A stretch of DNA of 64,000 nucleotides from Sphingomonas profundi (GTDB lineage Bacteria; Pseudomonadota; Alphaproteobacteria; Sphingomonadales; Sphingomonadaceae), in assembly GCF_009739515.1 (NCBI RefSeq), contig NZ_CP046535.1, positions 2,728,001 through 2,792,000 of the forward strand, in the 5' to 3' direction. Under the pieces are notes generated by a model that saw only the letters and a list, made by a program, of their open reading frames with translations, was not told the origin of the DNA and did not search any database. Positions 1 to 64,000 of the stretch are shown here, piece by piece (position 1 is the stretch's first letter; the number at the start of each line of letters is the position of its first letter). The translations under genes and the position numbers were made by a program.

Positions 1-813
1 CACCTTTCCGGACCGCTGCACCTCCGCCTCCGACGAGAAGACGTCGTGGTGGATGCCGAGCAAGGCCAGGTCGGCGCGGATCAGGTCCATCATCGCCGCC
101 ACCGCCCGCGTGCGGAACAGGCCGAGCCACGCCTCCTCCGGCGCGGCGACGTAGCGGTCGCCATATTCGGCGGCCAGGGCGGCGCCGATCGGCACCAGAT
201 AGTCGCCCGGGTAGAGCCCCTCCGGGATCGTCACCGTCTCGCCCAGCGCCTCGCGGTAGCGCAGGTGAACGGAGCGGGCGAGCGTATCCACCTGCCCGCC
301 GGCGTCGTTGACATAATATTCGCGGGTCACTGCGTAGCCGGCATGTTCCAGCACGCTCGCCAGCGCATCGCCCACCACGGCGCCGCGGCAGTGGCCCATA
401 TGCATCGGCCCGGTGGGGTTGGCGGAGACATATTCCACGTTCACCGCCACGCCCTGACCCAGCGCGGACCGGCCATACTCCCCGCCGGCGGCCAGGATCG
501 CGGCAAGCTCGCCATGCCATGCGTCCTGCGTCAGCCGCACGTTGATGAAGCCGGGGCCGGCCACCTCGGCGCTCTCGATCTCGGGCAACTCCGCGAGGCG
601 CGGCGCGATCAGCGCGGCCAGCGCGCGCGGGTTGGTCTTCGCCGCCTTCGCCAGCACCATGGCCGCGTTGGTCGCCAGATCGCCGTGCGCCGGGTCGCGC
701 GGCGGCTCCACGGCCACGTTGCGGCGATCGATCCCGCCGGGCAGGTCTCCCCCGGCTTCGAGCGCGTCGAGGATGGCGCCGATGCGATCGGCGAAGCGGG
801 CGTAGAGGGTCAA
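1..813 (-). CDS. argS: Arginyl-tRNA synthetase, N-terminal part (runs off the left edge)
   Basis: Class I aminoacyl-tRNA synthetase that charges tRNA-Arg in the cytoplasm. Only the first 271 residues lie in the window. The N-terminal Arg-tRNA synthetase domain is followed by the signature [11 protein letters not shown], whose HMGH at residues 138-141 is the HIGH-type ATP-binding motif. I place the start at the TTG at 811-813, which gives [11 protein letters not shown], the usual beginning of the family; no ATG or GTG lies close upstream in frame and there is no strong ribosome binding site. The upstream neighbour is an EamA transporter on the same strand, 82 bases away. The family is certain, the start is less so. 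Confidence 0.93.
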
Positions 814-895
814 AGCGGTGTCCCGGTGCTGGTGATCGGGCGCCTCTACCGGAAAGCGCCCCGCCGCGTCCAATCCGGCGATCGGCGATCCGCCG

Positions 896-1819
896 TCACG
901 CCACCCGCGCGCGCAGCGCCACGACCAGGCCGGCGATCACCAGCGCCACGCCCGCCGCCGCCGGCCAGCCCCACACATAATGTTCGAACAGGGTGGAGAG
1001 CGTCATCGCCAGCACCGGCACCAGCACGCTGGAATAGGCCGCCCGCCCCGGCCCGATCGCCTGGATCACGCCCAGATAGAGCGGAAAGGCCAGTGCCGAG
1101 GCCGCGATACCGAGATAGAGCAGGCCGGCGACATAGGCCGGGCTGGCATCGAACACCGGCGGCCCGGCCGTGCCCCACGCGAACAGCGCATTCCCCAGCG
1201 CGCCATACACCATCGCCCAGGCCAGCAGGGTGGCGGTGGGCAGGCGGCGGGCGCGGCCGGAGCCCTGCATCACGTTGGCGATCGAGGCGAACAGCACCGC
1301 CACCAGCGTGAGGCCGATGCCGATCATCACCGCGCGCGATCCTTCCGCCGCCACCGCCAGCTCGTGCCAGAACAGCAGCGCCAGGCCCACCACCGCCACC
1401 AGCGATCCGGCGAAGAAGCGGCGCGACACGCCGTGGCCCAGGAACAGCCAGCCCAGCACCGTATTGGGCACCACCAGCAGAGCGAAGACGACCGCGACCA
1501 GGCCGGAGGTCATGTGCTGCTCGGCCGCGTAGACGAAGTTGAAGTTCACGCCGAACAGGCACAGGCCGATGCCGGCGGCAAAGCCGTGCTCGCGTAGCGG
1601 CAGCCGCAGCGGCGCGCCGCTGACCAGCGCGTAGCCGAACATCGCGACCGCTGCGATCGCGAAGCGGTAGGCGATCGACCAGCAGGGCGGCACCACCCCC
1701 AGCTGGTGCCGGATCACGAGCCAGGTGGAGCTCCAGATCAGCGTGACGATCGTGAAGGGCACCAGCACGCGCAGCTGCGCGGCACGGCTGAGCGGCGGTT
1801 CCGTGACGACGGCGGCCAT
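896..1819 (-). CDS. EamA/DMT-family transporter
   Basis: A 307-residue inner-membrane protein of the drug/metabolite transporter superfamily. About ten hydrophobic segments form two EamA repeats, the first beginning around residue 15 with the typical [14 protein letters not shown] segment and the second around residue 165. Substrate is unknown; family members export or import amino acids, sugars or small metabolites. The ATG start lies only 4 bases after the stop of the threonine aldolase gene, so the two are probably one transcript. A threonine or glycine link is possible but not shown. Confidence 0.85.
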
Positions 1820-1823
1820 CCGC

Positions 1824-2834
1824 CTACAGCCCCGCGATCGCGGCGCAGAGCGCGGCGATGTCCGCCTCCGTCTGGTTCCATGAAACGACGAAGCGCGCCT
1901 CGCCCTCCGCCCAGTCGTGGAAGGCGAAGCCGCGCGCGCGCAACCCCGCCGCCTCCGTGGCCGACAGGCGCAGGAACACCTCGTTCGCCTCCACCCGGTG
2001 GATCAGCCGGGCGCCCGCCGCCGCCGCGATGCGCGCGGCGCCGGCATTGGCCGCGCGCGCATTGGCGAGCCAGAGGTCGTCGGCCAGCAGCGCGTGGATC
2101 TGCGCGGCCAGGAAGCGCCCCTTGGAAAGCAGGTGCCCCGCCCGCTTGCGCCGCTCGGCCGTGCCGGCGGCGAGCGCGGGATCGAAGAAGACGAGCGCCT
2201 CGGCCGACATGCCGCCATTTTTGACGAAGCCGAAGCTCAGCACGTCCACCCCCGCGCGCCACGTCAGCTCCGCCGGCGTGCAGCCGAGATGGACGAGCGC
2301 GTTGGCGAAGCGGGCGCCGTCCATGTGCAGCCGCAGGTCGCGCGCGCGGCAGAGCGCGCCGAGCGCCGCCACCTCCGCCACCGTGTAGACGCGACCATAT
2401 TCGGTCGCGTTGGTGATGGAGAGCGCCGCCGGCTGCACGCGGTGCACGTCGCGCGCGATCGAATCGATCAGCGCCGTCACGCCGGCGGGGTCCAGCCGCG
2501 CGCCCTCGCCCGCCACTGTCAGCAGCTTGGCGCCGTGGGTGTAGAATTCGGGCGCGCCGCACTCGTCATTCTGGATGTGGGCGTCGCCGTGGCAGATCAC
2601 GCCGCGCCAGGGCGGGCAGAGGGCGGCGAGCGCCAGCGCGTTGGCGGCGGTGCCTGTCGCGATCCAGAAGGCCGAGACGCTCGTCTCGAACAGGTCGGAC
2701 AGGCGGGCGTCCAGCGCGCGGCTGGCGGCATCGCCGTCATAGGCGATGTCGACGCCGTTGGCCTCGGCGATCGCGGCGAGCACGGCCGGCGAGACCGGGG
2801 CGGCATTGTCCGAGAAGAAGCGCATCGTCGGCAT
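1824..2834 (-). CDS. ltaE: Low-specificity L-threonine aldolase (PLP-dependent beta-eliminating lyase family)
   Basis: A 336-residue PLP enzyme expected to cleave L-threonine or allo-threonine to glycine and acetaldehyde. The N-terminus MRFFSDNAAPVSPAVLAAI is typical of the family (FxSDN). The Schiff-base lysine is likely the K in DVLSFGFVKNGGM near residue 207, and HMDGAR near residue 171 is the conserved aspartate segment. The ATG at 2834 is used, but a second ATG three codons later (2825) would also fit. It is followed by the EamA transporter with a 4-base gap. An alternative is another aldolase-type lyase of the same fold. Confidence 0.9.
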   Translation of the reverse strand: MPTMRFFSDNAAPVSPAVLAAIAEANGVDIAYDGDAASRALDARLSDLFETSVSAFWIATGTAANALALAALCPPWRGVICHGDAHIQNDECGAPEFYTHGAKLLTVAGEGARLDPAGVTALIDSIARDVHRVQPAALSITNATEYGRVYTVAEVAALGALCRARDLRLHMDGARFANALVHLGCTPAELTWRAGVDVLSFGFVKNGGMSAEALVFFDPALAAGTAERRKRAGHLLSKGRFLAAQIHALLADDLWLANARAANAGAARIAAAAGARLIHRVEANEVFLRLSATEAAGLRARGFAFHDWAEGEARFVVSWNQTEADIAALCAAIAGL

Positions 2835-2884
2835 GTGCGGCGCGCGCCCGGCAAGGTCAATCAGCGCGCCGCGACCGGAAGATC

Positions 2885-2917
2885 GATCGCGGGCGGCGTG
2901 GTGCGCCGCCCGCGATC
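2885..2917 (-). terminator. Perfect 14-bp hairpin downstream of the small secreted-protein gene
   Basis: gatcgcgggcggcg (2885-2898) and its exact complement (2904-2917) flank a 5-base loop. It lies 8 bases after the stop of the 2925-3218 gene and 51 bases before the aldolase start. There is no run of T after the stem on either strand, so this is a hairpin terminator or an RNA-stabilising stem rather than a classic intrinsic terminator. Confidence 0.6.
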
Positions 2918-2924
2918 GCGCAGG

Positions 2925-3218
2925 TCACTTCAGCTTGCGGACGTCGGCCTTGCTCAGGCTGGTGACGAGGCCCTTGTCGCTGGCCGAGATCGTCGTGACG
3001 GGCACCGAGACGAAGCGGGAATCGACGATCACGCTGGCCCAGCCCGGCGCGCCGTCGCGCGTCGGGATCACGCGCTCGACGCGGCCGATCCGCTTGGCGT
3101 CGGCCGACCACAGGAAGGCGCCGGTCTTGACCGTCGACGCGGTTGCCGCCTCCTGCGCATGAGCGGCGAGCGGCGCCATGGCGAGGAGAAGTGCGGTGCA
3201 GCTTGAAAGAATGCGCAT
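2925..3218 (-). CDS. Small secreted protein of unknown function
   Basis: A 97-residue protein with a clear Sec signal peptide: MRILSSCTALLLAMAPLAAHA, with cleavage probably after AHA at residues 19-21. The mature part is about 75 residues and mostly beta-strand in character (VKTGAFLWSADAKRIGRV, ASVIVDSRFVSVPV). The pattern, a small basic periplasmic protein with IGRVERV followed by VIVDSRFVSVPVTTI, loosely resembles PRC-barrel proteins, but I cannot assign it. I chose the ATG at 3218 because GGAGGG lies 8 bases upstream; a longer frame reaching 3323 has no signal peptide. It ends just before a perfect hairpin. Confidence 0.75.
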   Translation of the reverse strand: MRILSSCTALLLAMAPLAAHAQEAATASTVKTGAFLWSADAKRIGRVERVIPTRDGAPGWASVIVDSRFVSVPVTTISASDKGLVTSLSKADVRKLK

Positions 3219-3343
3219 GAGAACGGCCCTCCGTTGAAAGACCATGCTGCAATGCACAACGAGCATAACTGTATCAAGGCGTACAGGTTGCAAAGCGGCG
3301 ACCTGCGGTTGCGCCGCCCGCAATCGTCAGGCAGTCGTGACCA

Positions 3344-3880
3344 TCAGAACGGAACGTCGTCGTCCAGGTCGCTGTCGAACGCCGGCGAGGGCTTGGCCGC
3401 ACCCCGCCCGCCGCCTGCGAAGCTGGATCCGCCGCGCGCGCCGCCGCCGGCGGATCCGCGCTCCTCGTCGAAGCCGCGATCGTCGCCGCCGCTCCAGCCC
3501 TCATTGCCGCCACGGCCGCCGCCGCCCTCGCGTCCGTCAAGCATCACCAGCTTGGCGTCGAAGCCCTGCAGCACCACCTCGGTGGAATAGCGTTCCTGGC
3601 CGGACTGATCCTGCCACTTGCGCGTCTGCAACTGGCCCTCGAGGTAGATCTTGCTACCCTTGCGCAGATACCGCTCGGCCGTGTTGGCCAGCCCCTCGTT
3701 GAAGATCGCGACCGAGTGCCACTCGGTCTTCTCCTTGCGCTCGCCGGAATTGCGGTCCTTCCACGATTCCGATGTCGCGATGCGCAGGTTCACCACCTTG
3801 CCGCCGTTCTGGAAGCTGCGCGATTCGGGATCGCGGCCCAGATTGCCGACCAGGATCACCTTGTTGACGCTGCCTGCCAC
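3344..3880 (-). CDS. ssb: Single-stranded DNA-binding protein
   Basis: A 178-residue SSB that coats single-stranded DNA in replication, repair and recombination. The OB fold spans about residues 3-115 ([40 protein letters not shown]). A Gly/Asp-rich disordered linker follows, ending in the acidic tip DLDDDVPF that recruits partner proteins. The start is GTG at 3880, with GGAGAG just upstream on the minus strand. It begins 9 bases after the feoB stop, so read-through from feoB is likely although the functions are unrelated. Confidence 0.96.
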
Positions 3881-3889
3881 CTGTCTCTC

Positions 3890-5746
3890 CTAGAGTCCGA
3901 GCGCGGTGGCTAACCAGAAAGTGGCGCCCGCAGCAAGGTAGGCGAGCGCGAAGAGGTAGCCCAGGGCGAAAAGCGGCCACCGCCAGCCGTTCGTCTCCCG
4001 CCGGATCACCGCGATCGTCGACAGGCATTGCGGGGCGAAGACGAACCACATCAGGAAGGCCAGCGCCGTGGGCAGCGACCAGCGCCCCTGCAAGCGGCCG
4101 ACCAGCGAGCGTTCGGTCTGCACGTCGTCCCCGCCCTCGATCGAGTAGACGGTGGCGAGCGAGGAGACCGCCACCTCGCGCGCCGCCATCGCCGGGATGA
4201 TCGCCAGCGACATCTCGTGGTTGAAGCCGATCGGCCGCAGCACCACGGCCAGCCCGTCGGCGATGCGCCCCGCCACCGAATAGCGCACTTGGCTCACCCC
4301 CGGCGGCGCCTGCGGGAAGGAGAGGAGCGCCCACAGCAGCACGGTGGCGCCCATGATGATCGTGCCCGCCCGGCGCAGGAAGATCCACGCGCGCTGCATC
4401 AGCCCGATCGCCACGTCGCGCCACACCGGCAGCTGGTATTTCGGCAGCTCCATCATGAAGCCGCCGTTCGCCCCGCGGGCGATCGTGCGGCGGAAGACGA
4501 GCGCCGCCAGCATCGCGCCGACGATGCCGATCACGTACAGGCCGAACAGCACCAGCCCCTGCAGGCCGATGCCCGGCCCCACCGTGCGCGGCGGGATGAA
4601 GGCGGCGATGATGACGGCGTAGACCGGCAGCCGCGCCGAGCAGGTCATCAGCGGCGCGATCAGGATCGTCGTCAGCCGGTCCTTCGGGTCGTCGATCGTG
4701 CGCGTGGCCATGATGCCGGGAATGGCGCACGCAAAGGACGAGAGCAGCGGGATGAAGGCCCGGCCGGAGAGGCCGACGCCGGCCATCAGCCGATCCATCA
4801 TGAAGGCCGCGCGCACCATGTAGCCCGATGCTTCCAGCACCAGGATGAAGAAGAACAGGATCAGGATCTGCGGCAGGAACACCACCACCGATCCCACGCC
4901 GGCGACGATCCCGTCCACCAGCAGCGAGCGGAGGAAGCCCGCCGGCAGGGCGGCGTCGATCGTGTCGGTCAGCCAGACGAAGCTCTGCTCGATCCACGCG
5001 ATCGGCGCCTCGGACCAGGCGAACACCGCCTGGAACATCACGAACAGCAGGGTGGCGAGCAGCAGCGGGCCGAGCACCGGATGCAGGGCGATGCCGTCCG
5101 CCAGGTGCGACCAGCGGCGCTGCACGCTCTCCTCGCGCGTGGCCGCCACGGCGATCTGGCGGGCGCGCCGCTGGAGGACGACGATGTCGTGCACCGGCGG
5201 CTGGCCGCCGCGGATCGGGGTGGCGCCGCCGCCGCCGACCAGCCGCGCCAAAGCGGTGCGCAGATCCTCGATGCCGCGGCGGCGCACGGCGACGGTCGGC
5301 ACCACCGGCACGCCCAGCTCGCGCGACAGCGCCTCCGGATCGATCGTCAGGCCGTCGCGCTCGGCCATGTCGATCATGTTCAGCGCGACGACCACCGGCA
5401 GGCCGAGCGCGATCAGCTGCAGGGTGAAGCGCAGGTGGTTGTCCAGGTTGGTCGCGTCCACCACCACCAGCAGCGCCGATGGCAGCCGCTCGCCCGCCTG
5501 GCGGCCGAACAGCACGTCGCGCGTCACCGCCTCGTCCGGGCTCGCCGGATCGAGGCTGTAGGTGCCGGGCAGGTCGACGAGCTCCACCGGGCGGCCGTCC
5601 GCCAGCGCCATCCGGCCGGATTTGCGCTCCACCGTGACGCCGGGATAATTGCCCACCTTCTGGCGGGCGCCGGTCAGCGCATTGAACAGCGCGCTCTTGC
5701 CGGCATTCGGGTTGCCGACCAGCGCCACCATCGGCGAGAGGTTCAC
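3890..5746 (-). CDS. feoB: Ferrous iron transporter FeoB
   Basis: A 618-residue Fe(II) uptake protein of the inner membrane. The N-terminal G domain shows G1 GNPNAGKS at residues 11-18, G3 DLPG and G4 NMID. The C-terminal membrane domain has about eight hydrophobic spans, including the Gate motif regions LLSSFACAIPGIMATR and VFAPQCLSTIAV, whose cysteines are typical of FeoB. At 618 residues it is shorter than the E. coli protein (about 770). It overlaps feoA by 4 bases and should be translationally coupled to it. A candidate Fur box precedes feoA. Confidence 0.96.
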   Translation of the reverse strand: MNLSPMVALVGNPNAGKSALFNALTGARQKVGNYPGVTVERKSGRMALADGRPVELVDLPGTYSLDPASPDEAVTRDVLFGRQAGERLPSALLVVVDATNLDNHLRFTLQLIALGLPVVVALNMIDMAERDGLTIDPEALSRELGVPVVPTVAVRRRGIEDLRTALARLVGGGGATPIRGGQPPVHDIVVLQRRARQIAVAATREESVQRRWSHLADGIALHPVLGPLLLATLLFVMFQAVFAWSEAPIAWIEQSFVWLTDTIDAALPAGFLRSLLVDGIVAGVGSVVVFLPQILILFFFILVLEASGYMVRAAFMMDRLMAGVGLSGRAFIPLLSSFACAIPGIMATRTIDDPKDRLTTILIAPLMTCSARLPVYAVIIAAFIPPRTVGPGIGLQGLVLFGLYVIGIVGAMLAALVFRRTIARGANGGFMMELPKYQLPVWRDVAIGLMQRAWIFLRRAGTIIMGATVLLWALLSFPQAPPGVSQVRYSVAGRIADGLAVVLRPIGFNHEMSLAIIPAMAAREVAVSSLATVYSIEGGDDVQTERSLVGRLQGRWSLPTALAFLMWFVFAPQCLSTIAVIRRETNGWRWPLFALGYLFALAYLAAGATFWLATALGL

Positions 5747-6006
5747 CCTGCGGCGGCCGGTTCGACGTGGATCGCGGCGGCGAGCACGCGGCGCAGCGCG
5801 ATCGTCATGCGGCCGACGCGGCAGGCGATCGGATCACGGCCGATCGGGCCGACGTGCAGCGCCTCGATCGGCACGCCATGATCGAATCCCAGCTCGCGCA
5901 GCCGGCGCGCCTCGGCCGGGCGCATCGCCGCCCAATCGATGTTCGCAACGGTCGCTACGCGCCGCAGCGGCAACTCATCCAGACGCACGCTCTTATCCAG
6001 TCCCAA
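5743..6006 (-). CDS. feoA: FeoA-type SH3-like protein
   Basis: A small cytoplasmic protein that supports FeoB-mediated Fe(II) uptake. The FeoA domain covers VRLDELPLRRVATVANI, ELGFDHGVPIEALH and GRMTIALRRVLAAAI. The start shown is TTG at 6006, which sits only 3 bases inside a candidate Fur box. A GTG at 5988 (VRLDELP) would give an 81-residue protein closer to the family's usual start, so the true start may be there. It overlaps feoB by 4 bases. Confidence 0.88.
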   Translation of the reverse strand: MGLDKSVRLDELPLRRVATVANIDWAAMRPAEARRLRELGFDHGVPIEALHVGPIGRDPIACRVGRMTIALRRVLAAAIHVEPAAAG

Positions 6007-6009
6007 AGT

Positions 6010-6026
6010 TTGCGACTGATTATCAA
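6010..6026 (-). promoter_or_regulatory. Candidate Fur box in front of feoAB
   Basis: On the minus strand the sequence reads TTGATAATCAGTCGCAA. The left half TGATAAT matches the classical Fur half-site; the right half AGTCGCA is weaker but resembles alphaproteobacterial Fur sites. Placed directly at the feoA start, binding of iron-loaded Fur here would block transcription of feoAB. The call rests on motif shape and gene context. Confidence 0.5.
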
Positions 6027-6052
6027 TAAGTGCGGGCTTTTACCAGTGCCCG

Positions 6053-6721
6053 TCAGGCGACGCGGTAGCGCAGCCGGCCGAGCAGCCGCGCCGGGCTGAA
6101 CGTGCGATCGGCGGAGGGGCGCAGCTGCGCCTTCAGGCTCTCGAACCGCATCACCTGGTCGATCCGCCGGGCCAGGAAGGCGCGGGTCTCGGCCAGCCCC
6201 TCGCTCTCGTCGTCGAGAAAGGCGAGCACCGTCGCACCGTAGACGGCGGCCAGGGTCGCGCGCTTGCTATAGTGGCTGAAGTCCGTCGCACGATCGCCGG
6301 CCAGCCGCCACATCGCGTCCGCCGCGCGCCAGCCCAGCCGGGCGCCGGCGGCGGCGTTGGTCGGCAGCGCGAGGATGGCGAGGGCGCGGCGCAGCGCCTC
6401 CCGATCAGGCGCCACCACCTCGATCCGCGCCATCACCAGCGCGGCGATCTTCTCGCGGATGCGCATCGCCGCCAGCCGCTCCGGCGGCAGTGCTGCGGCC
6501 ATCGCACGATCGACCGCGCCGAACCACGCATCGATCATCGCCATCGCCCCGCCGGGAAAGGCGAGCGTGGCGAGGTCGGCCGGCAGCCGCGCCTCGGCGG
6601 CGGCCGAAGCGAGCGCCGCCTGGCTCCACCCGTCGAAGGCGGCGTGATGCGGGATGATCGGCGCCAGCGCGGCGCGCACCTCGTCCAGCGTGGGGTCTTC
6701 GGGAAGGCGATCGTCGGTCAT
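6053..6721 (-). CDS. COQ9-family ubiquinone biosynthesis protein
   Basis: A 222-residue alpha-helical protein of the COQ9 family. In eukaryotes COQ9 is a lipid-binding partner of the Coq7 hydroxylase in ubiquinone synthesis; alphaproteobacterial homologues are assumed to act alike. The family's TetR-like helical N-terminus followed by a lipid-binding helix is visible, with typical segments LAFPGGAMAMIDAWFGAVD, IREKIAALVMARIE and the hallmark DFSHYSKRATLAAVYGATVL near residues 155-175. It stands alone between the riboflavin and iron genes, with short gaps on both sides. Confidence 0.88.
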   Translation of the reverse strand: MTDDRLPEDPTLDEVRAALAPIIPHHAAFDGWSQAALASAAAEARLPADLATLAFPGGAMAMIDAWFGAVDRAMAAALPPERLAAMRIREKIAALVMARIEVVAPDREALRRALAILALPTNAAAGARLGWRAADAMWRLAGDRATDFSHYSKRATLAAVYGATVLAFLDDESEGLAETRAFLARRIDQVMRFESLKAQLRPSADRTFSPARLLGRLRYRVA

Positions 6722-6770
6722 GCCGCCAGCATAGGCGCCGTCGCCGGTCTGGCCAAGCGGGGCGACGCCG

Positions 6771-7694
6771 TCACGCGCCGGCCGGTGCCGCGCGACCGGG
6801 CCGGCGGACCAGGATCAGCGCCGCCGCGATCGCCGCCGCGCCGATGCCGTCGGCCACGGTCAGCCGCTCGCCATAGGCGATCCAGCCGATCGCCGCCGCC
6901 ACCACCGGCTGCGTCAGCAGGCCGAGCCCGACGACGATCGGCGAGAGATGGCCCATGGCGTAGATGATGAGGCCCTGCCCGATCACCTGGCTGCCGAGCG
7001 CCAGCAGCAGCAGCGGCGTCCAGTCGCGCGGCCAGACGTTCCCCTCCAGCCCGATCGCCAGCGGCAGCAGCGGCAGCAGCGCGACCAACGTGACGAGGGC
7101 CAGCGCCGAGAGGGCCGGCACGGATCCGCGCACGCGGTCCATCGCGATCAGATAGACGGTGTAGAGCAGGCCGGCGGCGATCGACAGCGCATCGCCGAGC
7201 ACGTTCTGGCGGGACAGCTCGAACGATCGGCCGAGCAGCAGGCCGATGCCGATCACCGCCAGCGTCAGCGCCGCGACGCGCGGACCATCGGGCCGCCGGC
7301 GCAGCGCGATCAGGCCGTACACCGCGAAGAAGATGCTGGCGGTGTTGGCGAACAGCGCGGCATTGGTCAGCCGCGTGTGGAGGATGCCCACATGCCACGC
7401 GGCGAGATCGGCGGCAAAGGCGAGCGCCGCCACGACGATCGCCAGCCACATCGCGCGCGGCCGGGCGAACAGGCGCGTGCCGTCCCGCCGGGCGAGCAGC
7501 AGCAGCACCGGCGCGGCGATCGCCAGCCGCCAGAACGCCGAGGACGTCGGCCCGACATCGGAGAGGCGCACCAGCCACGGCCCGCAGGCGAGGCAGATAT
7601 TCGCAAGGATCAGCCCGGCGAGCGCGCCCCGCGCGCGGGCGGGGGTGGGTTGGGGCGTGGGGGTGCGGCCGGGTTCAGCCGGCGAAGCGGGCAC
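6771..7694 (-). CDS. EamA/DMT-family transporter overlapping ribH
   Basis: A 307-residue inner-membrane protein with ten predicted helices in two EamA halves. The N-terminal tail is rich in proline and threonine (about residues 3-20) and the first membrane helix begins near residue 24. The GTG start at 7694 lies inside the last 20 bases of ribH, so translation is probably coupled to the riboflavin operon. Some EamA proteins (RibN type) move riboflavin, so a flavin-related substrate is a reasonable inference from position only. The alternative is a general metabolite exporter. Confidence 0.85.
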
Positions 7695-8097
7695 GCAAGC
7701 TCATCATCGCCAGTGCCGCGCGTGCCGCCTCGCCGCCCTTGTCCTTCTCCGTCGGCCGCGCGCGGGCGAGTGCCTGCGCCTCGTTCTCCACGGTGAGGAT
7801 GCCGTTGCCGATGGCGAGACCGTCAAGCGTAAGCGCCATCAGCCCGCGCGCGCTCTCGTTCGATACGATCTCGAAATGATAGGTCTCGCCGCGGATCACC
7901 ACGCCGATCGCGACGAAACCGTCGTAGCGCCCGCTCTCCGCCGCCAGCGCCACCGCCGCCGGTATCTCCAGCGCGCCGGGCACCGTCACGATCTCGGCCG
8001 AGTGGCCCGCCTCCTCGATCGCGGCGCGCGCGCCGGCGATCAGCAGATCGTTCAGATGGTCGTAGAAGCGCGCCTCGACGATCAGCAGCCGCGCCAT
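7675..8097 (-). CDS. ribH: 6,7-dimethyl-8-ribityllumazine synthase
   Basis: A 140-residue lumazine synthase that condenses 5-amino-6-ribitylamino-uracil with 3,4-dihydroxy-2-butanone 4-phosphate, the penultimate step of riboflavin synthesis. Family motifs are present: [12 protein letters not shown] near residues 37-48, [18 protein letters not shown] near 65-82, and [12 protein letters not shown] near 98-109, where the usual PVxFGVLT is shortened. The ATG overlaps the ribBX stop (TGATG). Standard length for the family. Confidence 0.95.
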
Positions 8098-9263
8098 CAG
8101 CGATCCTCCGCCACGATCCGTCGCTCGCCGACGATGTTCAGGCCGTAGCCGGCCAGCGCCACCAGCGTATGATGCGAATTGGTCAACAGCACCATGTCGT
8201 GGATGCCCAGTTCCGCCAGGATCTGCGCGCCGATGCCATAGTCGCGCAGCTCGTTCATGTCGTCCTCGTCCAGCGGGGCGCCGTCCGCCCGCGCCTTCAT
8301 CACGGTCGACAGCCACTTCGGCGCGCGCCGGTTGATGACCACGACGACGCCGGCCGACGCCTCGCCGATCATCCGCATCGCATCCTGCAACAGGTCCGTC
8401 CGATCGCCGATCTCGCCCAGCGTATCGGCGAACATGTTCATCGTGTGCATGCGCACCAGGGTCGGCTCGTCCGGGTTGATCCGGCCCTTCACCAGCGCCA
8501 GCGTCTCCGTGTCGATCGCCTTGTTGCGATAGGTTATCGCGCGCCAGGTGCCGCCGTAGCGGCTGTAAAAGCTGGTCTCGGCGACCTTCTCGACATTATG
8601 GTCGTGGCGCCGGCGATAGGCGATCAGGTCGCGGATCGTGCCGATCTTCAGATTGTGGCGCTGGGCGAAGGCGACGAGATCGTCGAGCCGCGCCATCGTG
8701 CCGTCGTCGTTCATGATCTCGCAGATCACGCCTGAGGGATTGAGGCCGGCCAGCCGCGCCACGTCCACCGCCGCCTCGGTGTGGCCGGCGCGCACCAGCA
8801 CGCCGCCGGGCCGGGCGACCAGCGGAAAGACGTGGCCCGGCGTCACGATGTGCTCCGGCCCCTTCGAGGCATCGACCGCGACGGAAATCGTGCGCGCCCG
8901 ATCGCCGGCGGAAATGCCCGTCGTCACGCCGTCGCGCGCCTCGATCGAGACGGTGAAGGCCGTCTCGTGGCGGGTGCCGTTGGCGCGGCTCATCAGCTGC
9001 AGGCCCAGCTGGTCGACGCGATCCTTGGCGAGCGCCAGGCAGATCAGCCCGCGCCCGTGCGTCGCCATGAAGTTGATCGCATCCGGTGTCGCCATCTGCG
9101 CGGGGATGACGAGATCGCCCTCATTCTCGCGATCCTCGTCGTCCACCAGGATGAACATGCGGCCGTTGCGCGCCTGATCGATGATCTCCTCCGGCGAGGA
9201 GAGGAAGCCGTGGCGCAGGCGCGCGGTCGGCAGGGTGTCGCCGGGCTTAGTGCTGGAGGACAT
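8097..9263 (-). CDS. ribB: 3,4-dihydroxy-2-butanone-4-phosphate synthase fused to a degenerate GTP cyclohydrolase II domain (RibBX type)
   Basis: A 388-residue protein with two domains. Residues 15-215 form a complete DHBP synthase that makes the four-carbon riboflavin precursor from ribulose 5-phosphate; the acidic loop [22 protein letters not shown] and the GHTEAAVD segment are intact. Residues 225-388 have the fold of GTP cyclohydrolase II. However, the zinc site that should read like CLTGDxxxSxRCDC is replaced by [16 protein letters not shown] with no cysteine. The second half is therefore expected to be inactive in GTP cleavage and perhaps structural or regulatory. It overlaps ribE by 17 bases and abuts ribH. 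Confidence 0.93.
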
Positions 9264-9876
9264 TGCGAAGCTGCTCCATGCGGCCGAGATAACGCGCCAG
9301 CACGTCGATCTCGATGTTGAGCGGACGGCCCACGGCGAGATCGGCGAACGTCGTCATCTCCGCGGTGTGGGGGATGATGTTGATCGCGAAGTGGACCGAT
9401 CCGTCCGGCTGGTCCATCACCTCGTTCACGGTGAGCGATATTCCGTCCAGCGTGATCGATCCCTTGGCGGCGAGATAGGGGGCGAGGATGCCCGGCGCCG
9501 AGATGCCGACGCGCTGCGAGTCGCCCTCGGCACACAGCCCGATCACCGCGCCGATGCCGTCGACATGGCCGGTGACGATGTGGCCGCCGAGTTCGTCGCC
9601 CACTCTCAGCGCCCGCTCCAGGTTCAGCCGCGCGCCTTCCGACCACAACCCGGCGGCGGTGCGGGACAGCGTCTCGGCCGAGATGTCGACGGCGAACCAG
9701 CCCGGTGCGCCGGCCGCGCTCTTGTCCACCACCGTCAGGCACACGCCCGAGCAGGCGATGGAGGCGCCGAGATCCACGCCGGCCATGTCGTACCCGCAGG
9801 CGATCCGCGCGCGCAGGTCGCCGCGCTGCTCGATCGCCTCGATCGTGCCGATATCGGTGATGATGCCGGTGAACAT
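9247..9876 (-). CDS. ribE: Riboflavin synthase, alpha chain
   Basis: A 209-residue enzyme that dismutates two lumazines into riboflavin and the pyrimidine that ribH reuses. Two similar beta-barrel halves are visible, each with a lumazine-binding segment: MFTGIITDIGTIEAIE with SIACSGVCLTVVD, and GGHIVTGHVDGIGAV with SITLDGISLTVNEV. It starts with ATG at 9876, 12 bases after the ribD stop, and overlaps ribBX at its 3' end. Some nomenclatures call this gene ribC. Confidence 0.95.
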   Translation of the reverse strand: MFTGIITDIGTIEAIEQRGDLRARIACGYDMAGVDLGASIACSGVCLTVVDKSAAGAPGWFAVDISAETLSRTAAGLWSEGARLNLERALRVGDELGGHIVTGHVDGIGAVIGLCAEGDSQRVGISAPGILAPYLAAKGSITLDGISLTVNEVMDQPDGSVHFAINIIPHTAEMTTFADLAVGRPLNIEIDVLARYLGRMEQLRNVLQH

Positions 9877-9888
9877 GGATGCGCGCCC

Positions 9889-10899
9889 TCAGTCTCGCCG
9901 GCGCTCGTAGACTTCGAGCCGGTCGCTGCCAAGCGCCCGCGCATCGGCGAGCGTCCAGCGGCCGTGCGCGTCGGCGAGGGTGGCGAGGCCGATGTCGCCC
10001 AGCGCCGGCCGGCCGGCCCCGATCAGGATCGGCGCGCGGTAGAGGAGCAACCGATCGACGAGACCGGCGGCCAGGAAGGCGGCGGCGGCGGCCGCCCCGC
10101 CCTCCACCAGCACCGTGGATGCCTCCGTCGCGGCGACCGCGCGCGGATCCGCCAGCGCCGTCCAGCCCGCCGGCGCGGCTCCGCGCGTCAGCACCGCGCG
10201 CGCCGGCGAGCGTGCCTCCAGCCCGGCGAGGCGGACGTCGAGCGACGGCCAATCGGCCTCCAGCGTGCCGCGCCCCACGACGATCAGGTCGGCGCGGGCG
10301 CGTTCGAGGTGGCCGTGGGCGCGGGCGGCGGCGCCGGTGATCCAGCGGCTCTCGCCGGAGGCCAGCGCGATGCCGCCGTCCAGCGAGGTGGCGAGCTTCA
10401 GGGTCACGTGCGGGCGGCCGTGGCGGCGGCGCATCAGGAAGCCCGCCATCGGCCGCGCCGCCGCGGCGCCGCACGCCCCTTCCGACACCGCGATGCCGGC
10501 CGCGCGCAGCCGGGCGATGCCGGCGCCGTCGGTGCGCGGATCGGGATCGCGGCAGGCGATCACCACCCGCGCCGGCCGCGCCGCCACCAGCAGGTCGGCA
10601 CAGCTCGGCCCGCGCAGGGAGGCGTGAGCGCAGGGCTCCAGGGTGACGTAGACGTCCGCGCCGGCGGCGGCCGCGCCGGCCTGCGCCAGCGCCACGGCCT
10701 CGGCATGCGGCCGCCCGCCCGGCGCCGTGCAGCCGCGGCCGACCACGCGCCCGCCGGCCACGATCACGCAGCCGACGGAAGGATTTACGCCGGTCAGCCC
10801 CACGCCGCGCTGGGCCATCGCGATGGCGGCGCCCAAGTGGCGGTCGTCTGCGTAGCGATCGTCTGCGCGGCGATCATCCCCGCCCGGCACGACCCTCAC
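9889..10899 (-). CDS. ribD: Bifunctional pyrimidine deaminase/reductase RibD
   Basis: A 336-residue enzyme for steps two and three of riboflavin synthesis. The N-terminal cytidine-deaminase-like domain (about 20-145) has the zinc ligands in HAEA near residue 66 and in EPCAHASLRGPSCAD near 88-102. The C-terminal reductase domain begins at RPHVTLKLATSLDGGIA and includes VGRGTLEADWP and TVLVEGGA. The GTG start overlaps the stop of the preceding gene (GTGA). The first 19 residues contain a short repeated DDR(R/Y)ADDR stretch of low complexity. Confidence 0.95.
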   Translation of the reverse strand: MRVVPGGDDRRADDRYADDRHLGAAIAMAQRGVGLTGVNPSVGCVIVAGGRVVGRGCTAPGGRPHAEAVALAQAGAAAAGADVYVTLEPCAHASLRGPSCADLLVAARPARVVIACRDPDPRTDGAGIARLRAAGIAVSEGACGAAAARPMAGFLMRRRHGRPHVTLKLATSLDGGIALASGESRWITGAAARAHGHLERARADLIVVGRGTLEADWPSLDVRLAGLEARSPARAVLTRGAAPAGWTALADPRAVAATEASTVLVEGGAAAAAAFLAAGLVDRLLLYRAPILIGAGRPALGDIGLATLADAHGRWTLADARALGSDRLEVYERRRD

Positions 10900-11216
10900 T
10901 CGATCCCGAGATCGTTCGCGAGCTTCTTGAACTGGCGCTGGCGCTCGGCGCGATAGGCGTCCAGCTTCTTCTGATCGGCGATGTTCTGCTTCACGATCTC
11001 GGCATCGCTACGGTCCGCCGGCCAGCTCTGCACGTAGATCATCTGCGGCTTCGGCGGATCGCGCTTCGAATCGACGTAGAAGCCCAGCAGGGTCAGCGCC
11101 GGCATCGCCACCGCCAGCGCCATGCCGACGAAGCGATAGCGATGCTTCTCGCCCAGAAAGGCCTTGAAGTCGCGCCACACGGCACGTGGACCGGACGGTC
11201 TTGGAAGGGCACCCAT
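10896..11216 (-). CDS. Small single-span membrane protein, unknown function
   Basis: A 106-residue protein. A basic N-terminus with AVWRDFKAFLGEKHRYRF leads into one membrane helix (about residues 31-47, GMALAVAMPALTLLGFYV). A periplasmic part with QMIYVQSWPADRSDAEI follows, and then a charged helical tail rich in K, R and Q. I recognise no named family. The ATG at 11216 is chosen; a longer frame to 11273 lacks conserved character. Its stop overlaps the ribD start, so it probably heads the riboflavin transcript, although nothing in it suggests a flavin role. Confidence 0.7.
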   Translation of the reverse strand: MGALPRPSGPRAVWRDFKAFLGEKHRYRFVGMALAVAMPALTLLGFYVDSKRDPPKPQMIYVQSWPADRSDAEIVKQNIADQKKLDAYRAERQRQFKKLANDLGIE

Positions 11217-11295
11217 CGGCCGAAGATAGGGGCGGCACGGCCCGCGCGCCAGCCCCGCGCCCCGGCCGACCACGTCCGGCCGGCGGCCGCCGCCG

Positions 11296-12627
11296 TCAGC
11301 CGGCGCGCAGGCGGGCGAGCGCGCGGTCGCGGCCGATCAGCGGCAGCAGCGCCGCCATGTCCGGCCCGTGATCGCGGCCGGTCAGCGCCAGGCGCAGCGG
11401 CAGGAACAGGGCGCGTCCCTTCCGCCCCGTCTCGTCCTTCAGCAGGGTGGTGAGCGCCGGCCAAGGATCGGCATCCCACTCGATCCCCTCGGCAACGCGC
11501 GCGGCGGTCGCCAGGAAGGCCCGGTCAGCCTCGGCGGGCGGCGGCGCGGCGATCGGCCCGTCGATCACCGCCGCCCAGTCCGCCACCTCCGCCAGGGTGG
11601 CGATGTTCGGGCGGATCGCGTGCCACGCGTCGGCGTCCACGCCCGGCGGCAGGCGATCGGCGACATCCTCGAAGTGCAGGCGGTGGAGGATGCGGGTGTT
11701 CAGCGCCCTCAGTTCCTCCGGATCGAAGCGCGCCGGCGCCCGGCCGAAGCGCGCGAAATCGAAGCCGTGCAGCAGCGCCTCCGCCGTCGCCACCGGCTCC
11801 ACCGGATCGCTCGTGCCCAGCCGCGCCAGCAGCGCCAGCAGCGCCAGCGGCTCGATCCCCTCCGCCCGGAACGCATCGCAGCCGAGCGCGCCGAGCCGCT
11901 TGGAGAGCTTGCCCTCCGCCCCCACCAGCAGCGCCTCGTGCGCGAAGGCCGGGGGCTCGGCGCCCAGGGCGGCGAACATCTGGAGCTGCAGGCCGGTGTT
12001 CGTCACATGATCCTCGCCGCGCACGACGTGGGTGACGCCCATGTCCACGTCGTCGATCGCCGAGGGCAGCAGGTACAGCCAGCTGCCGTCCGCCCGGCGG
12101 ATCACCGGATCGGAGAGCAGGGCGGGATCGAGCCGCTGCTCGCCACGGATCAGATCGTGCCAGGCGATCGGCGCCGCGTGATCCAGCCGGAAGCGCCAGT
12201 GCGGGCGCACTCCTTCGGCGGCGAGACGCGCATGGTCCGCCTCCTCCAGCCGCAGCGCCGCGCGATCGTAGACCGGCGGCAGGCCGCGCCCGGCGGCGAT
12301 CCGGCGCTTCACCTCCAGCTCCTGCGCGCTCTCATAGGCCGGGTAGACGCGGCCGGCGGCGCGCAGCGCCTGGAACCGCGCCTCGTAGAGCGCGCCGCGA
12401 TCGGACTGGCGCACCGTCTCGTCCGGCTCCAGCCCCAGCCAGGCGAGGTCGGCGCGGATCGCATCGGCGAAGGCCTCGGTCGATCGCTCTGCGTCGGTAT
12501 CGTCCAGCCGCAGCAGGAAGCGGCCGCCCTGCTGGCGCGCGTGCAGCCAGTTGTGCAGCGCCGCGCGGATGTTGCCGACATGGAGGCGGCCGGTGGGCGA
12601 CGGCGCGAAGCGGGTGACGACGGACAT
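11296..12627 (-). CDS. gltX: Glutamyl-tRNA synthetase (short form)
   Basis: A 443-residue class I synthetase that charges glutamate onto tRNA. FAPSPTGRLHVGNIRAAL near residues 6-23 carries the HIGH-type motif as HVGN, and KLSKRLG near 232-238 is the KMSKS-type loop. At 443 residues the anticodon-binding C-terminus is somewhat shorter than in common GluRS proteins (about 470-500), fitting one of the two GluRS paralogues often found in alphaproteobacteria. The start is the ATG at 12627, giving MSVVTRFAPS. It is divergent from prs across a 157-bp gap. Confidence 0.93.
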   Translation of the reverse strand: MSVVTRFAPSPTGRLHVGNIRAALHNWLHARQQGGRFLLRLDDTDAERSTEAFADAIRADLAWLGLEPDETVRQSDRGALYEARFQALRAAGRVYPAYESAQELEVKRRIAAGRGLPPVYDRAALRLEEADHARLAAEGVRPHWRFRLDHAAPIAWHDLIRGEQRLDPALLSDPVIRRADGSWLYLLPSAIDDVDMGVTHVVRGEDHVTNTGLQLQMFAALGAEPPAFAHEALLVGAEGKLSKRLGALGCDAFRAEGIEPLALLALLARLGTSDPVEPVATAEALLHGFDFARFGRAPARFDPEELRALNTRILHRLHFEDVADRLPPGVDADAWHAIRPNIATLAEVADWAAVIDGPIAAPPPAEADRAFLATAARVAEGIEWDADPWPALTTLLKDETGRKGRALFLPLRLALTGRDHGPDMAALLPLIGRDRALARLRAG

Positions 12628-12784
12628 GGCGATGGCGCATAGCATCGCCGCCCCGCGCCCGCATCCACGCTTCGTCGGCTTTCGCCGCCCGCCCCCTTTC
12701 GCCGGGCGGCGGGCGTGACTAAGAGGCCCGCAAGTTCGAACGCGCAAGGGCCGCCGCCTGCGCGCGAGCACGGGGGCGCGCGCG
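12628..12784. promoter_or_regulatory. Divergent intergenic region between gltX and prs, with a GC hairpin
   Basis: This 157-bp gap must hold the promoters of both genes. It contains an 8-bp inverted repeat, gccgcccg at 12684-12691 and its complement at 12703-12710, separated by 11 bases. No convincing -35/-10 pair or known operator was found. Confidence 0.35.
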
Positions 12785-13720
12785 ATGAAACTTCTCACCG
12801 GCAATTCCAATCTGCCGCTGGCGCAGGCCATCGCCTCCTACCTGGAGATCCCGCTGACCGAGGCGAGCGTGCGCCGCTTCGCCGACGAGGAGGTGTTCGT
12901 CGAGATCCACGAGAATGTCCGCGGCGAGGACGTGTTCGTGCTGCAATCGACCGGCTATCCGGCGAACGACAACCTCATGGAGCTGCTGATCTGCATCGAT
13001 GCGCTGAAGCGCTCGTCGGCGCGGCGGATCACGGCGGTGGTGCCCTATTTCGGCTATGCCCGGCAGGATCGGAAGCCCGGCCCGCGCACGCCGATCTCGG
13101 CCAAGCTCGTCGCCAACCTCATCACCGTGGCGGGGGCTGACCGGGTGCTGTCGATGGATCTTCACGCCGGCCAGATCCAGGGCTTCTTCGATATCCCGAC
13201 GGACAATCTCTACGCCGCGCCGGTGATGTCGGCCGATATCCAGGCGCGCTTCTCCGGCCGCAACCTGATGGTCGTCTCGCCCGACGTGGGCGGTGTGGTG
13301 CGCGCCCGCGCGCTGGCCAAGCGGCTGGACAACGCGCCCCTCGCCATCGTCGACAAAAGGCGCGAGCGGCCCGGCGAATCGGAGGTGATGAACATCATCG
13401 GCGACGTCTCCGGCCGCTTCTGCATCCTCGTCGACGATATCGTCGATTCGGCCGGCACCCTGTGCAATGCCGGCGCGGCGCTGCGCGAGGCGGGGGCGGA
13501 GGACGTGGTCGCCTATTGCAGCCACGGCGTCCTCTCCGGCGGGGCGGTGGCGCGGGTGGAGGGATCGACCCTCACCGAGCTCGTCATCACCGATTCGATC
13601 GGCCCGCCCGACGCGGTGGCCGGCGCCGACAAGATCCGCCTGCTGACGATCGCCCCGCTGCTGGCGGAAGCGATCAAGCGCATCGCCGACGAATCCTCCG
13701 TCTCGTCGCTGTTCGATTAG
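12785..13720 (+). CDS. prs: Ribose-phosphate pyrophosphokinase (PRPP synthetase)
   Basis: A 311-residue enzyme that makes PRPP from ribose 5-phosphate and ATP for nucleotide, histidine and NAD synthesis. Class I motifs are clear: [18 protein letters not shown] near 37-54, [20 protein letters not shown] near 97-116, [12 protein letters not shown] near 125-136, and the PRPP loop [14 protein letters not shown] near 213-226. Standard length. The ATG at 12785 has only a weak upstream purine stretch. hisN follows after a large inverted repeat. Confidence 0.97.
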
Positions 13721-13727
13721 ACCATTT

Positions 13728-13856
13728 CCTCCCCGGCACGGGGAGGGGGACCGCGCGCAGCGTGGTGGAGGGGGCGTGCGGCCGAGGCTGCCGTTGCGTG
13801 TGCCGCGCTCCCCCTCCACCATCCTGCGGATGGTCCCCCTCCCCGTTCCGGGGAGG
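13728..13856. repeat. Long near-perfect inverted repeat (intergenic palindromic element)
   Basis: The left arm (about 13728-13774) begins cctccccggcacggggaggg and the right arm (about 13808-13856) ends with its near-complement, ccgttccggggagg. The arms are about 48 bases and match except for roughly ten positions, with a spacer of about 33 bases. Each arm also holds its own short palindrome (ccccg/cgggg). This looks like the interspersed palindromic elements common in sphingomonads. It lies between prs and hisN, so it could also act as a transcription attenuator or RNA stabiliser. Confidence 0.75.
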
Positions 13857-13897
13857 ATCGGGTTGCGATCCGCCGCCGGGCGCGCGATGAGGCGCGC

Positions 13898-14662
13898 ATG
13901 ACCGATGCCGACATCGCCCTCGCCCACCGCCTCGCCGATGCGGCCGGGGCGGCGATCCGCCCGTTCTTCCGCGCCGCCTTCGCGATGGAGGCGAAGGCCG
14001 ATGCCTCGCCCGTCACCCAGGCCGATCGCGCCGCGGAGGCGGCGATCCGCGCGATCCTGGCGGCGGAGCGTCCGGCCGACGGCATCGTCGGCGAGGAATA
14101 TGGCAGCGAGCGCGAGGATGCGGAGCGCGTGTGGGTGCTCGATCCGATCGACGGCACGCGCAGCTTCATCGCCGGCCGGCCGATTTTCGGCACGCTGATC
14201 GCGCTGATGGAAGGCGGCCGGCCGGTGCTCGGCGTGATCGATCAGCCGATCGGCGGCGAGCGCTGGATCGGCGCCCACGGCCGGCCGACCCTGCTGAACG
14301 GCGCGCCCGCCCGCGCCCGCGCCTGCGCCCGCCTGGCCGACGCCCATCTGGCGACGACCGGGCCGCGCTACTTCGCCGCCGGGCAGGCCGCCGCCTTCGA
14401 TCGCGTCGGCGATGCCGCGCGCGACATATTGTGGGGCGGGGACTGCTACAATTACGCCCTGCTCGCCTCCGGCCACCTGGATCTGGTGATCGAGGCGGGG
14501 CTGAAGCTCTACGATCTGGCGGCGCTGGTGCCGGTGGTGGAGGGCGCCGGCGGGCGCATGCGCGACTGGCGCGGCGCGCCGCTCGATGCCGCCAGCGACG
14601 GCCGCGTGATCGCCGCCGGCGACGCCGCCGTCATGGACGAGGCGCTCGCTTTGCTGGAGTAG
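13898..14662 (+). CDS. hisN: Inositol-monophosphatase-family phosphatase, probable histidinol-phosphatase HisN
   Basis: A 254-residue Mg-dependent phosphatase. The metal sites are GEEYG near 66-70, the hallmark WVLDPIDGTRSFIAG near 78-92, and the late motif LKLYDLAALVPVVEGAGG near 203-220, where the usual WD is YD. The PIDGTRSF form together with the short, all-alpha N-terminus is characteristic of the HisN-type histidinol phosphatases of alphaproteobacteria, which remove phosphate from histidinol phosphate. A general inositol-phosphatase role is the alternative. It shares the PRPP-to-histidine link with prs next door. Confidence 0.85.
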   Translation: MTDADIALAHRLADAAGAAIRPFFRAAFAMEAKADASPVTQADRAAEAAIRAILAAERPADGIVGEEYGSEREDAERVWVLDPIDGTRSFIAGRPIFGTLIALMEGGRPVLGVIDQPIGGERWIGAHGRPTLLNGAPARARACARLADAHLATTGPRYFAAGQAAAFDRVGDAARDILWGGDCYNYALLASGHLDLVIEAGLKLYDLAALVPVVEGAGGRMRDWRGAPLDAASDGRVIAAGDAAVMDEALALLE

Positions 14663-14689
14663 TGCCGCCGCCCGCGCGACGCCCGTCGG

Positions 14690-15418
14690 TCAGCCCGCCA
14701 GCTTCCGCTCGATCGCGGTCCACAGCTTCGCCACCGACGCCGCGGCGGGGGAGCGCGGCGCATAGGCGCCGAGAGGCGCGCGGCGATCGGCCATCTGCTC
14801 CACGGCACTCGCCATCGGGATCGCCGGGCAGCCGGGATCGGCCGCCATCGCCTCGCGATGGGCGGAGCGGCGGCGGTCGACGAGGTTGAACACCGGGAAG
14901 ATCGGCGGCCCGCCCTTGTGATGCCGATCGAGATGGTCGCGCACCTCGGCATAGGCGCGGCGGGAGAGGGTGGAGGGGATCATCGGCAGCAGGATCAGGG
15001 CGGCGCCGCGGATGATCTGCTCGCTGGTGGCGCCCAGCCCCGGCGGGCAGTCGAGGATGACATGGTCGTAGTGCCGCTCCAGCTGCCCGGTCAGGCGCAG
15101 CAGCCGCTTCTTGCGGTCCAGCCCCTCGAATACGGCATCCAGAGTGCGCAGCGATGCGTCGGCCGGCAGCAGATCGAGCAGGGGGATGCCGGTCGGCACG
15201 ATAAGATCCTCGGGCGTCACGTCCCGCTCGATCACCGCGCGCGCCTCGTCCCGCGCCTTGCGGCCGCCGGCCAGGATGAAGCTGGATGCGGCCTGCCCGT
15301 CCAGATCCCACAGCAGCGTGCGCCGGCGGGAGAGCGTGGCAGAAGCCCAGGCGAGGTTGACGGCGAGCGTCGTCTTCCCCACGCCGCCCTTCATGCTGTA
15401 GATCGCGATCACGGCCAT
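14690..15418 (-). CDS. ParA/MinD-family ATPase
   Basis: A 242-residue P-loop ATPase with the deviant Walker A KGGVGKTT at residues 10-17, a switch-like LLWDLDGQAASSF near 35-47 and Walker B HVILDCPPG near 117-125. It lacks the N-terminal DNA-binding extension of plasmid ParA proteins, and no parB gene or parS-like site adjoins it. The downstream face is convergent with hisN. The neighbour upstream on the same strand is a CYTH-CHAD protein, 40 bases away. Such orphan ParA proteins often position cell structures rather than chromosomes; the cargo here is unknown. Confidence 0.88.
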   Translation of the reverse strand: MAVIAIYSMKGGVGKTTLAVNLAWASATLSRRRTLLWDLDGQAASSFILAGGRKARDEARAVIERDVTPEDLIVPTGIPLLDLLPADASLRTLDAVFEGLDRKKRLLRLTGQLERHYDHVILDCPPGLGATSEQIIRGAALILLPMIPSTLSRRAYAEVRDHLDRHHKGGPPIFPVFNLVDRRRSAHREAMAADPGCPAIPMASAVEQMADRRAPLGAYAPRSPAAASVAKLWTAIERKLAG

Positions 15419-15458
15419 CGGGCGAAATCATCCAGCTGCGGGGCTGGGCCGCCTGCCC

Positions 15459-16934
15459 TCACCGCCAGAACCTCTTCTCGTCGATCAGCCCCTCATAGGC
15501 CGCTTCCGCATCGGCCAGCAGCCGCTTGGGCGGCTTCGGCTTGCCGCCGGTCAGCAGCCGCTCGCCGCCCTCGATCCCGAGGCCGGCGAACAGCGTGCGC
15601 GCCGTGGCGAGATCGTTGAGCTCGCCCAGCGCCTCCTGCAGCCGCGCGACCTGATCCAGAAAGCGTTCGCGCCGCCGCACCGCCTTCTTGCCCGGGAACA
15701 GATCGGCGAAGAACTCGCCGGCGTAGCGCAGCTTCTTGCCCAGGATCCGCACCTCGTGGCGCGAAGCCTCGTCCTGCTCCGCCAGATCGCGCCCGCGCTT
15801 CCTGATCCGCCGGCGCAGGCGATCGAGCATGTTGCCGGCGAACAGTGTCGCCGGCGTCGTGCGCAGCTCGGCCGTCTCGGGGTCGTCGCGCCAGGCGCCG
15901 GCCACGATCCACTCGGCCAGGTCGAGCATCAGGCCGCGCATGCGATCGGAGTCCAGCGCCGCGACCAGCGTGGCCGCATGATCCTCGCGCGCCGCGCGCA
16001 GCCGCCCGGCCGTGTCGGCGTCGTCGATGCGGGGGATCAGCACGTCGATGTTGCGCACCTCGCCGAGCAGGCCGGAGATCCAGCGCAACTCGCCGCGCAG
16101 CCGCTCGAACGCGGCGTCCGCCAGCATCGGCCGGAAGATCGAGAGCGCCGAGCGCAGCCGCCGCAGCGCCACGCGGGACTGGTGGAGCGGCTCGGCCCGG
16201 CCGGTGGCGAGCAGGCGATCCTCGTTCAGGCGGAAGTGGCGCAGGCAGGCGAAGGCGATCGCCTCGAACAGGGCGGCCGCGTCCATGCCCTCCTCCAGCC
16301 GGATCGGCTCGCTCCTGATCGCCTTGGCGTCCTGCCCGCGCAGCAGCGCGTAGCCGCGCTCGCTCTTGCTCTGCACGCCCAGCCGCACCGGCGCGCGCGC
16401 GCCGATGCGACGGGCGAGGGCGAACAGGGCGCCGCGATCGCCGTCCATCAGCTCCAGCTCGATCTCGGAGATCGCCGCCGTCCGCTCGCCGGCCAGGATG
16501 CGGCCGCGATCGGCGACCAGCTCGATGCGGCTGCCGGCCACATCCCGCTCGGCGATCGTGCGCGTTACCTCCGTCACGAACACGGGCGCCAGATCGGCCG
16601 GCTGGTCCGCGCCCAGCGCGGTGGTGAGCGCGATCGTGATGTCGTCCAGCTGCGGCACGTCGCCGGGTATGTCGCGCTCCCACTCCTCGCGGGCGAACAG
16701 GCTGGCGGCGCCGGCGCCCTCCGCTTTCACCGTCTGGATGCGGCGATCGCCGATGCGGCGCACGCGCAGCGACAGGCCGGCCGCCTCCAGCGCCCGCGCG
16801 CCCGTATCGTGGTAGGTCGAGCTCTGCTCGCGCGTCCGCACCTCGCCGCCGAACAGGTCCGGATCGGCGAGGACCGCCTGGATCGCCCCGGCCGATGCGG
16901 AGAGCTTCAGCTCTGTCTCGGTGGCGGCGTTCAT
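15459..16934 (-). CDS. CYTH-CHAD domain protein (triphosphate tunnel enzyme with polyphosphate-binding helices)
   Basis: A 491-residue protein. The N-terminal CYTH domain (about 5-200) has the ExExK signature as ETELK at residues 6-10 and many charged strands typical of a triphosphate tunnel. The C-terminal CHAD domain (about 215-480) is helical with paired basic and histidine-rich stretches, for example LHQSRVALRRLRSALSIFRP and HEVRILGKKLRYAGEFF. CHAD domains are known to bind inorganic polyphosphate, and CYTH domains hydrolyse triphosphate groups. A polyphosphate-related role is thus likely. Probably cotranscribed with the ParA-like ATPase downstream. Confidence 0.9.
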   Translation of the reverse strand: MNAATETELKLSASAGAIQAVLADPDLFGGEVRTREQSSTYHDTGARALEAAGLSLRVRRIGDRRIQTVKAEGAGAASLFAREEWERDIPGDVPQLDDITIALTTALGADQPADLAPVFVTEVTRTIAERDVAGSRIELVADRGRILAGERTAAISEIELELMDGDRGALFALARRIGARAPVRLGVQSKSERGYALLRGQDAKAIRSEPIRLEEGMDAAALFEAIAFACLRHFRLNEDRLLATGRAEPLHQSRVALRRLRSALSIFRPMLADAAFERLRGELRWISGLLGEVRNIDVLIPRIDDADTAGRLRAAREDHAATLVAALDSDRMRGLMLDLAEWIVAGAWRDDPETAELRTTPATLFAGNMLDRLRRRIRKRGRDLAEQDEASRHEVRILGKKLRYAGEFFADLFPGKKAVRRRERFLDQVARLQEALGELNDLATARTLFAGLGIEGGERLLTGGKPKPPKRLLADAEAAYEGLIDEKRFWR

Positions 16935-16987
16935 TCTTCGGGCTCCCGCATGATGTGCGGCGTGTTAGTCGCAAATCCGTAACATGG

Positions 16988-18139
16988 CTAGATCGACGCC
17001 GTCCCGTCCACCGCCGCGCGGCCCAGCGCCGGGTCGTCGGTGAAGAAGCCGTCCAGCCCGGCGGCCAGATAGCGGCGGATCTCGGCCACCGATCCGGCCG
17101 GGTTGCGCGCATTCTCCGGCCCGCCGTCGCGGAAGTCGGCGGCGAGGAAGCGGTTTTCCGGCCGGAAGGTCCATACCCGCACCAGCAGGCCGGCGGCGTG
17201 GGCGTCCGCCACCAGCCGGGTCGGCGCGGCGAGGCGCCCGTCCGGGCCGAGCGGGATCACGCCGCGCGTGGAGGGCGCGACGACATCGGCATAAGTCGCG
17301 ATCTCGCGCAGGCCGGCCGCCGTCGTCATCGCGCCGTAGGTCAGGCGCCCGCGCGGCGCGATGTCGGCCGGCGTCGCGGCGGCATCGTCGATCAGCTGGA
17401 GCAGCCGCACATTGGCCGGCCGGCCGATCCTGCGCCGCAGATAGCGCAGGTTGCCCGTCTCGAACGACTGCACCTCCACCGCCGCCGTCCGCGTATAGGC
17501 GTGGGCGGCGAGCGCGGCGAGGAAGCGGTCCTCTAGCGGCAGGCCGATGCCGGCGAAGTAGGTGGAATGTTTCAGCTCCGGCACCAGGCCGATCGGGCGG
17601 CCGCGCGCCGCCGCCTCGGCCGCGGTGAAATCGACGATCTCGTCGAAGGTCAGCAGCTGGAACTGGCCGTCATAGCCCCGGCTCTCCGGCCGCACCGGGC
17701 CGAGCCGCTCGATCGCCCGCAGCGTTTTCAGCTCGGCCAGGGTGAAGTCCTCGGTGAACCAGCCGGTCTGCTCGGTGCCGTCGATCGTCTTCGTCGTGCG
17801 GCGCGCGGCGAAGCCGACGCGGCCGGCCACGTCGGTCGTCTCGGCGATGTTGTTCTCGTGCCGGGCGATCAGCACGCCGTCCTTGGTGGCGACGAGGTCC
17901 GGCTCGATGAAGTCGGCGCCGTCGGCGATGGCCTTGGCATAGGCGCCCAGCGTATGCTCCGGCCGCAGGGCGGAGCAGCCGCGATGGGCGAACACCAGCG
18001 GCTTGCGCGCCGGCGCGACCGGGGCCGCGCCGCGCGCCGCCGCCGCCATGCCGATCAGCGCGGCACCCCCGCCCAGCAGCGCGGCCCGCCGCGTCGCCCC
18101 GCCGGTGCGGCCGCCGCCCGCCTGCTCACCCTCGTCCAT
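16988..18139 (-). CDS. glpQ: Exported glycerophosphodiester phosphodiesterase
   Basis: A 383-residue phosphodiesterase that splits glycerophosphodiesters into glycerol 3-phosphate and an alcohol, probably in the periplasm. The catalytic H52-R53 lies in FAHRGCSALRPEHTLGAY, the metal ligands E79 and D81 in FIEPDLVAT, and H94 follows in ARHEN. The N-terminus has a twin-arginine type signal, TRRAALLGGGAALIGMAAAA, suggesting Tat export. Length fits the periplasmic GlpQ class. It is divergent from the molbindin gene. Confidence 0.92.
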   Translation of the reverse strand: MDEGEQAGGGRTGGATRRAALLGGGAALIGMAAAARGAAPVAPARKPLVFAHRGCSALRPEHTLGAYAKAIADGADFIEPDLVATKDGVLIARHENNIAETTDVAGRVGFAARRTTKTIDGTEQTGWFTEDFTLAELKTLRAIERLGPVRPESRGYDGQFQLLTFDEIVDFTAAEAAARGRPIGLVPELKHSTYFAGIGLPLEDRFLAALAAHAYTRTAAVEVQSFETGNLRYLRRRIGRPANVRLLQLIDDAAATPADIAPRGRLTYGAMTTAAGLREIATYADVVAPSTRGVIPLGPDGRLAAPTRLVADAHAAGLLVRVWTFRPENRFLAADFRDGGPENARNPAGSVAEIRRYLAAGLDGFFTDDPALGRAAVDGTASI

Positions 18140-18252
18140 CGAATCCTCCGCGTCGCCCGGTCGGCGCCACAGTCACCCTGTCAGCGCGATGCGTCACATT
18201 TAAGTCCGCGCGGGTCGGCACTATGGCGGCCCGCACCAGCAGGAGACAAGAC

Positions 18253-18459
18253 ATGAAGATCAGCGCGCGCAACCAGATATCCGGCACGATCGCCGCCATC
18301 CATCCCGGCGCCGTCAACGGCACGGTGAAGGTGGATATCGGCGGCGGCGTGATCGTCACCGCCAGCATCACCGAGGAGGCGATCGCCGATCTCGCGCTGG
18401 TCGAGGGCGACGCCGTGACGGTGCTGATCAAGGCGAGCGACGTGCTGATCGGCAAGTAG
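18253..18459 (+). CDS. Molbindin-like TOBE-domain protein
   Basis: A 68-residue Mop-type protein made of one TOBE domain: MKISARNQISGTIAAIHPG, VKVDIGGGVIVTASIT, and LVEGDAVTVLIKASDVLIG. Free-standing molbindins bind molybdate or tungstate as hexamers and buffer it in the cytoplasm. The ATG at 18253 has AGGAG 7 bases upstream; an upstream in-frame start at 18223 adds residues unlike the family. No modABC or molybdenum-cofactor genes are nearby, so it stands alone. Confidence 0.9.
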   Translation: MKISARNQISGTIAAIHPGAVNGTVKVDIGGGVIVTASITEEAIADLALVEGDAVTVLIKASDVLIGK

Positions 18460-18464
18460 GCCCG

Positions 18465-18481
18465 CGCCCCGGCGCGGGGCG
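18465..18481 (+). terminator. Possible terminator after the molbindin gene
   Basis: A short stem cgcccc (18465-18470) and ggggcg (18476-18481) with a 5-base loop is followed by gctttcc. The stem is strong but the T run is short, so termination is probable rather than certain. Confidence 0.45.
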
Positions 18482-18569
18482 GCTTTCCATTCCTTGATGC
18501 CTCTGTATACGGTCAGATATCACGACTCGCCGGGCGGCAAAGGCTGCCGGCAACAGGGGGATATGATCG

Positions 18570-20975
18570 ATGCGGGCACCGTTCGGGGCGATGATGGCGC
18601 TCGTCTGCTGCATGCCGGGCGCGGCGCTGGCGGCCGCGCAGGTGCCGGACCAGGCGCCCGACTCGGCCGCCGCCACCCGCCCCACGCGCGCCGATGCCGA
18701 TGAGGATGCGGACGCGCTGCCGACGATCACCGTCACCGCCCGCCGCCGGGCGGAGGATGCGCAGGCCGTGCCGGGCTCGCTCTCGGTGGTGGGCGGCGCG
18801 CTGCTCGAACGCTCCTACACCGTCAACACGGCGCTGCTCAGCCAGCTGGTGCCGAGCCTGAACTACAGCTCCGCCAACCCGCGCAACACCGCCTTCACCA
18901 TCCGCGGCCTCGGCAGCAGCGTGGTGGCGGTGAGCCAGGCGAATGACGGGCTGGAGCCGGGCGTCGGCTTCTACATCGATCAGGTCTACCACGCCCGCCC
19001 AGCGACCGCCGCGTTCGACTTCACCGACATCGAGCAGATCGAGGTGCTGCGCGGGCCGCAGGGCACGCTGTTCGGCAAGAACACCACGGCCGGCGCGATC
19101 AACATCACCAGCCGCCTGCCCACCTTCGAGCCGGAGGCGCGCGAGGAACTTTCGGTCGGCGAGAGGAAGCTGGTGCAGGCCAAGGCGTCCGTCTCCGGCC
19201 CGCTGGTCGGCGACACCATCGCCTTCCGCCTCTCCGGCCTAGCCACCCGGCGCGATGGCATCATCCGCAACGTGCACACCGGCGAGGATCTGAACGGCAT
19301 CGGCAACCAGGCGGTGCGCGGGCAGTTGCTGTTCCGCCCGTCGGAGGCGTTCCAGCTGCGCCTGACCGCCGATTTCACCAACTTCCAGGCGGATTGCTGC
19401 GCGCAGGTGTATCTGCGCGTGGGCCAGAGCCTGCGCCCGGCCGCGCGGCAATATCCGGCGCTCGCCGCCGGCCAGCGCTACGCTCCGCCTAGCCTGAACG
19501 CCTATGACCGCCTGACCGACATAGACGTGCCGGTGGGCGTCGACACCAACGAGGGCGGCGTCTCCGCCATCGCCGACTGGAATCTGGGCGCCGCCACGCT
19601 CACCTCCGTCAGCGCGTGGCGCTTCTGGAACTGGGATGCGGCCAACGATCGCGACTATACCGGCCTGCCGATCCAGATCGAGCAGCACATCCCCTCCCGC
19701 CAGGATCAGTACAGCCAGGAACTGCGCCTCGCCTCGAACGGCGGCCGTGCGATCACCTACGTGGCCGGCCTCTATTTCTTCCGCCAGAAGATCGTCGGCC
19801 ATCCGATCAGCATCTACGGTCCGCTTGGCGCCTACTGGCTGATCGGGCCGACCACCGGCGCCAACGCCACGGCGGTGCCGGGCAACCTGCTGGACGGCTA
19901 CGGCACGAACGGGCGCACCAATTTCGAGACGAACAGCTATGCCGCCTTCGGCGAGGTGAACTGGCACGTCACCCCGCGCCTGACCGCGACGGGCGGCCTG
20001 CGCTACACCTACGAGCGCAAGCATGGCGAGTATGACACGTTCGTGTTCGGCGGCCTCGCCACCACCAACACCGCCCTCATCAACGCCAAGCTCTCTATCC
20101 TGCGGCCGCAGAGCTATGCGGCGAAGGACCGCGACGGCAGCCTCTCCGGCCGGGCGAACCTCAGCTACCAGCTCACCGACGGCATCCTCGGCTATGCGAG
20201 CTTTGCGCGCGGCTTCAAGTCGGGCGGCATCAACATGTCCGGCCTGCCGCTGAACGCGCAGAATCAGCCGACCCTCTCCACCGCCGTCGTCGATCCGGAG
20301 CGCAACACCACCTACGAGGTGGGCCTGAAGACGCGCCTGTTCGATCGCCGGCTGATCCTGAACCTCGCCGGCTTCTACACCGAGGTGCGGGATTTCCAGG
20401 CGACTATCGTCGACAGCACACAGACGGTGGCGTTGCGCGGCTATCTGTCGAACATCCCCAAGGTGACGGTGAAGGGTATCGAGGCAGATGCCACCGCGCT
20501 CGTCGCGCGCAACCTCACCGTGCGCGGCTCGCTCGCCTACGCGCACGGCGAGTATAGCGACTATCCGGCCGGCCCCTGCCCGCTGGAACGGCAGGGCACG
20601 GCGACGACGGCGTGCGACCTGACCGGCCAGCGCCTCTCCGGCCTGCCGCGCTGGGCCGGCACCGTGGGGCTGGACTATGCGCTGCCGGTGACGGCGCGCG
20701 GCGCGGTCGTGCTCCACAGCGACACCAGCGTGCGCAGCGGCTACTATGGCGATCCGTCGCTCTCCCGCTTCACCTTCATCAGGGGCTACAGCATCACCAA
20801 CGCAACGATCGGCTATCGATCGGACGATGGCTGGGAGGTCTCCGTCTTCGCCCGCAACCTGTTCGACAAGGACTATATCCAGAATCTGACGATCCAGGCC
20901 GGCAATTCCGGTCTGATTCTCGGCACGCCGAGCGAACCGAGGATCATCGGCGTGACCTTGCGCGCGTGGCAGTAG
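18570..20975 (+). CDS. TonB-dependent receptor
   Basis: An 801-residue outer-membrane receptor driven by TonB. A signal peptide ends near ALAAAQV (about residue 25). The TonB-box region is around LPTITVTARRR, and the plug domain (about 60-165) contains NTAFTIRGLG and VEVLRGPQGTLFGKNTTAG. The rest is a 22-strand barrel ending in the aromatic C-terminal strand GVTLRAWQ. The class is the large sphingomonad receptor group that takes up plant, aromatic or siderophore compounds; the substrate is not evident. GGGGG lies upstream of the ATG. The downstream gene is convergent. Confidence 0.93.
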   Translation: MRAPFGAMMALVCCMPGAALAAAQVPDQAPDSAAATRPTRADADEDADALPTITVTARRRAEDAQAVPGSLSVVGGALLERSYTVNTALLSQLVPSLNYSSANPRNTAFTIRGLGSSVVAVSQANDGLEPGVGFYIDQVYHARPATAAFDFTDIEQIEVLRGPQGTLFGKNTTAGAINITSRLPTFEPEAREELSVGERKLVQAKASVSGPLVGDTIAFRLSGLATRRDGIIRNVHTGEDLNGIGNQAVRGQLLFRPSEAFQLRLTADFTNFQADCCAQVYLRVGQSLRPAARQYPALAAGQRYAPPSLNAYDRLTDIDVPVGVDTNEGGVSAIADWNLGAATLTSVSAWRFWNWDAANDRDYTGLPIQIEQHIPSRQDQYSQELRLASNGGRAITYVAGLYFFRQKIVGHPISIYGPLGAYWLIGPTTGANATAVPGNLLDGYGTNGRTNFETNSYAAFGEVNWHVTPRLTATGGLRYTYERKHGEYDTFVFGGLATTNTALINAKLSILRPQSYAAKDRDGSLSGRANLSYQLTDGILGYASFARGFKSGGINMSGLPLNAQNQPTLSTAVVDPERNTTYEVGLKTRLFDRRLILNLAGFYTEVRDFQATIVDSTQTVALRGYLSNIPKVTVKGIEADATALVARNLTVRGSLAYAHGEYSDYPAGPCPLERQGTATTACDLTGQRLSGLPRWAGTVGLDYALPVTARGAVVLHSDTSVRSGYYGDPSLSRFTFIRGYSITNATIGYRSDDGWEVSVFARNLFDKDYIQNLTIQAGNSGLILGTPSEPRIIGVTLRAWQ

Positions 20976-21020
20976 GCACGAGGGCGGGAGCGGCGAACGA
21001 CCCGCGACCCGCCTGACGGC

Positions 21021-23898
<2,878 letters not shown>

Positions 23899-23908
23899 GC
23901 CGCCGGGA

Positions 23909-25354
23909 TCACGCCGCCTCTTTCCGCCGGCGCAGGAAGTCGAAGAACTCCACGCCCTCGCGCAGGCGGCGCTTCATCATGTCGAAGTCGCGCACCATCT
24001 CGCCCACGATCGCGCCGATCTTGCGCGGGCGGAAGTAGAAGCGCTTGTAGAACTCCTCCACCTTGTCGAAGATCACCTTCGCCGGCAGGTGCGGATAGCT
24101 GAGCTGGGCGATCTGGTTGCCGCCGTCGGTCAGCAGGTGGTCGGTGCCGTCGAACCAGTCATTCTCCACCGCCTGCTTGAACAGGAAGGTGCCGGGATAG
24201 GGCGCCGCCAGGCTCACCTGAATGGTGTGCGGGTTGATCTCCTTGGCGTACTCGATCGTCTCCTCGATCGTCTCCAGCGTCTCGCCGGGCAAGCCCAGGA
24301 TGAAGGTGCCGTGGATGACGATGCCGAGCGCGTGGCAATCCTTGGTAAACTGCCTCGCGACGTCCACGCGCAGGCCCTTCTTGATGTTGTGCAGGATCTT
24401 CTGGTTGCCGCTCTCATAGCCGACGAGCAGCAGCCGCAGGCCGTTCTCGCGCAGCACCTTCAGCGTGGCGTGCGGCACGTTGGCCTTGGCGTTGCAGCTC
24501 CACGAGACGCCGAAGCCCGGCCGGCCGAAGCCCAGCGCCCCAAGGGCGCGCGCAAGCTCCTCCACCCGCGGGCCGTTGTCGGTCAGCGTGTCGTCGTCGA
24601 AGAAGATCTCCTTCACCTGCGGCATCTCGGCGAGGACGTACTTCACCTCCTCGATCACGTGGCCGATCGATCGGGTGCGGTAGTTGTGGCCGCCCACCGT
24701 CTGCGGCCAAAGGCAGAAGGTGCAGCGGCTCTTGCAGCCGCGCCCGGTGTAGAAGCTCACGTAGGGATGCTTCAGATAGCCGCCGAAATATTTCTCGATC
24801 GTCAGGTCGCGCTTGTAGATCGGGCTGACGAACGGCAGCGAATCCATGTCCTCGATCACGGCGCGGTCGCGATTGTGGACGATCGCGCCGTCGGCGTCGC
24901 GCCAGCTGATGCCCTGCACCTCGGCCAGCGGCATGCCGTCCGCCACGTCCTTGATCGTGAAGTCGAACTCGTTGCGCGCGACGAAGTCGATCGCGGCCGA
25001 TGCTTCCAGCGCCTTCTGCGATTCCACCGCCACCTTGGCGCCGATCATGCCGATCATCAGCCGGGGGTTGCGCGCTTTCAGCAGCTCGGCGGTCCGCACG
25101 TCCTGCCCGAAGGAGGGGGTGGAGGTGTGCAGGATCACGAGGTCGCGATCGTCCGCCTCATGCTTGATGTCGTCCCACGAGAGATCGTGGGCGGGCGCGT
25201 CGATCAGCTTCGATCCCTCGACCAGCGCGGCCGGCTGCGCCAGCCAGGTGGGATACCAGAAGGACTTCACCTCCCGCTTCATCTGGTAGCGGGCGCCGGC
25301 GCCGCCGTCATAGCCGTCGAAGGAGGGCGCCTGCAGGAAAAGGGTACGCATCAT
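23909..25354 (-). CDS. hpnJ: Radical SAM protein HpnJ (hopanoid cyclitol ether formation)
   Basis: A 481-residue B12-binding-type radical SAM protein. A Rossmann-like N-terminal domain (about 1-160) precedes the [4Fe-4S] motif GCKSRCTFC, with C207, C211 and C214. The TIM-barrel core contains EIFFDDDTLTDN and GTFILGLPGETLETIEET. Work in Burkholderia assigns HpnJ to conversion of the glucosamine head group of hopanoids to the cyclitol ether. It overlaps hpnI by 4 bases, so the head-group genes form one translationally coupled unit. Confidence 0.95.
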   Translation of the reverse strand: MMRTLFLQAPSFDGYDGGAGARYQMKREVKSFWYPTWLAQPAALVEGSKLIDAPAHDLSWDDIKHEADDRDLVILHTSTPSFGQDVRTAELLKARNPRLMIGMIGAKVAVESQKALEASAAIDFVARNEFDFTIKDVADGMPLAEVQGISWRDADGAIVHNRDRAVIEDMDSLPFVSPIYKRDLTIEKYFGGYLKHPYVSFYTGRGCKSRCTFCLWPQTVGGHNYRTRSIGHVIEEVKYVLAEMPQVKEIFFDDDTLTDNGPRVEELARALGALGFGRPGFGVSWSCNAKANVPHATLKVLRENGLRLLLVGYESGNQKILHNIKKGLRVDVARQFTKDCHALGIVIHGTFILGLPGETLETIEETIEYAKEINPHTIQVSLAAPYPGTFLFKQAVENDWFDGTDHLLTDGGNQIAQLSYPHLPAKVIFDKVEEFYKRFYFRPRKIGAIVGEMVRDFDMMKRRLREGVEFFDFLRRRKEAA

Positions 25355-26523
25355 CGCGGAATCTCCGGATCGGCCGAGATGCGGCCGTTCGGCATCATTC
25401 TAAGCCGGTCGCCGCGCCAATCAATCGAGCGCGCGAAGAAGCTGGCGATGAAAATCGCCAGGCCGAAGGCATCGCGCAGCGGCAGCAGCAGCGGCGTGGC
25501 GGTGGCCGCCCCGGCCGCGCGGTCCACCGCCATCACCACGGCGATGCGGGCGACGAGCGCCGCCAGGACGGTCGCCAGAGCCGCCGGACCGGGCGCCAGC
25601 GCCGCGCCCAGCATCGCGAGCGGCAGCGGGAAGCCGATCAGCGATCCGGCGTAGCCCGCCGGCGCCAGCCCGCGCACGGTGGCCGCCCAGCGCAGTTCGT
25701 GCCGCCACAGCTCACCCGCCGTGCGCTCGGCAGACGCGTGGGTGACGAGCATGGGGGGAACCGCCACCGTCAACCCCTGCGCCCGCACCGCCGCGCCGAT
25801 CGCATGGTCGTCGGCCAGCACGTCGGCGAAGCGGGCGAAGCCGCCGATGCGGTCCAGCGTCTCGCGGCGCAGGGCGATCGTCGATCCCATGCAGGGCCGC
25901 GCCAGCCCCGCCACGATGCCGAACAGCGCGCCGGGCAGGAACTGGTAGCTGAGCCCGGCGGCCCCCAGCCGGGACCAGAAGCCGGCATCCCCGCGCCCGC
26001 GATAGAGGCACGTCACCGCCCCCACCCCCGGCGCGGCCAGCGCGGCGCAGACCCGCGGCAGGTAATCGGCGCCGGCGACGATATCGCTGTCGCTGAGGAT
26101 CAGGATCGGATACGCCGCCCGTGGCATCATGTTGACGAGGTTCGCCACCTTGCCGTTCGCGCCGTGGCGCGCGGGCGAGACGACGAGGTCGATCGCGGCG
26201 CCCGGCATCGCGCGCCGCACCTGCGCCACCGCGGCGACGGCGGGATCGTCCGCCCGCGCGACGCCGCAGAGCATCTGCGCCGCCCCACCCCCGAGAAAGC
26301 TCGCGAGATTTTCGGCCAGGCGCGGCTCGGCGCCGTGCAGCGGCTTCAGCAGCGTCACGGGCTCGGCCGGCGCGATCGCGGGCGCAGTGGGCCGGAAGAA
26401 GCGGCGGACCAGGATGGCGCAGGCCAGCATGTAGAGGCTGCCGATCCCCGCCAGCGCCAGCAGCACGCCGCCGAGCATCGAAGCGCCGAGCACCGAACCG
26501 ATCCTGTCGAGCATCGCCGCCAT
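25351..26523 (-). CDS. hpnI: Hopanoid glycosyltransferase HpnI
   Basis: A 390-residue membrane-anchored family 2 glycosyltransferase, similar in layout to ceramide glucosyltransferase. An N-terminal helix (about 15-40) anchors it. The GT-A domain has LILSDSDIVAGADYLP as the metal-binding DxD-like site near 141-156 and DVLADDHAIGAAVRAQG near 238-254. The C-terminal hydrophobic region ends the protein. HpnI transfers N-acetylglucosamine to bacteriohopanetetrol. First gene of the minus-strand hpnI-J-K-L unit, facing hpnA across a shared promoter region. Confidence 0.93.
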   Translation of the reverse strand: MAAMLDRIGSVLGASMLGGVLLALAGIGSLYMLACAILVRRFFRPTAPAIAPAEPVTLLKPLHGAEPRLAENLASFLGGGAAQMLCGVARADDPAVAAVAQVRRAMPGAAIDLVVSPARHGANGKVANLVNMMPRAAYPILILSDSDIVAGADYLPRVCAALAAPGVGAVTCLYRGRGDAGFWSRLGAAGLSYQFLPGALFGIVAGLARPCMGSTIALRRETLDRIGGFARFADVLADDHAIGAAVRAQGLTVAVPPMLVTHASAERTAGELWRHELRWAATVRGLAPAGYAGSLIGFPLPLAMLGAALAPGPAALATVLAALVARIAVVMAVDRAAGAATATPLLLPLRDAFGLAIFIASFFARSIDWRGDRLRMMPNGRISADPEIPR

Positions 26524-26720
26524 GGCCGGAGCCTTAGAGCGGTTTGGAGGCAGGTGGAATCACCTGCCGGCTCGGAAACCGCGACAAACGAGGAATCCGG
26601 CGCGGTGATCCGGTGCGATCGGATCGTGAACCGCCCTGCCGGCGGCGGGCCGCGAAAGCAGCGGCTTTCCCGATCGCGCGCCACCGTATAGGGCGCCCGT
26701 AAGGTCGAGCGCGGGGCACG
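26524..26720. promoter_or_regulatory. Divergent promoter region between hpnI and hpnA
   Basis: This 197-bp gap must drive both halves of the hopanoid locus. Its hpnI side is taken up by a nested palindrome (26539-26582, listed separately). The remainder contains several gatccg/cggatc-like repeats around 26605-26630 but no operator that I recognise. Confidence 0.45.
26539..26582. repeat. Nested palindromic intergenic element
   Basis: The outer arms gcggttt (26539-26545) and aaaccgc (26576-26582) enclose a perfect inner hairpin, gcaggtg-gaat-cacctgc (26550-26567). It starts with tagagcgg, as do interspersed repeats widespread in sphingomonads and other alphaproteobacteria. The last bases of the window (ttagagcgcc, from 63991) look like the beginning of a related copy. 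Confidence 0.6.
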
Positions 26721-27722
26721 ATGGAGCGGCAGGCGGATCTTGTGCTGGTCACGGGCGTGTCGGGCTTCGTCGGCTCGGCCGTGGCGCGCGCCCTCGCCGC
26801 CGGGGGCTGGCGCGTGCGCGGTATGGTCCGCGCCTCCAGCCCGCGCGGCAACCTGGCCGATTTCCCCGGCGAGCTGGCCGAGGGCGACCTGCGCGACGAG
26901 GCGGCCGTCGACCGCGCGATGCAGGGCGCGCGGCACCTGTTCCACGTCGCCGCCGACTATCGCCTGTGGGCGCCCGATCCGGAGGAGATCGTCGCCAACA
27001 ACGTGGCGACGACGCGCATCGCCATGGCGGCGGCGCTGCGCGCCGGCGTGGAGCGCGTCGTCTATACCAGCAGCGTCGCCACGATCCTGCCCGATCCCGC
27101 AAGGCCCGCCGACGAGACCCGCGCCGGCGACGAGGATCAGGTGGTCGGCGCGTACAAGCGCAGCAAGGTTGCCGCCGAGCGGTTGGTGGAGCGGATGGTG
27201 CGGCAGGACGGGCTGCCGGCCGTGATCGTCAACCCCTCCACCCCGATCGGCCCGCGCGACATCCGGCCGACGCCCACCGGCCGCATCGTGATAGAGGCGG
27301 CGAGCGGGCGCATGCCGGCCTTCGTCGACGGCGGCCTCAACCTCGTCCATGTCGACGATGTCGCGCGCGGCCACCTGCTGGCGCTGGCGCGGGGCCGCAT
27401 CGGCGATCGCTACATCCTGGGCGGGCAGGATGCGAGCCTGGCGACGATGCTGGCGGCGGTGGCGCGGATCGTCGGCCGGCGCGCGCCCACCGTGCGACTG
27501 CCGCGCGCGCCGCTCTACCCGCTCGCCTGGGCGAACGAGCGCATCGCCCGCGTCACCGGGCGGGAGCCGTTCCTGACGCTCGACGGCCTGCGCATGGCGC
27601 GGCACGCGATGTTCTACAGCTCGGCCAAGGCGGAGCGCGATCTCGGCTATGCGGCGCGACCCTATGGGGACGCGCTGGCCGAGGCGATCGGGTGGTTCGC
27701 GGCGCGGGGCATGCTGCGGTGA
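26721..27722 (+). CDS. hpnA: Hopanoid-associated sugar epimerase HpnA
   Basis: A 333-residue extended short-chain dehydrogenase of the NAD-dependent epimerase/dehydratase family. The NAD motif is VTGVSGFVGS near residues 9-18, and the catalytic Tyr-Lys pair is in GAYKRSKVAAE near 144-154. Its exact reaction is not proven; deletion studies elsewhere link it to side-chain maturation. It opens the plus-strand operon and overlaps hpnB by 3-4 bases. Confidence 0.93.
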   Translation: MERQADLVLVTGVSGFVGSAVARALAAGGWRVRGMVRASSPRGNLADFPGELAEGDLRDEAAVDRAMQGARHLFHVAADYRLWAPDPEEIVANNVATTRIAMAAALRAGVERVVYTSSVATILPDPARPADETRAGDEDQVVGAYKRSKVAAERLVERMVRQDGLPAVIVNPSTPIGPRDIRPTPTGRIVIEAASGRMPAFVDGGLNLVHVDDVARGHLLALARGRIGDRYILGGQDASLATMLAAVARIVGRRAPTVRLPRAPLYPLAWANERIARVTGREPFLTLDGLRMARHAMFYSSAKAERDLGYAARPYGDALAEAIGWFAARGMLR

Positions 27723-28846
27723 TCGGCCTGCTGCTCGCCGCATTGCCGCTGGCCATCTGGCTCTGCCTGCTGGCCGGCCACGGCGGCTTCTGGCTGGCGC
27801 GGGAGCGGGACACGACCGTGCCGCCGGCGCCGGCCGCGTGGCCGGACGTCGTCGCCGTGGTGCCGGCGCGCGACGAGGCGGCGGTGATCGGCGAGACGAT
27901 CGCCAGCCTTGCCGCGCAGGATTATCCCGGCCGCTTCCGCATCGTGCTGGTGGACGACGGCAGCGGCGACGGCACCGCCGCCATCGCCCGCGCCGCCGCG
28001 GGGGCGGAGCGGCTGGAGATCCTCCGCGGCGCGCCGCTGCCGGCCGAATGGACGGGCAAGCTGTGGGCGGTGCACCAGGGCATCGCCGCCGCCGGATCGC
28101 CGCGCTACCTGTGGCTCACCGATGCCGATATCGCCCACGCGCCCGATACGCTGCGCACGCTGGTCGCTCGCGCGGAGGCGGGCGGGCTGGCGCTGGTCTC
28201 GCTGATGGCGCGGCTGCGCTGCGTCAGCCTGGCCGAGCGGGCGCTGGTGCCGGCCTTCGTCTTCTTCTTCCAGATGCTCTATCCGTTCGCGCGGGTGAAC
28301 CGGCCGGGCGGGGTCGCCGCGGCGGCGGGCGGCTGCATGCTGGCGCGGGCGGACGCGCTGGCGCGGGCCGGCGGCATCGGCGCGGTCCGCTCCGCCCTGA
28401 TCGACGATTGCGCGGTGGGTGCGATGATGAAGCGGCAGGGGCCGATCTGGTTGGGCCTCACCGATCGGTCGCGCAGCATCCGCCCCTATGACGACGCCGG
28501 CGCGGTGGCGGCGATGATCTCGCGCTCCGCCTACGCCCAGCTGCGCTACTCGCCGCTGCTGCTGGCCGGCACGATCGCCGGGCTGGCGCTCGTCTATCTC
28601 GCGCCGCCGCTGCTCGCCCTGTTCGGCCATGGCGCGGCGCGGCTGTGCGGGGCGGTGGCGTGGGCGCTGCTGGCGCTGGCCTTCCAGCCGATGCTGCGCT
28701 TCTACCGCCGGTCGCCGTTGTGGGGCGTGGCACTGCCGGCGATCGCCGCCTTCTACGCCGGCTGCACCGTGCGCGCGGCGTGGCAGCATGTGCGCGGCCG
28801 CGGCGGCATGTGGAAGGGCCGCGCGCAGGCGGCGGTGGGCCGCTGA
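27719..28846 (+). CDS. hpnB: Hopanoid-associated glycosyltransferase HpnB
   Basis: A 375-residue family 2 glycosyltransferase. An N-terminal membrane helix (about 3-22) is followed by the GT-A domain with VVAVVPARDEAAVIGETI, VLVDDGSGDGT near 76-86 and the DADI metal site near 137. Three C-terminal membrane spans follow. The start is GTG at 27719, overlapping the hpnA stop (GTGA). The biochemical role in hopanoid synthesis is unassigned; it probably acts at the inner membrane. Confidence 0.92.
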   Translation: MIGLLLAALPLAIWLCLLAGHGGFWLARERDTTVPPAPAAWPDVVAVVPARDEAAVIGETIASLAAQDYPGRFRIVLVDDGSGDGTAAIARAAAGAERLEILRGAPLPAEWTGKLWAVHQGIAAAGSPRYLWLTDADIAHAPDTLRTLVARAEAGGLALVSLMARLRCVSLAERALVPAFVFFFQMLYPFARVNRPGGVAAAAGGCMLARADALARAGGIGAVRSALIDDCAVGAMMKRQGPIWLGLTDRSRSIRPYDDAGAVAAMISRSAYAQLRYSPLLLAGTIAGLALVYLAPPLLALFGHGAARLCGAVAWALLALAFQPMLRFYRRSPLWGVALPAIAAFYAGCTVRAAWQHVRGRGGMWKGRAQAAVGR

Positions 28847-29682
28847 TGGCGAGCGCCGCCGATCTCGGCTCCGGCAAGGGCCATCGCGACGAGAATTTTC
28901 CCGTCGCCAGCGTGCTGCTGAAGCCCGCCTGCCGCGCGCCGATCATGGCGTTCTACCGCTTCGCCCGCGCCGCCGACGACATCGCCGACCACCCCACCGC
29001 CAGCGCCGACGACAAGCTGCGCCACCTGGCCGCGATGCGCGCCGGGCTGGCCGGGTCGGGCGAGGGCGCGGCGGCGGCGCTCGCCCGGACGATGGCGGAA
29101 CGCGGCCTCGATCCCGCCCACGCCAACGATCTGCTCGACGCGTTCGAACGCGACGTCACCGTCCGCCGCTATGCCGACTGGGAAGGCCTGATCGGCTATT
29201 GCCGCCTGTCCGCCATGCCCGTCGGCCGCTTCGTGCTGGACGTGCACGGCGAGGACCGGCGGACGTGGCCCGCCTCCGACGCGCTCTGCGCCGCCCTCCA
29301 GATCGTCAACCACCTCCAGGATTGCGGGGCGGACTATCGCGCGCTCGATCGCGTCTACATCCCTGCCGACTCGCTGGCGGCGCACGGCGCCCGCGTCGAG
29401 GATCTCGCCGCACCCGCCGCCGGCGCGCCGCTGCGCGCCACGATCGCGGCGCTCGCCCGGCGCACGCTGGGGCTGCTGGCCGAGAGTGCCGGCTTCGCCG
29501 CGATGATCCGCGACCGGCGCCTCTCCGCCGAGGTGGCGATCATCCACCGCCTGGCCGAGAGCCTCGCCAAGCGCCTGATGGCGCGCGATCCGCTGAGCCA
29601 GCGCGTCCACCACGGCAAGGCGGAGGCGGCCCTGCTCGCCGCCGGCGCGGCCGCCGCCAACCTGTTCGCGAGGCGCCGATGA
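28846..29682 (+). CDS. hpnC: Hydroxysqualene synthase HpnC
   Basis: A 278-residue trans-isoprenyl diphosphate synthase-like enzyme. The first aspartate-rich motif is ARAADDIADHPT near residues 42-53 and the second LQDCGADY near 158-165. HpnC converts presqualene diphosphate into hydroxysqualene, the middle of the three-enzyme route from farnesyl diphosphate to squalene. The ATG overlaps the hpnB stop (TGATG). Confidence 0.95.
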   Translation: MASAADLGSGKGHRDENFPVASVLLKPACRAPIMAFYRFARAADDIADHPTASADDKLRHLAAMRAGLAGSGEGAAAALARTMAERGLDPAHANDLLDAFERDVTVRRYADWEGLIGYCRLSAMPVGRFVLDVHGEDRRTWPASDALCAALQIVNHLQDCGADYRALDRVYIPADSLAAHGARVEDLAAPAAGAPLRATIAALARRTLGLLAESAGFAAMIRDRRLSAEVAIIHRLAESLAKRLMARDPLSQRVHHGKAEAALLAAGAAAANLFARRR

Positions 29683-30518
29683 ACCCCAAGGCGACTCCCG
29701 GCGCATTGCAGGCCCAGGTGGCCGGCAGTTCCTTCTACGCCGGCATGCGCGTGCTGCCGAAGGCGGAGCGCGAGGCGATGTACGCGATCTACGCCTTCTG
29801 CCGCGCGGTGGACGACATCGCCGACGACCAGGTCGGCGACCGCGCCTCCCGCGCCGCCGCGCTGGAGATCTGGCGCGACGACATCGATTCGCTCTACGCC
29901 GGCGGCCCGCCCGGCCAGGCCGCGCTGGTGGCGCAGGCGGTGTCCCGCTTCGAACTGGCCCGCGCCGATTTCCACGCGGTGATCGACGGCATGGCGATGG
30001 ACGTCGTCGGCGACATACGCTGGCCGCCGGCCGCCACGCTCGATCTCTACTGCGATCGCGTGGCGTCGGCCGTGGGGCGCCTCTCGGTGCGGGTGTTCGG
30101 CATGGAGGAGGCGCCCGGCCTCGCTCTCGCTCATCATCTCGGCCGCGCGCTGCAGCTCACCAACATCCTGCGCGACATAGACGAGGATGCCGCGATCGGC
30201 CGCGTCTATCTGCCGTGGGAGCCGATCGTCGCCGCCGGCATCGCCATCACCGTGCCGCTGGAGGTGATCGCCGATCCGCGCATAGACGATGTCGCCCGCA
30301 CCGTCGCCCGGCAGGCGCAGGCGCATTATGCCGAGGCGCAGGCGATCCTGGCGACGCGCCCACGCGGCCACCTGATCGCGCCGCGACTGATGGCCGCCGC
30401 CTACGCCAAGGTGCTCGCCCGCATGTCGGCGGAGGGGTGGCGGGCGCCGCGACGGCGGGTGCGCGTCTCCAAGCTGGCGCTGCTGTGGACGGTGCTGCGG
30501 CTGAGCCTGACGCGTTGA
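29679..30518 (+). CDS. hpnD: Presqualene diphosphate synthase HpnD
   Basis: A 279-residue squalene/phytoene synthase-family enzyme that joins two farnesyl diphosphates into presqualene diphosphate. The aspartate motifs are FCRAVDDIADDQ near 42-53 and LTNILRDIDEDAAIGRVYLP near 158-177, the latter being the strongest signature. It starts with ATG in a 4-base overlap with hpnC and passes directly into hpnE. Confidence 0.96.
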   Translation: MNPKATPGALQAQVAGSSFYAGMRVLPKAEREAMYAIYAFCRAVDDIADDQVGDRASRAAALEIWRDDIDSLYAGGPPGQAALVAQAVSRFELARADFHAVIDGMAMDVVGDIRWPPAATLDLYCDRVASAVGRLSVRVFGMEEAPGLALAHHLGRALQLTNILRDIDEDAAIGRVYLPWEPIVAAGIAITVPLEVIADPRIDDVARTVARQAQAHYAEAQAILATRPRGHLIAPRLMAAAYAKVLARMSAEGWRAPRRRVRVSKLALLWTVLRLSLTR

Positions 30519-31780
30519 GCCCCGGCGCCACCGTGCGGCGGGTGACGATCGTGGGCGCGGGGCTGGCCGGCCTCGCCGCCGCGGTCGCGCTGCGCCGGGC
30601 GGGCGTCGCCGTCGCGATCGCCGATGCGGCGGCGCAGGCGGGCGGGCGCTGCCGATCGTATCACGATCCCCAGCTTGGGCTCACGATCGACAACGGCAAT
30701 CATCTCGTTCTCTCCGGCAACGCCGCCGTCGCGCGGTTCCGCGCCGCGATCGGCGCCACGGCACCGCTCGCTGGGCCGGACCATGCCGACTTCGCCTTCC
30801 ACGATCTCGCCGCCGACACCCGCTGGACGGTGCGGATCAACGACGGCCCGATGCCGTGGTGGGTGCTGCGCGCCGGCCGCCGCGTGCCCGGCACCACCGC
30901 GCGCGACTATCTGCCGCTCGCCCGCCTGCTGCGACACGGCGAGGGGCGGATCGGCGACCGGATCCCGACAGACGGCCCGCTGTGGCGCCGCTTCGTCGAG
31001 CCGATCCTGCTCGCCGCGCTGAACACGGCGCCGGCGGACGGCTCCGCCAGGCTCGCCGGGGCGGTGCTGCGGGAGACGATCGCGCGCGGCGGCCGGGCGA
31101 TGCGGCCGCGCCTCGCCACCCCCACGCTGGACGCCGCCTTCGTCGATCCGGCGCTGCGCTGGCTGGCGGCGAACGACGCAACCGTCGCGACCGGGCGGCG
31201 GCTGCGGGCGCTGCGCGTCGCCGGCGACCGGATCGACGCGCTCGACTGGGGCGCGGGCGCGGAGCCGCTCGCACCCGACGAGGCGGTGGTGCTGGCGGTG
31301 CCGGCGTGGATCGCCGCCGGGATGGTGCCCGGCCTCACCGTGCCCACCCGGCATCGCGCGATCGTCAACGGCCACTTCGCCTGCACGGCCCCGCCCGGCA
31401 CGCCGGCGATGCTCGGCCTGCTCGGCGGCACGGCCGAGTGGCTGTTCGCCTTTCCCAATCGCCTCTCCGTCACCGTCAGCGCCGCCGATGCGCTGGTGGA
31501 CGCCGATCGCGAATCGCTGGCCCGGCGCTTCTGGGCCGACATCTGCCGCGCGCTCGGCACCGACGCGCCGATGCCGCGCTGGCAGATCGTGAAGGAGAAG
31601 CGCGCCACCTTCGCCGCCACGCCGGAACAGGATGCGCTGCGCCCGCCTACCGCCACCCGCTTCCGCAACCTGTTCCTGGCCGGGGACTGGACGGACACCG
31701 GCCTGCCCGCCACGATCGAGGGCGCGCTCCGCTCCGGCGAGGCGGCGGCGCGCTTGGCGTGCGGCGGCGCGCTGGCGTAA
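30515..31780 (+). CDS. hpnE: Hydroxysqualene dehydroxylase HpnE
   Basis: A 421-residue FAD-dependent amine-oxidase-like enzyme that reduces hydroxysqualene to squalene. The dinucleotide motif VTIVGAGLAGLAAAVAL is at residues 10-26. The C-terminal FAD segment is NLFLAGDWTDTGLPATIEGA, typical of the carotenoid-desaturase-related family. The proposed TTG start at 30515 overlaps the hpnD stop (TTGA); a GTG at 30533 would shorten it by six residues. Confidence 0.94.
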   Translation: MSPGATVRRVTIVGAGLAGLAAAVALRRAGVAVAIADAAAQAGGRCRSYHDPQLGLTIDNGNHLVLSGNAAVARFRAAIGATAPLAGPDHADFAFHDLAADTRWTVRINDGPMPWWVLRAGRRVPGTTARDYLPLARLLRHGEGRIGDRIPTDGPLWRRFVEPILLAALNTAPADGSARLAGAVLRETIARGGRAMRPRLATPTLDAAFVDPALRWLAANDATVATGRRLRALRVAGDRIDALDWGAGAEPLAPDEAVVLAVPAWIAAGMVPGLTVPTRHRAIVNGHFACTAPPGTPAMLGLLGGTAEWLFAFPNRLSVTVSAADALVDADRESLARRFWADICRALGTDAPMPRWQIVKEKRATFAATPEQDALRPPTATRFRNLFLAGDWTDTGLPATIEGALRSGEAAARLACGGALA

Positions 31781-31790
31781 GGAGCGGCCG

Positions 31791-33746
31791 ATGCACCTGC
31801 CGCTCGATCCCGCCGCCGGCGAGGCCATCGCCGCCCCCGCCCCCGCCGCGGTGGAGGCGGCGGTGGCGCGCGCGGCGGCGGCGCTGGCCGGCGCTCAGCA
31901 GGCGGACGGCCACTGGGTGTTCGAACTGGAGGCCGATGCGACCATCCCGGCCGAATATGTCCTGCTGCGCCACTATCTCGGCGAGCCGGTGGATGCCGCG
32001 CTGGAGGCGCGGATCAGCCGCTACATCCGCCGCATCCAGTCCGCCGCGCATCACGGCTGGTCGCTGTTCCACGATGGCGCCTTCGATGTCAGCGCCTCGG
32101 TAAAGGCCTATTATGCGCTGAAGATGATCGGCGATCCGGTGGAGGCGCCGCACATGGCCCGCGCCCGCGCCGCGATCCTGGCGGCGGGCGGGGCCGCGGC
32201 CACCAACGTGTTCACCCGCATCCAGCTCGCGCTGTTCGGCGCCGGCCCGTGGTCGGCGGTGCCGACGATGCCGCCGGAGCTGATCCTGATCGGCCGCTGG
32301 TTCCCGATCCATCTCTCCCGCATGTCCTACTGGGCGCGCACGGTGGTGGTGCCGCTGCTGGTGCTGGCTGCGCTGAAGCCCGTCGCGCGCAACCCGCTCG
32401 GCCACAAAGTGGATGAACTTTATACCGGCCGCCCGATCCGCCCCGGCAGCAAGGCGGCCGATACGAAGCGGCTGTGGACGATCGGCTTCGGCGCGCTCGA
32501 TCGCGTGCTGAAGGCGGGCGACGGGCTGTGGCCGCGGCGGCTGCGGGCGAAGGCGATCGCCGCCTGCGAGGCGTTCGTGCTGGAGCGGCTGAACGGCGCG
32601 GACGGCCTGGGCGCGATCTATCCGGCGATGGCGAACAGCGTGATGATGTTCGATGCGCTGGGCTACCCGGCCGATCATCCCGCCCGCGCCATCGCCCGCG
32701 AATCGGTCGAGCGGCTGCTCGTCCACCGCGACGACGAGACCTACTGCCAGCCCTGCGTCTCGCCGGTGTGGGACACCGCCCTCGCCGCCCACGCCATGCT
32801 GGAGGTGGGCACCGAGGCGGCCGAGGCGCAGGCCGCCCGCGCGCTCGGCTGGCTGTCGCCGCGGCAGGTGCTGGACGTGGCCGGCGACTGGGCGGAGCAG
32901 CGACCGGACGTGCGGCCCGGCGGCTGGGCCTTCCAATATGGCAACGCGCATTATCCCGATCTGGACGATACCGCCGTGGTGGTGATGGCGATGGACCGCG
33001 CCGCCGTGGCCGATCGTACGCCGATCGATCGCGGCGTCGAGTGGACGGTTGGCCTGCAGAGCCGCAACGGCGGCTGGGGCGCGTTCGACGCCGACAACGA
33101 TCACCATTACCTCAACAACCTGCCCTTCGCCGATCACGGCGCGCTGCTCGATCCGCCGACCGCCGACGTCAGCGCGCGCTGCGTCTCGATGCTGGCCCAG
33201 CTCGGCGAGACGGAGAGCCCGCGCATGACGGCCGCGCTCGACTATCTGGCGCGCGAGCAGGAGGCGGACGGCAGCTGGTTCGGCCGCTGGGGGGTCAACT
33301 ACATCTACGGCACATGGTCGGTGCTGTGCGCGCTGAACGCCGCCGGCCTGCCGCCCGCGCACCCGATGGTGGCGCGGGCCACCGGCTGGCTGCGGGCAAT
33401 CCAGAATCCGGATGGCGGCTGGGGCGAGGATTGCGACAGCTACGCGCTCGATCGCACCGGCCACCGCCCCGCCCCCTCCACCGCCTCGCAGACGGCGTGG
33501 GCGCTGCTCGGCCTGATGGCGGCCGGGCTGGTCGACGATCCGGCGGTCGCGCGCGGCATCGCGTGGCTGGCGGCGCACCAGGCGGCGGACGGGCTGTGGG
33601 GGCAGGAACATTATACCGGCGGCGGCTTCCCGCGCGTGTTCTACCTGCGCTACCACGGCTATCCGAAATATTTCCCGCTGTGGGCGCTGGCCCGCTACCG
33701 CAACCTCACCCGCTCGAACAGCGCGCATGTGGCGCACGGCATGTGA
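31791..33746 (+). CDS. shc: Squalene-hopene cyclase
   Basis: A 651-residue peripheral membrane enzyme that cyclises squalene to hopene and hopanol. The catalytic acid motif is DLDD at residues 390-393. Several QW repeats are visible, such as QQADGHWVFELE, QSRNGGWGAFDADN, QEADGSWFGRWG, QNPDGGWGED and QAADGLWGQE. The length is standard. GGAG lies 7 bases before the ATG, the only clear ribosome binding site inside the operon, which suggests independent loading of ribosomes. Also called hpnF. Confidence 0.97.
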   Translation: MHLPLDPAAGEAIAAPAPAAVEAAVARAAAALAGAQQADGHWVFELEADATIPAEYVLLRHYLGEPVDAALEARISRYIRRIQSAAHHGWSLFHDGAFDVSASVKAYYALKMIGDPVEAPHMARARAAILAAGGAAATNVFTRIQLALFGAGPWSAVPTMPPELILIGRWFPIHLSRMSYWARTVVVPLLVLAALKPVARNPLGHKVDELYTGRPIRPGSKAADTKRLWTIGFGALDRVLKAGDGLWPRRLRAKAIAACEAFVLERLNGADGLGAIYPAMANSVMMFDALGYPADHPARAIARESVERLLVHRDDETYCQPCVSPVWDTALAAHAMLEVGTEAAEAQAARALGWLSPRQVLDVAGDWAEQRPDVRPGGWAFQYGNAHYPDLDDTAVVVMAMDRAAVADRTPIDRGVEWTVGLQSRNGGWGAFDADNDHHYLNNLPFADHGALLDPPTADVSARCVSMLAQLGETESPRMTAALDYLAREQEADGSWFGRWGVNYIYGTWSVLCALNAAGLPPAHPMVARATGWLRAIQNPDGGWGEDCDSYALDRTGHRPAPSTASQTAWALLGLMAAGLVDDPAVARGIAWLAAHQAADGLWGQEHYTGGGFPRVFYLRYHGYPKYFPLWALARYRNLTRSNSAHVAHGM

Positions 33747-34435
33747 GGCTGATCGTCGCTTGCGGGCTGACGCGCGAGGCGAGCCTGATCGCGCGGCCGG
33801 GCGGCGATGTCACGGCGGTGGCCGGCGGCGGCGACGCGGACCGGCTGGAGGCGGCGCTGGACGCGCTAGCGCGGGCCGGCCCGGCGCTGATCCTCTCCAG
33901 CGGGCTGGCCGGCGCGCTCGATCCGGCGCTGCGGGCGGGCGACGTGGTGCTGGACGGCGACGCGACGGTGGTGGCGGCGATGCGCCGCCGGCTCGTCCAC
34001 CCTCCCGCCGCGAATAGGATGGCGGCGCCCCTCATCGCATCCATCGCCGGCAGCGACACGATCCTCGCCACCGCCGCGCAGAAGCGCGCGCTGCGCGCCG
34101 CCACCGGGGCGGTCGCGGTGGACATGGAGAGCCACGTCGCCCGCCGCGTCGCCGCCCGCCACGGCCGGCCCTTCGCCGCGCTGCGCACCATATCGGATCG
34201 GGCGGACGAGAGCCTGCCGCCGGCCGCCCTGATCGGCATGAGACCCGATGGCGGCATGGCGCCGGGCGCGGTGCTCGCCTCGCTGGCGCGGCACCCGGCG
34301 CAGCTGCCCGCGCTGATCCGCACCGGCATCGGCGCGGATCGGGCGTTCCGCGCGCTAGGCCGCGCGCACCACGCGCTTGGCGGCCTTCGGATCGAGCTTG
34401 CCGATCTTGGCGAGTTCCGCCTCGACATGGCTTGA
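33743..34435 (+). CDS. hpnG: Hopanoid phosphorylase HpnG (adenosylhopane to ribosylhopane)
   Basis: A 230-residue nucleoside-phosphorylase-like protein. ILSSGLAGALDPALRAGDVVL near 53-73 and AVDMESHVARRVA near 125-137 are the family's phosphate- and nucleoside-binding segments. HpnG removes adenine from adenosylhopane. The GTG start overlaps the shc stop (GTGA). Its last 81 bases are antisense to the end of hpnH, so these convergent genes share coding DNA. Confidence 0.92.
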   Translation: MRLIVACGLTREASLIARPGGDVTAVAGGGDADRLEAALDALARAGPALILSSGLAGALDPALRAGDVVLDGDATVVAAMRRRLVHPPAANRMAAPLIASIAGSDTILATAAQKRALRAATGAVAVDMESHVARRVAARHGRPFAALRTISDRADESLPPAALIGMRPDGGMAPGAVLASLARHPAQLPALIRTGIGADRAFRALGRAHHALGGLRIELADLGEFRLDMA

Positions 34436-35500
34436 ATAGACCTGCTCGGCCGGGCGCTGGCCGGCCAGGCTGATGTCGGGCGCCATCGGCCCGTCCGTGC
34501 GCACGCCGCCGCGGGCGATGCGCATCAGCTTCAGCGGATGGCGGATCGAATCGGTCGCGGCCGTGCCCTCGAAGCCGCAGTGGACCATGCAGTCGGCGCA
34601 TTTCTCATATTTGCCGACGCCGTAGCTGTCCCACTCGGTGCCCTCCATCAGCTCGGCAAAGGTCTCCACATAGCCTTCGCCGACGAGGTAGCAGGGCTTC
34701 TGCCAGCCGAACACGGTGCGCAGCGGCATCGACCACGGCGTGCACTCGTAGGTCTGGTTGCCGGCGAGGAAATCGAGGAACAGGGGCGAGTTGGTGAAGG
34801 TCCACGCCTTGCCGCCCCGGCCGCGCGCGAACACGTCGCGGAAGAACTGCTTGGTCTTGGTGCGGTTCAGGAAGTGCGCCTGATCCGGCGCCCGCTCATA
34901 GGCGTAGCCGGGCGAGATGGTGATCTCCACGCCCATCGCCTCCATCTCGTCGAAGAAGCCGGCCAAGCGGGCGGGATCGGCGCCGTCGAACACGGTGCAG
35001 TTGATCTGCACGCGGAAGCCCTTGTCCTTCGCCAGCGCGATCGCCTCCTTGGCGACGTCGTACACGCCGTCCTGGCAGACCGATCTGTCGTGCATCGCCT
35101 GATCGCCGTCCAGGTGGATCGACCAGGTGAAGAAGGGCGACGGCCGATAGTCGTCGATCTTCTTCTTCAGCAGCAGCGCGTTGGTGCAGAGGATCACGAA
35201 CTTCTTGCGCGCGATATAGCCCTCGACGATCCTGGGCATGTCCCGGTGCAGCAGCGGCTCGCCGCCGGCGATCGACACGGCCGGCGCGCCGCACTCGTCG
35301 ATCGCCGCCATGCACTGGTCGAAGCTCAGCCGCTGGTTCAGGATGGGATCGGGATAGTCGATCTTGCCGCAGCCCTTGCAGGCGAGGTTGCAGCGCAGCA
35401 GCGGCTCCAGCATCAGCACCAGCGGGTAGCGCCCGCCCTTGATGTGCTGGCGGACGGTGTAGGCGCCGATCCGCGCCACCTGGCTCAGGGGAAGTGTCAT
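34355..35500 (-). CDS. hpnH: Adenosylhopane synthase HpnH (radical SAM)
   Basis: A 381-residue radical SAM enzyme that adds the 5'-deoxyadenosyl group to diploptene, the first step in side-chain growth. The cluster motif RCNLACKGCGK has C37, C41 and C44; SIAGGEPLLHRD near 94-105 is the SAM-binding GGE region. The C-terminal domain has extra cysteines (CADCMVHCGFEG). It follows ispH by 9 bases and overlaps hpnG by 81 bases in the opposite direction. Confidence 0.96.
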   Translation of the reverse strand: MTLPLSQVARIGAYTVRQHIKGGRYPLVLMLEPLLRCNLACKGCGKIDYPDPILNQRLSFDQCMAAIDECGAPAVSIAGGEPLLHRDMPRIVEGYIARKKFVILCTNALLLKKKIDDYRPSPFFTWSIHLDGDQAMHDRSVCQDGVYDVAKEAIALAKDKGFRVQINCTVFDGADPARLAGFFDEMEAMGVEITISPGYAYERAPDQAHFLNRTKTKQFFRDVFARGRGGKAWTFTNSPLFLDFLAGNQTYECTPWSMPLRTVFGWQKPCYLVGEGYVETFAELMEGTEWDSYGVGKYEKCADCMVHCGFEGTAATDSIRHPLKLMRIARGGVRTDGPMAPDISLAGQRPAEQVYSSHVEAELAKIGKLDPKAAKRVVRAA

Positions 35501-35509
35501 GGCCTGCTC

Positions 35510-36511
35510 CTACTCCGCCGCGGCGCGCGAGGCCATATCGGCGTGTCGCAGTTCGGCCGGCAGGCTGAACTCGACATTCTCCTCCACCCCGTCCAGCTGC
35601 GTCACCTCCACGGCGCGCAGCCGGCGCAGGGCCGCGATCACGCTCTCGACCAGCTCGTCGGGCGCCGACGCGCCGGCGGTGAGGCCCACGGTCGCCACCC
35701 CCTCCAGCCACGCCGGATCCACGCCGTCGCCATCGTCGACCAGATAGCTCGGCACGCCCATCTCGGTGCCGATCTCGCGCAGCCGGCTGGAGTTGGAGCT
35801 GTTGCGCGCGCCCACCACGATCAGCAGGTCGCTCACCTCGGCCAGCGCGCGCACGGCGGTCTGCCGGTTCTGCGTCGCGTAGCAGATCTCCGACACGTCC
35901 GGCCCGGCGACGTCGGCGAAGCGCGCGTGCAGCGCCGCGATGACGGTGCGGGTATCGTCCACGCTGAGGGTGGTCTGGGTGACGTAGGCGATCGGCGTGG
36001 CCGGATCGAGCGCCAGCGCCGCCACGTCCTCCGCCGTGGAGACGAGGTGCACCGCCGCGTCGATCTGCCCCATCGTGCCGATCACCTCGGCATGGCCGGC
36101 ATGGCCGATCAGCACCACGGCGCGCCCGGCCCTGGCATAGCGCCGCCCCTGCACATGCACCTTGGTGACGAGCGGGCAGGTGGCGTCGATCGTCGGCAGG
36201 TCGCGCCCGCGCGCCTCCGCCACCACCTCGCGCGACACGCCGTGGGCGCTGAAGATGGTGCGCGCGCCGGCCGGAATCTCCGCCAGCTCCTCGACGAACA
36301 CCGCGCCCTTGCGCCGCAGCCGATCGACGACGTGGCGATTGTGGACGATCTCGTGCCGCACGTAGACGGGCGCGCCGTACAGATCGAGCGCGCGCTCGAC
36401 GATGTCGATGGCGCGCACCACCCCGGCGCAGAAGCCGCGCGGCTGGGCCAGGACGATGCGCAGGGATGTGCTGCCGCTGGCGGCGGCGGACGGGTCGGCC
36501 AGATGGGTCAC
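35510..36511 (-). CDS. ispH: 4-hydroxy-3-methylbut-2-enyl diphosphate reductase
   Basis: A 333-residue iron-sulfur enzyme that makes IPP and DMAPP in the last step of the MEP pathway. Cluster cysteines are seen in [13 protein letters not shown] (C28), in [11 protein letters not shown] and in [13 protein letters not shown]. The AHGV and [13 protein letters not shown] segments complete the active site. Its place directly upstream of hpnH ties isoprenoid supply to hopanoid production. It is divergent from hpnM over a 203-bp gap. Confidence 0.97.
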
Positions 36512-36714
36512 GGGTTCTCCCTCGAAATGCTCCGTGCCTGTACGCGACCCTGATTTCCGCGCGGCGACACCTGATTAGCCGCGCCGGCGCGGTTCAAAAA
36601 GCCGAAATGTTGCTCCACGCCGGTCAGGCCGCGCCGAAGCGGCTTATCCCGCCGGGCTGGACCGCACGACCGGCCGGCGGTATGCGCCCTGCACCGCAGC
36701 AAGCGAGCCCCATC
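36512..36714. promoter_or_regulatory. Divergent intergenic region between ispH and hpnM
   Basis: A 203-bp gap that should contain the promoters of ispH-hpnH and hpnM-mlaA. A short palindrome cgcgccggcgcg is visible near 36579-36590 and is followed by a rare A run (caaaaag). No known operator was recognised. Confidence 0.35.
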
Positions 36715-37317
36715 ATGCGTCTGTCCCGTTGCGGCCTCCTTATCGCCCTCGCCTTGCCGCTGGCACCGGCCGTGGCGCAGGCCGGCGACCCCGCGCGGGC
36801 GCCGGTGCAGGCGCTGTGCGACGCGCTGATCGCCGCGATGAAGGGCGGCGCCAAGGCGGGGCCGCGCGGCCGCATGACGGTGATCGCGCCGGTGGTCGAC
36901 CGCAGCTTCGATCTGCCGCTGATGACGCGGCTGGTGGTGGGCGCCGGCTGGACGACGATCGCGCCGGCGGACCAGGCCGCGCTGGTCGCCGCCTTCCGCC
37001 GCATGACGATCGCGCAATATGCCGACAATTTCGATTCGTTCGACGGCCAGCGCTTCACGATCGATCCCAAGGTGTCCGCCCGCGGGGCCGACCGGCTGGT
37101 GCGCACCACGCTGTCCGGTACGGGCGGCCAGCCGGTCGCGATCGCCTATCGGCTGCGCCAGGGGGCCGGCGGCTGGAAGATCATCGACGTGTTCTATCGC
37201 GACTCGATCAGCCAGCTCGCCACCCGCCGCGCCGATTTCGCCCGCGTGCTGCAGACCGGCGGGGCCAGGGCGCTGGTCGATCATGTCGAGGCGCTCGCCG
37301 CAAAGGCCGGCGGGTGA
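36715..37317 (+). CDS. hpnM: Hopanoid-associated MlaC-like periplasmic protein HpnM
   Basis: A 200-residue protein of the MlaC/Ttg2D family, which ferries lipids across the periplasm. A Sec signal peptide, MRLSRCGLLIALALPLAPAVAQA, is cleaved near residue 23. The mature domain has the family pattern RMTIAQYADNFDSFDGQRFTI and WKIIDVFYRDSISQLATRRADF. The ATG at 36715 has weak purines upstream. It overlaps the mlaA-like gene (GTGA) and with it forms a likely lipid-transfer pair. Confidence 0.92.
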   Translation: MRLSRCGLLIALALPLAPAVAQAGDPARAPVQALCDALIAAMKGGAKAGPRGRMTVIAPVVDRSFDLPLMTRLVVGAGWTTIAPADQAALVAAFRRMTIAQYADNFDSFDGQRFTIDPKVSARGADRLVRTTLSGTGGQPVAIAYRLRQGAGGWKIIDVFYRDSISQLATRRADFARVLQTGGARALVDHVEALAAKAGG

Positions 37318-38357
37318 GCGCCATCGCCCTGCTCCCCGCCGTCGCGCTGGCGCTGGCGGCGCCGGGGGCAGCGACGGACGGCGCGCCCGGCGCCGGGGCC
37401 GCTGCGCCCGATCCGGCCGCATCCACTCCCGCAGCCGAGCGGGCGTCGGCAGTGGACGCTGCGGAAGCGGTTTCACCTCCGCAGGCTCCGCCGGAAGCTC
37501 CTGGCCGCGCCGCGCGGACGCCCGGCGATCCGCTGGAAGGCTTCAACCGCTTCATGTTCCGCGTCTTCCGCGGGCTGGACAAGGCCGTGATCCGGCCGCT
37601 CGCGATGGGGTACAAGACGGTGGTGCCGAAGGTGCTCCGCTCTGGCCTACGCCACGCGTTCAGCAATCTGGGCGAGCCGGTCGTCTTCCTCAACGACATG
37701 CTCCAGCTGCGGCCCGGTCGCGCGCTGCGCACCTTCGGCCGCTTCGCGATCAACAGCACGCTGGGCGTGGGCGGGCTGATCGACGTCGCCACGCCGGAGA
37801 AGCTGCCCCACCGACCGAACGGCTTTGGCGACACGCTGGGCTTCTACGGGGTGAAGCCCGGCCCCTACCTGTTCATCCCGCTGCTGGGGCCGAGCACGCT
37901 GCGCGACCTGGCCGGCGGCACGGGCGACGGCCTGGTGCTGCCCACGGCGGTGGGATCGCCTTTCACCCGCACCGATTACCGCGTCGGCCGGGCGATCGTT
38001 ACCGGGCTGGACCAGCGCGCCGAATCGGATACCGAGCTGACGACCCTGTTCGACACCGCGCTGGATCCCTACGCCACCCTGCGCTCCGTCTACCTCCAGA
38101 GCCGCACGGCGGAGATCGCCGCCCTGAAGGCGCCCGGCCGCAACCTGCCGGGCGAGGCCGCCGCCCCCGACGACCCCCTGGCCGATCCGCTCACCGATCC
38201 GCTGACGGACCCGGCGGCAGAGGCGGCACCACCGGCCGCCCCCGCCGCCGATCCAATGGCTGATCCGCTGGCCGATCCCGCGCCGCCGGTGGCGGACAGC
38301 CCGGCCGCGACCGGATCGGACGCGCCGGCCGCGGCGCCGGGCCTCACCCGCAACTGA
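37314..38357 (+). CDS. mlaA: MlaA/VacJ-family outer-membrane lipid transport protein
   Basis: A 347-residue protein. The MlaA domain (about 70-270) is clear: DPLEGFNRFMFRVFRGLDK, FAINSTLGVGGLIDVA and HRPNGFGDTLGFYGVKPGPY. MlaA normally removes phospholipids from the outer leaflet of the outer membrane. Two oddities: the N-terminal signal-like segment has no lipobox cysteine, and the C-terminal 70 residues are a Pro/Ala/Asp-rich tail with repeats of DPL(A/T)DP. The GTG start overlaps hpnM. Confidence 0.9.
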   Translation: MSAIALLPAVALALAAPGAATDGAPGAGAAAPDPAASTPAAERASAVDAAEAVSPPQAPPEAPGRAARTPGDPLEGFNRFMFRVFRGLDKAVIRPLAMGYKTVVPKVLRSGLRHAFSNLGEPVVFLNDMLQLRPGRALRTFGRFAINSTLGVGGLIDVATPEKLPHRPNGFGDTLGFYGVKPGPYLFIPLLGPSTLRDLAGGTGDGLVLPTAVGSPFTRTDYRVGRAIVTGLDQRAESDTELTTLFDTALDPYATLRSVYLQSRTAEIAALKAPGRNLPGEAAAPDDPLADPLTDPLTDPAAEAAPPAAPAADPMADPLADPAPPVADSPAATGSDAPAAAPGLTRN

Positions 38358-38444
38358 ACAGACCGAGGCGACAGGCCGGCCAAAGGAGAAGGCACCTTTT
38401 CCGCTGCCGCCGGTTCTCCGCCCGTATTTCATCCGGAGGGTTCC

Positions 38445-38927
38445 ATGCTGCCGATCATCGCCTTCGCGGCCGCCCTCGCGGCACTGCCGGCCTGCGCGGC
38501 CGACCAGCTGTCGCTCGGCTTCGATGCGGAGAATGGCGCGTTCAACGGCATGTCGCACGGCGGGGCGCTGCTGGTGATCCGCAACGTCGGCACGCGGCCG
38601 TGTCGCCTGGCCGCGCTGCCGCGCCTCACCTTCAACGATGGCGCCGGCAAGCCGCTGCCGATCGTGCGCCGCGCGCCGCCGGGCATGCACCCCGGCCCGG
38701 CCGTGCCGCCGGTGGGCATCGCGGCGGGCGCCGAAGTCACCGCGCCGCTGCGCTGGGTATCGGGCGAGGTGTACGACAAGAGCCGCTGCTTGACGCCGGC
38801 TTCGGCCGCCGTCGCCATCGGCTCCGGCACCACGCAGACCGCCTTTTCCGCCCGCATCTGCGGGCCGGCGGGCAGCGACGCGACGTTCGATCAGCCGCCG
38901 CTGAAGCCCGATCCGGTGCTCAGGTAG
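38445..38927 (+). CDS. Exported DUF4232-type protein
   Basis: A 160-residue exported protein with an N-terminal hydrophobic segment and LPAC at about residues 14-17, which could be a lipobox or a signal-peptidase site. The rest fits the DUF4232 beta-sandwich: GGALLVIRNVGTRPCRL near 38-54, then PRLTFNDGAGKPLP, and an ending with two cysteines. Function unknown. GGAGGG precedes the ATG. Its 3' end overlaps the convergent hpnN by 8 bases. Confidence 0.78.
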   Translation: MLPIIAFAAALAALPACAADQLSLGFDAENGAFNGMSHGGALLVIRNVGTRPCRLAALPRLTFNDGAGKPLPIVRRAPPGMHPGPAVPPVGIAAGAEVTAPLRWVSGEVYDKSRCLTPASAAVAIGSGTTQTAFSARICGPAGSDATFDQPPLKPDPVLR

Positions 38928-41520
38928 CGTTCCTGCCCCGCCGCGGCGGGCCGAGCAGCGCCGGCTCGAACACGAGCGCGCACACCAGCGTCCACGCCAG
39001 CGAGATCATCAGGATCTTGCCCATGCTGGCGGTGCCGGGATGGGCCGAGAGCCACAGGCTGCCGAACGCGGTGCCCGTGGCCAGCGCACTGAACAGCACG
39101 GCGCGGGCGAGGCTCGATTGCAGCAGCCCGGTCGTCCCCGCGCGCCAGGCCATGACGAAGTAGATGTGGAACGCCACGCCGATGCCGAACAGCAGCGGAA
39201 AGGCGATGATGTTGGCGAAGTTCAGCGGCTGGCCGATCAGCACGCACGTGCCCAGCGTGAGGAAGATCGAGAGCACCACCGGCGCCAGCGTGAACGCCAC
39301 CTCCCGCGCGTTCCGCAGCACCGCGAACAGCAGCAGGCTGACGAGCGCAAAGGCGATCAGGCCGGCCTGCACGAAGGCGCCCGCCACCGTATCCGCCGCC
39401 GCCTGCGTCGCCACCGGCAGGCCCGAGATCGCCGGCGTCACCGTGGCGACGGCGGCGCGGAAGCGGCGGATCGTGCGATTGTCGTTGCCGTCGCCGCGCG
39501 GCTGCACCTGCAGGCGCATGCGGCCGTCCGGCGCGATCCAGTCGCGCGCGATCTCCGGCGGCAGCGTGGCGCGGGTGACGGGCGCCGCCTGCAACGCCAG
39601 CCGCGCCTGATCGAGCATCACGCCGAGCGGCACGACGATCGCCGCGGCCGCCTTGGCGCGCATGGCCGGCGGAGCGGCGGCGAGACGATCGAGCGCCGTC
39701 GCCAGCCGCAGCGCGCCCGCGCCAGCCGCGCCCCCCGCCGGGCCGCCGATCGCCCGCAACCGCCGCGCCGTACGGGCCAGCGCGGCGGCCGTCTCGCCAT
39801 CACCGGGCGGCGGGGCGACGTCGAACGGGTTCAGCGAGAGATCGAGCAGCAGCGCGGCATCGGCGATGGCGGCGAGCTTGGCCGGCTGGTCCTGCGGCAC
39901 GAAACTGTCGAGCGAGACGACCCGCGCCACCTCCGGCAGGGCGGCCAGCCGGCGCGACAGCGCCGCCCCCTCCGCCGGGCCGGCGGCCAGCACGTCGATG
40001 GTGTTGGGCGTGCGATCCGGATCGCGGGTCAGATCGGCCAGCGCGCGCATCGCCGGCGCGCGGGCGTCGCGCAGGTGCAGCGGGTTGAAATCGAACACCA
40101 CCCACGGCAGCAGCGCGATGCTGCCCGCCATCGCCAGCGCGAAGGCCCACAGCACGGCGCCGCGCCGCCGTTCCAGCAGGCGATCGGCCGGGGCGAGCGC
40201 GGCGAAGCCCACCTCGCGCGCCGGCCGGCGCGGCGGCATCAGCATCACCAAAGCGGGCAGCAGCGTGACGCTGAAGGCCAGTGCCACCACCATGCCCAGC
40301 CCGGCGATCACGCCCAGTTCGGCGATGCCCACATAGGCAGTCGGCAGGAACGCGCCGAAGCCCAGGAACACCGCCGCCGCCGCCAGCAGCAGCGGCGCGC
40401 CCAGCGCCTCCGCCGCGCGCGCCATCGCCGGCGCCGGGGCGGCGCCCGCCGCCCGCTCGGCATTGAAGCGCACGCACAGCTGGATGCCGAAATCGACGCC
40501 CAGGCCGACGAACAGCGGGATGAACGCCACCGAGATCAGGTTCAGCCGCCCCACCGCCACCAGCCCCACCGCCGTGGTGACGACGAGGCCGACCAGGATC
40601 GTGCCCATGATCGCCGCCACCAGCCGGGCCGATCGGGTGGCGAACCACAGGGTCAGGAGCATCGCCGCGAGCATCGCCGCGCCCACCGCGCCGATATTCT
40701 CCTGCAGGGTCGCGAACTCCTCGTCCGCCAGCGGCACCTCGCCGGTCAGCCGCACGCGCGTGCCGTGCGCCGCATCCAGCCGCAGCCCGACCGCCGCGGC
40801 CCGCACCGCAGCGCCCGCCGCCTCCCCCGGCATCAGCGCGCCATGATCGAGGACGGGCTGGACGAGGACCAGCCGGCGGCGCGGCGCGCGCGCCCCGGCG
40901 CCATCGCCGGCGAGCAGGTTCTGCCACGAGAAGAAAGCGGGCCGGCCGGCCAAGGTGCGCTCGATCGTGTCGCTCAGCGCGGCCATCGGCCGGGCGATGC
41001 GGTCGAGCGGCGTGGCGCCAGCCTCGACGCCGTCGAGCATCGTCGCCAGCGCGCCCGTCACCCCGCGCAGGCTGGGATCGGCGGCGAGCGGGCCGAGCAG
41101 GGGCTGCGCCTCGATCAGCGCGGCGGTGGCGGCGCGCACCTCCGCCCGCGATCCGTAGAGCAGCCCCTCGCGCGCGAAGAAGTCGCCGCCGTCCGGCCGG
41201 CGGACCAGGCGGAAATGCGCGCGATCGGGCGCGAGCGCCGCCGCCAGCCGCGCCGCGCCGTCCTCGGCCAGTTCCGGCGTGGCGCCGTCGACGATCACCA
41301 GCATCGCATCGCGCAGCTGCGGGAAGGCGGTCTCCATCGCCCGCTCCTGCCGCCGCCACTCGACATCGGGCGAGATCAGGGCGGCGGTGTCCGTCGTCAT
41401 CGCGAAGCGGCCGATGGCGATCGCCAGCGCGGCGCAGGCGATCAGCCCGCAGAGCGCCACCGTCCACCACGGCCGGCGGATGCCCGCCGCCACGCAGGCG
41501 GGAACGATGCGGCCGATCAT
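38920..41520 (-). CDS. hpnN: Hopanoid exporter HpnN (RND/MMPL family)
   Basis: An 866-residue inner-membrane transporter with about twelve membrane helices and two large periplasmic loops (about 50-260 and 480-650). Family segments include FIPLFVGLGVDFGIQLCVRF near 330 and IAFPLLFGIGVAFHIYFVM near 780-800. In Rhodopseudomonas, HpnN moves hopanoids toward the outer membrane. The ATG at 41520 overlaps the stop of the DUF2141 gene (ATGA); a longer open frame upstream is only read-through of another frame. Confidence 0.94.
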   Translation of the reverse strand: MIGRIVPACVAAGIRRPWWTVALCGLIACAALAIAIGRFAMTTDTAALISPDVEWRRQERAMETAFPQLRDAMLVIVDGATPELAEDGAARLAAALAPDRAHFRLVRRPDGGDFFAREGLLYGSRAEVRAATAALIEAQPLLGPLAADPSLRGVTGALATMLDGVEAGATPLDRIARPMAALSDTIERTLAGRPAFFSWQNLLAGDGAGARAPRRRLVLVQPVLDHGALMPGEAAGAAVRAAAVGLRLDAAHGTRVRLTGEVPLADEEFATLQENIGAVGAAMLAAMLLTLWFATRSARLVAAIMGTILVGLVVTTAVGLVAVGRLNLISVAFIPLFVGLGVDFGIQLCVRFNAERAAGAAPAPAMARAAEALGAPLLLAAAAVFLGFGAFLPTAYVGIAELGVIAGLGMVVALAFSVTLLPALVMLMPPRRPAREVGFAALAPADRLLERRRGAVLWAFALAMAGSIALLPWVVFDFNPLHLRDARAPAMRALADLTRDPDRTPNTIDVLAAGPAEGAALSRRLAALPEVARVVSLDSFVPQDQPAKLAAIADAALLLDLSLNPFDVAPPPGDGETAAALARTARRLRAIGGPAGGAAGAGALRLATALDRLAAAPPAMRAKAAAAIVVPLGVMLDQARLALQAAPVTRATLPPEIARDWIAPDGRMRLQVQPRGDGNDNRTIRRFRAAVATVTPAISGLPVATQAAADTVAGAFVQAGLIAFALVSLLLFAVLRNAREVAFTLAPVVLSIFLTLGTCVLIGQPLNFANIIAFPLLFGIGVAFHIYFVMAWRAGTTGLLQSSLARAVLFSALATGTAFGSLWLSAHPGTASMGKILMISLAWTLVCALVFEPALLGPPRRGRNAT

Positions 41521-42014
41521 CGCGGCGCCGGCGGGCCGGACGGGCCGGAGAAGTAGCGCATCCGCACGTCGATCGTCTGGCTGCCGGGGCGCACGTCGAT
41601 GGCCGCGTCGGCGAACTTGGGCGGGCCGAAGCGGATCGGCGCGTCGTTCGAGAAGCCGACGCCCTCCTTCGGGATGCCGAACAGGCCGCGGTCCACCCGG
41701 CCGTTGCCATTCTCGTCGTGGGAGAGCTGCACGGCGTACCGGCCGGGCGGCACGCCGGCGATCGTCACGATCGTGGTGCCGGGCACCGCCGGCGCCTCGA
41801 CGGATCGGCCGCAGCCATCCTTCAGGAACGTGCGCTCGGGGCAGAGATCGGCGTGCACGCGGCCGGCCGCGCTGCGCACGTTGCCGACGTGGATCACCAG
41901 GGTGCCCTCCCACGGCGCCGCCGCCGAGAGGAGGCAGAGAGCCAGCGGCGCCAGCGCGATGCGGCACGCGCCCGCCCGGTGCCTTTTCCATGCCGGCTGC
42001 TGCGATCGTCTCAT
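41517..42014 (-). CDS. Exported DUF2141 protein
   Basis: A 165-residue exported protein. A basic N-terminus and a hydrophobic stretch ACRIALAPLALCLLSAAAP form the signal. The DUF2141 domain follows with GVPPGRYAVQLSHDENGNGRVDRGLFGIPKEGVGFSNDA in two parts, including a DENGNGRVD loop that may bind calcium. The ATG at 42014 is chosen because AGGAG sits 7 bases upstream; a start at 42050 lacks one. Placed before hpnN in the same transcript, but a hopanoid role is unproven. Confidence 0.82.
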   Translation of the reverse strand: MRRSQQPAWKRHRAGACRIALAPLALCLLSAAAPWEGTLVIHVGNVRSAAGRVHADLCPERTFLKDGCGRSVEAPAVPGTTIVTIAGVPPGRYAVQLSHDENGNGRVDRGLFGIPKEGVGFSNDAPIRFGPPKFADAAIDVRPGSQTIDVRMRYFSGPSGPPAPR

Positions 42015-42062
42015 CCGGCGGCTCCTAGCGGACCGCGGCGACGACGCCAAACGGCGCCGCGA

Positions 42063-43952
42063 TCAGCGGAGGGCGGCGGCGCTCAGCGCCGCGCAGTTGG
42101 CGTGCGAGGGCGCCGCCTGCGCCTCCGCCTGCCGGCCGGTGCGCAGGCCCCGCACCAGGAAGCCGATGCGATCGAGGATGCCGGCCTTGCCCTTGCGCTC
42201 GGCACGCGGCGGGCGGATGTCGAGCGACGGGTCGGAGAGTGTGCCGATCAGCCGCACCGGCGCGGTCGACTGGATCGGGCCGGGATCGATGGCGTGGCCC
42301 GCGAGCGAGAGGGCGATGCTCTCGTCCGCCAGCAGGATGCGGCCGCTGCCGTCGGCGCGCGCGATCTCCGTGTCCAGCACCAGCGGGCGCGGCACCAGCC
42401 GGCCGCCCGAAACGGCGAAGTCGGCGACGAGGCAGCGGACCGTCGCCCGCGCGCCATCATTGCCGCCGATCGCGACACCCACGCTCTTCAGCAGATCGCC
42501 GCCGAGATAGATCATGTAGTCGCGCCGCGCGGTGCCGCCCGTCACGGCCAGGCCGACCCTGCCGGCCGATCGCGCCAGCGCCGCGCGCACGTCGTCGCCG
42601 CGCCCGGTCAGGCGCACCCGCGCCGCCAGCGGCCCGGCGATCTCGCCGGCGGGCAGCAGCAGCCGCTCGATCCGCGCGCCGGCGAGGCGGAGGTCGAGGG
42701 AGAGGCGCGGCGGGCCGGCGCGGTGATCCACCACGGCGTGCCCGGTCAGCCGGCCGCTGCGCAGGCCCGCGTCGATCGGATCGAGCCGCAGCAGGCGGTG
42801 GTCTAGCGTCGCAGTGGCCGCAAGGCTCTGGAAGGCGGACGGCGTGGAGGAGAGCAGCCGCCGCGCGTTCAGCCTGACACGGCCGTCCAGCTTGCCGAGA
42901 TGGTCCAGCGCGATGCGCGTCGCCGGGACCACGCGCGGGCCGGTTCGCGCGCGCCGCGCCGCCCCTTCCGCGCGCTGCTCCGCCGAGGAGAAATCGTCGA
43001 AGTCGAGCTGGCGCGCATCTACCGTGCCGTTCAGGATCGTACGGCCGGCCTTGTTCGCCACGGTGAGATCGGCGGCGAGGATGCTGTGGCCCACCGTGCC
43101 GGCCAGCCCCTTGACCTGCCAGGCGGGTGCGTCGCGCCGGATCGTGGCCGTCACGGCGAATGGCCGGGTGGGGAAGAGCCCGGCCTGCAGGATGTCGTCG
43201 AGATAGGAGAGGTCGGTGCCGCCGGCGTCGATCCGCGCGGTGAAGCGGGCGAAGTCGAACGGCCGGTCCGGCCGCACCGTGGCGGCCAAGCGGGCCAGCG
43301 GCGATCGTACCGCCACCGCCACAGGTCCGGCCTCGTCGCGCGCGCGCAGGGCCAGCTGCAGCGGCGTGCCGCGATGCGTTCCCCGCCCGTCGATCGTCAG
43401 CCCGCGTCCCGGCGCCAACGCGATCGCGGCATCGAGGCGGATGTGGCGCTTCGCATCGATCAGCCGCGCCGTCGTGTCGCCGATAGCGAGGCTCCGGAGC
43501 GAGGGACGGGCCGGCCGCTTGTGCTTGCGGCCGGCATCGTCGTCCCAATTGGCGCGGCCGTTCGCGTCGCGCAGCAGCAGCAGGCGCGCGCCCTCTATCT
43601 CCACCGCGCGCGGGCGGAAGCGGCCGATCAGCAGCGGCAGCGCGGCGAAGCGGATGCGGGCGCGGGCGATCCGCGCCAGCGGCGCCGTGCCGAAGCCGGC
43701 CGGCTGGCCGATCGTCAGCCCTTCGAGCTCGACGGTCGGCATCAGCGACAGAAAGTCGACGCGGTGCGCCCGCGCGATCGTCACCGGCCGCCCGGCCAGG
43801 CGCGAGAGCGGCCCCGCCGCGCTTCCGGCGACGAACCCCCAGGGAAACGCCGCCAGCGCCAGCAGCAGCGCCAACACGATGCCGATCGCCCAGCCGGCGA
43901 TCCGGGCGGCGCGCGGGATGGGCCGGCGGCCCGCGGGCGTTCCGCTCAGCAC
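42063..43952 (-). CDS. AsmA-family protein
   Basis: A 629-residue inner-membrane-anchored protein. One N-terminal helix (about 18-38, WAIGIVLALLLALAAFPWGFV) is followed by a long AsmA-type periplasmic part with VTIARAHRVDFLSLMPTVELEGLTIGQPAGF and repeated strand patterns; the C-terminal region resembles AsmA_2 (KSVGVAIGGNDGARATVRCLVADFAV). AsmA-like proteins are thought to bridge lipids across the periplasm, which fits a place beside hpnN. The GTG at 43952 is my best start; the frame remains open to 44180 but without start codons or family character. Confidence 0.82.
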   Translation of the reverse strand: MLSGTPAGRRPIPRAARIAGWAIGIVLALLLALAAFPWGFVAGSAAGPLSRLAGRPVTIARAHRVDFLSLMPTVELEGLTIGQPAGFGTAPLARIARARIRFAALPLLIGRFRPRAVEIEGARLLLLRDANGRANWDDDAGRKHKRPARPSLRSLAIGDTTARLIDAKRHIRLDAAIALAPGRGLTIDGRGTHRGTPLQLALRARDEAGPVAVAVRSPLARLAATVRPDRPFDFARFTARIDAGGTDLSYLDDILQAGLFPTRPFAVTATIRRDAPAWQVKGLAGTVGHSILAADLTVANKAGRTILNGTVDARQLDFDDFSSAEQRAEGAARRARTGPRVVPATRIALDHLGKLDGRVRLNARRLLSSTPSAFQSLAATATLDHRLLRLDPIDAGLRSGRLTGHAVVDHRAGPPRLSLDLRLAGARIERLLLPAGEIAGPLAARVRLTGRGDDVRAALARSAGRVGLAVTGGTARRDYMIYLGGDLLKSVGVAIGGNDGARATVRCLVADFAVSGGRLVPRPLVLDTEIARADGSGRILLADESIALSLAGHAIDPGPIQSTAPVRLIGTLSDPSLDIRPPRAERKGKAGILDRIGFLVRGLRTGRQAEAQAAPSHANCAALSAAALR

Positions 43953-44124
43953 CGGCCGGGTATCGCGCGCTGGCCGGGCATCGGCGGTCGTCCTCCTGTT
44001 GCGCCGGCGCGGCGCGCTTCCGTCTGCCGCACAACCATCGTCCCCCTGCCGGCGGTTCCATGGCGATCGCGCGATCGGCGCTGGTCTGGCGCGCGGGCCG
44101 ATGCGATGATCGGCGGCGTGGGCG

Positions 44125-45726
44125 GTGCGGCTGGGGGGCGATGTGCATCCGACGGAAGTGTTCGAACTCGTCATCGCCATGCTGCTGGCGATCCTGGCGC
44201 TGCATTATGCCGCGCACCGGCTATCCCTGCCGCCGGCCGTGGCGCTGCTGATCGGTGGCGGCGCGCTGGCCTTCGTGCCCGGACTGCCGGCGATCGCGCT
44301 CGATCCGGAGCTGGTGCTGGTGATCTTCCTGCCGCCGCTGCTGATGGATGGCGCGTGGTTCACCGCCATCGCCGACTTCCGCCGCCATCTGGCGGGCATC
44401 CTCTCCCTGGCGGTCGGCGCGGTGGTCTTCACCACGGCGGTGGTCGCGGTCGTCGCCCACATGCTGGTGCCGGCGCTGCCGTGGGCGGCATGCGTGGCGC
44501 TGGGCGCGATCGTCTCGCCGCCCGATGCGGTGTCGGCGCGCGCCGTGCTGCAGCGCGTGCGGCTGCCGCGCCGGCTGGCGGCGCTGCTGGAGGGCGAGAG
44601 CCTGCTGAACGACGCCACCGGCCTGGTGCTGTTCCGCTTCGCCGTCGCCGCCACGCTCACCGGCGCGTTCAGCCCCGGCGCGGCGCTGGGCAGCTTCGTG
44701 CTGCTGGTGGCGGGCGGGGTGATCGTCGGCGCGGCGATCGGCGGGCTGTGGGCGCTGCTGGTTCGGAAGCTGGGCGACGACTATCTGATCGTCGCCGCCT
44801 CGATCCTCGTCTGCTGGGCCGCCTATCTGGCCGGCGAGGCGCTCCACGTATCGGGCGTGATCGCCACGGTGACGGCCGGGCTCGTCTGCGGCTGGTATCA
44901 GCATGTGCTGTTCACCGCCAGCGTGCGGCTGCGCGGCGTCGCCTTCTGGCAGGTGATGGTCTTTCTGCTCGAAGCCTCGGTGTTCATCCTGATCGGGCTG
45001 TCGCTGCGCGGCGTGCTCGATCGCGTCGGCGGGCTCGGCGTGGTGGTCGATCGGATGGCGCTGCCGGTGCTGGCGATCGTCGCCGCGCTCACCCTCGCGC
45101 GGTTCGCCTGGGTGTTCGGCGCGGATGCGGTGCTGGCGCTGCTCGCCCGCCTCGGCCGCCGCTCCGTCGCGCCGCTCGGGCCGCGCGCGGCGACGGTGAT
45201 GGGCTGGGCCGGCATGCGCGGCGTGGTGACGCTGGCCGTGGCGCTCACCCTGCCCGCCGCAATGCCGGGGCGCGACCTGATGCTCGTCACCGCCTTCGCC
45301 GCGATCCTGGTGACGGTGCTGGTGCAGGGCACCACCCTCGGCCTCGTCATCCGCCTGGTGGCCCCGCGCGAGGATGCGGCGGCGCGGCCGACGTTGGACC
45401 TGATCGAGGCCGAGCGCGCGATGCTGCGCGCGCAATATGAGGCGGTGGAGCGCGTGGCCTATGCGGCGGACGGCAGCCTGCTCCACCCCCGCCTGCTCGA
45501 CAGCTACCGCCGGCGCGCGACCATATCGGCCGAGTTCAGCGGTACGGATGAGGAGCGCGAGCACGCCATCGCCTCCCACTATGACGTGATCCTCGCCGCC
45601 GTGGCGGCCGGCCGGGCCGAGCTCGTGCGGCTGCACCGCGCCCAGGCGATCGCGGACGAGACGCTGCACGATCTCGAACGCGACCTCGATCTGGAGGAGA
45701 TGGGGGCGATCGCCGCGAAGGGCTGA
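44125..45726 (+). CDS. Na+/H+ antiporter (CPA1 family)
   Basis: A 533-residue inner-membrane antiporter. About twelve membrane helices are seen. The ion-binding region is GAIVSPPDAVSARAVL near 128-143 with the ND motif in LLEGESLLNDATGLVLFRF near 156-174. The C-terminal 90 residues are a cytoplasmic charged tail. The family exchanges Na+ or K+ for protons. The start may be GTG at 44125 or GTG at 44143, the latter with GGGGGG upstream. It runs convergent to the CHAT/TPR module. Confidence 0.92.
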   Translation: MRLGGDVHPTEVFELVIAMLLAILALHYAAHRLSLPPAVALLIGGGALAFVPGLPAIALDPELVLVIFLPPLLMDGAWFTAIADFRRHLAGILSLAVGAVVFTTAVVAVVAHMLVPALPWAACVALGAIVSPPDAVSARAVLQRVRLPRRLAALLEGESLLNDATGLVLFRFAVAATLTGAFSPGAALGSFVLLVAGGVIVGAAIGGLWALLVRKLGDDYLIVAASILVCWAAYLAGEALHVSGVIATVTAGLVCGWYQHVLFTASVRLRGVAFWQVMVFLLEASVFILIGLSLRGVLDRVGGLGVVVDRMALPVLAIVAALTLARFAWVFGADAVLALLARLGRRSVAPLGPRAATVMGWAGMRGVVTLAVALTLPAAMPGRDLMLVTAFAAILVTVLVQGTTLGLVIRLVAPREDAAARPTLDLIEAERAMLRAQYEAVERVAYAADGSLLHPRLLDSYRRRATISAEFSGTDEEREHAIASHYDVILAAVAAGRAELVRLHRAQAIADETLHDLERDLDLEEMGAIAAKG

Positions 45727-45750
45727 TCGCGCATCCCTCTGCCGCCGCGC

Positions 45751-48489
45751 TCACTCGCCGAGCAGGATGTCCTCGATCGCCTGCCGCAGGTTGCGGATCG
45801 AGCCGCCGGTTTCGACGCGCGCCCGCAGCCGGCGAAGCAGGCCCGCCTCGTCCATCGCCGCATCCGCCCATGCGACGATATCGGGCGCGCTCTGGCGCAC
45901 ATGCTGCATCTGCCAGCGCAGCGCATCGGGCGCGATCAGCAGGCCGGCGAAGCCCGTCAGCAGCGCCGGCAGCAGCTCGTCGATCGGCGGATCGCGGTCG
46001 TCCGCCGGCACCATGGCGTCCGGCAGCTGGCCGACCTGCCACGCCCCCGGCGGCATCGCCGGATCGGTCGAGACGCCGATCAGCGGCACGATCACGCCCA
46101 TGCGGAGATGCGTCTGCTCCTGCGCGAGCGGAAAGGCGGCGGCGATGTCCGGCCCGTCGGGCGCGCGCCGCCCGTCCAGCCGCTCCATCGCGACGAGATC
46201 ACCGCCGCGCTCGGCGATCGGCGGCGCCCGGTCGATCCCGGCGAGCAGGCGCGGCGCGTCTGTGGCGGGATCGATCCTGCCGGTCTCGGCCAGCAGCGCG
46301 CGCGCGTTGCGGGTGAAGGCGGCCAGCCGCAGCGGCGCCGCACCCAGCGGCTCGATCCCTTCACATCGTGCGGAGATCGCCAGCCCCTCCTCCAGGCCGA
46401 GAAAGCGCGGCAGGTGCCGCCGCACGGCCGCCTCCACCAGCGCGAGGAACGCCTCCACGTCCATGTCGGCGGGCACGCATCCGCTCTCCACCTCCGCTCC
46501 GCCGGCCTCCAGCGCCCACCAGCCGGGCGTGTCGGCCCGCTCCGGCGCGTCCGTCACGGTCACGCCGCAGAGGGTGAAGCGCGCTTCTTGGCCGATCGCC
46601 TCGCGCAGCGCCGCGATGTGGCCGGCGAAGCGTTCGCTCAGCCGCTGGCCGCCGGCGCCGTCGTCGTCGGTGACGAGCAGGGTGAGCGCCGGCTCCAGCA
46701 GGATGCGCAGGCGCGACTTGTCGGGCAGCAGCGCGCGCGCCGCCGGGCCGTAGCGGGTGACGAACTGACGGGTCGCCTCGAAGCGACGCAGATAGTCCTG
46801 ATAGTCGCGCTCCTCCGGGTCGAGCGCGCGCGCACGCTCGGCCTGGGCGATCGCCTCGGCCAGCATCACGTCGGTCGACGGGTCCGCCGCGTCGATCTCC
46901 TCCAGCGCCAGGGCCAGGTTGCCGTGGAAGCGCGCGTCCGGCTCCGCCTCGGCGGCGGCGATCGCGCGGCGATACTCGTCGGCCGCCCCGGTGTGATTGC
47001 CCTGGAAGAAAGCGAGGTTGCCCAGCAGGTTGCGATAGGTGGGCTCGAACGCCGGGCCGGCCAGCGCGCGCACGGCATCGTAGAAGTCGCGGGTCGCGGC
47101 CAGATCGGCATTGGCATAGTCGATCGCGGTCTCCGCCTGCGCGCGCAGCCGGCCGACGATGCCCGGCCGCCAGTCGGGCGCGCGATCGATGCTGTGCGCC
47201 GCCTGCCGCACCAGCGCCGGCCAGTCGCCTGCCTGCTCGGCGATCACTGCCAGGCCCCAGTAGCCGTCGACCGCGCCGGGCGCGATCGCCACGACCCGCT
47301 CGAAATCGGCGGCAGCGGCGGCCGGATCGTTCAGCGCCAGATGCAGGTGGCCGCGATTGACGAACGCGTCGATCCGCTGCGGATCCAGCGCCTCCGCCCG
47401 CGCATACCAGGCGAGCGCCGCCTCGCTCACGCCGTTCGCGCCGTATGCGTCGGCGGTGCGCAGCAGCGCGTCATAGGCGTCGGCCGGCGTGCGGGCCAGC
47501 GCCGCGGCGCGATCGGCCAGTGCCGGGATTTGATCGCCGAGGCGGGGGAACAACGCGGGGTTGCCCCACGTCTCGATCTGCGCCAGCAGGCCGTAGGAAG
47601 GCCAGCTGGGGCAGCCCGCCGCCTGCGCCGCGATGGCCGCCGCGCCGTCCGCATCGCCCAGCTTCAGGCGCAGCCGGGCGCGCACGCTGTGGATCTCGGC
47701 CTGCTGCGGCGCGCGGGCGGCGGCCAGATCCAGCGCGCGCTCGGCCTCCTCCGGCGCCTTGTCCTCCAGCAGGCGGGCGCGGGCGAACAGGCAGCGCCAA
47801 TCGTCCGGCGCCAGCGCCTCCGCCGCCGCCACGGCGCGCTCCGCCGCCACCGCATCGGTGCGGATCACGGCCTCGATCTCGGCCAGGATCGTCAGGATGC
47901 GGGCGCGGACGATCTCGTCCTCGGTGGCGGCCGAGCCCAGGTGGAGGAACAGCGGTAGCGCCTCGCGCCAGCGGCTGCCGTCGGCCAGCGCGATCCAGCC
48001 GGCGATCGTCGCCGGCGCGGGATCGAGGCCGGACGGCAGCGGCAGCGGCGCGCGGGCGATGGCGCCGGCGATGTCGTGGCGGAAGGTCGCGACGGCGGCG
48101 GCGATCGCCTCGTGCCACGCCACCCGCCCCGCCTCGGCATCCGCCCGCAGCATCGCCCCGATCCGCTCGATCCAGGCGCACACGGCCTGCGCCGTCCAGC
48201 GATCGCGCAGCCGGATCAGCACCGTGGCGAGCGCGTCTTGTTCGGGCAGGTCCGCCGCGATCACGGTGAGCGTATCGGCGATGGCGAACAGGGAGGCGGG
48301 CTGCTCCACCTCGGTCCGCATCACGGCCAGATGGTGCGCGGCGGTGCGCAGGTCGACGCCGGCGAGCGTCGCCTCCATCATCGCCAGCGCGAACAGCCCG
48401 GTCAGCGGATCGGCGCGCGAGAGTTGCGTGCCGGCCTCCGCCAGCGCGGCCGCGGTGGATGGCGCCAGCAGCGTTCCGGCCTCCGTCAT
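45751..48489 (-). CDS. TPR protein with a FlhA-C-like (FHIPEP-type) C-terminus; third gene of a CHAT module
   Basis: A 912-residue soluble protein of unknown role. Residues 1-210 are helical without a family I know. Residues 215-560 carry tetratricopeptide-type helix pairs, for example DAFVNRGHLHLALNDPAAA and TYRNLLGNLAFFQGNHTGAA. From about 595 it resembles the cytoplasmic domain of FlhA: the pattern ALTLLVTDDDG, LREAIGQEARFTLCGVTVTD and WALEAGGAEVESG near 600-670. A second block near 795-812 reads LRMGVIVPLIGVSTDP, and the C-terminal signature GGSIRNLRQAIEDILLGE is at 895-912. There are no membrane helices, unlike real FlhA. It overlaps the CHAT gene by 4 bases. Confidence 0.8.
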   Translation of the reverse strand: MTEAGTLLAPSTAAALAEAGTQLSRADPLTGLFALAMMEATLAGVDLRTAAHHLAVMRTEVEQPASLFAIADTLTVIAADLPEQDALATVLIRLRDRWTAQAVCAWIERIGAMLRADAEAGRVAWHEAIAAAVATFRHDIAGAIARAPLPLPSGLDPAPATIAGWIALADGSRWREALPLFLHLGSAATEDEIVRARILTILAEIEAVIRTDAVAAERAVAAAEALAPDDWRCLFARARLLEDKAPEEAERALDLAAARAPQQAEIHSVRARLRLKLGDADGAAAIAAQAAGCPSWPSYGLLAQIETWGNPALFPRLGDQIPALADRAAALARTPADAYDALLRTADAYGANGVSEAALAWYARAEALDPQRIDAFVNRGHLHLALNDPAAAAADFERVVAIAPGAVDGYWGLAVIAEQAGDWPALVRQAAHSIDRAPDWRPGIVGRLRAQAETAIDYANADLAATRDFYDAVRALAGPAFEPTYRNLLGNLAFFQGNHTGAADEYRRAIAAAEAEPDARFHGNLALALEEIDAADPSTDVMLAEAIAQAERARALDPEERDYQDYLRRFEATRQFVTRYGPAARALLPDKSRLRILLEPALTLLVTDDDGAGGQRLSERFAGHIAALREAIGQEARFTLCGVTVTDAPERADTPGWWALEAGGAEVESGCVPADMDVEAFLALVEAAVRRHLPRFLGLEEGLAISARCEGIEPLGAAPLRLAAFTRNARALLAETGRIDPATDAPRLLAGIDRAPPIAERGGDLVAMERLDGRRAPDGPDIAAAFPLAQEQTHLRMGVIVPLIGVSTDPAMPPGAWQVGQLPDAMVPADDRDPPIDELLPALLTGFAGLLIAPDALRWQMQHVRQSAPDIVAWADAAMDEAGLLRRLRARVETGGSIRNLRQAIEDILLGE

Positions 48490-49991
48490 GCCTTGCCCAT
48501 CTCGTTGCGCAGGCGCGGTTCCGGCGCGGCGGCGGTGGCCTGCACCAGCACGTCGCGGCCGCAGCCCGGCACCCAGCAGATCGCGTCCATCGGGCGATTG
48601 GCATGGCCCGCCCGGCAGATGCCGTAGGTGCGCCGCCGCTCACAGCCGCAGTGGCGATCGCCCATCGCGATCAGGCCGCCGCAATCCTCCTTGAACGGGC
48701 AGGCCTGCTGGTTCAGCTGCGGCAGCGGCATGGCCGGCCGGTCCGTGCGCGCCGGCGGCGGCTCCGGCGCGGGCGATCTCACCGCGCCCGGCGTGGCGAG
48801 CACGGTCGAATCGCCGCACGCGTAGATCACGGGCGTCGCGAAGCGGCGATGGCTCCACGCCGGCGAGCGTCGGCCGAGCCGGCGGCGGGCGAGCCGCACC
48901 GCCTCGTCCACCGGCACGCCCTCGCCCACGCTGCGGTAGAAATCGGTGGTGAACCGCTCCGCATCCTCGTTGCTGATGGCATATTGCATGGCGATCACGA
49001 ACGGCACGCCGGCACTGATCAGGGTCATCGCCGCTCCGCGAAACGCCTCCGCCTCCGGCGCCGACCGGCCGACGTCGCAGGCGTGCAGGAACACCAGCCG
49101 CGGCCGCCGGCGCGGCTCGAACTGGGCGCCCAGATCGGCGATCGGGTGCCATTCGGCATTGTCGACGGGCACGTCCTCCTGCGTGGCGGCGGCTCTGGCG
49201 GCCAGCAGGCGCCGCTGCTCGGCCGATCGGTGGAAGGCCAGCTCGCTCTCCAGCCCGCGATGGCGCCCGTGCAGGATCAGGTGCAGGATGTCCGGCATCC
49301 GGTCCTCCAGCGCCTGGCCCAGCTGCCGCCACTCCATTTTCTCCAGCGTGCGAACGGTCACGTCGATCCGCTCGCCAAGCTTCGCCTCGATCGTCGCCGC
49401 GGCACCCTGCGCCTTGTCGAGCACGGCGTGCGGGCTGGGGGATGCCCAGCCGACCAGTATGTCCAGCCGGTCGCGCGGCTCGCCGATGCGCGGCGGCGGC
49501 GGCGGCGTCGTGCGCACCAGCGTGGCCTTGTCGCCCAGGAAATAGCCCGGCCCGTCGCGATCGGCGACGAACATGATCTCCCACGGATAGTTGGCGAGCG
49601 GGCCGGCCGCCGCGCTGAAGGCCAGGGTGATGCGGAAGCAGGCGGTCGACTCCGCCTGCTCGCTCTCGAACCGGTTCAGCCGGTCCAGCAGCTCGTTTGC
49701 CAGCGGATGCGGCAGCGGGTCGGCGCGCCGCTCGAACGCGGCGGTCTCGACCAGGCGGCTGGCCTGGCCGCCGAGCAGGGTCTCGAACAGCACGGCGCCG
49801 AGCAAAGCGAGATCGTCCTTGTCGCCGAGGCCCGGCTCGTCCTTCTGGTCGGTGACGAGGCGGTCCATGCGGCGGACGACCCGGGCGGTGAGATCGCTGT
49901 GGCGGACAGGCGCGGTGAACACCTCGCCCGCCACCTCCAGGCGCACATTGTCCGCGCCCACCGTCAGCTTGCAGTGCGTGTCCGCCGCCAT
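48486..49991 (-). CDS. CHAT-domain cysteine peptidase with C-terminal Cys/His cluster
   Basis: A 501-residue caspase-like protein. The CHAT domain covers about 120-395. The catalytic histidine is in HLILHGRHR (H241) and the cysteine in VFLHACDVGRS (C305), both in the expected contexts. It ends with VIYACGDSTV, a normal closing strand. After a proline-rich linker (about 404-425) there is a dense cluster with C431, C437, C448, C450, C459, H463, C472 and C477, likely binding two zinc ions. The N-terminal 120 residues contain paired helices. CHAT peptidases act as proteases in defence and programmed cell death systems; the target here is unknown. Confidence 0.87.
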   Translation of the reverse strand: MAADTHCKLTVGADNVRLEVAGEVFTAPVRHSDLTARVVRRMDRLVTDQKDEPGLGDKDDLALLGAVLFETLLGGQASRLVETAAFERRADPLPHPLANELLDRLNRFESEQAESTACFRITLAFSAAAGPLANYPWEIMFVADRDGPGYFLGDKATLVRTTPPPPPRIGEPRDRLDILVGWASPSPHAVLDKAQGAAATIEAKLGERIDVTVRTLEKMEWRQLGQALEDRMPDILHLILHGRHRGLESELAFHRSAEQRRLLAARAAATQEDVPVDNAEWHPIADLGAQFEPRRRPRLVFLHACDVGRSAPEAEAFRGAAMTLISAGVPFVIAMQYAISNEDAERFTTDFYRSVGEGVPVDEAVRLARRRLGRRSPAWSHRRFATPVIYACGDSTVLATPGAVRSPAPEPPPARTDRPAMPLPQLNQQACPFKEDCGGLIAMGDRHCGCERRRTYGICRAGHANRPMDAICWVPGCGRDVLVQATAAAPEPRLRNEMGKA

Positions 49992-49998
49992 GGCGCCG

Positions 49999-51093
49999 TC
50001 AGGGCAGCCGCAGCAGGTCGCTGATGCTGTCCTGCACGGCGGTGCCGGGCGCGGCGGCGTCGTTCGCTACGGCCAGGCGCATCGCGTCGTCATGCACGGC
50101 GCGCAACTGCTCCAGCCGCTCGGCCATCAGCGCGCGGCCCTGCGTCCAGGTGAGATCGGGGCTGACGGCGACGGCGCTGAACATGGCGGCGAGATTGGCC
50201 TTCGCCTCGTCCCAGGCGCCGGCCGAGCTCTTGGCGGCGGCGGCCAAAGCGGCGATCCACAGCGGGTGGAACGGCAGCGCATCCAGATCGCGGCGGCCGG
50301 GCGGCGGCACCCGGGCGATCTGGTAGAGCATGAAATCGGCCTCGCGATAGGGCAGCGCCGCCTCCGCCGTCGGGCCTTTCCGGAGCACGTCGTCGATCAC
50401 CCAGAACTCGTCCGGGTCCGGCGCGTCGTCCGAATCGATCAGCGCCCAGCGGCCGGTGGGGAACGCATCGCCGCTGTCCGGATCGATCGTCTGGCGCAGG
50501 CCGATCAGCGGCTTCACCCCGTTCAGCCCCATGATCCGATCGAACCCGTCCAGCACGATGCCGCCGATCCTGGTGTAAACCTCCAGCCCCAGGCCGGGGG
50601 CGAGCGCGGCGCTGGCCGATTCCACCACCTCCACCACGTCCCTGGCGACATTGTGGGTGGGCATCTGGTTGAGCACGAAGGTGAAGGTGAAGGGACCGCC
50701 GCGATAGGGATGCGGGCCGAACAGCATCATGTTCTTCAACACCGTGCCGCTCGGCAGCCCTTCCTTGGGGCTCGGCCCGACGACGACGGGCACGGTGCGG
50801 GCCTTGCCGTCGTAGAGGAACTCGGTGCTGGCGAACACGGACGGCTCGATCTCGGTGAACCAGCGGCGCTGATCGGCCAGGAACAGCTGGTTCAGCCGCA
50901 CCATCACGTAATCGCGCTTGGCGACGATGTCCGCGTCGTCCGCCGCGATCGGCGGCTGCGGCGCTGGCGCCTGCGGGCGGACGTGGCCGTCGGGAATGCG
51001 GATCGGCTCGCGCGGGCGGCGCGGCTCGGACTGGATCACCGCGAGGGCGCGGTTCCAGATATCGGCCACGCTTCTGATCGCCCGCCTCGCCAT
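49999..51093 (-). CDS. Unrecognised protein, first gene of the CHAT module
   Basis: A 364-residue soluble protein that I cannot assign. The N-terminus has helices and a proline-rich linker (about 25-48), then a mixed alpha/beta region with short hydrophobic strands such as ARTVPVVVGPSP, PFTFTFVLNQMP and GRWALIDSDDAPDPDEFWVIDDV. The C-terminal 110 residues are alanine-rich helices. There is no signal peptide or membrane span. The CHAT gene begins 7 bases after its stop. Base composition matches the surroundings. It may be the sensor, adaptor or substrate of the peptidase; this is inference from position. Confidence 0.75.
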   Translation of the reverse strand: MARRAIRSVADIWNRALAVIQSEPRRPREPIRIPDGHVRPQAPAPQPPIAADDADIVAKRDYVMVRLNQLFLADQRRWFTEIEPSVFASTEFLYDGKARTVPVVVGPSPKEGLPSGTVLKNMMLFGPHPYRGGPFTFTFVLNQMPTHNVARDVVEVVESASAALAPGLGLEVYTRIGGIVLDGFDRIMGLNGVKPLIGLRQTIDPDSGDAFPTGRWALIDSDDAPDPDEFWVIDDVLRKGPTAEAALPYREADFMLYQIARVPPPGRRDLDALPFHPLWIAALAAAAKSSAGAWDEAKANLAAMFSAVAVSPDLTWTQGRALMAERLEQLRAVHDDAMRLAVANDAAAPGTAVQDSISDLLRLP

Positions 51094-51156
51094 CGCCCAC
51101 CCCGCTTCGACTCGCGCCCGTTCAGGGTGCGGCGGCGGCGGGGCAGCGTCAACCGC

Positions 51157-52302
51157 TCAGCCCGTCACCTTCGGGTCGAGCGGGGTCGGCGCGGCGTCGA
51201 CGTCCTGCAGGGTGGCCTCGTCGGTCACGTCGGCATAGACCGGATAGTCGGTATAGCCCTCCTCGCCCTGCGTGTAATAAGTGGCGATCTCCGGCCGGTT
51301 GAGCGGCTGGCCGGCGCGATAGCGCGCCGCCAGATCGGGGTTGGCGATGCACGCCTGGCCGTAGGCGACGATATCCGCCGTGCCCGCCGCGATCGCCGCC
51401 GCGCCGCTGGCGCGGGTGAAGCCCGCGACCACCATCGCCGGCCCGTCGAACAGCGGCCGCAGCGTGCCGTAGACGTCCCACCCCACGGCATAGTCGCCGA
51501 GCTGGAGATAGGCGATGCCGCGCGCGGAAAGCTGGCGCACGACATGGCTGTAGGTGGCGACCGGATCGTCGTCGAACACGTTGTGGAACGACCAGCCGGG
51601 CGACAGCTTCACCGCGACGAACTTCGGCCCCGCCACCTCCGCCATGGCATCGACGCAGGCGAGCAGGAAGGCGGCGCGCTTCTCGACGCTGCCGCCCCAC
51701 GCATCGGTGCGCAGATTGGTGTTGGTGGAGAGGAACTGCATCGGCAGGTAGCCGCTGGCGGCGTGGATCTCCACCCCGTCCAGCCCGGCATCCAGCGCCG
51801 CCTGGGCGCACGCCTTGTATGCGTCGATCGTCTCCAGCACCTCGGCATGGCTCATCGCCCGCGGCTCCGGATAGGGTCGCTTCGGACGCGGACAGGTGAC
51901 GGTATAGTGGCGCGCCAGCGGATCGGGCCGCACCGCCGAGGCGGAGACCGGCTGCCGCCCGTTCAGCATCAGCGGATCGGACAGGCGGCCGACATGCATG
52001 ACCTGGGCGAAGATCGCCCCGCCCTCGCCATGCACCGCCTCCGCCACGCGGCGCCACCCGGCCACCTGCGCCGGGGTGTGGAGGCCGGGGGTGAACAGAT
52101 ACCCGTTACCCATGTCGCACGGGTAGACGCCCTCCGTCACGATCAGCCCCAGGCCCGCGCGCTGGCGATAATATTCCACGTTCAGGTCGGTCGGCACGCC
52201 GTCCAGAGTGGAACGCTGACGCGTCATCGGCGCCATCGCCACGCGGTTGCGGATCGTGACGCGGCCGAGATCCAGCGGGGCGAACAACGAGTCGATGGTC
52301 AA
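51157..52302 (-). CDS. Old yellow enzyme-type NAD(P)H:flavin oxidoreductase (ene-reductase)
   Basis: A 381-residue FMN enzyme that reduces activated C=C bonds. The N-terminal barrel begins LFAPLDLGRVTIRNRVAMAPMTRQRS. The substrate-binding region is VEIHAASGYLPMQFLSTNTN near 184-203, where the usual HGANGYL is HAASGYL. VVAGFTRASG and YGQACIANPDLAARY close the FMN site. It is the last gene of a minus-strand run with two SnoaL-like proteins, the P450 and the TonB receptor, and overlaps the SnoaL gene by 4 bases. Substrate unknown. Confidence 0.92.
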   Translation of the reverse strand: MTIDSLFAPLDLGRVTIRNRVAMAPMTRQRSTLDGVPTDLNVEYYRQRAGLGLIVTEGVYPCDMGNGYLFTPGLHTPAQVAGWRRVAEAVHGEGGAIFAQVMHVGRLSDPLMLNGRQPVSASAVRPDPLARHYTVTCPRPKRPYPEPRAMSHAEVLETIDAYKACAQAALDAGLDGVEIHAASGYLPMQFLSTNTNLRTDAWGGSVEKRAAFLLACVDAMAEVAGPKFVAVKLSPGWSFHNVFDDDPVATYSHVVRQLSARGIAYLQLGDYAVGWDVYGTLRPLFDGPAMVVAGFTRASGAAAIAAGTADIVAYGQACIANPDLAARYRAGQPLNRPEIATYYTQGEEGYTDYPVYADVTDEATLQDVDAAPTPLDPKVTG

Positions 52303-52856
52303 CGAACGGGCTCCTTGAAGGTGAGGACGGCATAGCTGTGGTCACTGCGATCGCGCGCGACGGGCTTGGCCGCGACCTCCGGGTTGTTCGGCGTCACCGC
52401 GATCGGCGCATCCGCCTCGCCCATGCGCGGGCCGACCGGATCGATACGATCCCAGTCGTGCAGCGACTGGCGGTGGCGGATCGCCCAGACGCCGTCGATC
52501 CGCTCGAACGTGTCGACGTAGCGGCCCTGCCCGAACATGTCGTGCAGGGTGCCGTCGTCCGCCGTCATCCGCAGGGTGACGGTCCAGTAGGACTCGCTGG
52601 CGGCGCGATCGCCGTCCACCACGATCAGGATGTTCGAGATCACGTGGCGCGTCGCCACCATCGCCGCATGGACCGGCCACAGCCACGCGACGAAGCCCTC
52701 GGCGGTGCCGGCGAACAGGGGCGCGTGATCGTCCGTGCCGCCGGGATGCCAGCAGGAAAGGGCGAGGTCCGCGTCCATCCGGTCCATCGCGCGGGCGTAG
52801 CGGTGCAGCACGTCGGTGATGGCGGCACGGGCGGCAAGTTCGTCGAGCGTCGTCAT
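52299..52856 (-). CDS. SnoaL/NTF2-like protein 1
   Basis: A 185-residue protein of the SnoaL-like superfamily (cone-shaped alpha+beta barrel). The family pattern is seen in LAARAAITDVLHRYARAMDRMDADLALSCWHPG near 6-38 in two parts, and in VDTFERIDGVWAIRHRQSLHDW. Members act as isomerases, dehydratases, cyclases or oxygenase beta subunits. The ATG at 52856 has GGGGG upstream; an ATG at 52874, overlapping the previous stop (ATGA), is a strong alternative. One of three such proteins in this cluster. Confidence 0.85.
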   Translation of the reverse strand: MTTLDELAARAAITDVLHRYARAMDRMDADLALSCWHPGGTDDHAPLFAGTAEGFVAWLWPVHAAMVATRHVISNILIVVDGDRAASESYWTVTLRMTADDGTLHDMFGQGRYVDTFERIDGVWAIRHRQSLHDWDRIDPVGPRMGEADAPIAVTPNNPEVAAKPVARDRSDHSYAVLTFKEPVR

Positions 52857-52870
52857 CTCATCCCCCGCCT

Positions 52871-53395
52871 TCATGCCCCGCCCGCCTGCATGCCCTGCTC
52901 GCCCACGTCCGCCCGGGTGCGCGGGCCGCGCGCGGCGGCGCGATCGAACAGGCCGCGATCGCCCTGTTCCCACATGATCGTCAGGCCCAGCCGCGCGATC
53001 CGCCAGCCGCCGCCGGCGCGTACCACGCGATGCGTGTAGTAGCCGCCGATCAGGTGATGCCGTTCCGCGCCGTCCTCCACCAGCATGTGCCGCGCCGTCA
53101 TCTGCGTGCGCAGGATCGCCTCGTCGGCGCCGAGATCGATCGCGATGTTCGTCATGCGGTGCTGCGTCGCGTCGAACGGGGCGAGCGTGGCGCGGACGGT
53201 CGCCACCCACTCGTCGGCCGGCATCGACGCGTCCACGCCGGACCAGGCGAGATCCACCTCCAGCCGGTCGGTGAAGATCGAGCGGTAGAGCGGCCAGTCC
53301 CGCCGGTCGATGCCGTAGGCGTAGCCGTTCAGCAGATCGGCGATCGCGGCGCGATCGATCAGGTCGGCGAGCGTCGCCGGAGCCGCGCCGATCAT
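52871..53395 (-). CDS. SnoaL/NTF2-like protein 2
   Basis: A 174-residue SnoaL-type protein with LADLIDRAAIADLLNGYAYG and IDRRDWPLYRSIFTDRLEVD near 9-48, RHMLVEDGAERHHLIGGYY, and WRIARLGLTIMWEQGD. Like its neighbours it could be a ring isomerase, a lyase, or a small subunit for a ring oxygenase. The ATG overlaps the stop of the P450 gene (ATGA), so it is translationally coupled to it. Confidence 0.85.
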   Translation of the reverse strand: MIGAAPATLADLIDRAAIADLLNGYAYGIDRRDWPLYRSIFTDRLEVDLAWSGVDASMPADEWVATVRATLAPFDATQHRMTNIAIDLGADEAILRTQMTARHMLVEDGAERHHLIGGYYTHRVVRAGGGWRIARLGLTIMWEQGDRGLFDRAAARGPRTRADVGEQGMQAGGA

Positions 53396-54621
53396 GCCGG
53401 CTGCCAGACGAGCGGCACGGCCGTGCAGGCGCCGACATTGCCGCCCTTCATCGTCACCGGCCGATCGGGATCGAGCGCGAACGGCGGCAGCCGCCGCAGC
53501 CACTCGCGCATCACCACGATCACCTCCATCCGCGCGAGCCCCGCGCCGACGCAGCGATGCGGGCCGGCGCCCATCGTGGTGTGCTTCACCGCGTTCAGCT
53601 TCCGATCGAAGCGCACCTCCTGCGGCGCGTCGAAGCTGCGCGGATCGAGATTGTGCAGCACGCTGGGCAGGTAGACGAGATCGCCCGCCTTCATCTCCAC
53701 CCCGTCCACCGCCACGTCGGCCACCAGGTTGCGGCTGACGGAGACGGTGGGGTAACGCCGCATCAGCTCGTCGGCGGCGGCCGGGATCAGATCGGGCTCG
53801 GCCCGCAGCCGCGCCTGGTCGGCCGGATTGCGGGCGAGGTGCAGCGCGACCATGCCCAGCATCGCCGCCACCGTGTCGAGCCCGCCGAACAGCAGGTTGC
53901 GGCACATCCGCTTGGCCTCGTCCACCGTCCACGCCCGGCCCTGTATGGGCACGGAGAGGATGCGGCTGAACAGATCGTCGCCCGGCATCTCCAGCCGCTG
54001 TTGCAGGAACGGCCAGAGATAGTCGTCCACCGCCTGCGCCAGTTCCTCCACCGTCATCGATCCGTCCGGCCGGGTCAGCTGTTTGCCGAAGACGCGCAGC
54101 CGCGGGCGATCCTCGGTCGGCACGCCGATCAGGGTGAGGAACAGGTTGACCGGCAGCACCTCGGCAAATTCCTCGACGAACTCGCAAGTGCCGCGCCCGA
54201 TCAGGCCGTCGATCAGGTCGTTCGCCAAGGCGACGACCTGCGGCTCCAGCGGGGCGATGTGGCTGCTGGCGAAGCCGCGCATCACCGCGTTGCGATACGG
54301 CCCGTGCTCCGGCGGATCGAGCTGGAGCGGGATGAAGCGCATCACGTCGCCCAGCCCCGGCGTCACCGCCAGCACCTCGCTGGAAAGGGCGGCGGCATCG
54401 CCCCACAGCTGCCGCACCGCCTCGCCGCCGGTCGCGATCCAGTGGCCGCCGTTGCGCGGTGTCCAGACGAGATCGGGGCCGCCCGGCCGTTGCAGCGCCA
54501 GCCACGCCGCGAAATAGTCTTCCTCCACCCCCGCCGGCTGGAAGATGTCGAAGTCTACGATCCGATCGGGCGGTACGTGGTCGGGTATCGCCGGCGGGGC
54601 GGCGGTGGCGAGGCTGGTCAT
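53392..54621 (-). CDS. Cytochrome P450
   Basis: A 409-residue soluble bacterial P450 mono-oxygenase. The I-helix has LLFGGLDTVAAMLGM near 239-253 (the AGxDT-type oxygen site) and ADELMRRYPTV near 285-295 is the ExxR region. The haem ligand is the cysteine in MGAGPHRCVGAGLAR near 356-370. The first position of the usual FGxGxHxC is not phenylalanine. No ferredoxin or reductase gene is adjacent, so redox partners must come from elsewhere. It lies 13 bases after the TonB receptor stop in the same direction. Confidence 0.94.
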   Translation of the reverse strand: MTSLATAAPPAIPDHVPPDRIVDFDIFQPAGVEEDYFAAWLALQRPGGPDLVWTPRNGGHWIATGGEAVRQLWGDAAALSSEVLAVTPGLGDVMRFIPLQLDPPEHGPYRNAVMRGFASSHIAPLEPQVVALANDLIDGLIGRGTCEFVEEFAEVLPVNLFLTLIGVPTEDRPRLRVFGKQLTRPDGSMTVEELAQAVDDYLWPFLQQRLEMPGDDLFSRILSVPIQGRAWTVDEAKRMCRNLLFGGLDTVAAMLGMVALHLARNPADQARLRAEPDLIPAAADELMRRYPTVSVSRNLVADVAVDGVEMKAGDLVYLPSVLHNLDPRSFDAPQEVRFDRKLNAVKHTTMGAGPHRCVGAGLARMEVIVVMREWLRRLPPFALDPDRPVTMKGGNVGACTAVPLVWQPA

Positions 54622-54634
54622 GCGGGCCTTTCGT

Positions 54635-57094
54635 CTAGCGGTTGCCGAAGCGCACGGTGCCCTGGAGCAGCACCTCGCGCGGGCGGCCGATGCTGATCCA
54701 GATCTCGTCCGGGGTGCCGAACGGCTTGTCCGATCCCGCGACGCCGTAATATTTGTTGGTCAGGTTGCGGCCGATCAGCGCCAGTTCCCACGCATCATTC
54801 TCCGCATGCAGCCGCAGGCTGGCGTTGAGGCGGGCGAAGCCCTGCTGCCAGGCGACCGGATTCTGGTTCTCCTGCAGCCAGTAGCCGCTCGTATAATTCG
54901 CGTCGCCCGAGACGCCGAGCTTCACCGCCGTGGTGATCAGCGTATCGTAGCTGAAACCACCGGTGACGTTCCACTTCGGCGCGCGCACCAGCGCCGTGCC
55001 GGAGAGATCCTGCGTGTTGGCGGCGGTGCAGCCCTGCGCCAGCGTCTGCCCCGGATAGCAGGGGGCGGCCGGGAAGCTCAGATATTTGGCGCGGTTGTAG
55101 CCGGCGGCGGCGCGCAACTGGAAGTCGCGCGTGATCTGGTAGCTGCCGTCCACCTCCGCGCCGGTGGTGCGGGCCGAGGCGGCGTTGCGGATCGTGAACG
55201 AGGGCGGCGAGGGGTTGAACGAGGTGAGCTGCAGGCCGTTGAACTTGTAGCGGTAGAGCGCGGCGTTCAGCGCCAGCCGTCCGCCCATGAACGATCCCTT
55301 GGCGCCCAGCTCGCCACCCTCGGCCGATTCCGAGCGGAAGCCGAGATCCGCCGCCGTCTGCCCGAACGACAGGATCGACGGGTTCGAGAAGCCGCCCGAC
55401 TTGTAGCCCGTCTTGTACGCGCCGTAGAGTGTGGTGTTGCTGGTCGGATGGTAGGAGAGCGTCGCCTCGGGCGACCAGTCGTCGTCGCTGAAGCGGCCGG
55501 ACGTGAACTGCCCCTCGGTCGCGACGAGGCCGAAGGCGACCAGGTTCTGATTGACGAAGGAGTTGCCCAGGCGGACTCGCTTGCGCTCATGCGTGTAGCG
55601 CACGCCGCCGGCCAGCTCGATCTGCGGCGTGATGTTCCAGATCAGCTGGCCGAAGGCGGAATAAGCGCGCGTCTTGTTGAAGCTGAGCAGCGACCAGTTG
55701 TTATACTGGCCGTTGCGCGCATCGGCGCCGACATTGGCGATGAAGCCGTTGCCGCGCGTATCGCGCCCGCCATCCTCGAAATAGAGGCCGGCGGCGAAAT
55801 CGATCGGTCCGTCGAAGCTGGAATTGGCGCGCAGCTCCTGCGTGAAGGCGTGGCTCTTGTCCAGGTTGGCGCCGAACACGGTGGGCGTGGCATCGAAGGC
55901 GAAATTGTCGAAGCTGTCATTCTTGTAGCGCCAGTAGCCCGTCACCGAGGTGAGCGCGACCGGGCCGACCTTGTAGTCGAGCGTGAGCGACGACAGCACG
56001 GCGGAGTAGCGCGTGATCGGCACGCCGCCGTTCGATTCCGGATAGCCGGCGGCCAGCACCGGGTTCAGCGCGCCCAGCGAGCGGCGGCCGTTCAGCTTGC
56101 AGTCGCCATAGGGATCCTGCACGAAGACGCCGCTCAGCAGATCCAGCGTCTGCGGGTTGCCCTGGCACTTCAGCTCCGTGCCGGATGTCTCGCCATGATC
56201 GCGCAGGCGCGATCCGAACAGCTTGAACACGGCGCTGAAATCGCTGCCCGGCCGCCACTCGATCGTGGCGCGGCCCAGTATCTCGCGCGTGCCCGGATCG
56301 CGGCCGTGCGCGGCGCCGGGAGAGGGGTTGGCCGGATCGCTGGGGATGCCGAGCGGGCCGGCGACGTTGCGGATATAGCCGGCCATCTTGCTGCCGCGCC
56401 CCGCCAGGCGGAAGCCGAGCGTATCGGTGATCGGGCCGGAGACCGCGCCCTCGACGAAGCGTTCGTCCGCCTTGAACTCGTAGCCGGCGCGGGCATAGCC
56501 CTCGAAGTCGCGCGTCGCGCCGGCGGTATGGACGGAGACGACGCCGCCCGGGCTGTTCTTGCCGAAGAACAGCGCCTGCGGGCCTTTCAGCACCTCCACC
56601 TGCTGCAGATCGAAGAAGCTCTGGGTGACGAGGCGCCCGCGGCTGATCTGCAGGCCGTCCAGGTTCAGCGCCACCGTCTGGTCGATGCCGGCGTCGAGCG
56701 CGGAGGAGCCGATGCCGCGGATGGTGAAGGAGGCGCCGGCGCCGCCGCCGCCGGACTTCGCCAGGATCACCTGCGGCACCAGCTGGCCGATCTTGCCCAG
56801 ATCGGTGGCGGCGTAGCGGTTCAGGTCGCTGGCGCTGACGGCGGAGACGGCGACCGGCACCTGAAGCAGCGTCTCGTCGCGCTTGCGCGCCGTGACGATG
56901 ATCTCCTCCACGCCGGTATCGGCGCGGTCGGGCGCGGCGCCGCCGGCGGCCCCCGGCTGCTGCGGCTGCGGCTGCGCCGACAATGCGTCCTGCGCCAGCG
57001 CCGGCGCGGCCATGCCGGCCAGAATGGTGGTGGCCAGCATCATCGCGGCCGGCAGCAGGCGCGCGCGCCCGCCGACGAACATACCGTTCCTCAT
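54635..57094 (-). CDS. TonB-dependent receptor of the catabolic cluster
   Basis: An 819-residue outer-membrane receptor. A signal peptide ends near PALAQ (residue 35); a Gln/Pro/Ala-rich linker precedes the TonB-box region VEEIIVTARKRDETLLQVPV near 63-82. The plug shows GASFTIRGIGSSALD and VEVLKGPQALFFGKNSPGG, and the barrel ends LLQGTVRFGNR, with a C-terminal aromatic strand. Located between the P450 and the Rieske oxygenase, it probably brings their hydrophobic substrate across the outer membrane. Confidence 0.94.
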   Translation of the reverse strand: MRNGMFVGGRARLLPAAMMLATTILAGMAAPALAQDALSAQPQPQQPGAAGGAAPDRADTGVEEIIVTARKRDETLLQVPVAVSAVSASDLNRYAATDLGKIGQLVPQVILAKSGGGGAGASFTIRGIGSSALDAGIDQTVALNLDGLQISRGRLVTQSFFDLQQVEVLKGPQALFFGKNSPGGVVSVHTAGATRDFEGYARAGYEFKADERFVEGAVSGPITDTLGFRLAGRGSKMAGYIRNVAGPLGIPSDPANPSPGAAHGRDPGTREILGRATIEWRPGSDFSAVFKLFGSRLRDHGETSGTELKCQGNPQTLDLLSGVFVQDPYGDCKLNGRRSLGALNPVLAAGYPESNGGVPITRYSAVLSSLTLDYKVGPVALTSVTGYWRYKNDSFDNFAFDATPTVFGANLDKSHAFTQELRANSSFDGPIDFAAGLYFEDGGRDTRGNGFIANVGADARNGQYNNWSLLSFNKTRAYSAFGQLIWNITPQIELAGGVRYTHERKRVRLGNSFVNQNLVAFGLVATEGQFTSGRFSDDDWSPEATLSYHPTSNTTLYGAYKTGYKSGGFSNPSILSFGQTAADLGFRSESAEGGELGAKGSFMGGRLALNAALYRYKFNGLQLTSFNPSPPSFTIRNAASARTTGAEVDGSYQITRDFQLRAAAGYNRAKYLSFPAAPCYPGQTLAQGCTAANTQDLSGTALVRAPKWNVTGGFSYDTLITTAVKLGVSGDANYTSGYWLQENQNPVAWQQGFARLNASLRLHAENDAWELALIGRNLTNKYYGVAGSDKPFGTPDEIWISIGRPREVLLQGTVRFGNR

Positions 57095-57140
57095 CCCCGT
57101 TCCCCCTCTGTTGTCGTTGTCGCTCGTACGCGGCGGGCCG

Positions 57141-58604
57141 TCAGGCGCCCGCCCGGGCCTCCCCTTGCGCGATCATCCGGGCGATCAGCACGTGCAGCAG
57201 CCGGATGCGCATTTCCGAATAGAGCGCGAAGTGGACCAGCCCGGTGCCGGAGGCGCGAAGCCCCTCCTGCACCTGCGGCAGATTGTCCATGTCCTGCTCG
57301 AACACCGGGCCCAGTGCGCCGAGCATCGGCGAGGAGGACCAGTCCTCGTCCAGCGCCAGCCGGTGCTCCTTCACCGGCTGCGGCCGCGGCCCGTTTTTGG
57401 GCACCCGCTTCAGGATGATCACGTCCATGATCGAGGTTTCGGGATCGAGCCCGTTCGGCCGCCAGCGATAGACCACGTTGGGCGCGTAGCCGGCCCAGAA
57501 GCTCATGTGCGGAAAGACGTTGTAGAGCAGCGCGTCGATGATCTCGGCATCGGAGACCTGGGCATAATCCCACCCGTCCTCCGCGCCCAGCGCCGCCCGC
57601 GTCACCTCGCAGGTGTGCATCCGCGCCGTCACGCCCTCCTCCAGCGCATCGGGCGTGCCGACGCTCTCGCGCGCCCGCACCGGCCGCTTGGCGACCTCGC
57701 CGTCCTTGCGGGAACTCCGGCCGCCGGCGACATGGCTGCCGCCCGCCGCCGCCATCGCCTTCAAGATGTCCATGTCGCCGAACCGGCGATCGGCGAGCAT
57801 CGGGCTCACCACGCCGGTGGCGGTGAACTGGCGCGTCACATGATCGCTGAGCGCGTCATACTGGCTGTTCACGTCGCCCAGGAACGGCGCCAGCTGCGGA
57901 TGGGTGACGATGGTGTGGTGGCTCTCCATGAACGCCTCCGCCATCACCTTCCAGTTGCACGGCACCACCTTGGAGGTGTGCGCCGCCTTGTAGCGGTTGG
58001 CGAAATCGTAGCGGTCGAAATGGTCGGCCAGCGGCTGGAGCGTGTCCATCAGCGGTTTCGCCGCCGGATCGAAATTGACGAAGACGAAGCCGCCCCACGT
58101 CTCCACGCGCACTTCCGGCAGGCTCATGTCCATCCGCTGGAACTGCGGGAAATCCCAGCCGATCGGATTGTGCTTGAAGGCGCCCGAGCAGTGCCACGCC
58201 AGGCCGTGATACTTGCAGCGCAGGTCCACCTTGTTGCCCGGCCCGTCGGCCAGCTTGCGGCCGCGGTGCAGGCAGCTGTTGTAGAACGCCTTGATGCCGC
58301 CATCCTCCTGGCGGACGACGAGGATGTTCTTGCCGACATTCTCATAGACGAACACGTCGTTCGGGTTCGGTATGTCCTCCTCGCGGCAGGCCCACTGCCA
58401 CACCTTCAGCCAGACGTGGCGGACCTCCTTCGCGAAATGATCGCGATCATAATAGTCGCTGGCGGGGATGCCCTCGTCGCCCAGGTCGCGCGTCGGCCCC
58501 TGGCGCAGATGATCGGGGATGGCGCGCGTATCGCGCTCCAAAATGTCCTCATAGGATTCTGACGGATGCCGGTCGGCGCGGAAACGCGCGGTCGTGTCGT
58601 CCAC
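57141..58604 (-). CDS. Rieske aromatic-ring-hydroxylating oxygenase, large subunit
   Basis: A 487-residue oxygenase alpha subunit. The Rieske [2Fe-2S] ligands are in SCLHRGRKLADG and LRCKYHGLAW near 110-140 (CxH and CxxH). The mononuclear iron ligands are in EAFMESHHTIVTHP near 224-237. No beta subunit, ferredoxin or reductase is adjacent. The GTG at 58604 is preferred because GGAGAG precedes it closely; an upstream in-frame start at 58664 would add 20 residues. Such stand-alone alpha subunits oxidise steroids, terpenoids, carnitine-like compounds and others. Divergent from the TetR gene. Confidence 0.92.
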   Translation of the reverse strand: MDDTTARFRADRHPSESYEDILERDTRAIPDHLRQGPTRDLGDEGIPASDYYDRDHFAKEVRHVWLKVWQWACREEDIPNPNDVFVYENVGKNILVVRQEDGGIKAFYNSCLHRGRKLADGPGNKVDLRCKYHGLAWHCSGAFKHNPIGWDFPQFQRMDMSLPEVRVETWGGFVFVNFDPAAKPLMDTLQPLADHFDRYDFANRYKAAHTSKVVPCNWKVMAEAFMESHHTIVTHPQLAPFLGDVNSQYDALSDHVTRQFTATGVVSPMLADRRFGDMDILKAMAAAGGSHVAGGRSSRKDGEVAKRPVRARESVGTPDALEEGVTARMHTCEVTRAALGAEDGWDYAQVSDAEIIDALLYNVFPHMSFWAGYAPNVVYRWRPNGLDPETSIMDVIILKRVPKNGPRPQPVKEHRLALDEDWSSSPMLGALGPVFEQDMDNLPQVQEGLRASGTGLVHFALYSEMRIRLLHVLIARMIAQGEARAGA

Positions 58605-58690
58605 ATCTCTCTCCGCAGGTTCTGCCTTCGCGAGGCCGCGAGTTTGCTGCGGCAAAACTCTCATTCCCCGCCCCGGGCGGATACCTAGCG

Positions 58691-58703
58691 TTTCTGATAG
58701 AAA
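58691..58703. promoter_or_regulatory. Palindrome, candidate TetR operator half 1
   Basis: tttct and agaaa form a perfect 5-bp inverted repeat around gat. It lies 45 bases before the TetR start codon and about 87 bases before the oxygenase start. Confidence 0.45.
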
Positions 58704-58705
58704 AC

Positions 58706-58719
58706 AGACCGATCGTTCT
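58706..58719. promoter_or_regulatory. Palindrome, candidate TetR operator half 2
   Basis: agaccgatcgttct is symmetric except at one position per arm, with a cgatcg core. It lies 3 bases from the preceding palindrome, so a TetR dimer pair could occupy both. Confidence 0.45.
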
Positions 58720-58747
58720 TTTTCATGCCGATGCTAAGGTTCGCGCT

Positions 58748-59434
58748 ATGGACTGTCGCATGACCCATGACGCCCTCGTCACCTTGCTGCCCGACAGCCT
58801 GACCCATGACGGCAACATCGGGGAGGCGAGCTGGCAGCGGCGCAAGAGCCTGGAGACCCGCAACGTGGTGCTGGAGGCCGCGCTCGACTGCCTGTCGGAC
58901 GGGGGCTATGCCGGCTGCTCGCTGCAGCTGGTGGCCGATCGCGCCGGCCTGTCGCGCGGGGCGATGCTGCATCATTATGCCGCCAAGCTGGACCTGATGG
59001 CGGCGGTGATCGAATATGCGCTCTACAAGCGGATGGAGCGGTTCCTCGATCGCATCCGCCGCCTGTCGGACGAGGAGCGCACGGCACGCTTCCACGGCAT
59101 CACCGTCGCCTATGAGAGCTGCCACGAGCGGGAGTATCGCGCCTATCTGGCGCTGCACCTCGCCTCACGCACGGATGCCGATCTGCGCCCGATCTTCGTC
59201 GAGCGCGCCCGCCGCTACGACCGCGTGTGGCGCGCCGAGATCGAGAAGGTCTTTCCCGAGTGGCGCGACGCGACGCAACTGGATGCGATGAACGATTTCG
59301 TCTGGGTGGTGGTGGAAGGCGTGGCGCTCAATTCGGACATCTGGGAGGATCCGGCGCGGGCGCGCACGGTGATCGATCTCGTGGTGAACGTCGTCCAGCA
59401 GTTCCACGCCGGCGGGCTGGCGACAGAGAGGTGA
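58748..59434 (+). CDS. TetR/AcrR-family transcriptional regulator
   Basis: A 228-residue repressor-type regulator. The helix-turn-helix (about 37-80) reads RNVVLEAALDCLSDGGYAGC, SLQLVADRAGLSRGAMLHHY, then AAKLDLM. The C-terminal ligand domain is helical and ends with VVEGVALNSDIW. The first 30 residues before the DNA-binding domain are longer than in most TetR proteins. Divergent from the Rieske gene; it likely represses this cluster until substrate binds. AAGG lies before the ATG. Confidence 0.92.
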   Translation: MDCRMTHDALVTLLPDSLTHDGNIGEASWQRRKSLETRNVVLEAALDCLSDGGYAGCSLQLVADRAGLSRGAMLHHYAAKLDLMAAVIEYALYKRMERFLDRIRRLSDEERTARFHGITVAYESCHEREYRAYLALHLASRTDADLRPIFVERARRYDRVWRAEIEKVFPEWRDATQLDAMNDFVWVVVEGVALNSDIWEDPARARTVIDLVVNVVQQFHAGGLATER

Positions 59435-59461
59435 CGGCGCGACCGTCGGGTGCCTAGTGCC

Positions 59462-59875
59462 TCACTCCTGCATCAGCAGGGTGGCGTCGTCCGGCAGCGG
59501 CAGCCAGGGATGGGCGCGCTTCACCCAATAATGCGCCGTCGGCTTCAGATCCGCCACCTCGTCGAACGTGCCCGCCTTCACGAAGATGACGCCCTGCTCG
59601 CGCGCCCGCTCCGTATCGGTCAGCACCGGCGATCCGCAGCGGCCGCAGAACTGGCGGAACACCGTCTGCCCGCTGGTGCCGCGATCCTCGTAGACGGTGA
59701 GCGCGCCCGTCACCGCCAGCGCATCGCGCGCAAACACCGCCACCACCGAGAGCGCGCTGCCGGACTGGCGCTGGCAGTTGCGGCAGTGGCAGATCGCCGT
59801 GGCCAGCGGCTCCGCCGGCACGGTGTAGCGCACCTGCCCGCAGAGGCAGCCGCCGGTGCGGGTGGCGTCGCTCAT
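59462..59875 (-). CDS. GFA-family zinc protein
   Basis: A 137-residue protein of the glutathione-dependent formaldehyde-activating (GFA) family. Zinc-binding cysteines occur in GGCLCGQVRY near 8-17, CHCRNCQRQSG near 30-40 and FCGRCGSPV near 76-84. Most GFA proteins have no known reaction; they are common in catabolic clusters. It converges on the TetR gene and lies 10 bases downstream of the SDR gene. Confidence 0.9.
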   Translation of the reverse strand: MSDATRTGGCLCGQVRYTVPAEPLATAICHCRNCQRQSGSALSVVAVFARDALAVTGALTVYEDRGTSGQTVFRQFCGRCGSPVLTDTERAREQGVIFVKAGTFDEVADLKPTAHYWVKRAHPWLPLPDDATLLMQE

Positions 59876-59885
59876 CGCCTTCTCC

Positions 59886-60710
59886 TCACGTCGCCGTCCA
59901 GCCGGCGTCTACGGCCAGGCAGGCACCGGTCACGACCCGCGCCGCCTCGCCGGCGAAATAGAGCACCGCCGCGGCCGACTGCTCGGGCGTGATCCGCTCC
60001 TTGATGTGGTGGACGGTAAGGAAGGCGTCATAGGCCTCGTCCTCGGTGATGCCGAGCTGTCCGGCGAGCTGGCCGGCCGAGTGCGTCACCATCGGCGTAT
60101 CGACGAGGCCGGGGCAGATCGCGTTCACGGTGATGCGGTGCGGCGCCAGTTCCGCCGCCATCGTCTTGGTGAGGCCGACCACGCCGTGCTTGGCCGCGCA
60201 ATAATGGCCGAAGCCGGGCGCGCCCACCAGCCCGGCGGCGGACGCGACGTTGACGATCCGCCCGCCACCGGCGGCGATCAGGTGCGGCACGACGGCGCGG
60301 GTGACGCGCCACAGGCCGATCAGGTTCACCTCGATCATCGTCACGAACTGCTCGTCCGGCATCTCGTGCACCGGCCGGTTGCCGGACAGGATGCCGGCAT
60401 TGTTGACGAGGATGTCGATGCGGCCGAGCTCGCCCACCGCCGCGCCGACGAAGGCATCGATCTGCGCCCGATCGCGGATGTCGCAGGTGCGCGCCACCAC
60501 CCGCACCCCCAGAGCACGGATCTCGTCCGCCACCCCCTCCAGATCGGCGGTGGTCGCGAGCCGGTAGTCGACGGTGGCGAGATCCGGCGTGCCGACGTCG
60601 CAGATCGCCACGTCCGCCCCCTCGAGCGCCAGCGCGAGCGCCATCGCCCGCCCCTGCCCGCGTGCCGCGCCGGTGATGATCGCCGTGCGTCCGGCGAACT
60701 GCTGCGTCAT
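59886..60710 (-). CDS. Short-chain dehydrogenase/reductase
   Basis: A 274-residue NAD(P)-dependent oxidoreductase. TGAARGQGRAMAL near 14-26 is the cofactor loop, ILVNNAGIL near 99-107 follows, and the catalytic Ser, Tyr and Lys are in VASAAGLVGAPGFGHYCAAK. ICDVGTPDL after strand 2 suggests NAD preference. The family includes steroid and alcohol dehydrogenases. The ATG at 60710 is chosen; a longer open frame covers the SnoaL gene in another frame. Confidence 0.93.
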   Translation of the reverse strand: MTQQFAGRTAIITGAARGQGRAMALALALEGADVAICDVGTPDLATVDYRLATTADLEGVADEIRALGVRVVARTCDIRDRAQIDAFVGAAVGELGRIDILVNNAGILSGNRPVHEMPDEQFVTMIEVNLIGLWRVTRAVVPHLIAAGGGRIVNVASAAGLVGAPGFGHYCAAKHGVVGLTKTMAAELAPHRITVNAICPGLVDTPMVTHSAGQLAGQLGITEDEAYDAFLTVHHIKERITPEQSAAAVLYFAGEAARVVTGACLAVDAGWTAT

Positions 60711-60736
60711 GCCTCGCTCCTCCCCGATCCTGGCCG

Positions 60737-61297
60737 TCAGTTCCGGTAGACCGGATCGGAACGGTCGCGCCGGCCCCAGGTGAAATCCCAGCCGGGCACC
60801 GCGCCGAACGGCGGCGACGCATCGTCGGTGCGGGTGAGATCGAGCACCACGCGGCGATCGGCGATCTTCCACACGCCGCCGCGCCGCTCGAAGCGGTCGA
60901 CGTAGCGGTTGTAGACGGTCGCGTTGCGGCCGTTCATGTCCTCGCTGAACGAGATGCAGTAGGTTTCGGTGAAGGCGGTATCGCCCTCGATCTCGCAGGC
61001 GAAGTTGCCGATGAAGTGCTGGCAGCCGCGGATATTCTCGCGCTCCCACGCGACGATCCACTCGGCAAAGGCGTGGCCCGGCCCCTTGAACATGCCGTGA
61101 TCGTCGATCGCGTCGTCATGGTAGACGGAGCGCAGCAGCTCGACATCGCAGCGGTCGACGCCGCGGCAGTAGCGGGTCAGCACGTCGTAAATCTCGGCGC
61201 GGCTGAGCAGCGCGTCCAGCCGCGCATCCCTGCCCGGCGCATCGCTGCCGGGCACATCGCTCACGGGCGCAACGCTCTCCGGCATGTCGCTCTCCAC
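60737..61297 (-). CDS. SnoaL/NTF2-like protein 3
   Basis: A 186-residue SnoaL-type protein with LLSRAEIYDVLTRYCRGVDR and CDVELLRSVYHDDAIDDHG near 30-68, and a variable N-terminal tail. The DD-H arrangement (DDAIDDHGMF) is typical of the subgroup that includes ring-processing proteins and oxygenase small subunits. It lies 26 bases before the SDR gene, in the same direction. Confidence 0.86.
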   Translation of the reverse strand: MESDMPESVAPVSDVPGSDAPGRDARLDALLSRAEIYDVLTRYCRGVDRCDVELLRSVYHDDAIDDHGMFKGPGHAFAEWIVAWERENIRGCQHFIGNFACEIEGDTAFTETYCISFSEDMNGRNATVYNRYVDRFERRGGVWKIADRRVVLDLTRTDDASPPFGAVPGWDFTWGRRDRSDPVYRN

Positions 61298-61394
61298 CGG
61301 CGGGAGCGGCCTGGCGCCGCCTCTCCGTACCGCTTCTAGCGAGCGCGATGCGGGCGGCGGCAGCTGGCGATATGACTAGCCGGTCAGGCGCGCG

Positions 61395-63146
<1,752 letters not shown>

Positions 63147-63270
63147 CGCTGTTCCTTACGTGAACGGAAAGACGCTTCATAGCGCATGCGGCGCGTCGAT
63201 CCAGCCCGCCGTGGTCATGCCGCGGGCTGAAGCGTAGGGTTCCGGACGAGACCGTTCCGGGGAGACGCGC
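63147..63270. promoter_or_regulatory. Divergent intergenic region, acyl-CoA dehydrogenase / GST
   Basis: A 124-bp gap that should carry promoters for both genes. GGGGAGA lies close before the GST start. No operator was recognised. Confidence 0.3.
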
Positions 63271-63942
63271 ATGACGATCGAGGTTTCCGCCTTTCGCTGG
63301 GTGCCGCCGTTCGCCCAAGGCTTCGTCCGCGATCTGCGCGTGCGCTGGGCGCTGGAGGAAGCGGGCCTCCCCTATCGCGAGGCGCTGATCGGCCTGCGCG
63401 ATCGCGAATCGGCGGAATATCGCGCCTGGCAGCCGTTCGGTCAGGTGCCGGCCTATCGCGACGGCACGGTCGAGATGTTCGAATCCGGCGCGATCGTGCT
63501 GCACATCGCCGACCAGTCGGAGGCGCTCTGCCCGCGCGACCCGGCCGGCCGGGCGCGAATGACGACGTGGGTGATCGCGGCGCTGAACTCGGTCGAGCCG
63601 CACGTCGCCAGCCTCGCGGCGATCGACACCTTTCACCGTGGCGAGGCGTGGACCACCGAGCGCCGGCCGCAGGTGGAGGAGGCGGTGTGCGGCCGACTGA
63701 CGGCGCTGGCCGCGTGGCTTGGCGACCGGGATCATCTCGAAGGCCGCTTCACCGCCGGCGACCTCATCATGACGACGGTGCTGCGGGAGCTGGTAGCGAG
63801 CGGCATCCTCTCGCGCTTCCCGACATTGGACGCCTATCGCGCGCGCTGCGAGGCGCGACCCGCCTTCGTGCGGGCGATGGCGGCGCAGATGGAGACGTTC
63901 CGCGCCCACGCCCCGGCCGCGCGGACGAAAGCGAGCGACTGA
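63271..63942 (+). CDS. Glutathione S-transferase
   Basis: A 223-residue GST. The N-terminal thioredoxin-like domain has DLRVRWALEEAGLPYREALIGL and QPFGQVPAYRDGTVEMFESGAIV near 50-72, with the cis-proline in QVPAY and the glutathione contact ES. The C-terminal domain is helical (LEGRFTAGDLIMTTVLRELV). It conjugates or isomerises electrophilic compounds; in catabolic islands GSTs often open rings or remove reactive products. GGGGAGA precedes the ATG. Confidence 0.92.
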   Translation: MTIEVSAFRWVPPFAQGFVRDLRVRWALEEAGLPYREALIGLRDRESAEYRAWQPFGQVPAYRDGTVEMFESGAIVLHIADQSEALCPRDPAGRARMTTWVIAALNSVEPHVASLAAIDTFHRGEAWTTERRPQVEEAVCGRLTALAAWLGDRDHLEGRFTAGDLIMTTVLRELVASGILSRFPTLDAYRARCEARPAFVRAMAAQMETFRAHAPAARTKASD

Positions 63943-64000
63943 CCGCGCGCCCGCCGGCGCCGAGACTTGCGGCCGGCCCGCTAATTCAGGTTAGAGCGCC
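63943..64000. other. Intergenic tail at the right edge
   Basis: The last 58 bases contain no gene. The final ttagagcgcc resembles the start of the palindromic repeat family seen at 26539-26582; too little remains to judge. Confidence 0.3.

Follow-up and report, generated by a model that had tools for sequence, protein, structure and literature searches.

Three tightly linked genes of Sphingomonas profundi, encoding an unnamed protein of 364 amino acids (P1), a CHAT peptidase and a TPR protein with a predicted FlhA-C-like end, form a rare but real module, and relatives of P1 recur beside peptidases of unrelated folds in conflict-type operons. We propose, tentatively and with a little less than an even chance for the proposal as a whole, that this is a conflict module in which P1 would be a peptidase-activated effector, the CHAT protein the transducer and the TPR/FlhA-C-like protein a sensor and scaffold. 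The module lies in a stretch of 64,000 nucleotides, the window (Table 1).

Table 1. Features of the three-gene module, in window positions.
Feature	Positions	Strand	Basis
P1, unnamed family, first gene of the operon, 364 aa	49999..51093	minus	ORF; no library match
P1 residues 1-22, predicted amphipathic, aromatic-containing N-terminal helix	51028..51093	minus	alignment and hydrophobic moment
P1 residues 349-364, short C-terminal tail, ending SISDLLRLP	50002..50049	minus	alignment
CHAT (caspase-like clan) peptidase, 501 aa	48486..49991	minus	PF12770, E 3.2e-18; BLASTP
Catalytic His241 codon	49269..49271	minus	motif HLILHG; kept in L012
Catalytic Cys305 codon	49077..49079	minus	motif HAC; kept in L012
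C-terminal Cys/His cluster, C431-C477, zinc-ribbon-like	48561..48701	minus	sequence and alignment
TPR/FlhA-C-like scaffold, 912 aa	45751..48489	minus	TPR_8, 8e-8; L012 homology
TPR region, residues ~347-424	47218..47451	minus	Pfam TPR_8/TPR_11/TPR_16
First FlhA-C-like stretch, residues ~593-741	46267..46713	minus	hhalign profile
Possible second, degenerate FlhA-C-like stretch, residues ~780-909	45763..46152	minus	L012 alignment

Organization and conservation of the operon

The ORF coordinates agree with the sizes, strand and spacing given in the preliminary description. P1 and the CHAT gene are separated by 7 bases (49992-49998), and the CHAT gene overlaps that of the 912-aa protein by 4 bases (48486-48489, ATGA), a spacing from which co-translation of the three genes is plausible. 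The same three genes occur in the same order, again tightly spaced, in a Terriglobia MAG (L012), which belongs to a different phylum and shares 25-33% identity with the window in each of the three proteins. P1 is followed by CHAT in an Acetobacteraceae MAG (L010), where the contig ends, and both are present in another order in Rhizobium sp. TH2 (L017). That the exact trio was found complete just once more, in L012, might suggest a chance adjacency of three unrelated genes, but the shared order and tight spacing across phyla, at such identities, make this extremely improbable, and L012 and L010 contradict it. The objection that the genes rarely co-occur therefore fails, and no housekeeping role was found for the homologues.

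The neighbors of the window operon are NHE, AsmA, OYE and other catabolic and transport genes. Defence genes were not found in the flanks, nor were a gRAMP/Cas7-11 partner in the operon or MoxR, vWA or VMAP/iSTAND genes around it. In one congener, a glycosidase-like gene (judged by eye from its translation) follows the NHE orthologue instead; the contig is too short for a clean empty-site junction to be demonstrated, and for the OYE flank no close orthologue was found in this congener. Composition was also considered as a sign of recent transfer and gave no signal: G+C and GC3 are the same in the operon as in the neighboring genes.

Such surroundings, together with a host-like G+C, are what might be expected of a unit with an ordinary role in regulatory proteolysis or protein handling, such as stress proteolysis in which an FlhA-C-like platform serves for docking. 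Developmental roles are described for HetF-type CHAT proteins (PMC8406250), and the Rhizobium locus carries GAF/PAS and receiver-like domains, as in a signalling pathway. On the other hand, the operon is very patchily distributed, being present in 2 of 201 family genomes and missing from the two congeners, P1 relatives occur on plasmids and in one prophage, and they are repeatedly paired with EAD, ternary-system, STAND and PADLOC-candidate genes. An everyday proteolytic role is thus improbable.

The peptidase and the TPR protein

The CHAT assignment is clear: PF12770 matches residues 116-374 of the 501-aa protein (E 3.2e-18, 66.6 bits against a cut-off of 24), and BLASTP pairs it with the CHAT protein of L012 (3e-34) and the CHAT fragment of L010 (5e-26). 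The catalytic dyad is intact, at exactly the residue numbers first noted, and the Cys/His cluster described at the C-terminus is likewise present, with the pattern CPFKEDC...CGC...C..GH...C...GC from C431 to C477. No Pfam domain covers this cluster, and it is missing from the L012 protein, which is the only further close CHAT protein of full length. A PADLOC SAVED_CHAT match (2e-9) is explained by the shared CHAT domain only, and viral-contig scans yielded no copy of the CHAT protein.

The 912-aa protein, a predicted sensor or platform, contains the TPRs originally reported, as located by Pfam. Its reported FlhA-C-like end, which would be degenerate and is predicted through L012, is invisible in the window sequence alone: the protein by itself has no match to Pfam FHIPEP, single-sequence hhalign against FlhA-C gave a probability of 1%, and searches of the tail for FlhA-C found nothing convincing. 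However, residues 29-698 are homologous to the TPR-FHIPEP protein of L012 (BLASTP, 1e-27), which itself matches FHIPEP at 3.2e-13 in three stretches, and a combined profile of the two proteins matches FlhA-C with hhalign probabilities of 89-93% (E 2e-6 to 2.5e-7). The possible second stretch aligns with the second FHIPEP-like stretch of L012 and is not significant alone. The FlhA-C assignment is thus supported by comparison with L012 and depends on that homologue. No FHIPEP membrane export domain was matched in the N-terminal part, which holds the TPRs instead. A search for soluble FlhA-C proteins among FHIPEP matches in Cyanobacteriota was uninformative, being swamped by complete FlhA.

The P1 protein

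P1 was called unrecognised in the preliminary description, and it had no match in Pfam, NCBIfam, PADLOC, PHROGs or the PDB. The best PDB profile match, Glr2806 (E 0.01 over 40 residues), was dismissed as chance. Two AF2 models built from 5-row alignments were too poor to use (pLDDT 48.5 and 53.6), and Foldseek searches of these low-confidence models against the PDB gave no match at E<=0.001 and TM-scores of ~0.1-0.2. The character of the predicted N-terminal helix is common to family members, with a variable linker following it; its hydrophobic moment exceeds that of shuffled sequences (Fisher p 3e-7 over 15 members, not all of them independent). The C-terminal tail is preceded by a variable linker and has a weak amphipathic signal across the family (Fisher p 0.001). 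Since no transmembrane stretch is predicted (the top 19-residue hydropathy mean is ~1.0-1.6), any action of P1 on membranes is speculative. Conservation over 21 members is confined to Y, L, P, G and I columns plus D269, S311 and D313, and almost no potentially catalytic polar residue is universal, which argues against an enzyme.

The P1 family and its peptidase neighbors

The family is wide but patchy, with 21 loci found in at least five phyla; viral-contig scans recovered one prophage copy, which no phage record matched. At 18 of these loci (15 clear, 3 weaker), a peptidase adjoins P1 or shares its operon, usually within ~25 bases and on the same strand, and at 134 bases in L016. No adjacent peptidase was found at the remaining three, namely plasmid L005, prophage L030 and L086. 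Clustered at 50% identity, the P1 proteins fall into 11 lineages; 9 of these have a peptidase, which in 7 is recognised by a Pfam match. The peptidases come from unrelated classes: CHAT in the window, L010, L012 and L017, with a weaker CHAT-like call in L025 (based on dyad motifs and a profile match that is itself weak); caspase C14 in L004, L011 and L026; EAD-trypsin in L026, L027-L029, L084, L085, L087, L089 and, as a weaker call made by eye, frameshifted L088; papain C1 in L016; and a CHAP-like peptidase in L006, also a weaker call (CHAP E 0.09).

Conflict parts in these operons include VMAP-C, MoxR and a vWA-type/caspase fusion. MoxR-vWA ternary parts surround the P1 relatives of L004 and L029, the latter with MoxR+VWA in the P1 operon itself; nSTAND1 accompanies the CHAT-like protein of L025, and EAD8-NACHT adjoins EAD8-trypsin in L084. 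A DUF4011/MTES_1575 helicase lies upstream in L028, L084 and L089, and its 3' part in L085; the L028 copy is the PADLOC candidate PDC-S37. The conflict-system context suggested by the preliminary description is therefore found around relatives of P1 but not around the window copy.

Why would one protein accompany so many peptidases?

The range of unrelated peptidase folds with which P1 pairs fits a substrate more readily than a sensor. A direct inhibitor or activator would have to fit each of these folds, while a substrate needs just a cleavable linker. P1 might nevertheless be a regulator of the peptidase, as a chaperone, an inhibitor or an adaptor between peptidase and sensor, with the true target being another cell protein. 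P1 is always a separate protein beside the peptidase, without recognisable enzyme residues; Trypco and EACC1 families are described in passages of PMC7159879 as components co-occurring with peptidases, and the CanB-CanA caspase complex (PMC12799240) is a precedent for such a role. Against this, one protein would have to fit CHAT/C14, trypsin and papain-like folds, and P1 also occurs without a neighboring peptidase in a prophage and on a plasmid. We consider a regulator unlikely, though by no means negligible.

The suggestion that the 364-aa protein might sense the trigger, activating whichever peptidase is encoded with it, found no support from these pairings and is quite improbable. P1 does stay constant while the peptidases vary, and the lone phage-borne copy (L030) could serve as a decoy. 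However, many loci already have STAND/NACHT, MoxR-vWA, GAF-PAS with REC-CHAT or TPR scaffolds, and the core of P1 is conserved across phyla rather than variable.

One non-enzymatic protein with interchangeable peptidases is the pattern of gasdermins and gated nucleases, and P1 is for this reason proposed to be a peptidase-activated effector. A caveat is that all 21 loci were retrieved via P1, which makes its constancy a product of the search. The three genes would form one co-transcribed conflict-type module, in which the TPR/FlhA-C-like protein would be a soluble platform. This platform would bind a protein, sense a trigger in this way and go on to engage CHAT; its FlhA-C part would come from the region of flagellar FlhA at which chaperones and cargo dock. 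Activated CHAT would then cut P1, most likely within the variable linker flanking the N-terminal helix, at residues ~25-60, or the C-terminal tail, at ~335-350, and cut P1, as a non-enzymatic effector binding membrane or protein, would bring about cell death or arrest and thereby protect kin. Elsewhere, the same P1 could be activated by peptidases of the caspase, trypsin, papain-like or CHAP-like kinds, with other sensors. The sequences establish the operon, its conservation and the pairing of P1 with unrelated peptidases in conflict-type operons; we infer this direction of signalling, the cleavage and action of P1, and an antiviral purpose.

To our knowledge, the targets cut by the peptidases of most bacterial conflict systems are unknown. 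Its recurrence beside peptidases of unrelated folds makes P1 a strong candidate for a common target and, if this is true, P1 would join gasdermins and gated nucleases as a third effector that has been rewired to many proteases. Without a match in PADLOC, Pfam, NCBIfam or PHROGs, it could also be a marker for systems overlooked by current defence libraries. It is doubtful whether P1 founds a new class of peptidase-activated killers, neither gasdermin nor nuclease, that would span at least five phyla and be linked to many sensors and to peptidases of the CHAT, caspase, trypsin, papain-like and CHAP-like kinds, with the FlhA-C-derived scaffold as the sensor of the CHAT branch.

Comparison with known systems

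The scaffold resembles FlhA (FHIPEP) in the match of its C-terminal pair profile to FlhA-C, but lacks the FlhA membrane part and has no adjoining export genes; a complete FlhA is encoded elsewhere in the genome. The link drawn earlier to the TPR-CHAT partner of gRAMP amounts to no more than a resemblance: Craspase (gRAMP/Cas7-11 with TPR-CHAT), a defence-type protease, also brings TPR and CHAT modules together. Unlike in Craspase/Csx29, however, TPR and CHAT are separate ORFs with their own starts and stops in the window operon, the TPR protein has a predicted FlhA-C-like end, and the module contains no gRAMP.

P1 relatives lie in or beside operons like the Trypco1/2, EACC1 and MoxR-vWA ternary systems (L004, L029, L084) as these appear in passages of PMC7159879, and, like Trypco and EACC1 there, they adjoin EAD1/EAD8-trypsins or caspases. 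None of 15 members matched the EACC1, EACC2 or Trypco Pfam domains, and the searched passages of Kaur et al. 2020 (PMC7159879) describe no P1-like family. P1 differs from EACC1, which has a single conserved TM helix, in having none, and from Trypco and EACC1, as presented in those passages, in also pairing with CHAT, papain and CHAP-like peptidases.

Gated nucleases are paired with trypsin or caspase (PMC12799240), and P1 resembles the Hachiman/AVAST-associated nucleases and canu in that one target protein, a putative one in the case of P1, is reused with several peptidases; canu likewise comprises three genes, with TPR-type partners encoded at its loci (PMC12799240). Unlike in those systems, the peptidase of the window operon is CHAT. 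No metallo-beta-lactamase or other nuclease family was matched in Pfam by any of 15 P1 members, and the 21-member alignment has no conserved His or metal ligands.

Bacterial gasdermins (bGSDM) adjoin caspase-like and other proteases (PMC9612521). P1 (~360 aa) differs from them by sequence, with no gasdermin match in Pfam or PADLOC searches, or at E up to 10 when a profile of 15 members was compared with all PDB chains. Like bGSDM, P1 appears non-enzymatic and occurs next to NACHT-type genes and to peptidases of caspase-like, trypsin-like and other kinds, and the proximity of some bGSDM loci to peptidoglycan-hydrolase-like genes has a P1 counterpart in L006.

A rare, conserved operon

The preliminary description placed three linked minus-strand genes in the window, and their positions, with a 7-base gap between P1 and the CHAT gene and a 4-base ATGA overlap between the CHAT and 912-aa genes, were all confirmed from the open reading frames. 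The middle gene does encode a CHAT peptidase (PF12770, 3.2e-18), in which His241 and Cys305 of the dyad are both in place and the Cys/His-rich tail is present (C431-C477); the Terriglobia homologue aligns without this tail. The 912-aa protein has the TPRs ascribed to it. Its FlhA-C-like end, however, was not detected with the window sequence alone, and is supported by way of the counterpart in L012 (a Terriglobia MAG, Acidobacteriota), which is homologous (BLASTP 1e-27) and matches FHIPEP in three stretches (3.2e-13), and of a joint profile of the two against FlhA-C (probability 93%, E 2.5e-7). P1, as first noted, is unrecognised, with no match in Pfam, PADLOC, NCBIfam, PHROGs or PDB.

When 84,980 species genomes were scanned with the P1 alignment, three loci emerged: L012, L010 (an Acetobacteraceae MAG) and L011 (a Pseudanabaena). 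The full trio occurs in L012 in the window's order (P1, CHAT, TPR-FHIPEP), the last two genes likewise overlapping by four bases. L010 retains P1-CHAT: its P1 is 58% identical, and a CHAT protein similar to that of the window (BLASTP 5e-26) starts nine bases on and runs to the contig end. The trio is thus one unit rather than a chance arrangement. It is also rare. P1 matched two of 201 genomes of the family, the window's own and one distant relative, and was absent from both congeners; the scaffold C-terminus found no convincing relative in 337 genomes of the class. Judged from sequence, the operon is real, rare and conserved, and its function is a proposal.

The window copy has no defence genes among its neighbours. 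The module has the G+C of the surrounding genes, which encode an Na/H exchanger, AsmA and, in a catabolic-looking cluster upstream, an old-yellow-enzyme (OYE) homologue, a SnoaL-like protein, a P450, a TonB receptor, a Rieske ring-hydroxylating oxygenase and an acyl-CoA dehydrogenase. The OYE has no close orthologue in either of the two congeners.

Features of the window and of loci carrying P1 relatives (L numbers)
Locus	Feature	Position	Strand	Source
Window	P1, 364 aa	49999-51093	minus	ORF
Window	CHAT peptidase, 501 aa	48486-49991	minus	ORF
Window	TPR/FlhA-C-like protein, 912 aa	45751-48489	minus	ORF
Window	Catabolic-looking cluster	51157-63146		
Window, L010, L012, L017	CHAT beside P1			
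L017, Rhizobium sp. TH2 plasmid pTH2a	GAF/PAS protein, CHAT protein, P1, in order	3847-9107		
L025	CHAT-like protein (weak assignment), nSTAND1 NTPase, then P1			
L004, L011, L026	Caspase C14 beside P1			
L027, L028, L029, L084, L085, L087, L089	EAD8-trypsin beside P1			
L087, cyanobacterium	HSP90-like ATPase, TPR, EAD8-trypsin, P1, consecutive	1474-8402	one strand	
L088	EAD8-trypsin with frameshift beside P1	2800-3800		
L016, Sporomusa plasmid	Papain C1 beside P1			
L006	P1, then CHAP-like protein (CHAP E 0.09) with peptidoglycan-binding domain	12198-14084		
L030, prophage-like contig	Lone P1	9983-11080	opposite	

Peptidase partners of P1

Plasmid, genome and viral searches gathered 21 P1 loci from at least five phyla (Pseudomonadota, Acidobacteriota, Cyanobacteriota, Chlorobiota and Bacillota), and the partners of P1 are repeatedly peptidases of different folds. 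The L011 caspase was assigned through a near-identical sequence; that of L026 is followed by an EAD1-trypsin. No peptidase adjoins P1 in L005 (plasmid), L030 (prophage) or L086, where SIR2_2 and nSTAND1 lie downstream. At 50% identity the loci cluster into 11 lineages, of which 9 have a peptidase, in 7 cases with a Pfam-level match; on an assumed 10% background of peptidase neighbours, the binomial probability of at least 7 of 11 by chance is ~2e-5, and a similar calculation covered 14 lineages. Every locus was retrieved with P1 as query, so P1 is constant by construction. As far as sequence can tell, P1 is the entry into a broader peptidase-partner family, absent from the libraries and the small body of literature searched.

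Several loci have features of their own. The L017 CHAT protein has a receiver-like N-terminal part (assigned by eye) and, with the GAF/PAS sensor-like protein encoded in the same operon, resembles a two-component-like pathway that leads to a caspase-type peptidase; downstream lie genes for an S8 subtilase and a PLD-like protein. The L088 trypsin gene begins in one reading frame and continues in another, owing to either a frameshift or an error in assembly, and L006 belongs to the window's own family.

The P1 tree (15 rows) has two branches: in one the partners are CHAT or caspase, in the other trypsin, papain or CHAP-like peptidases. The Rhizobium row is long and of unsure placement. Caspase-linked Pseudanabaena P1s sit among CHAT-linked ones (fork supports 81-95%), which suggests that the peptidase partner was probably exchanged at least once.

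Conflict context

Several operons of P1 relatives belong to conflict-system types that have already been described. That of L004 encodes VMAP-C, MoxR and a large protein related to SAV_2336 that carries AAA and caspase domains, and that of L029 has MoxR and VWA_CoxE. In L084, an EAD8-NACHT gene adjoins the EAD8-trypsin, which fits the EAD coupling principle described by Kaur et al. (PMC7159879).

A DUF4011-helicase-type gene lies upstream in L028 (where it is PADLOC candidate PDC-S37), L084 and L089, and L085 retains its 3' part; DUF4011/MTES_1575 was confirmed by Pfam in L028 and L084, while the other two were assigned by sequence resemblance. These four share a recurrent cyanobacterial operon of helicase-nuclease, EAD8-trypsin and P1, followed in L084 by the EAD8-NACHT gene; the operon resembles a separate defence system.

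P1 copies also occur on plasmids and one prophage. The prophage-like copy (IMGVR_UViG_3300042934_001343), with no peptidase near, is flanked by terminase-type and DNA-methylase-type genes (assigned by eye) and is closest to P1 of the Sporomusa plasmid. Such a gene may be either a decoy or an accessory effector carried by a phage.

Proposed mechanism and comparison with known systems

What might P1 do? It is probably not an enzyme, since its universal polar residues are few (D269, S311, D313) and neither His nor Cys is conserved across the 21 aligned members. Common to the family is an N-terminal helix, amphipathic and with aromatic residues (Fisher p 3e-7; 15 members, not all independent), followed by a variable linker, a conserved core, a second variable linker and a short C-terminal tail, for which the signal is weak (p 0.001). 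An inhibitor or activator acting directly on the peptidase would need to suit unrelated folds, whereas a substrate needs only a cleavable linker. Re-use of one effector with several proteases has been worked out experimentally for bacterial gasdermins (PMC9612521) and gated nucleases (PMC12799240). With the substrate argument, these precedents lead us to a reading in which the TPR/FlhA-C-like protein would be the sensor-scaffold, CHAT the transducer and P1 the effector; the signalling order, cleavage, killing and an antiviral purpose are inferred. In flagella, chaperones and cargo dock on FlhA-C, a role that would suit a sensor-scaffold acting as the binding platform for a trigger protein.

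Craspase is ruled out: TPR and CHAT are on separate genes and there is no gRAMP. The MoxR-vWA ternary system is not at the window locus. By sequence, P1 is not recognisable as a gasdermin, gated nuclease, EACC or Trypco component; both AF2 models of P1 are too poor to bear on a gasdermin fold. The CHAP-like gene beside P1 in L006 does echo the lysozyme or amidase genes reported next to some bacterial gasdermins, and canu, like the window module, is a three-gene system (PMC12799240).
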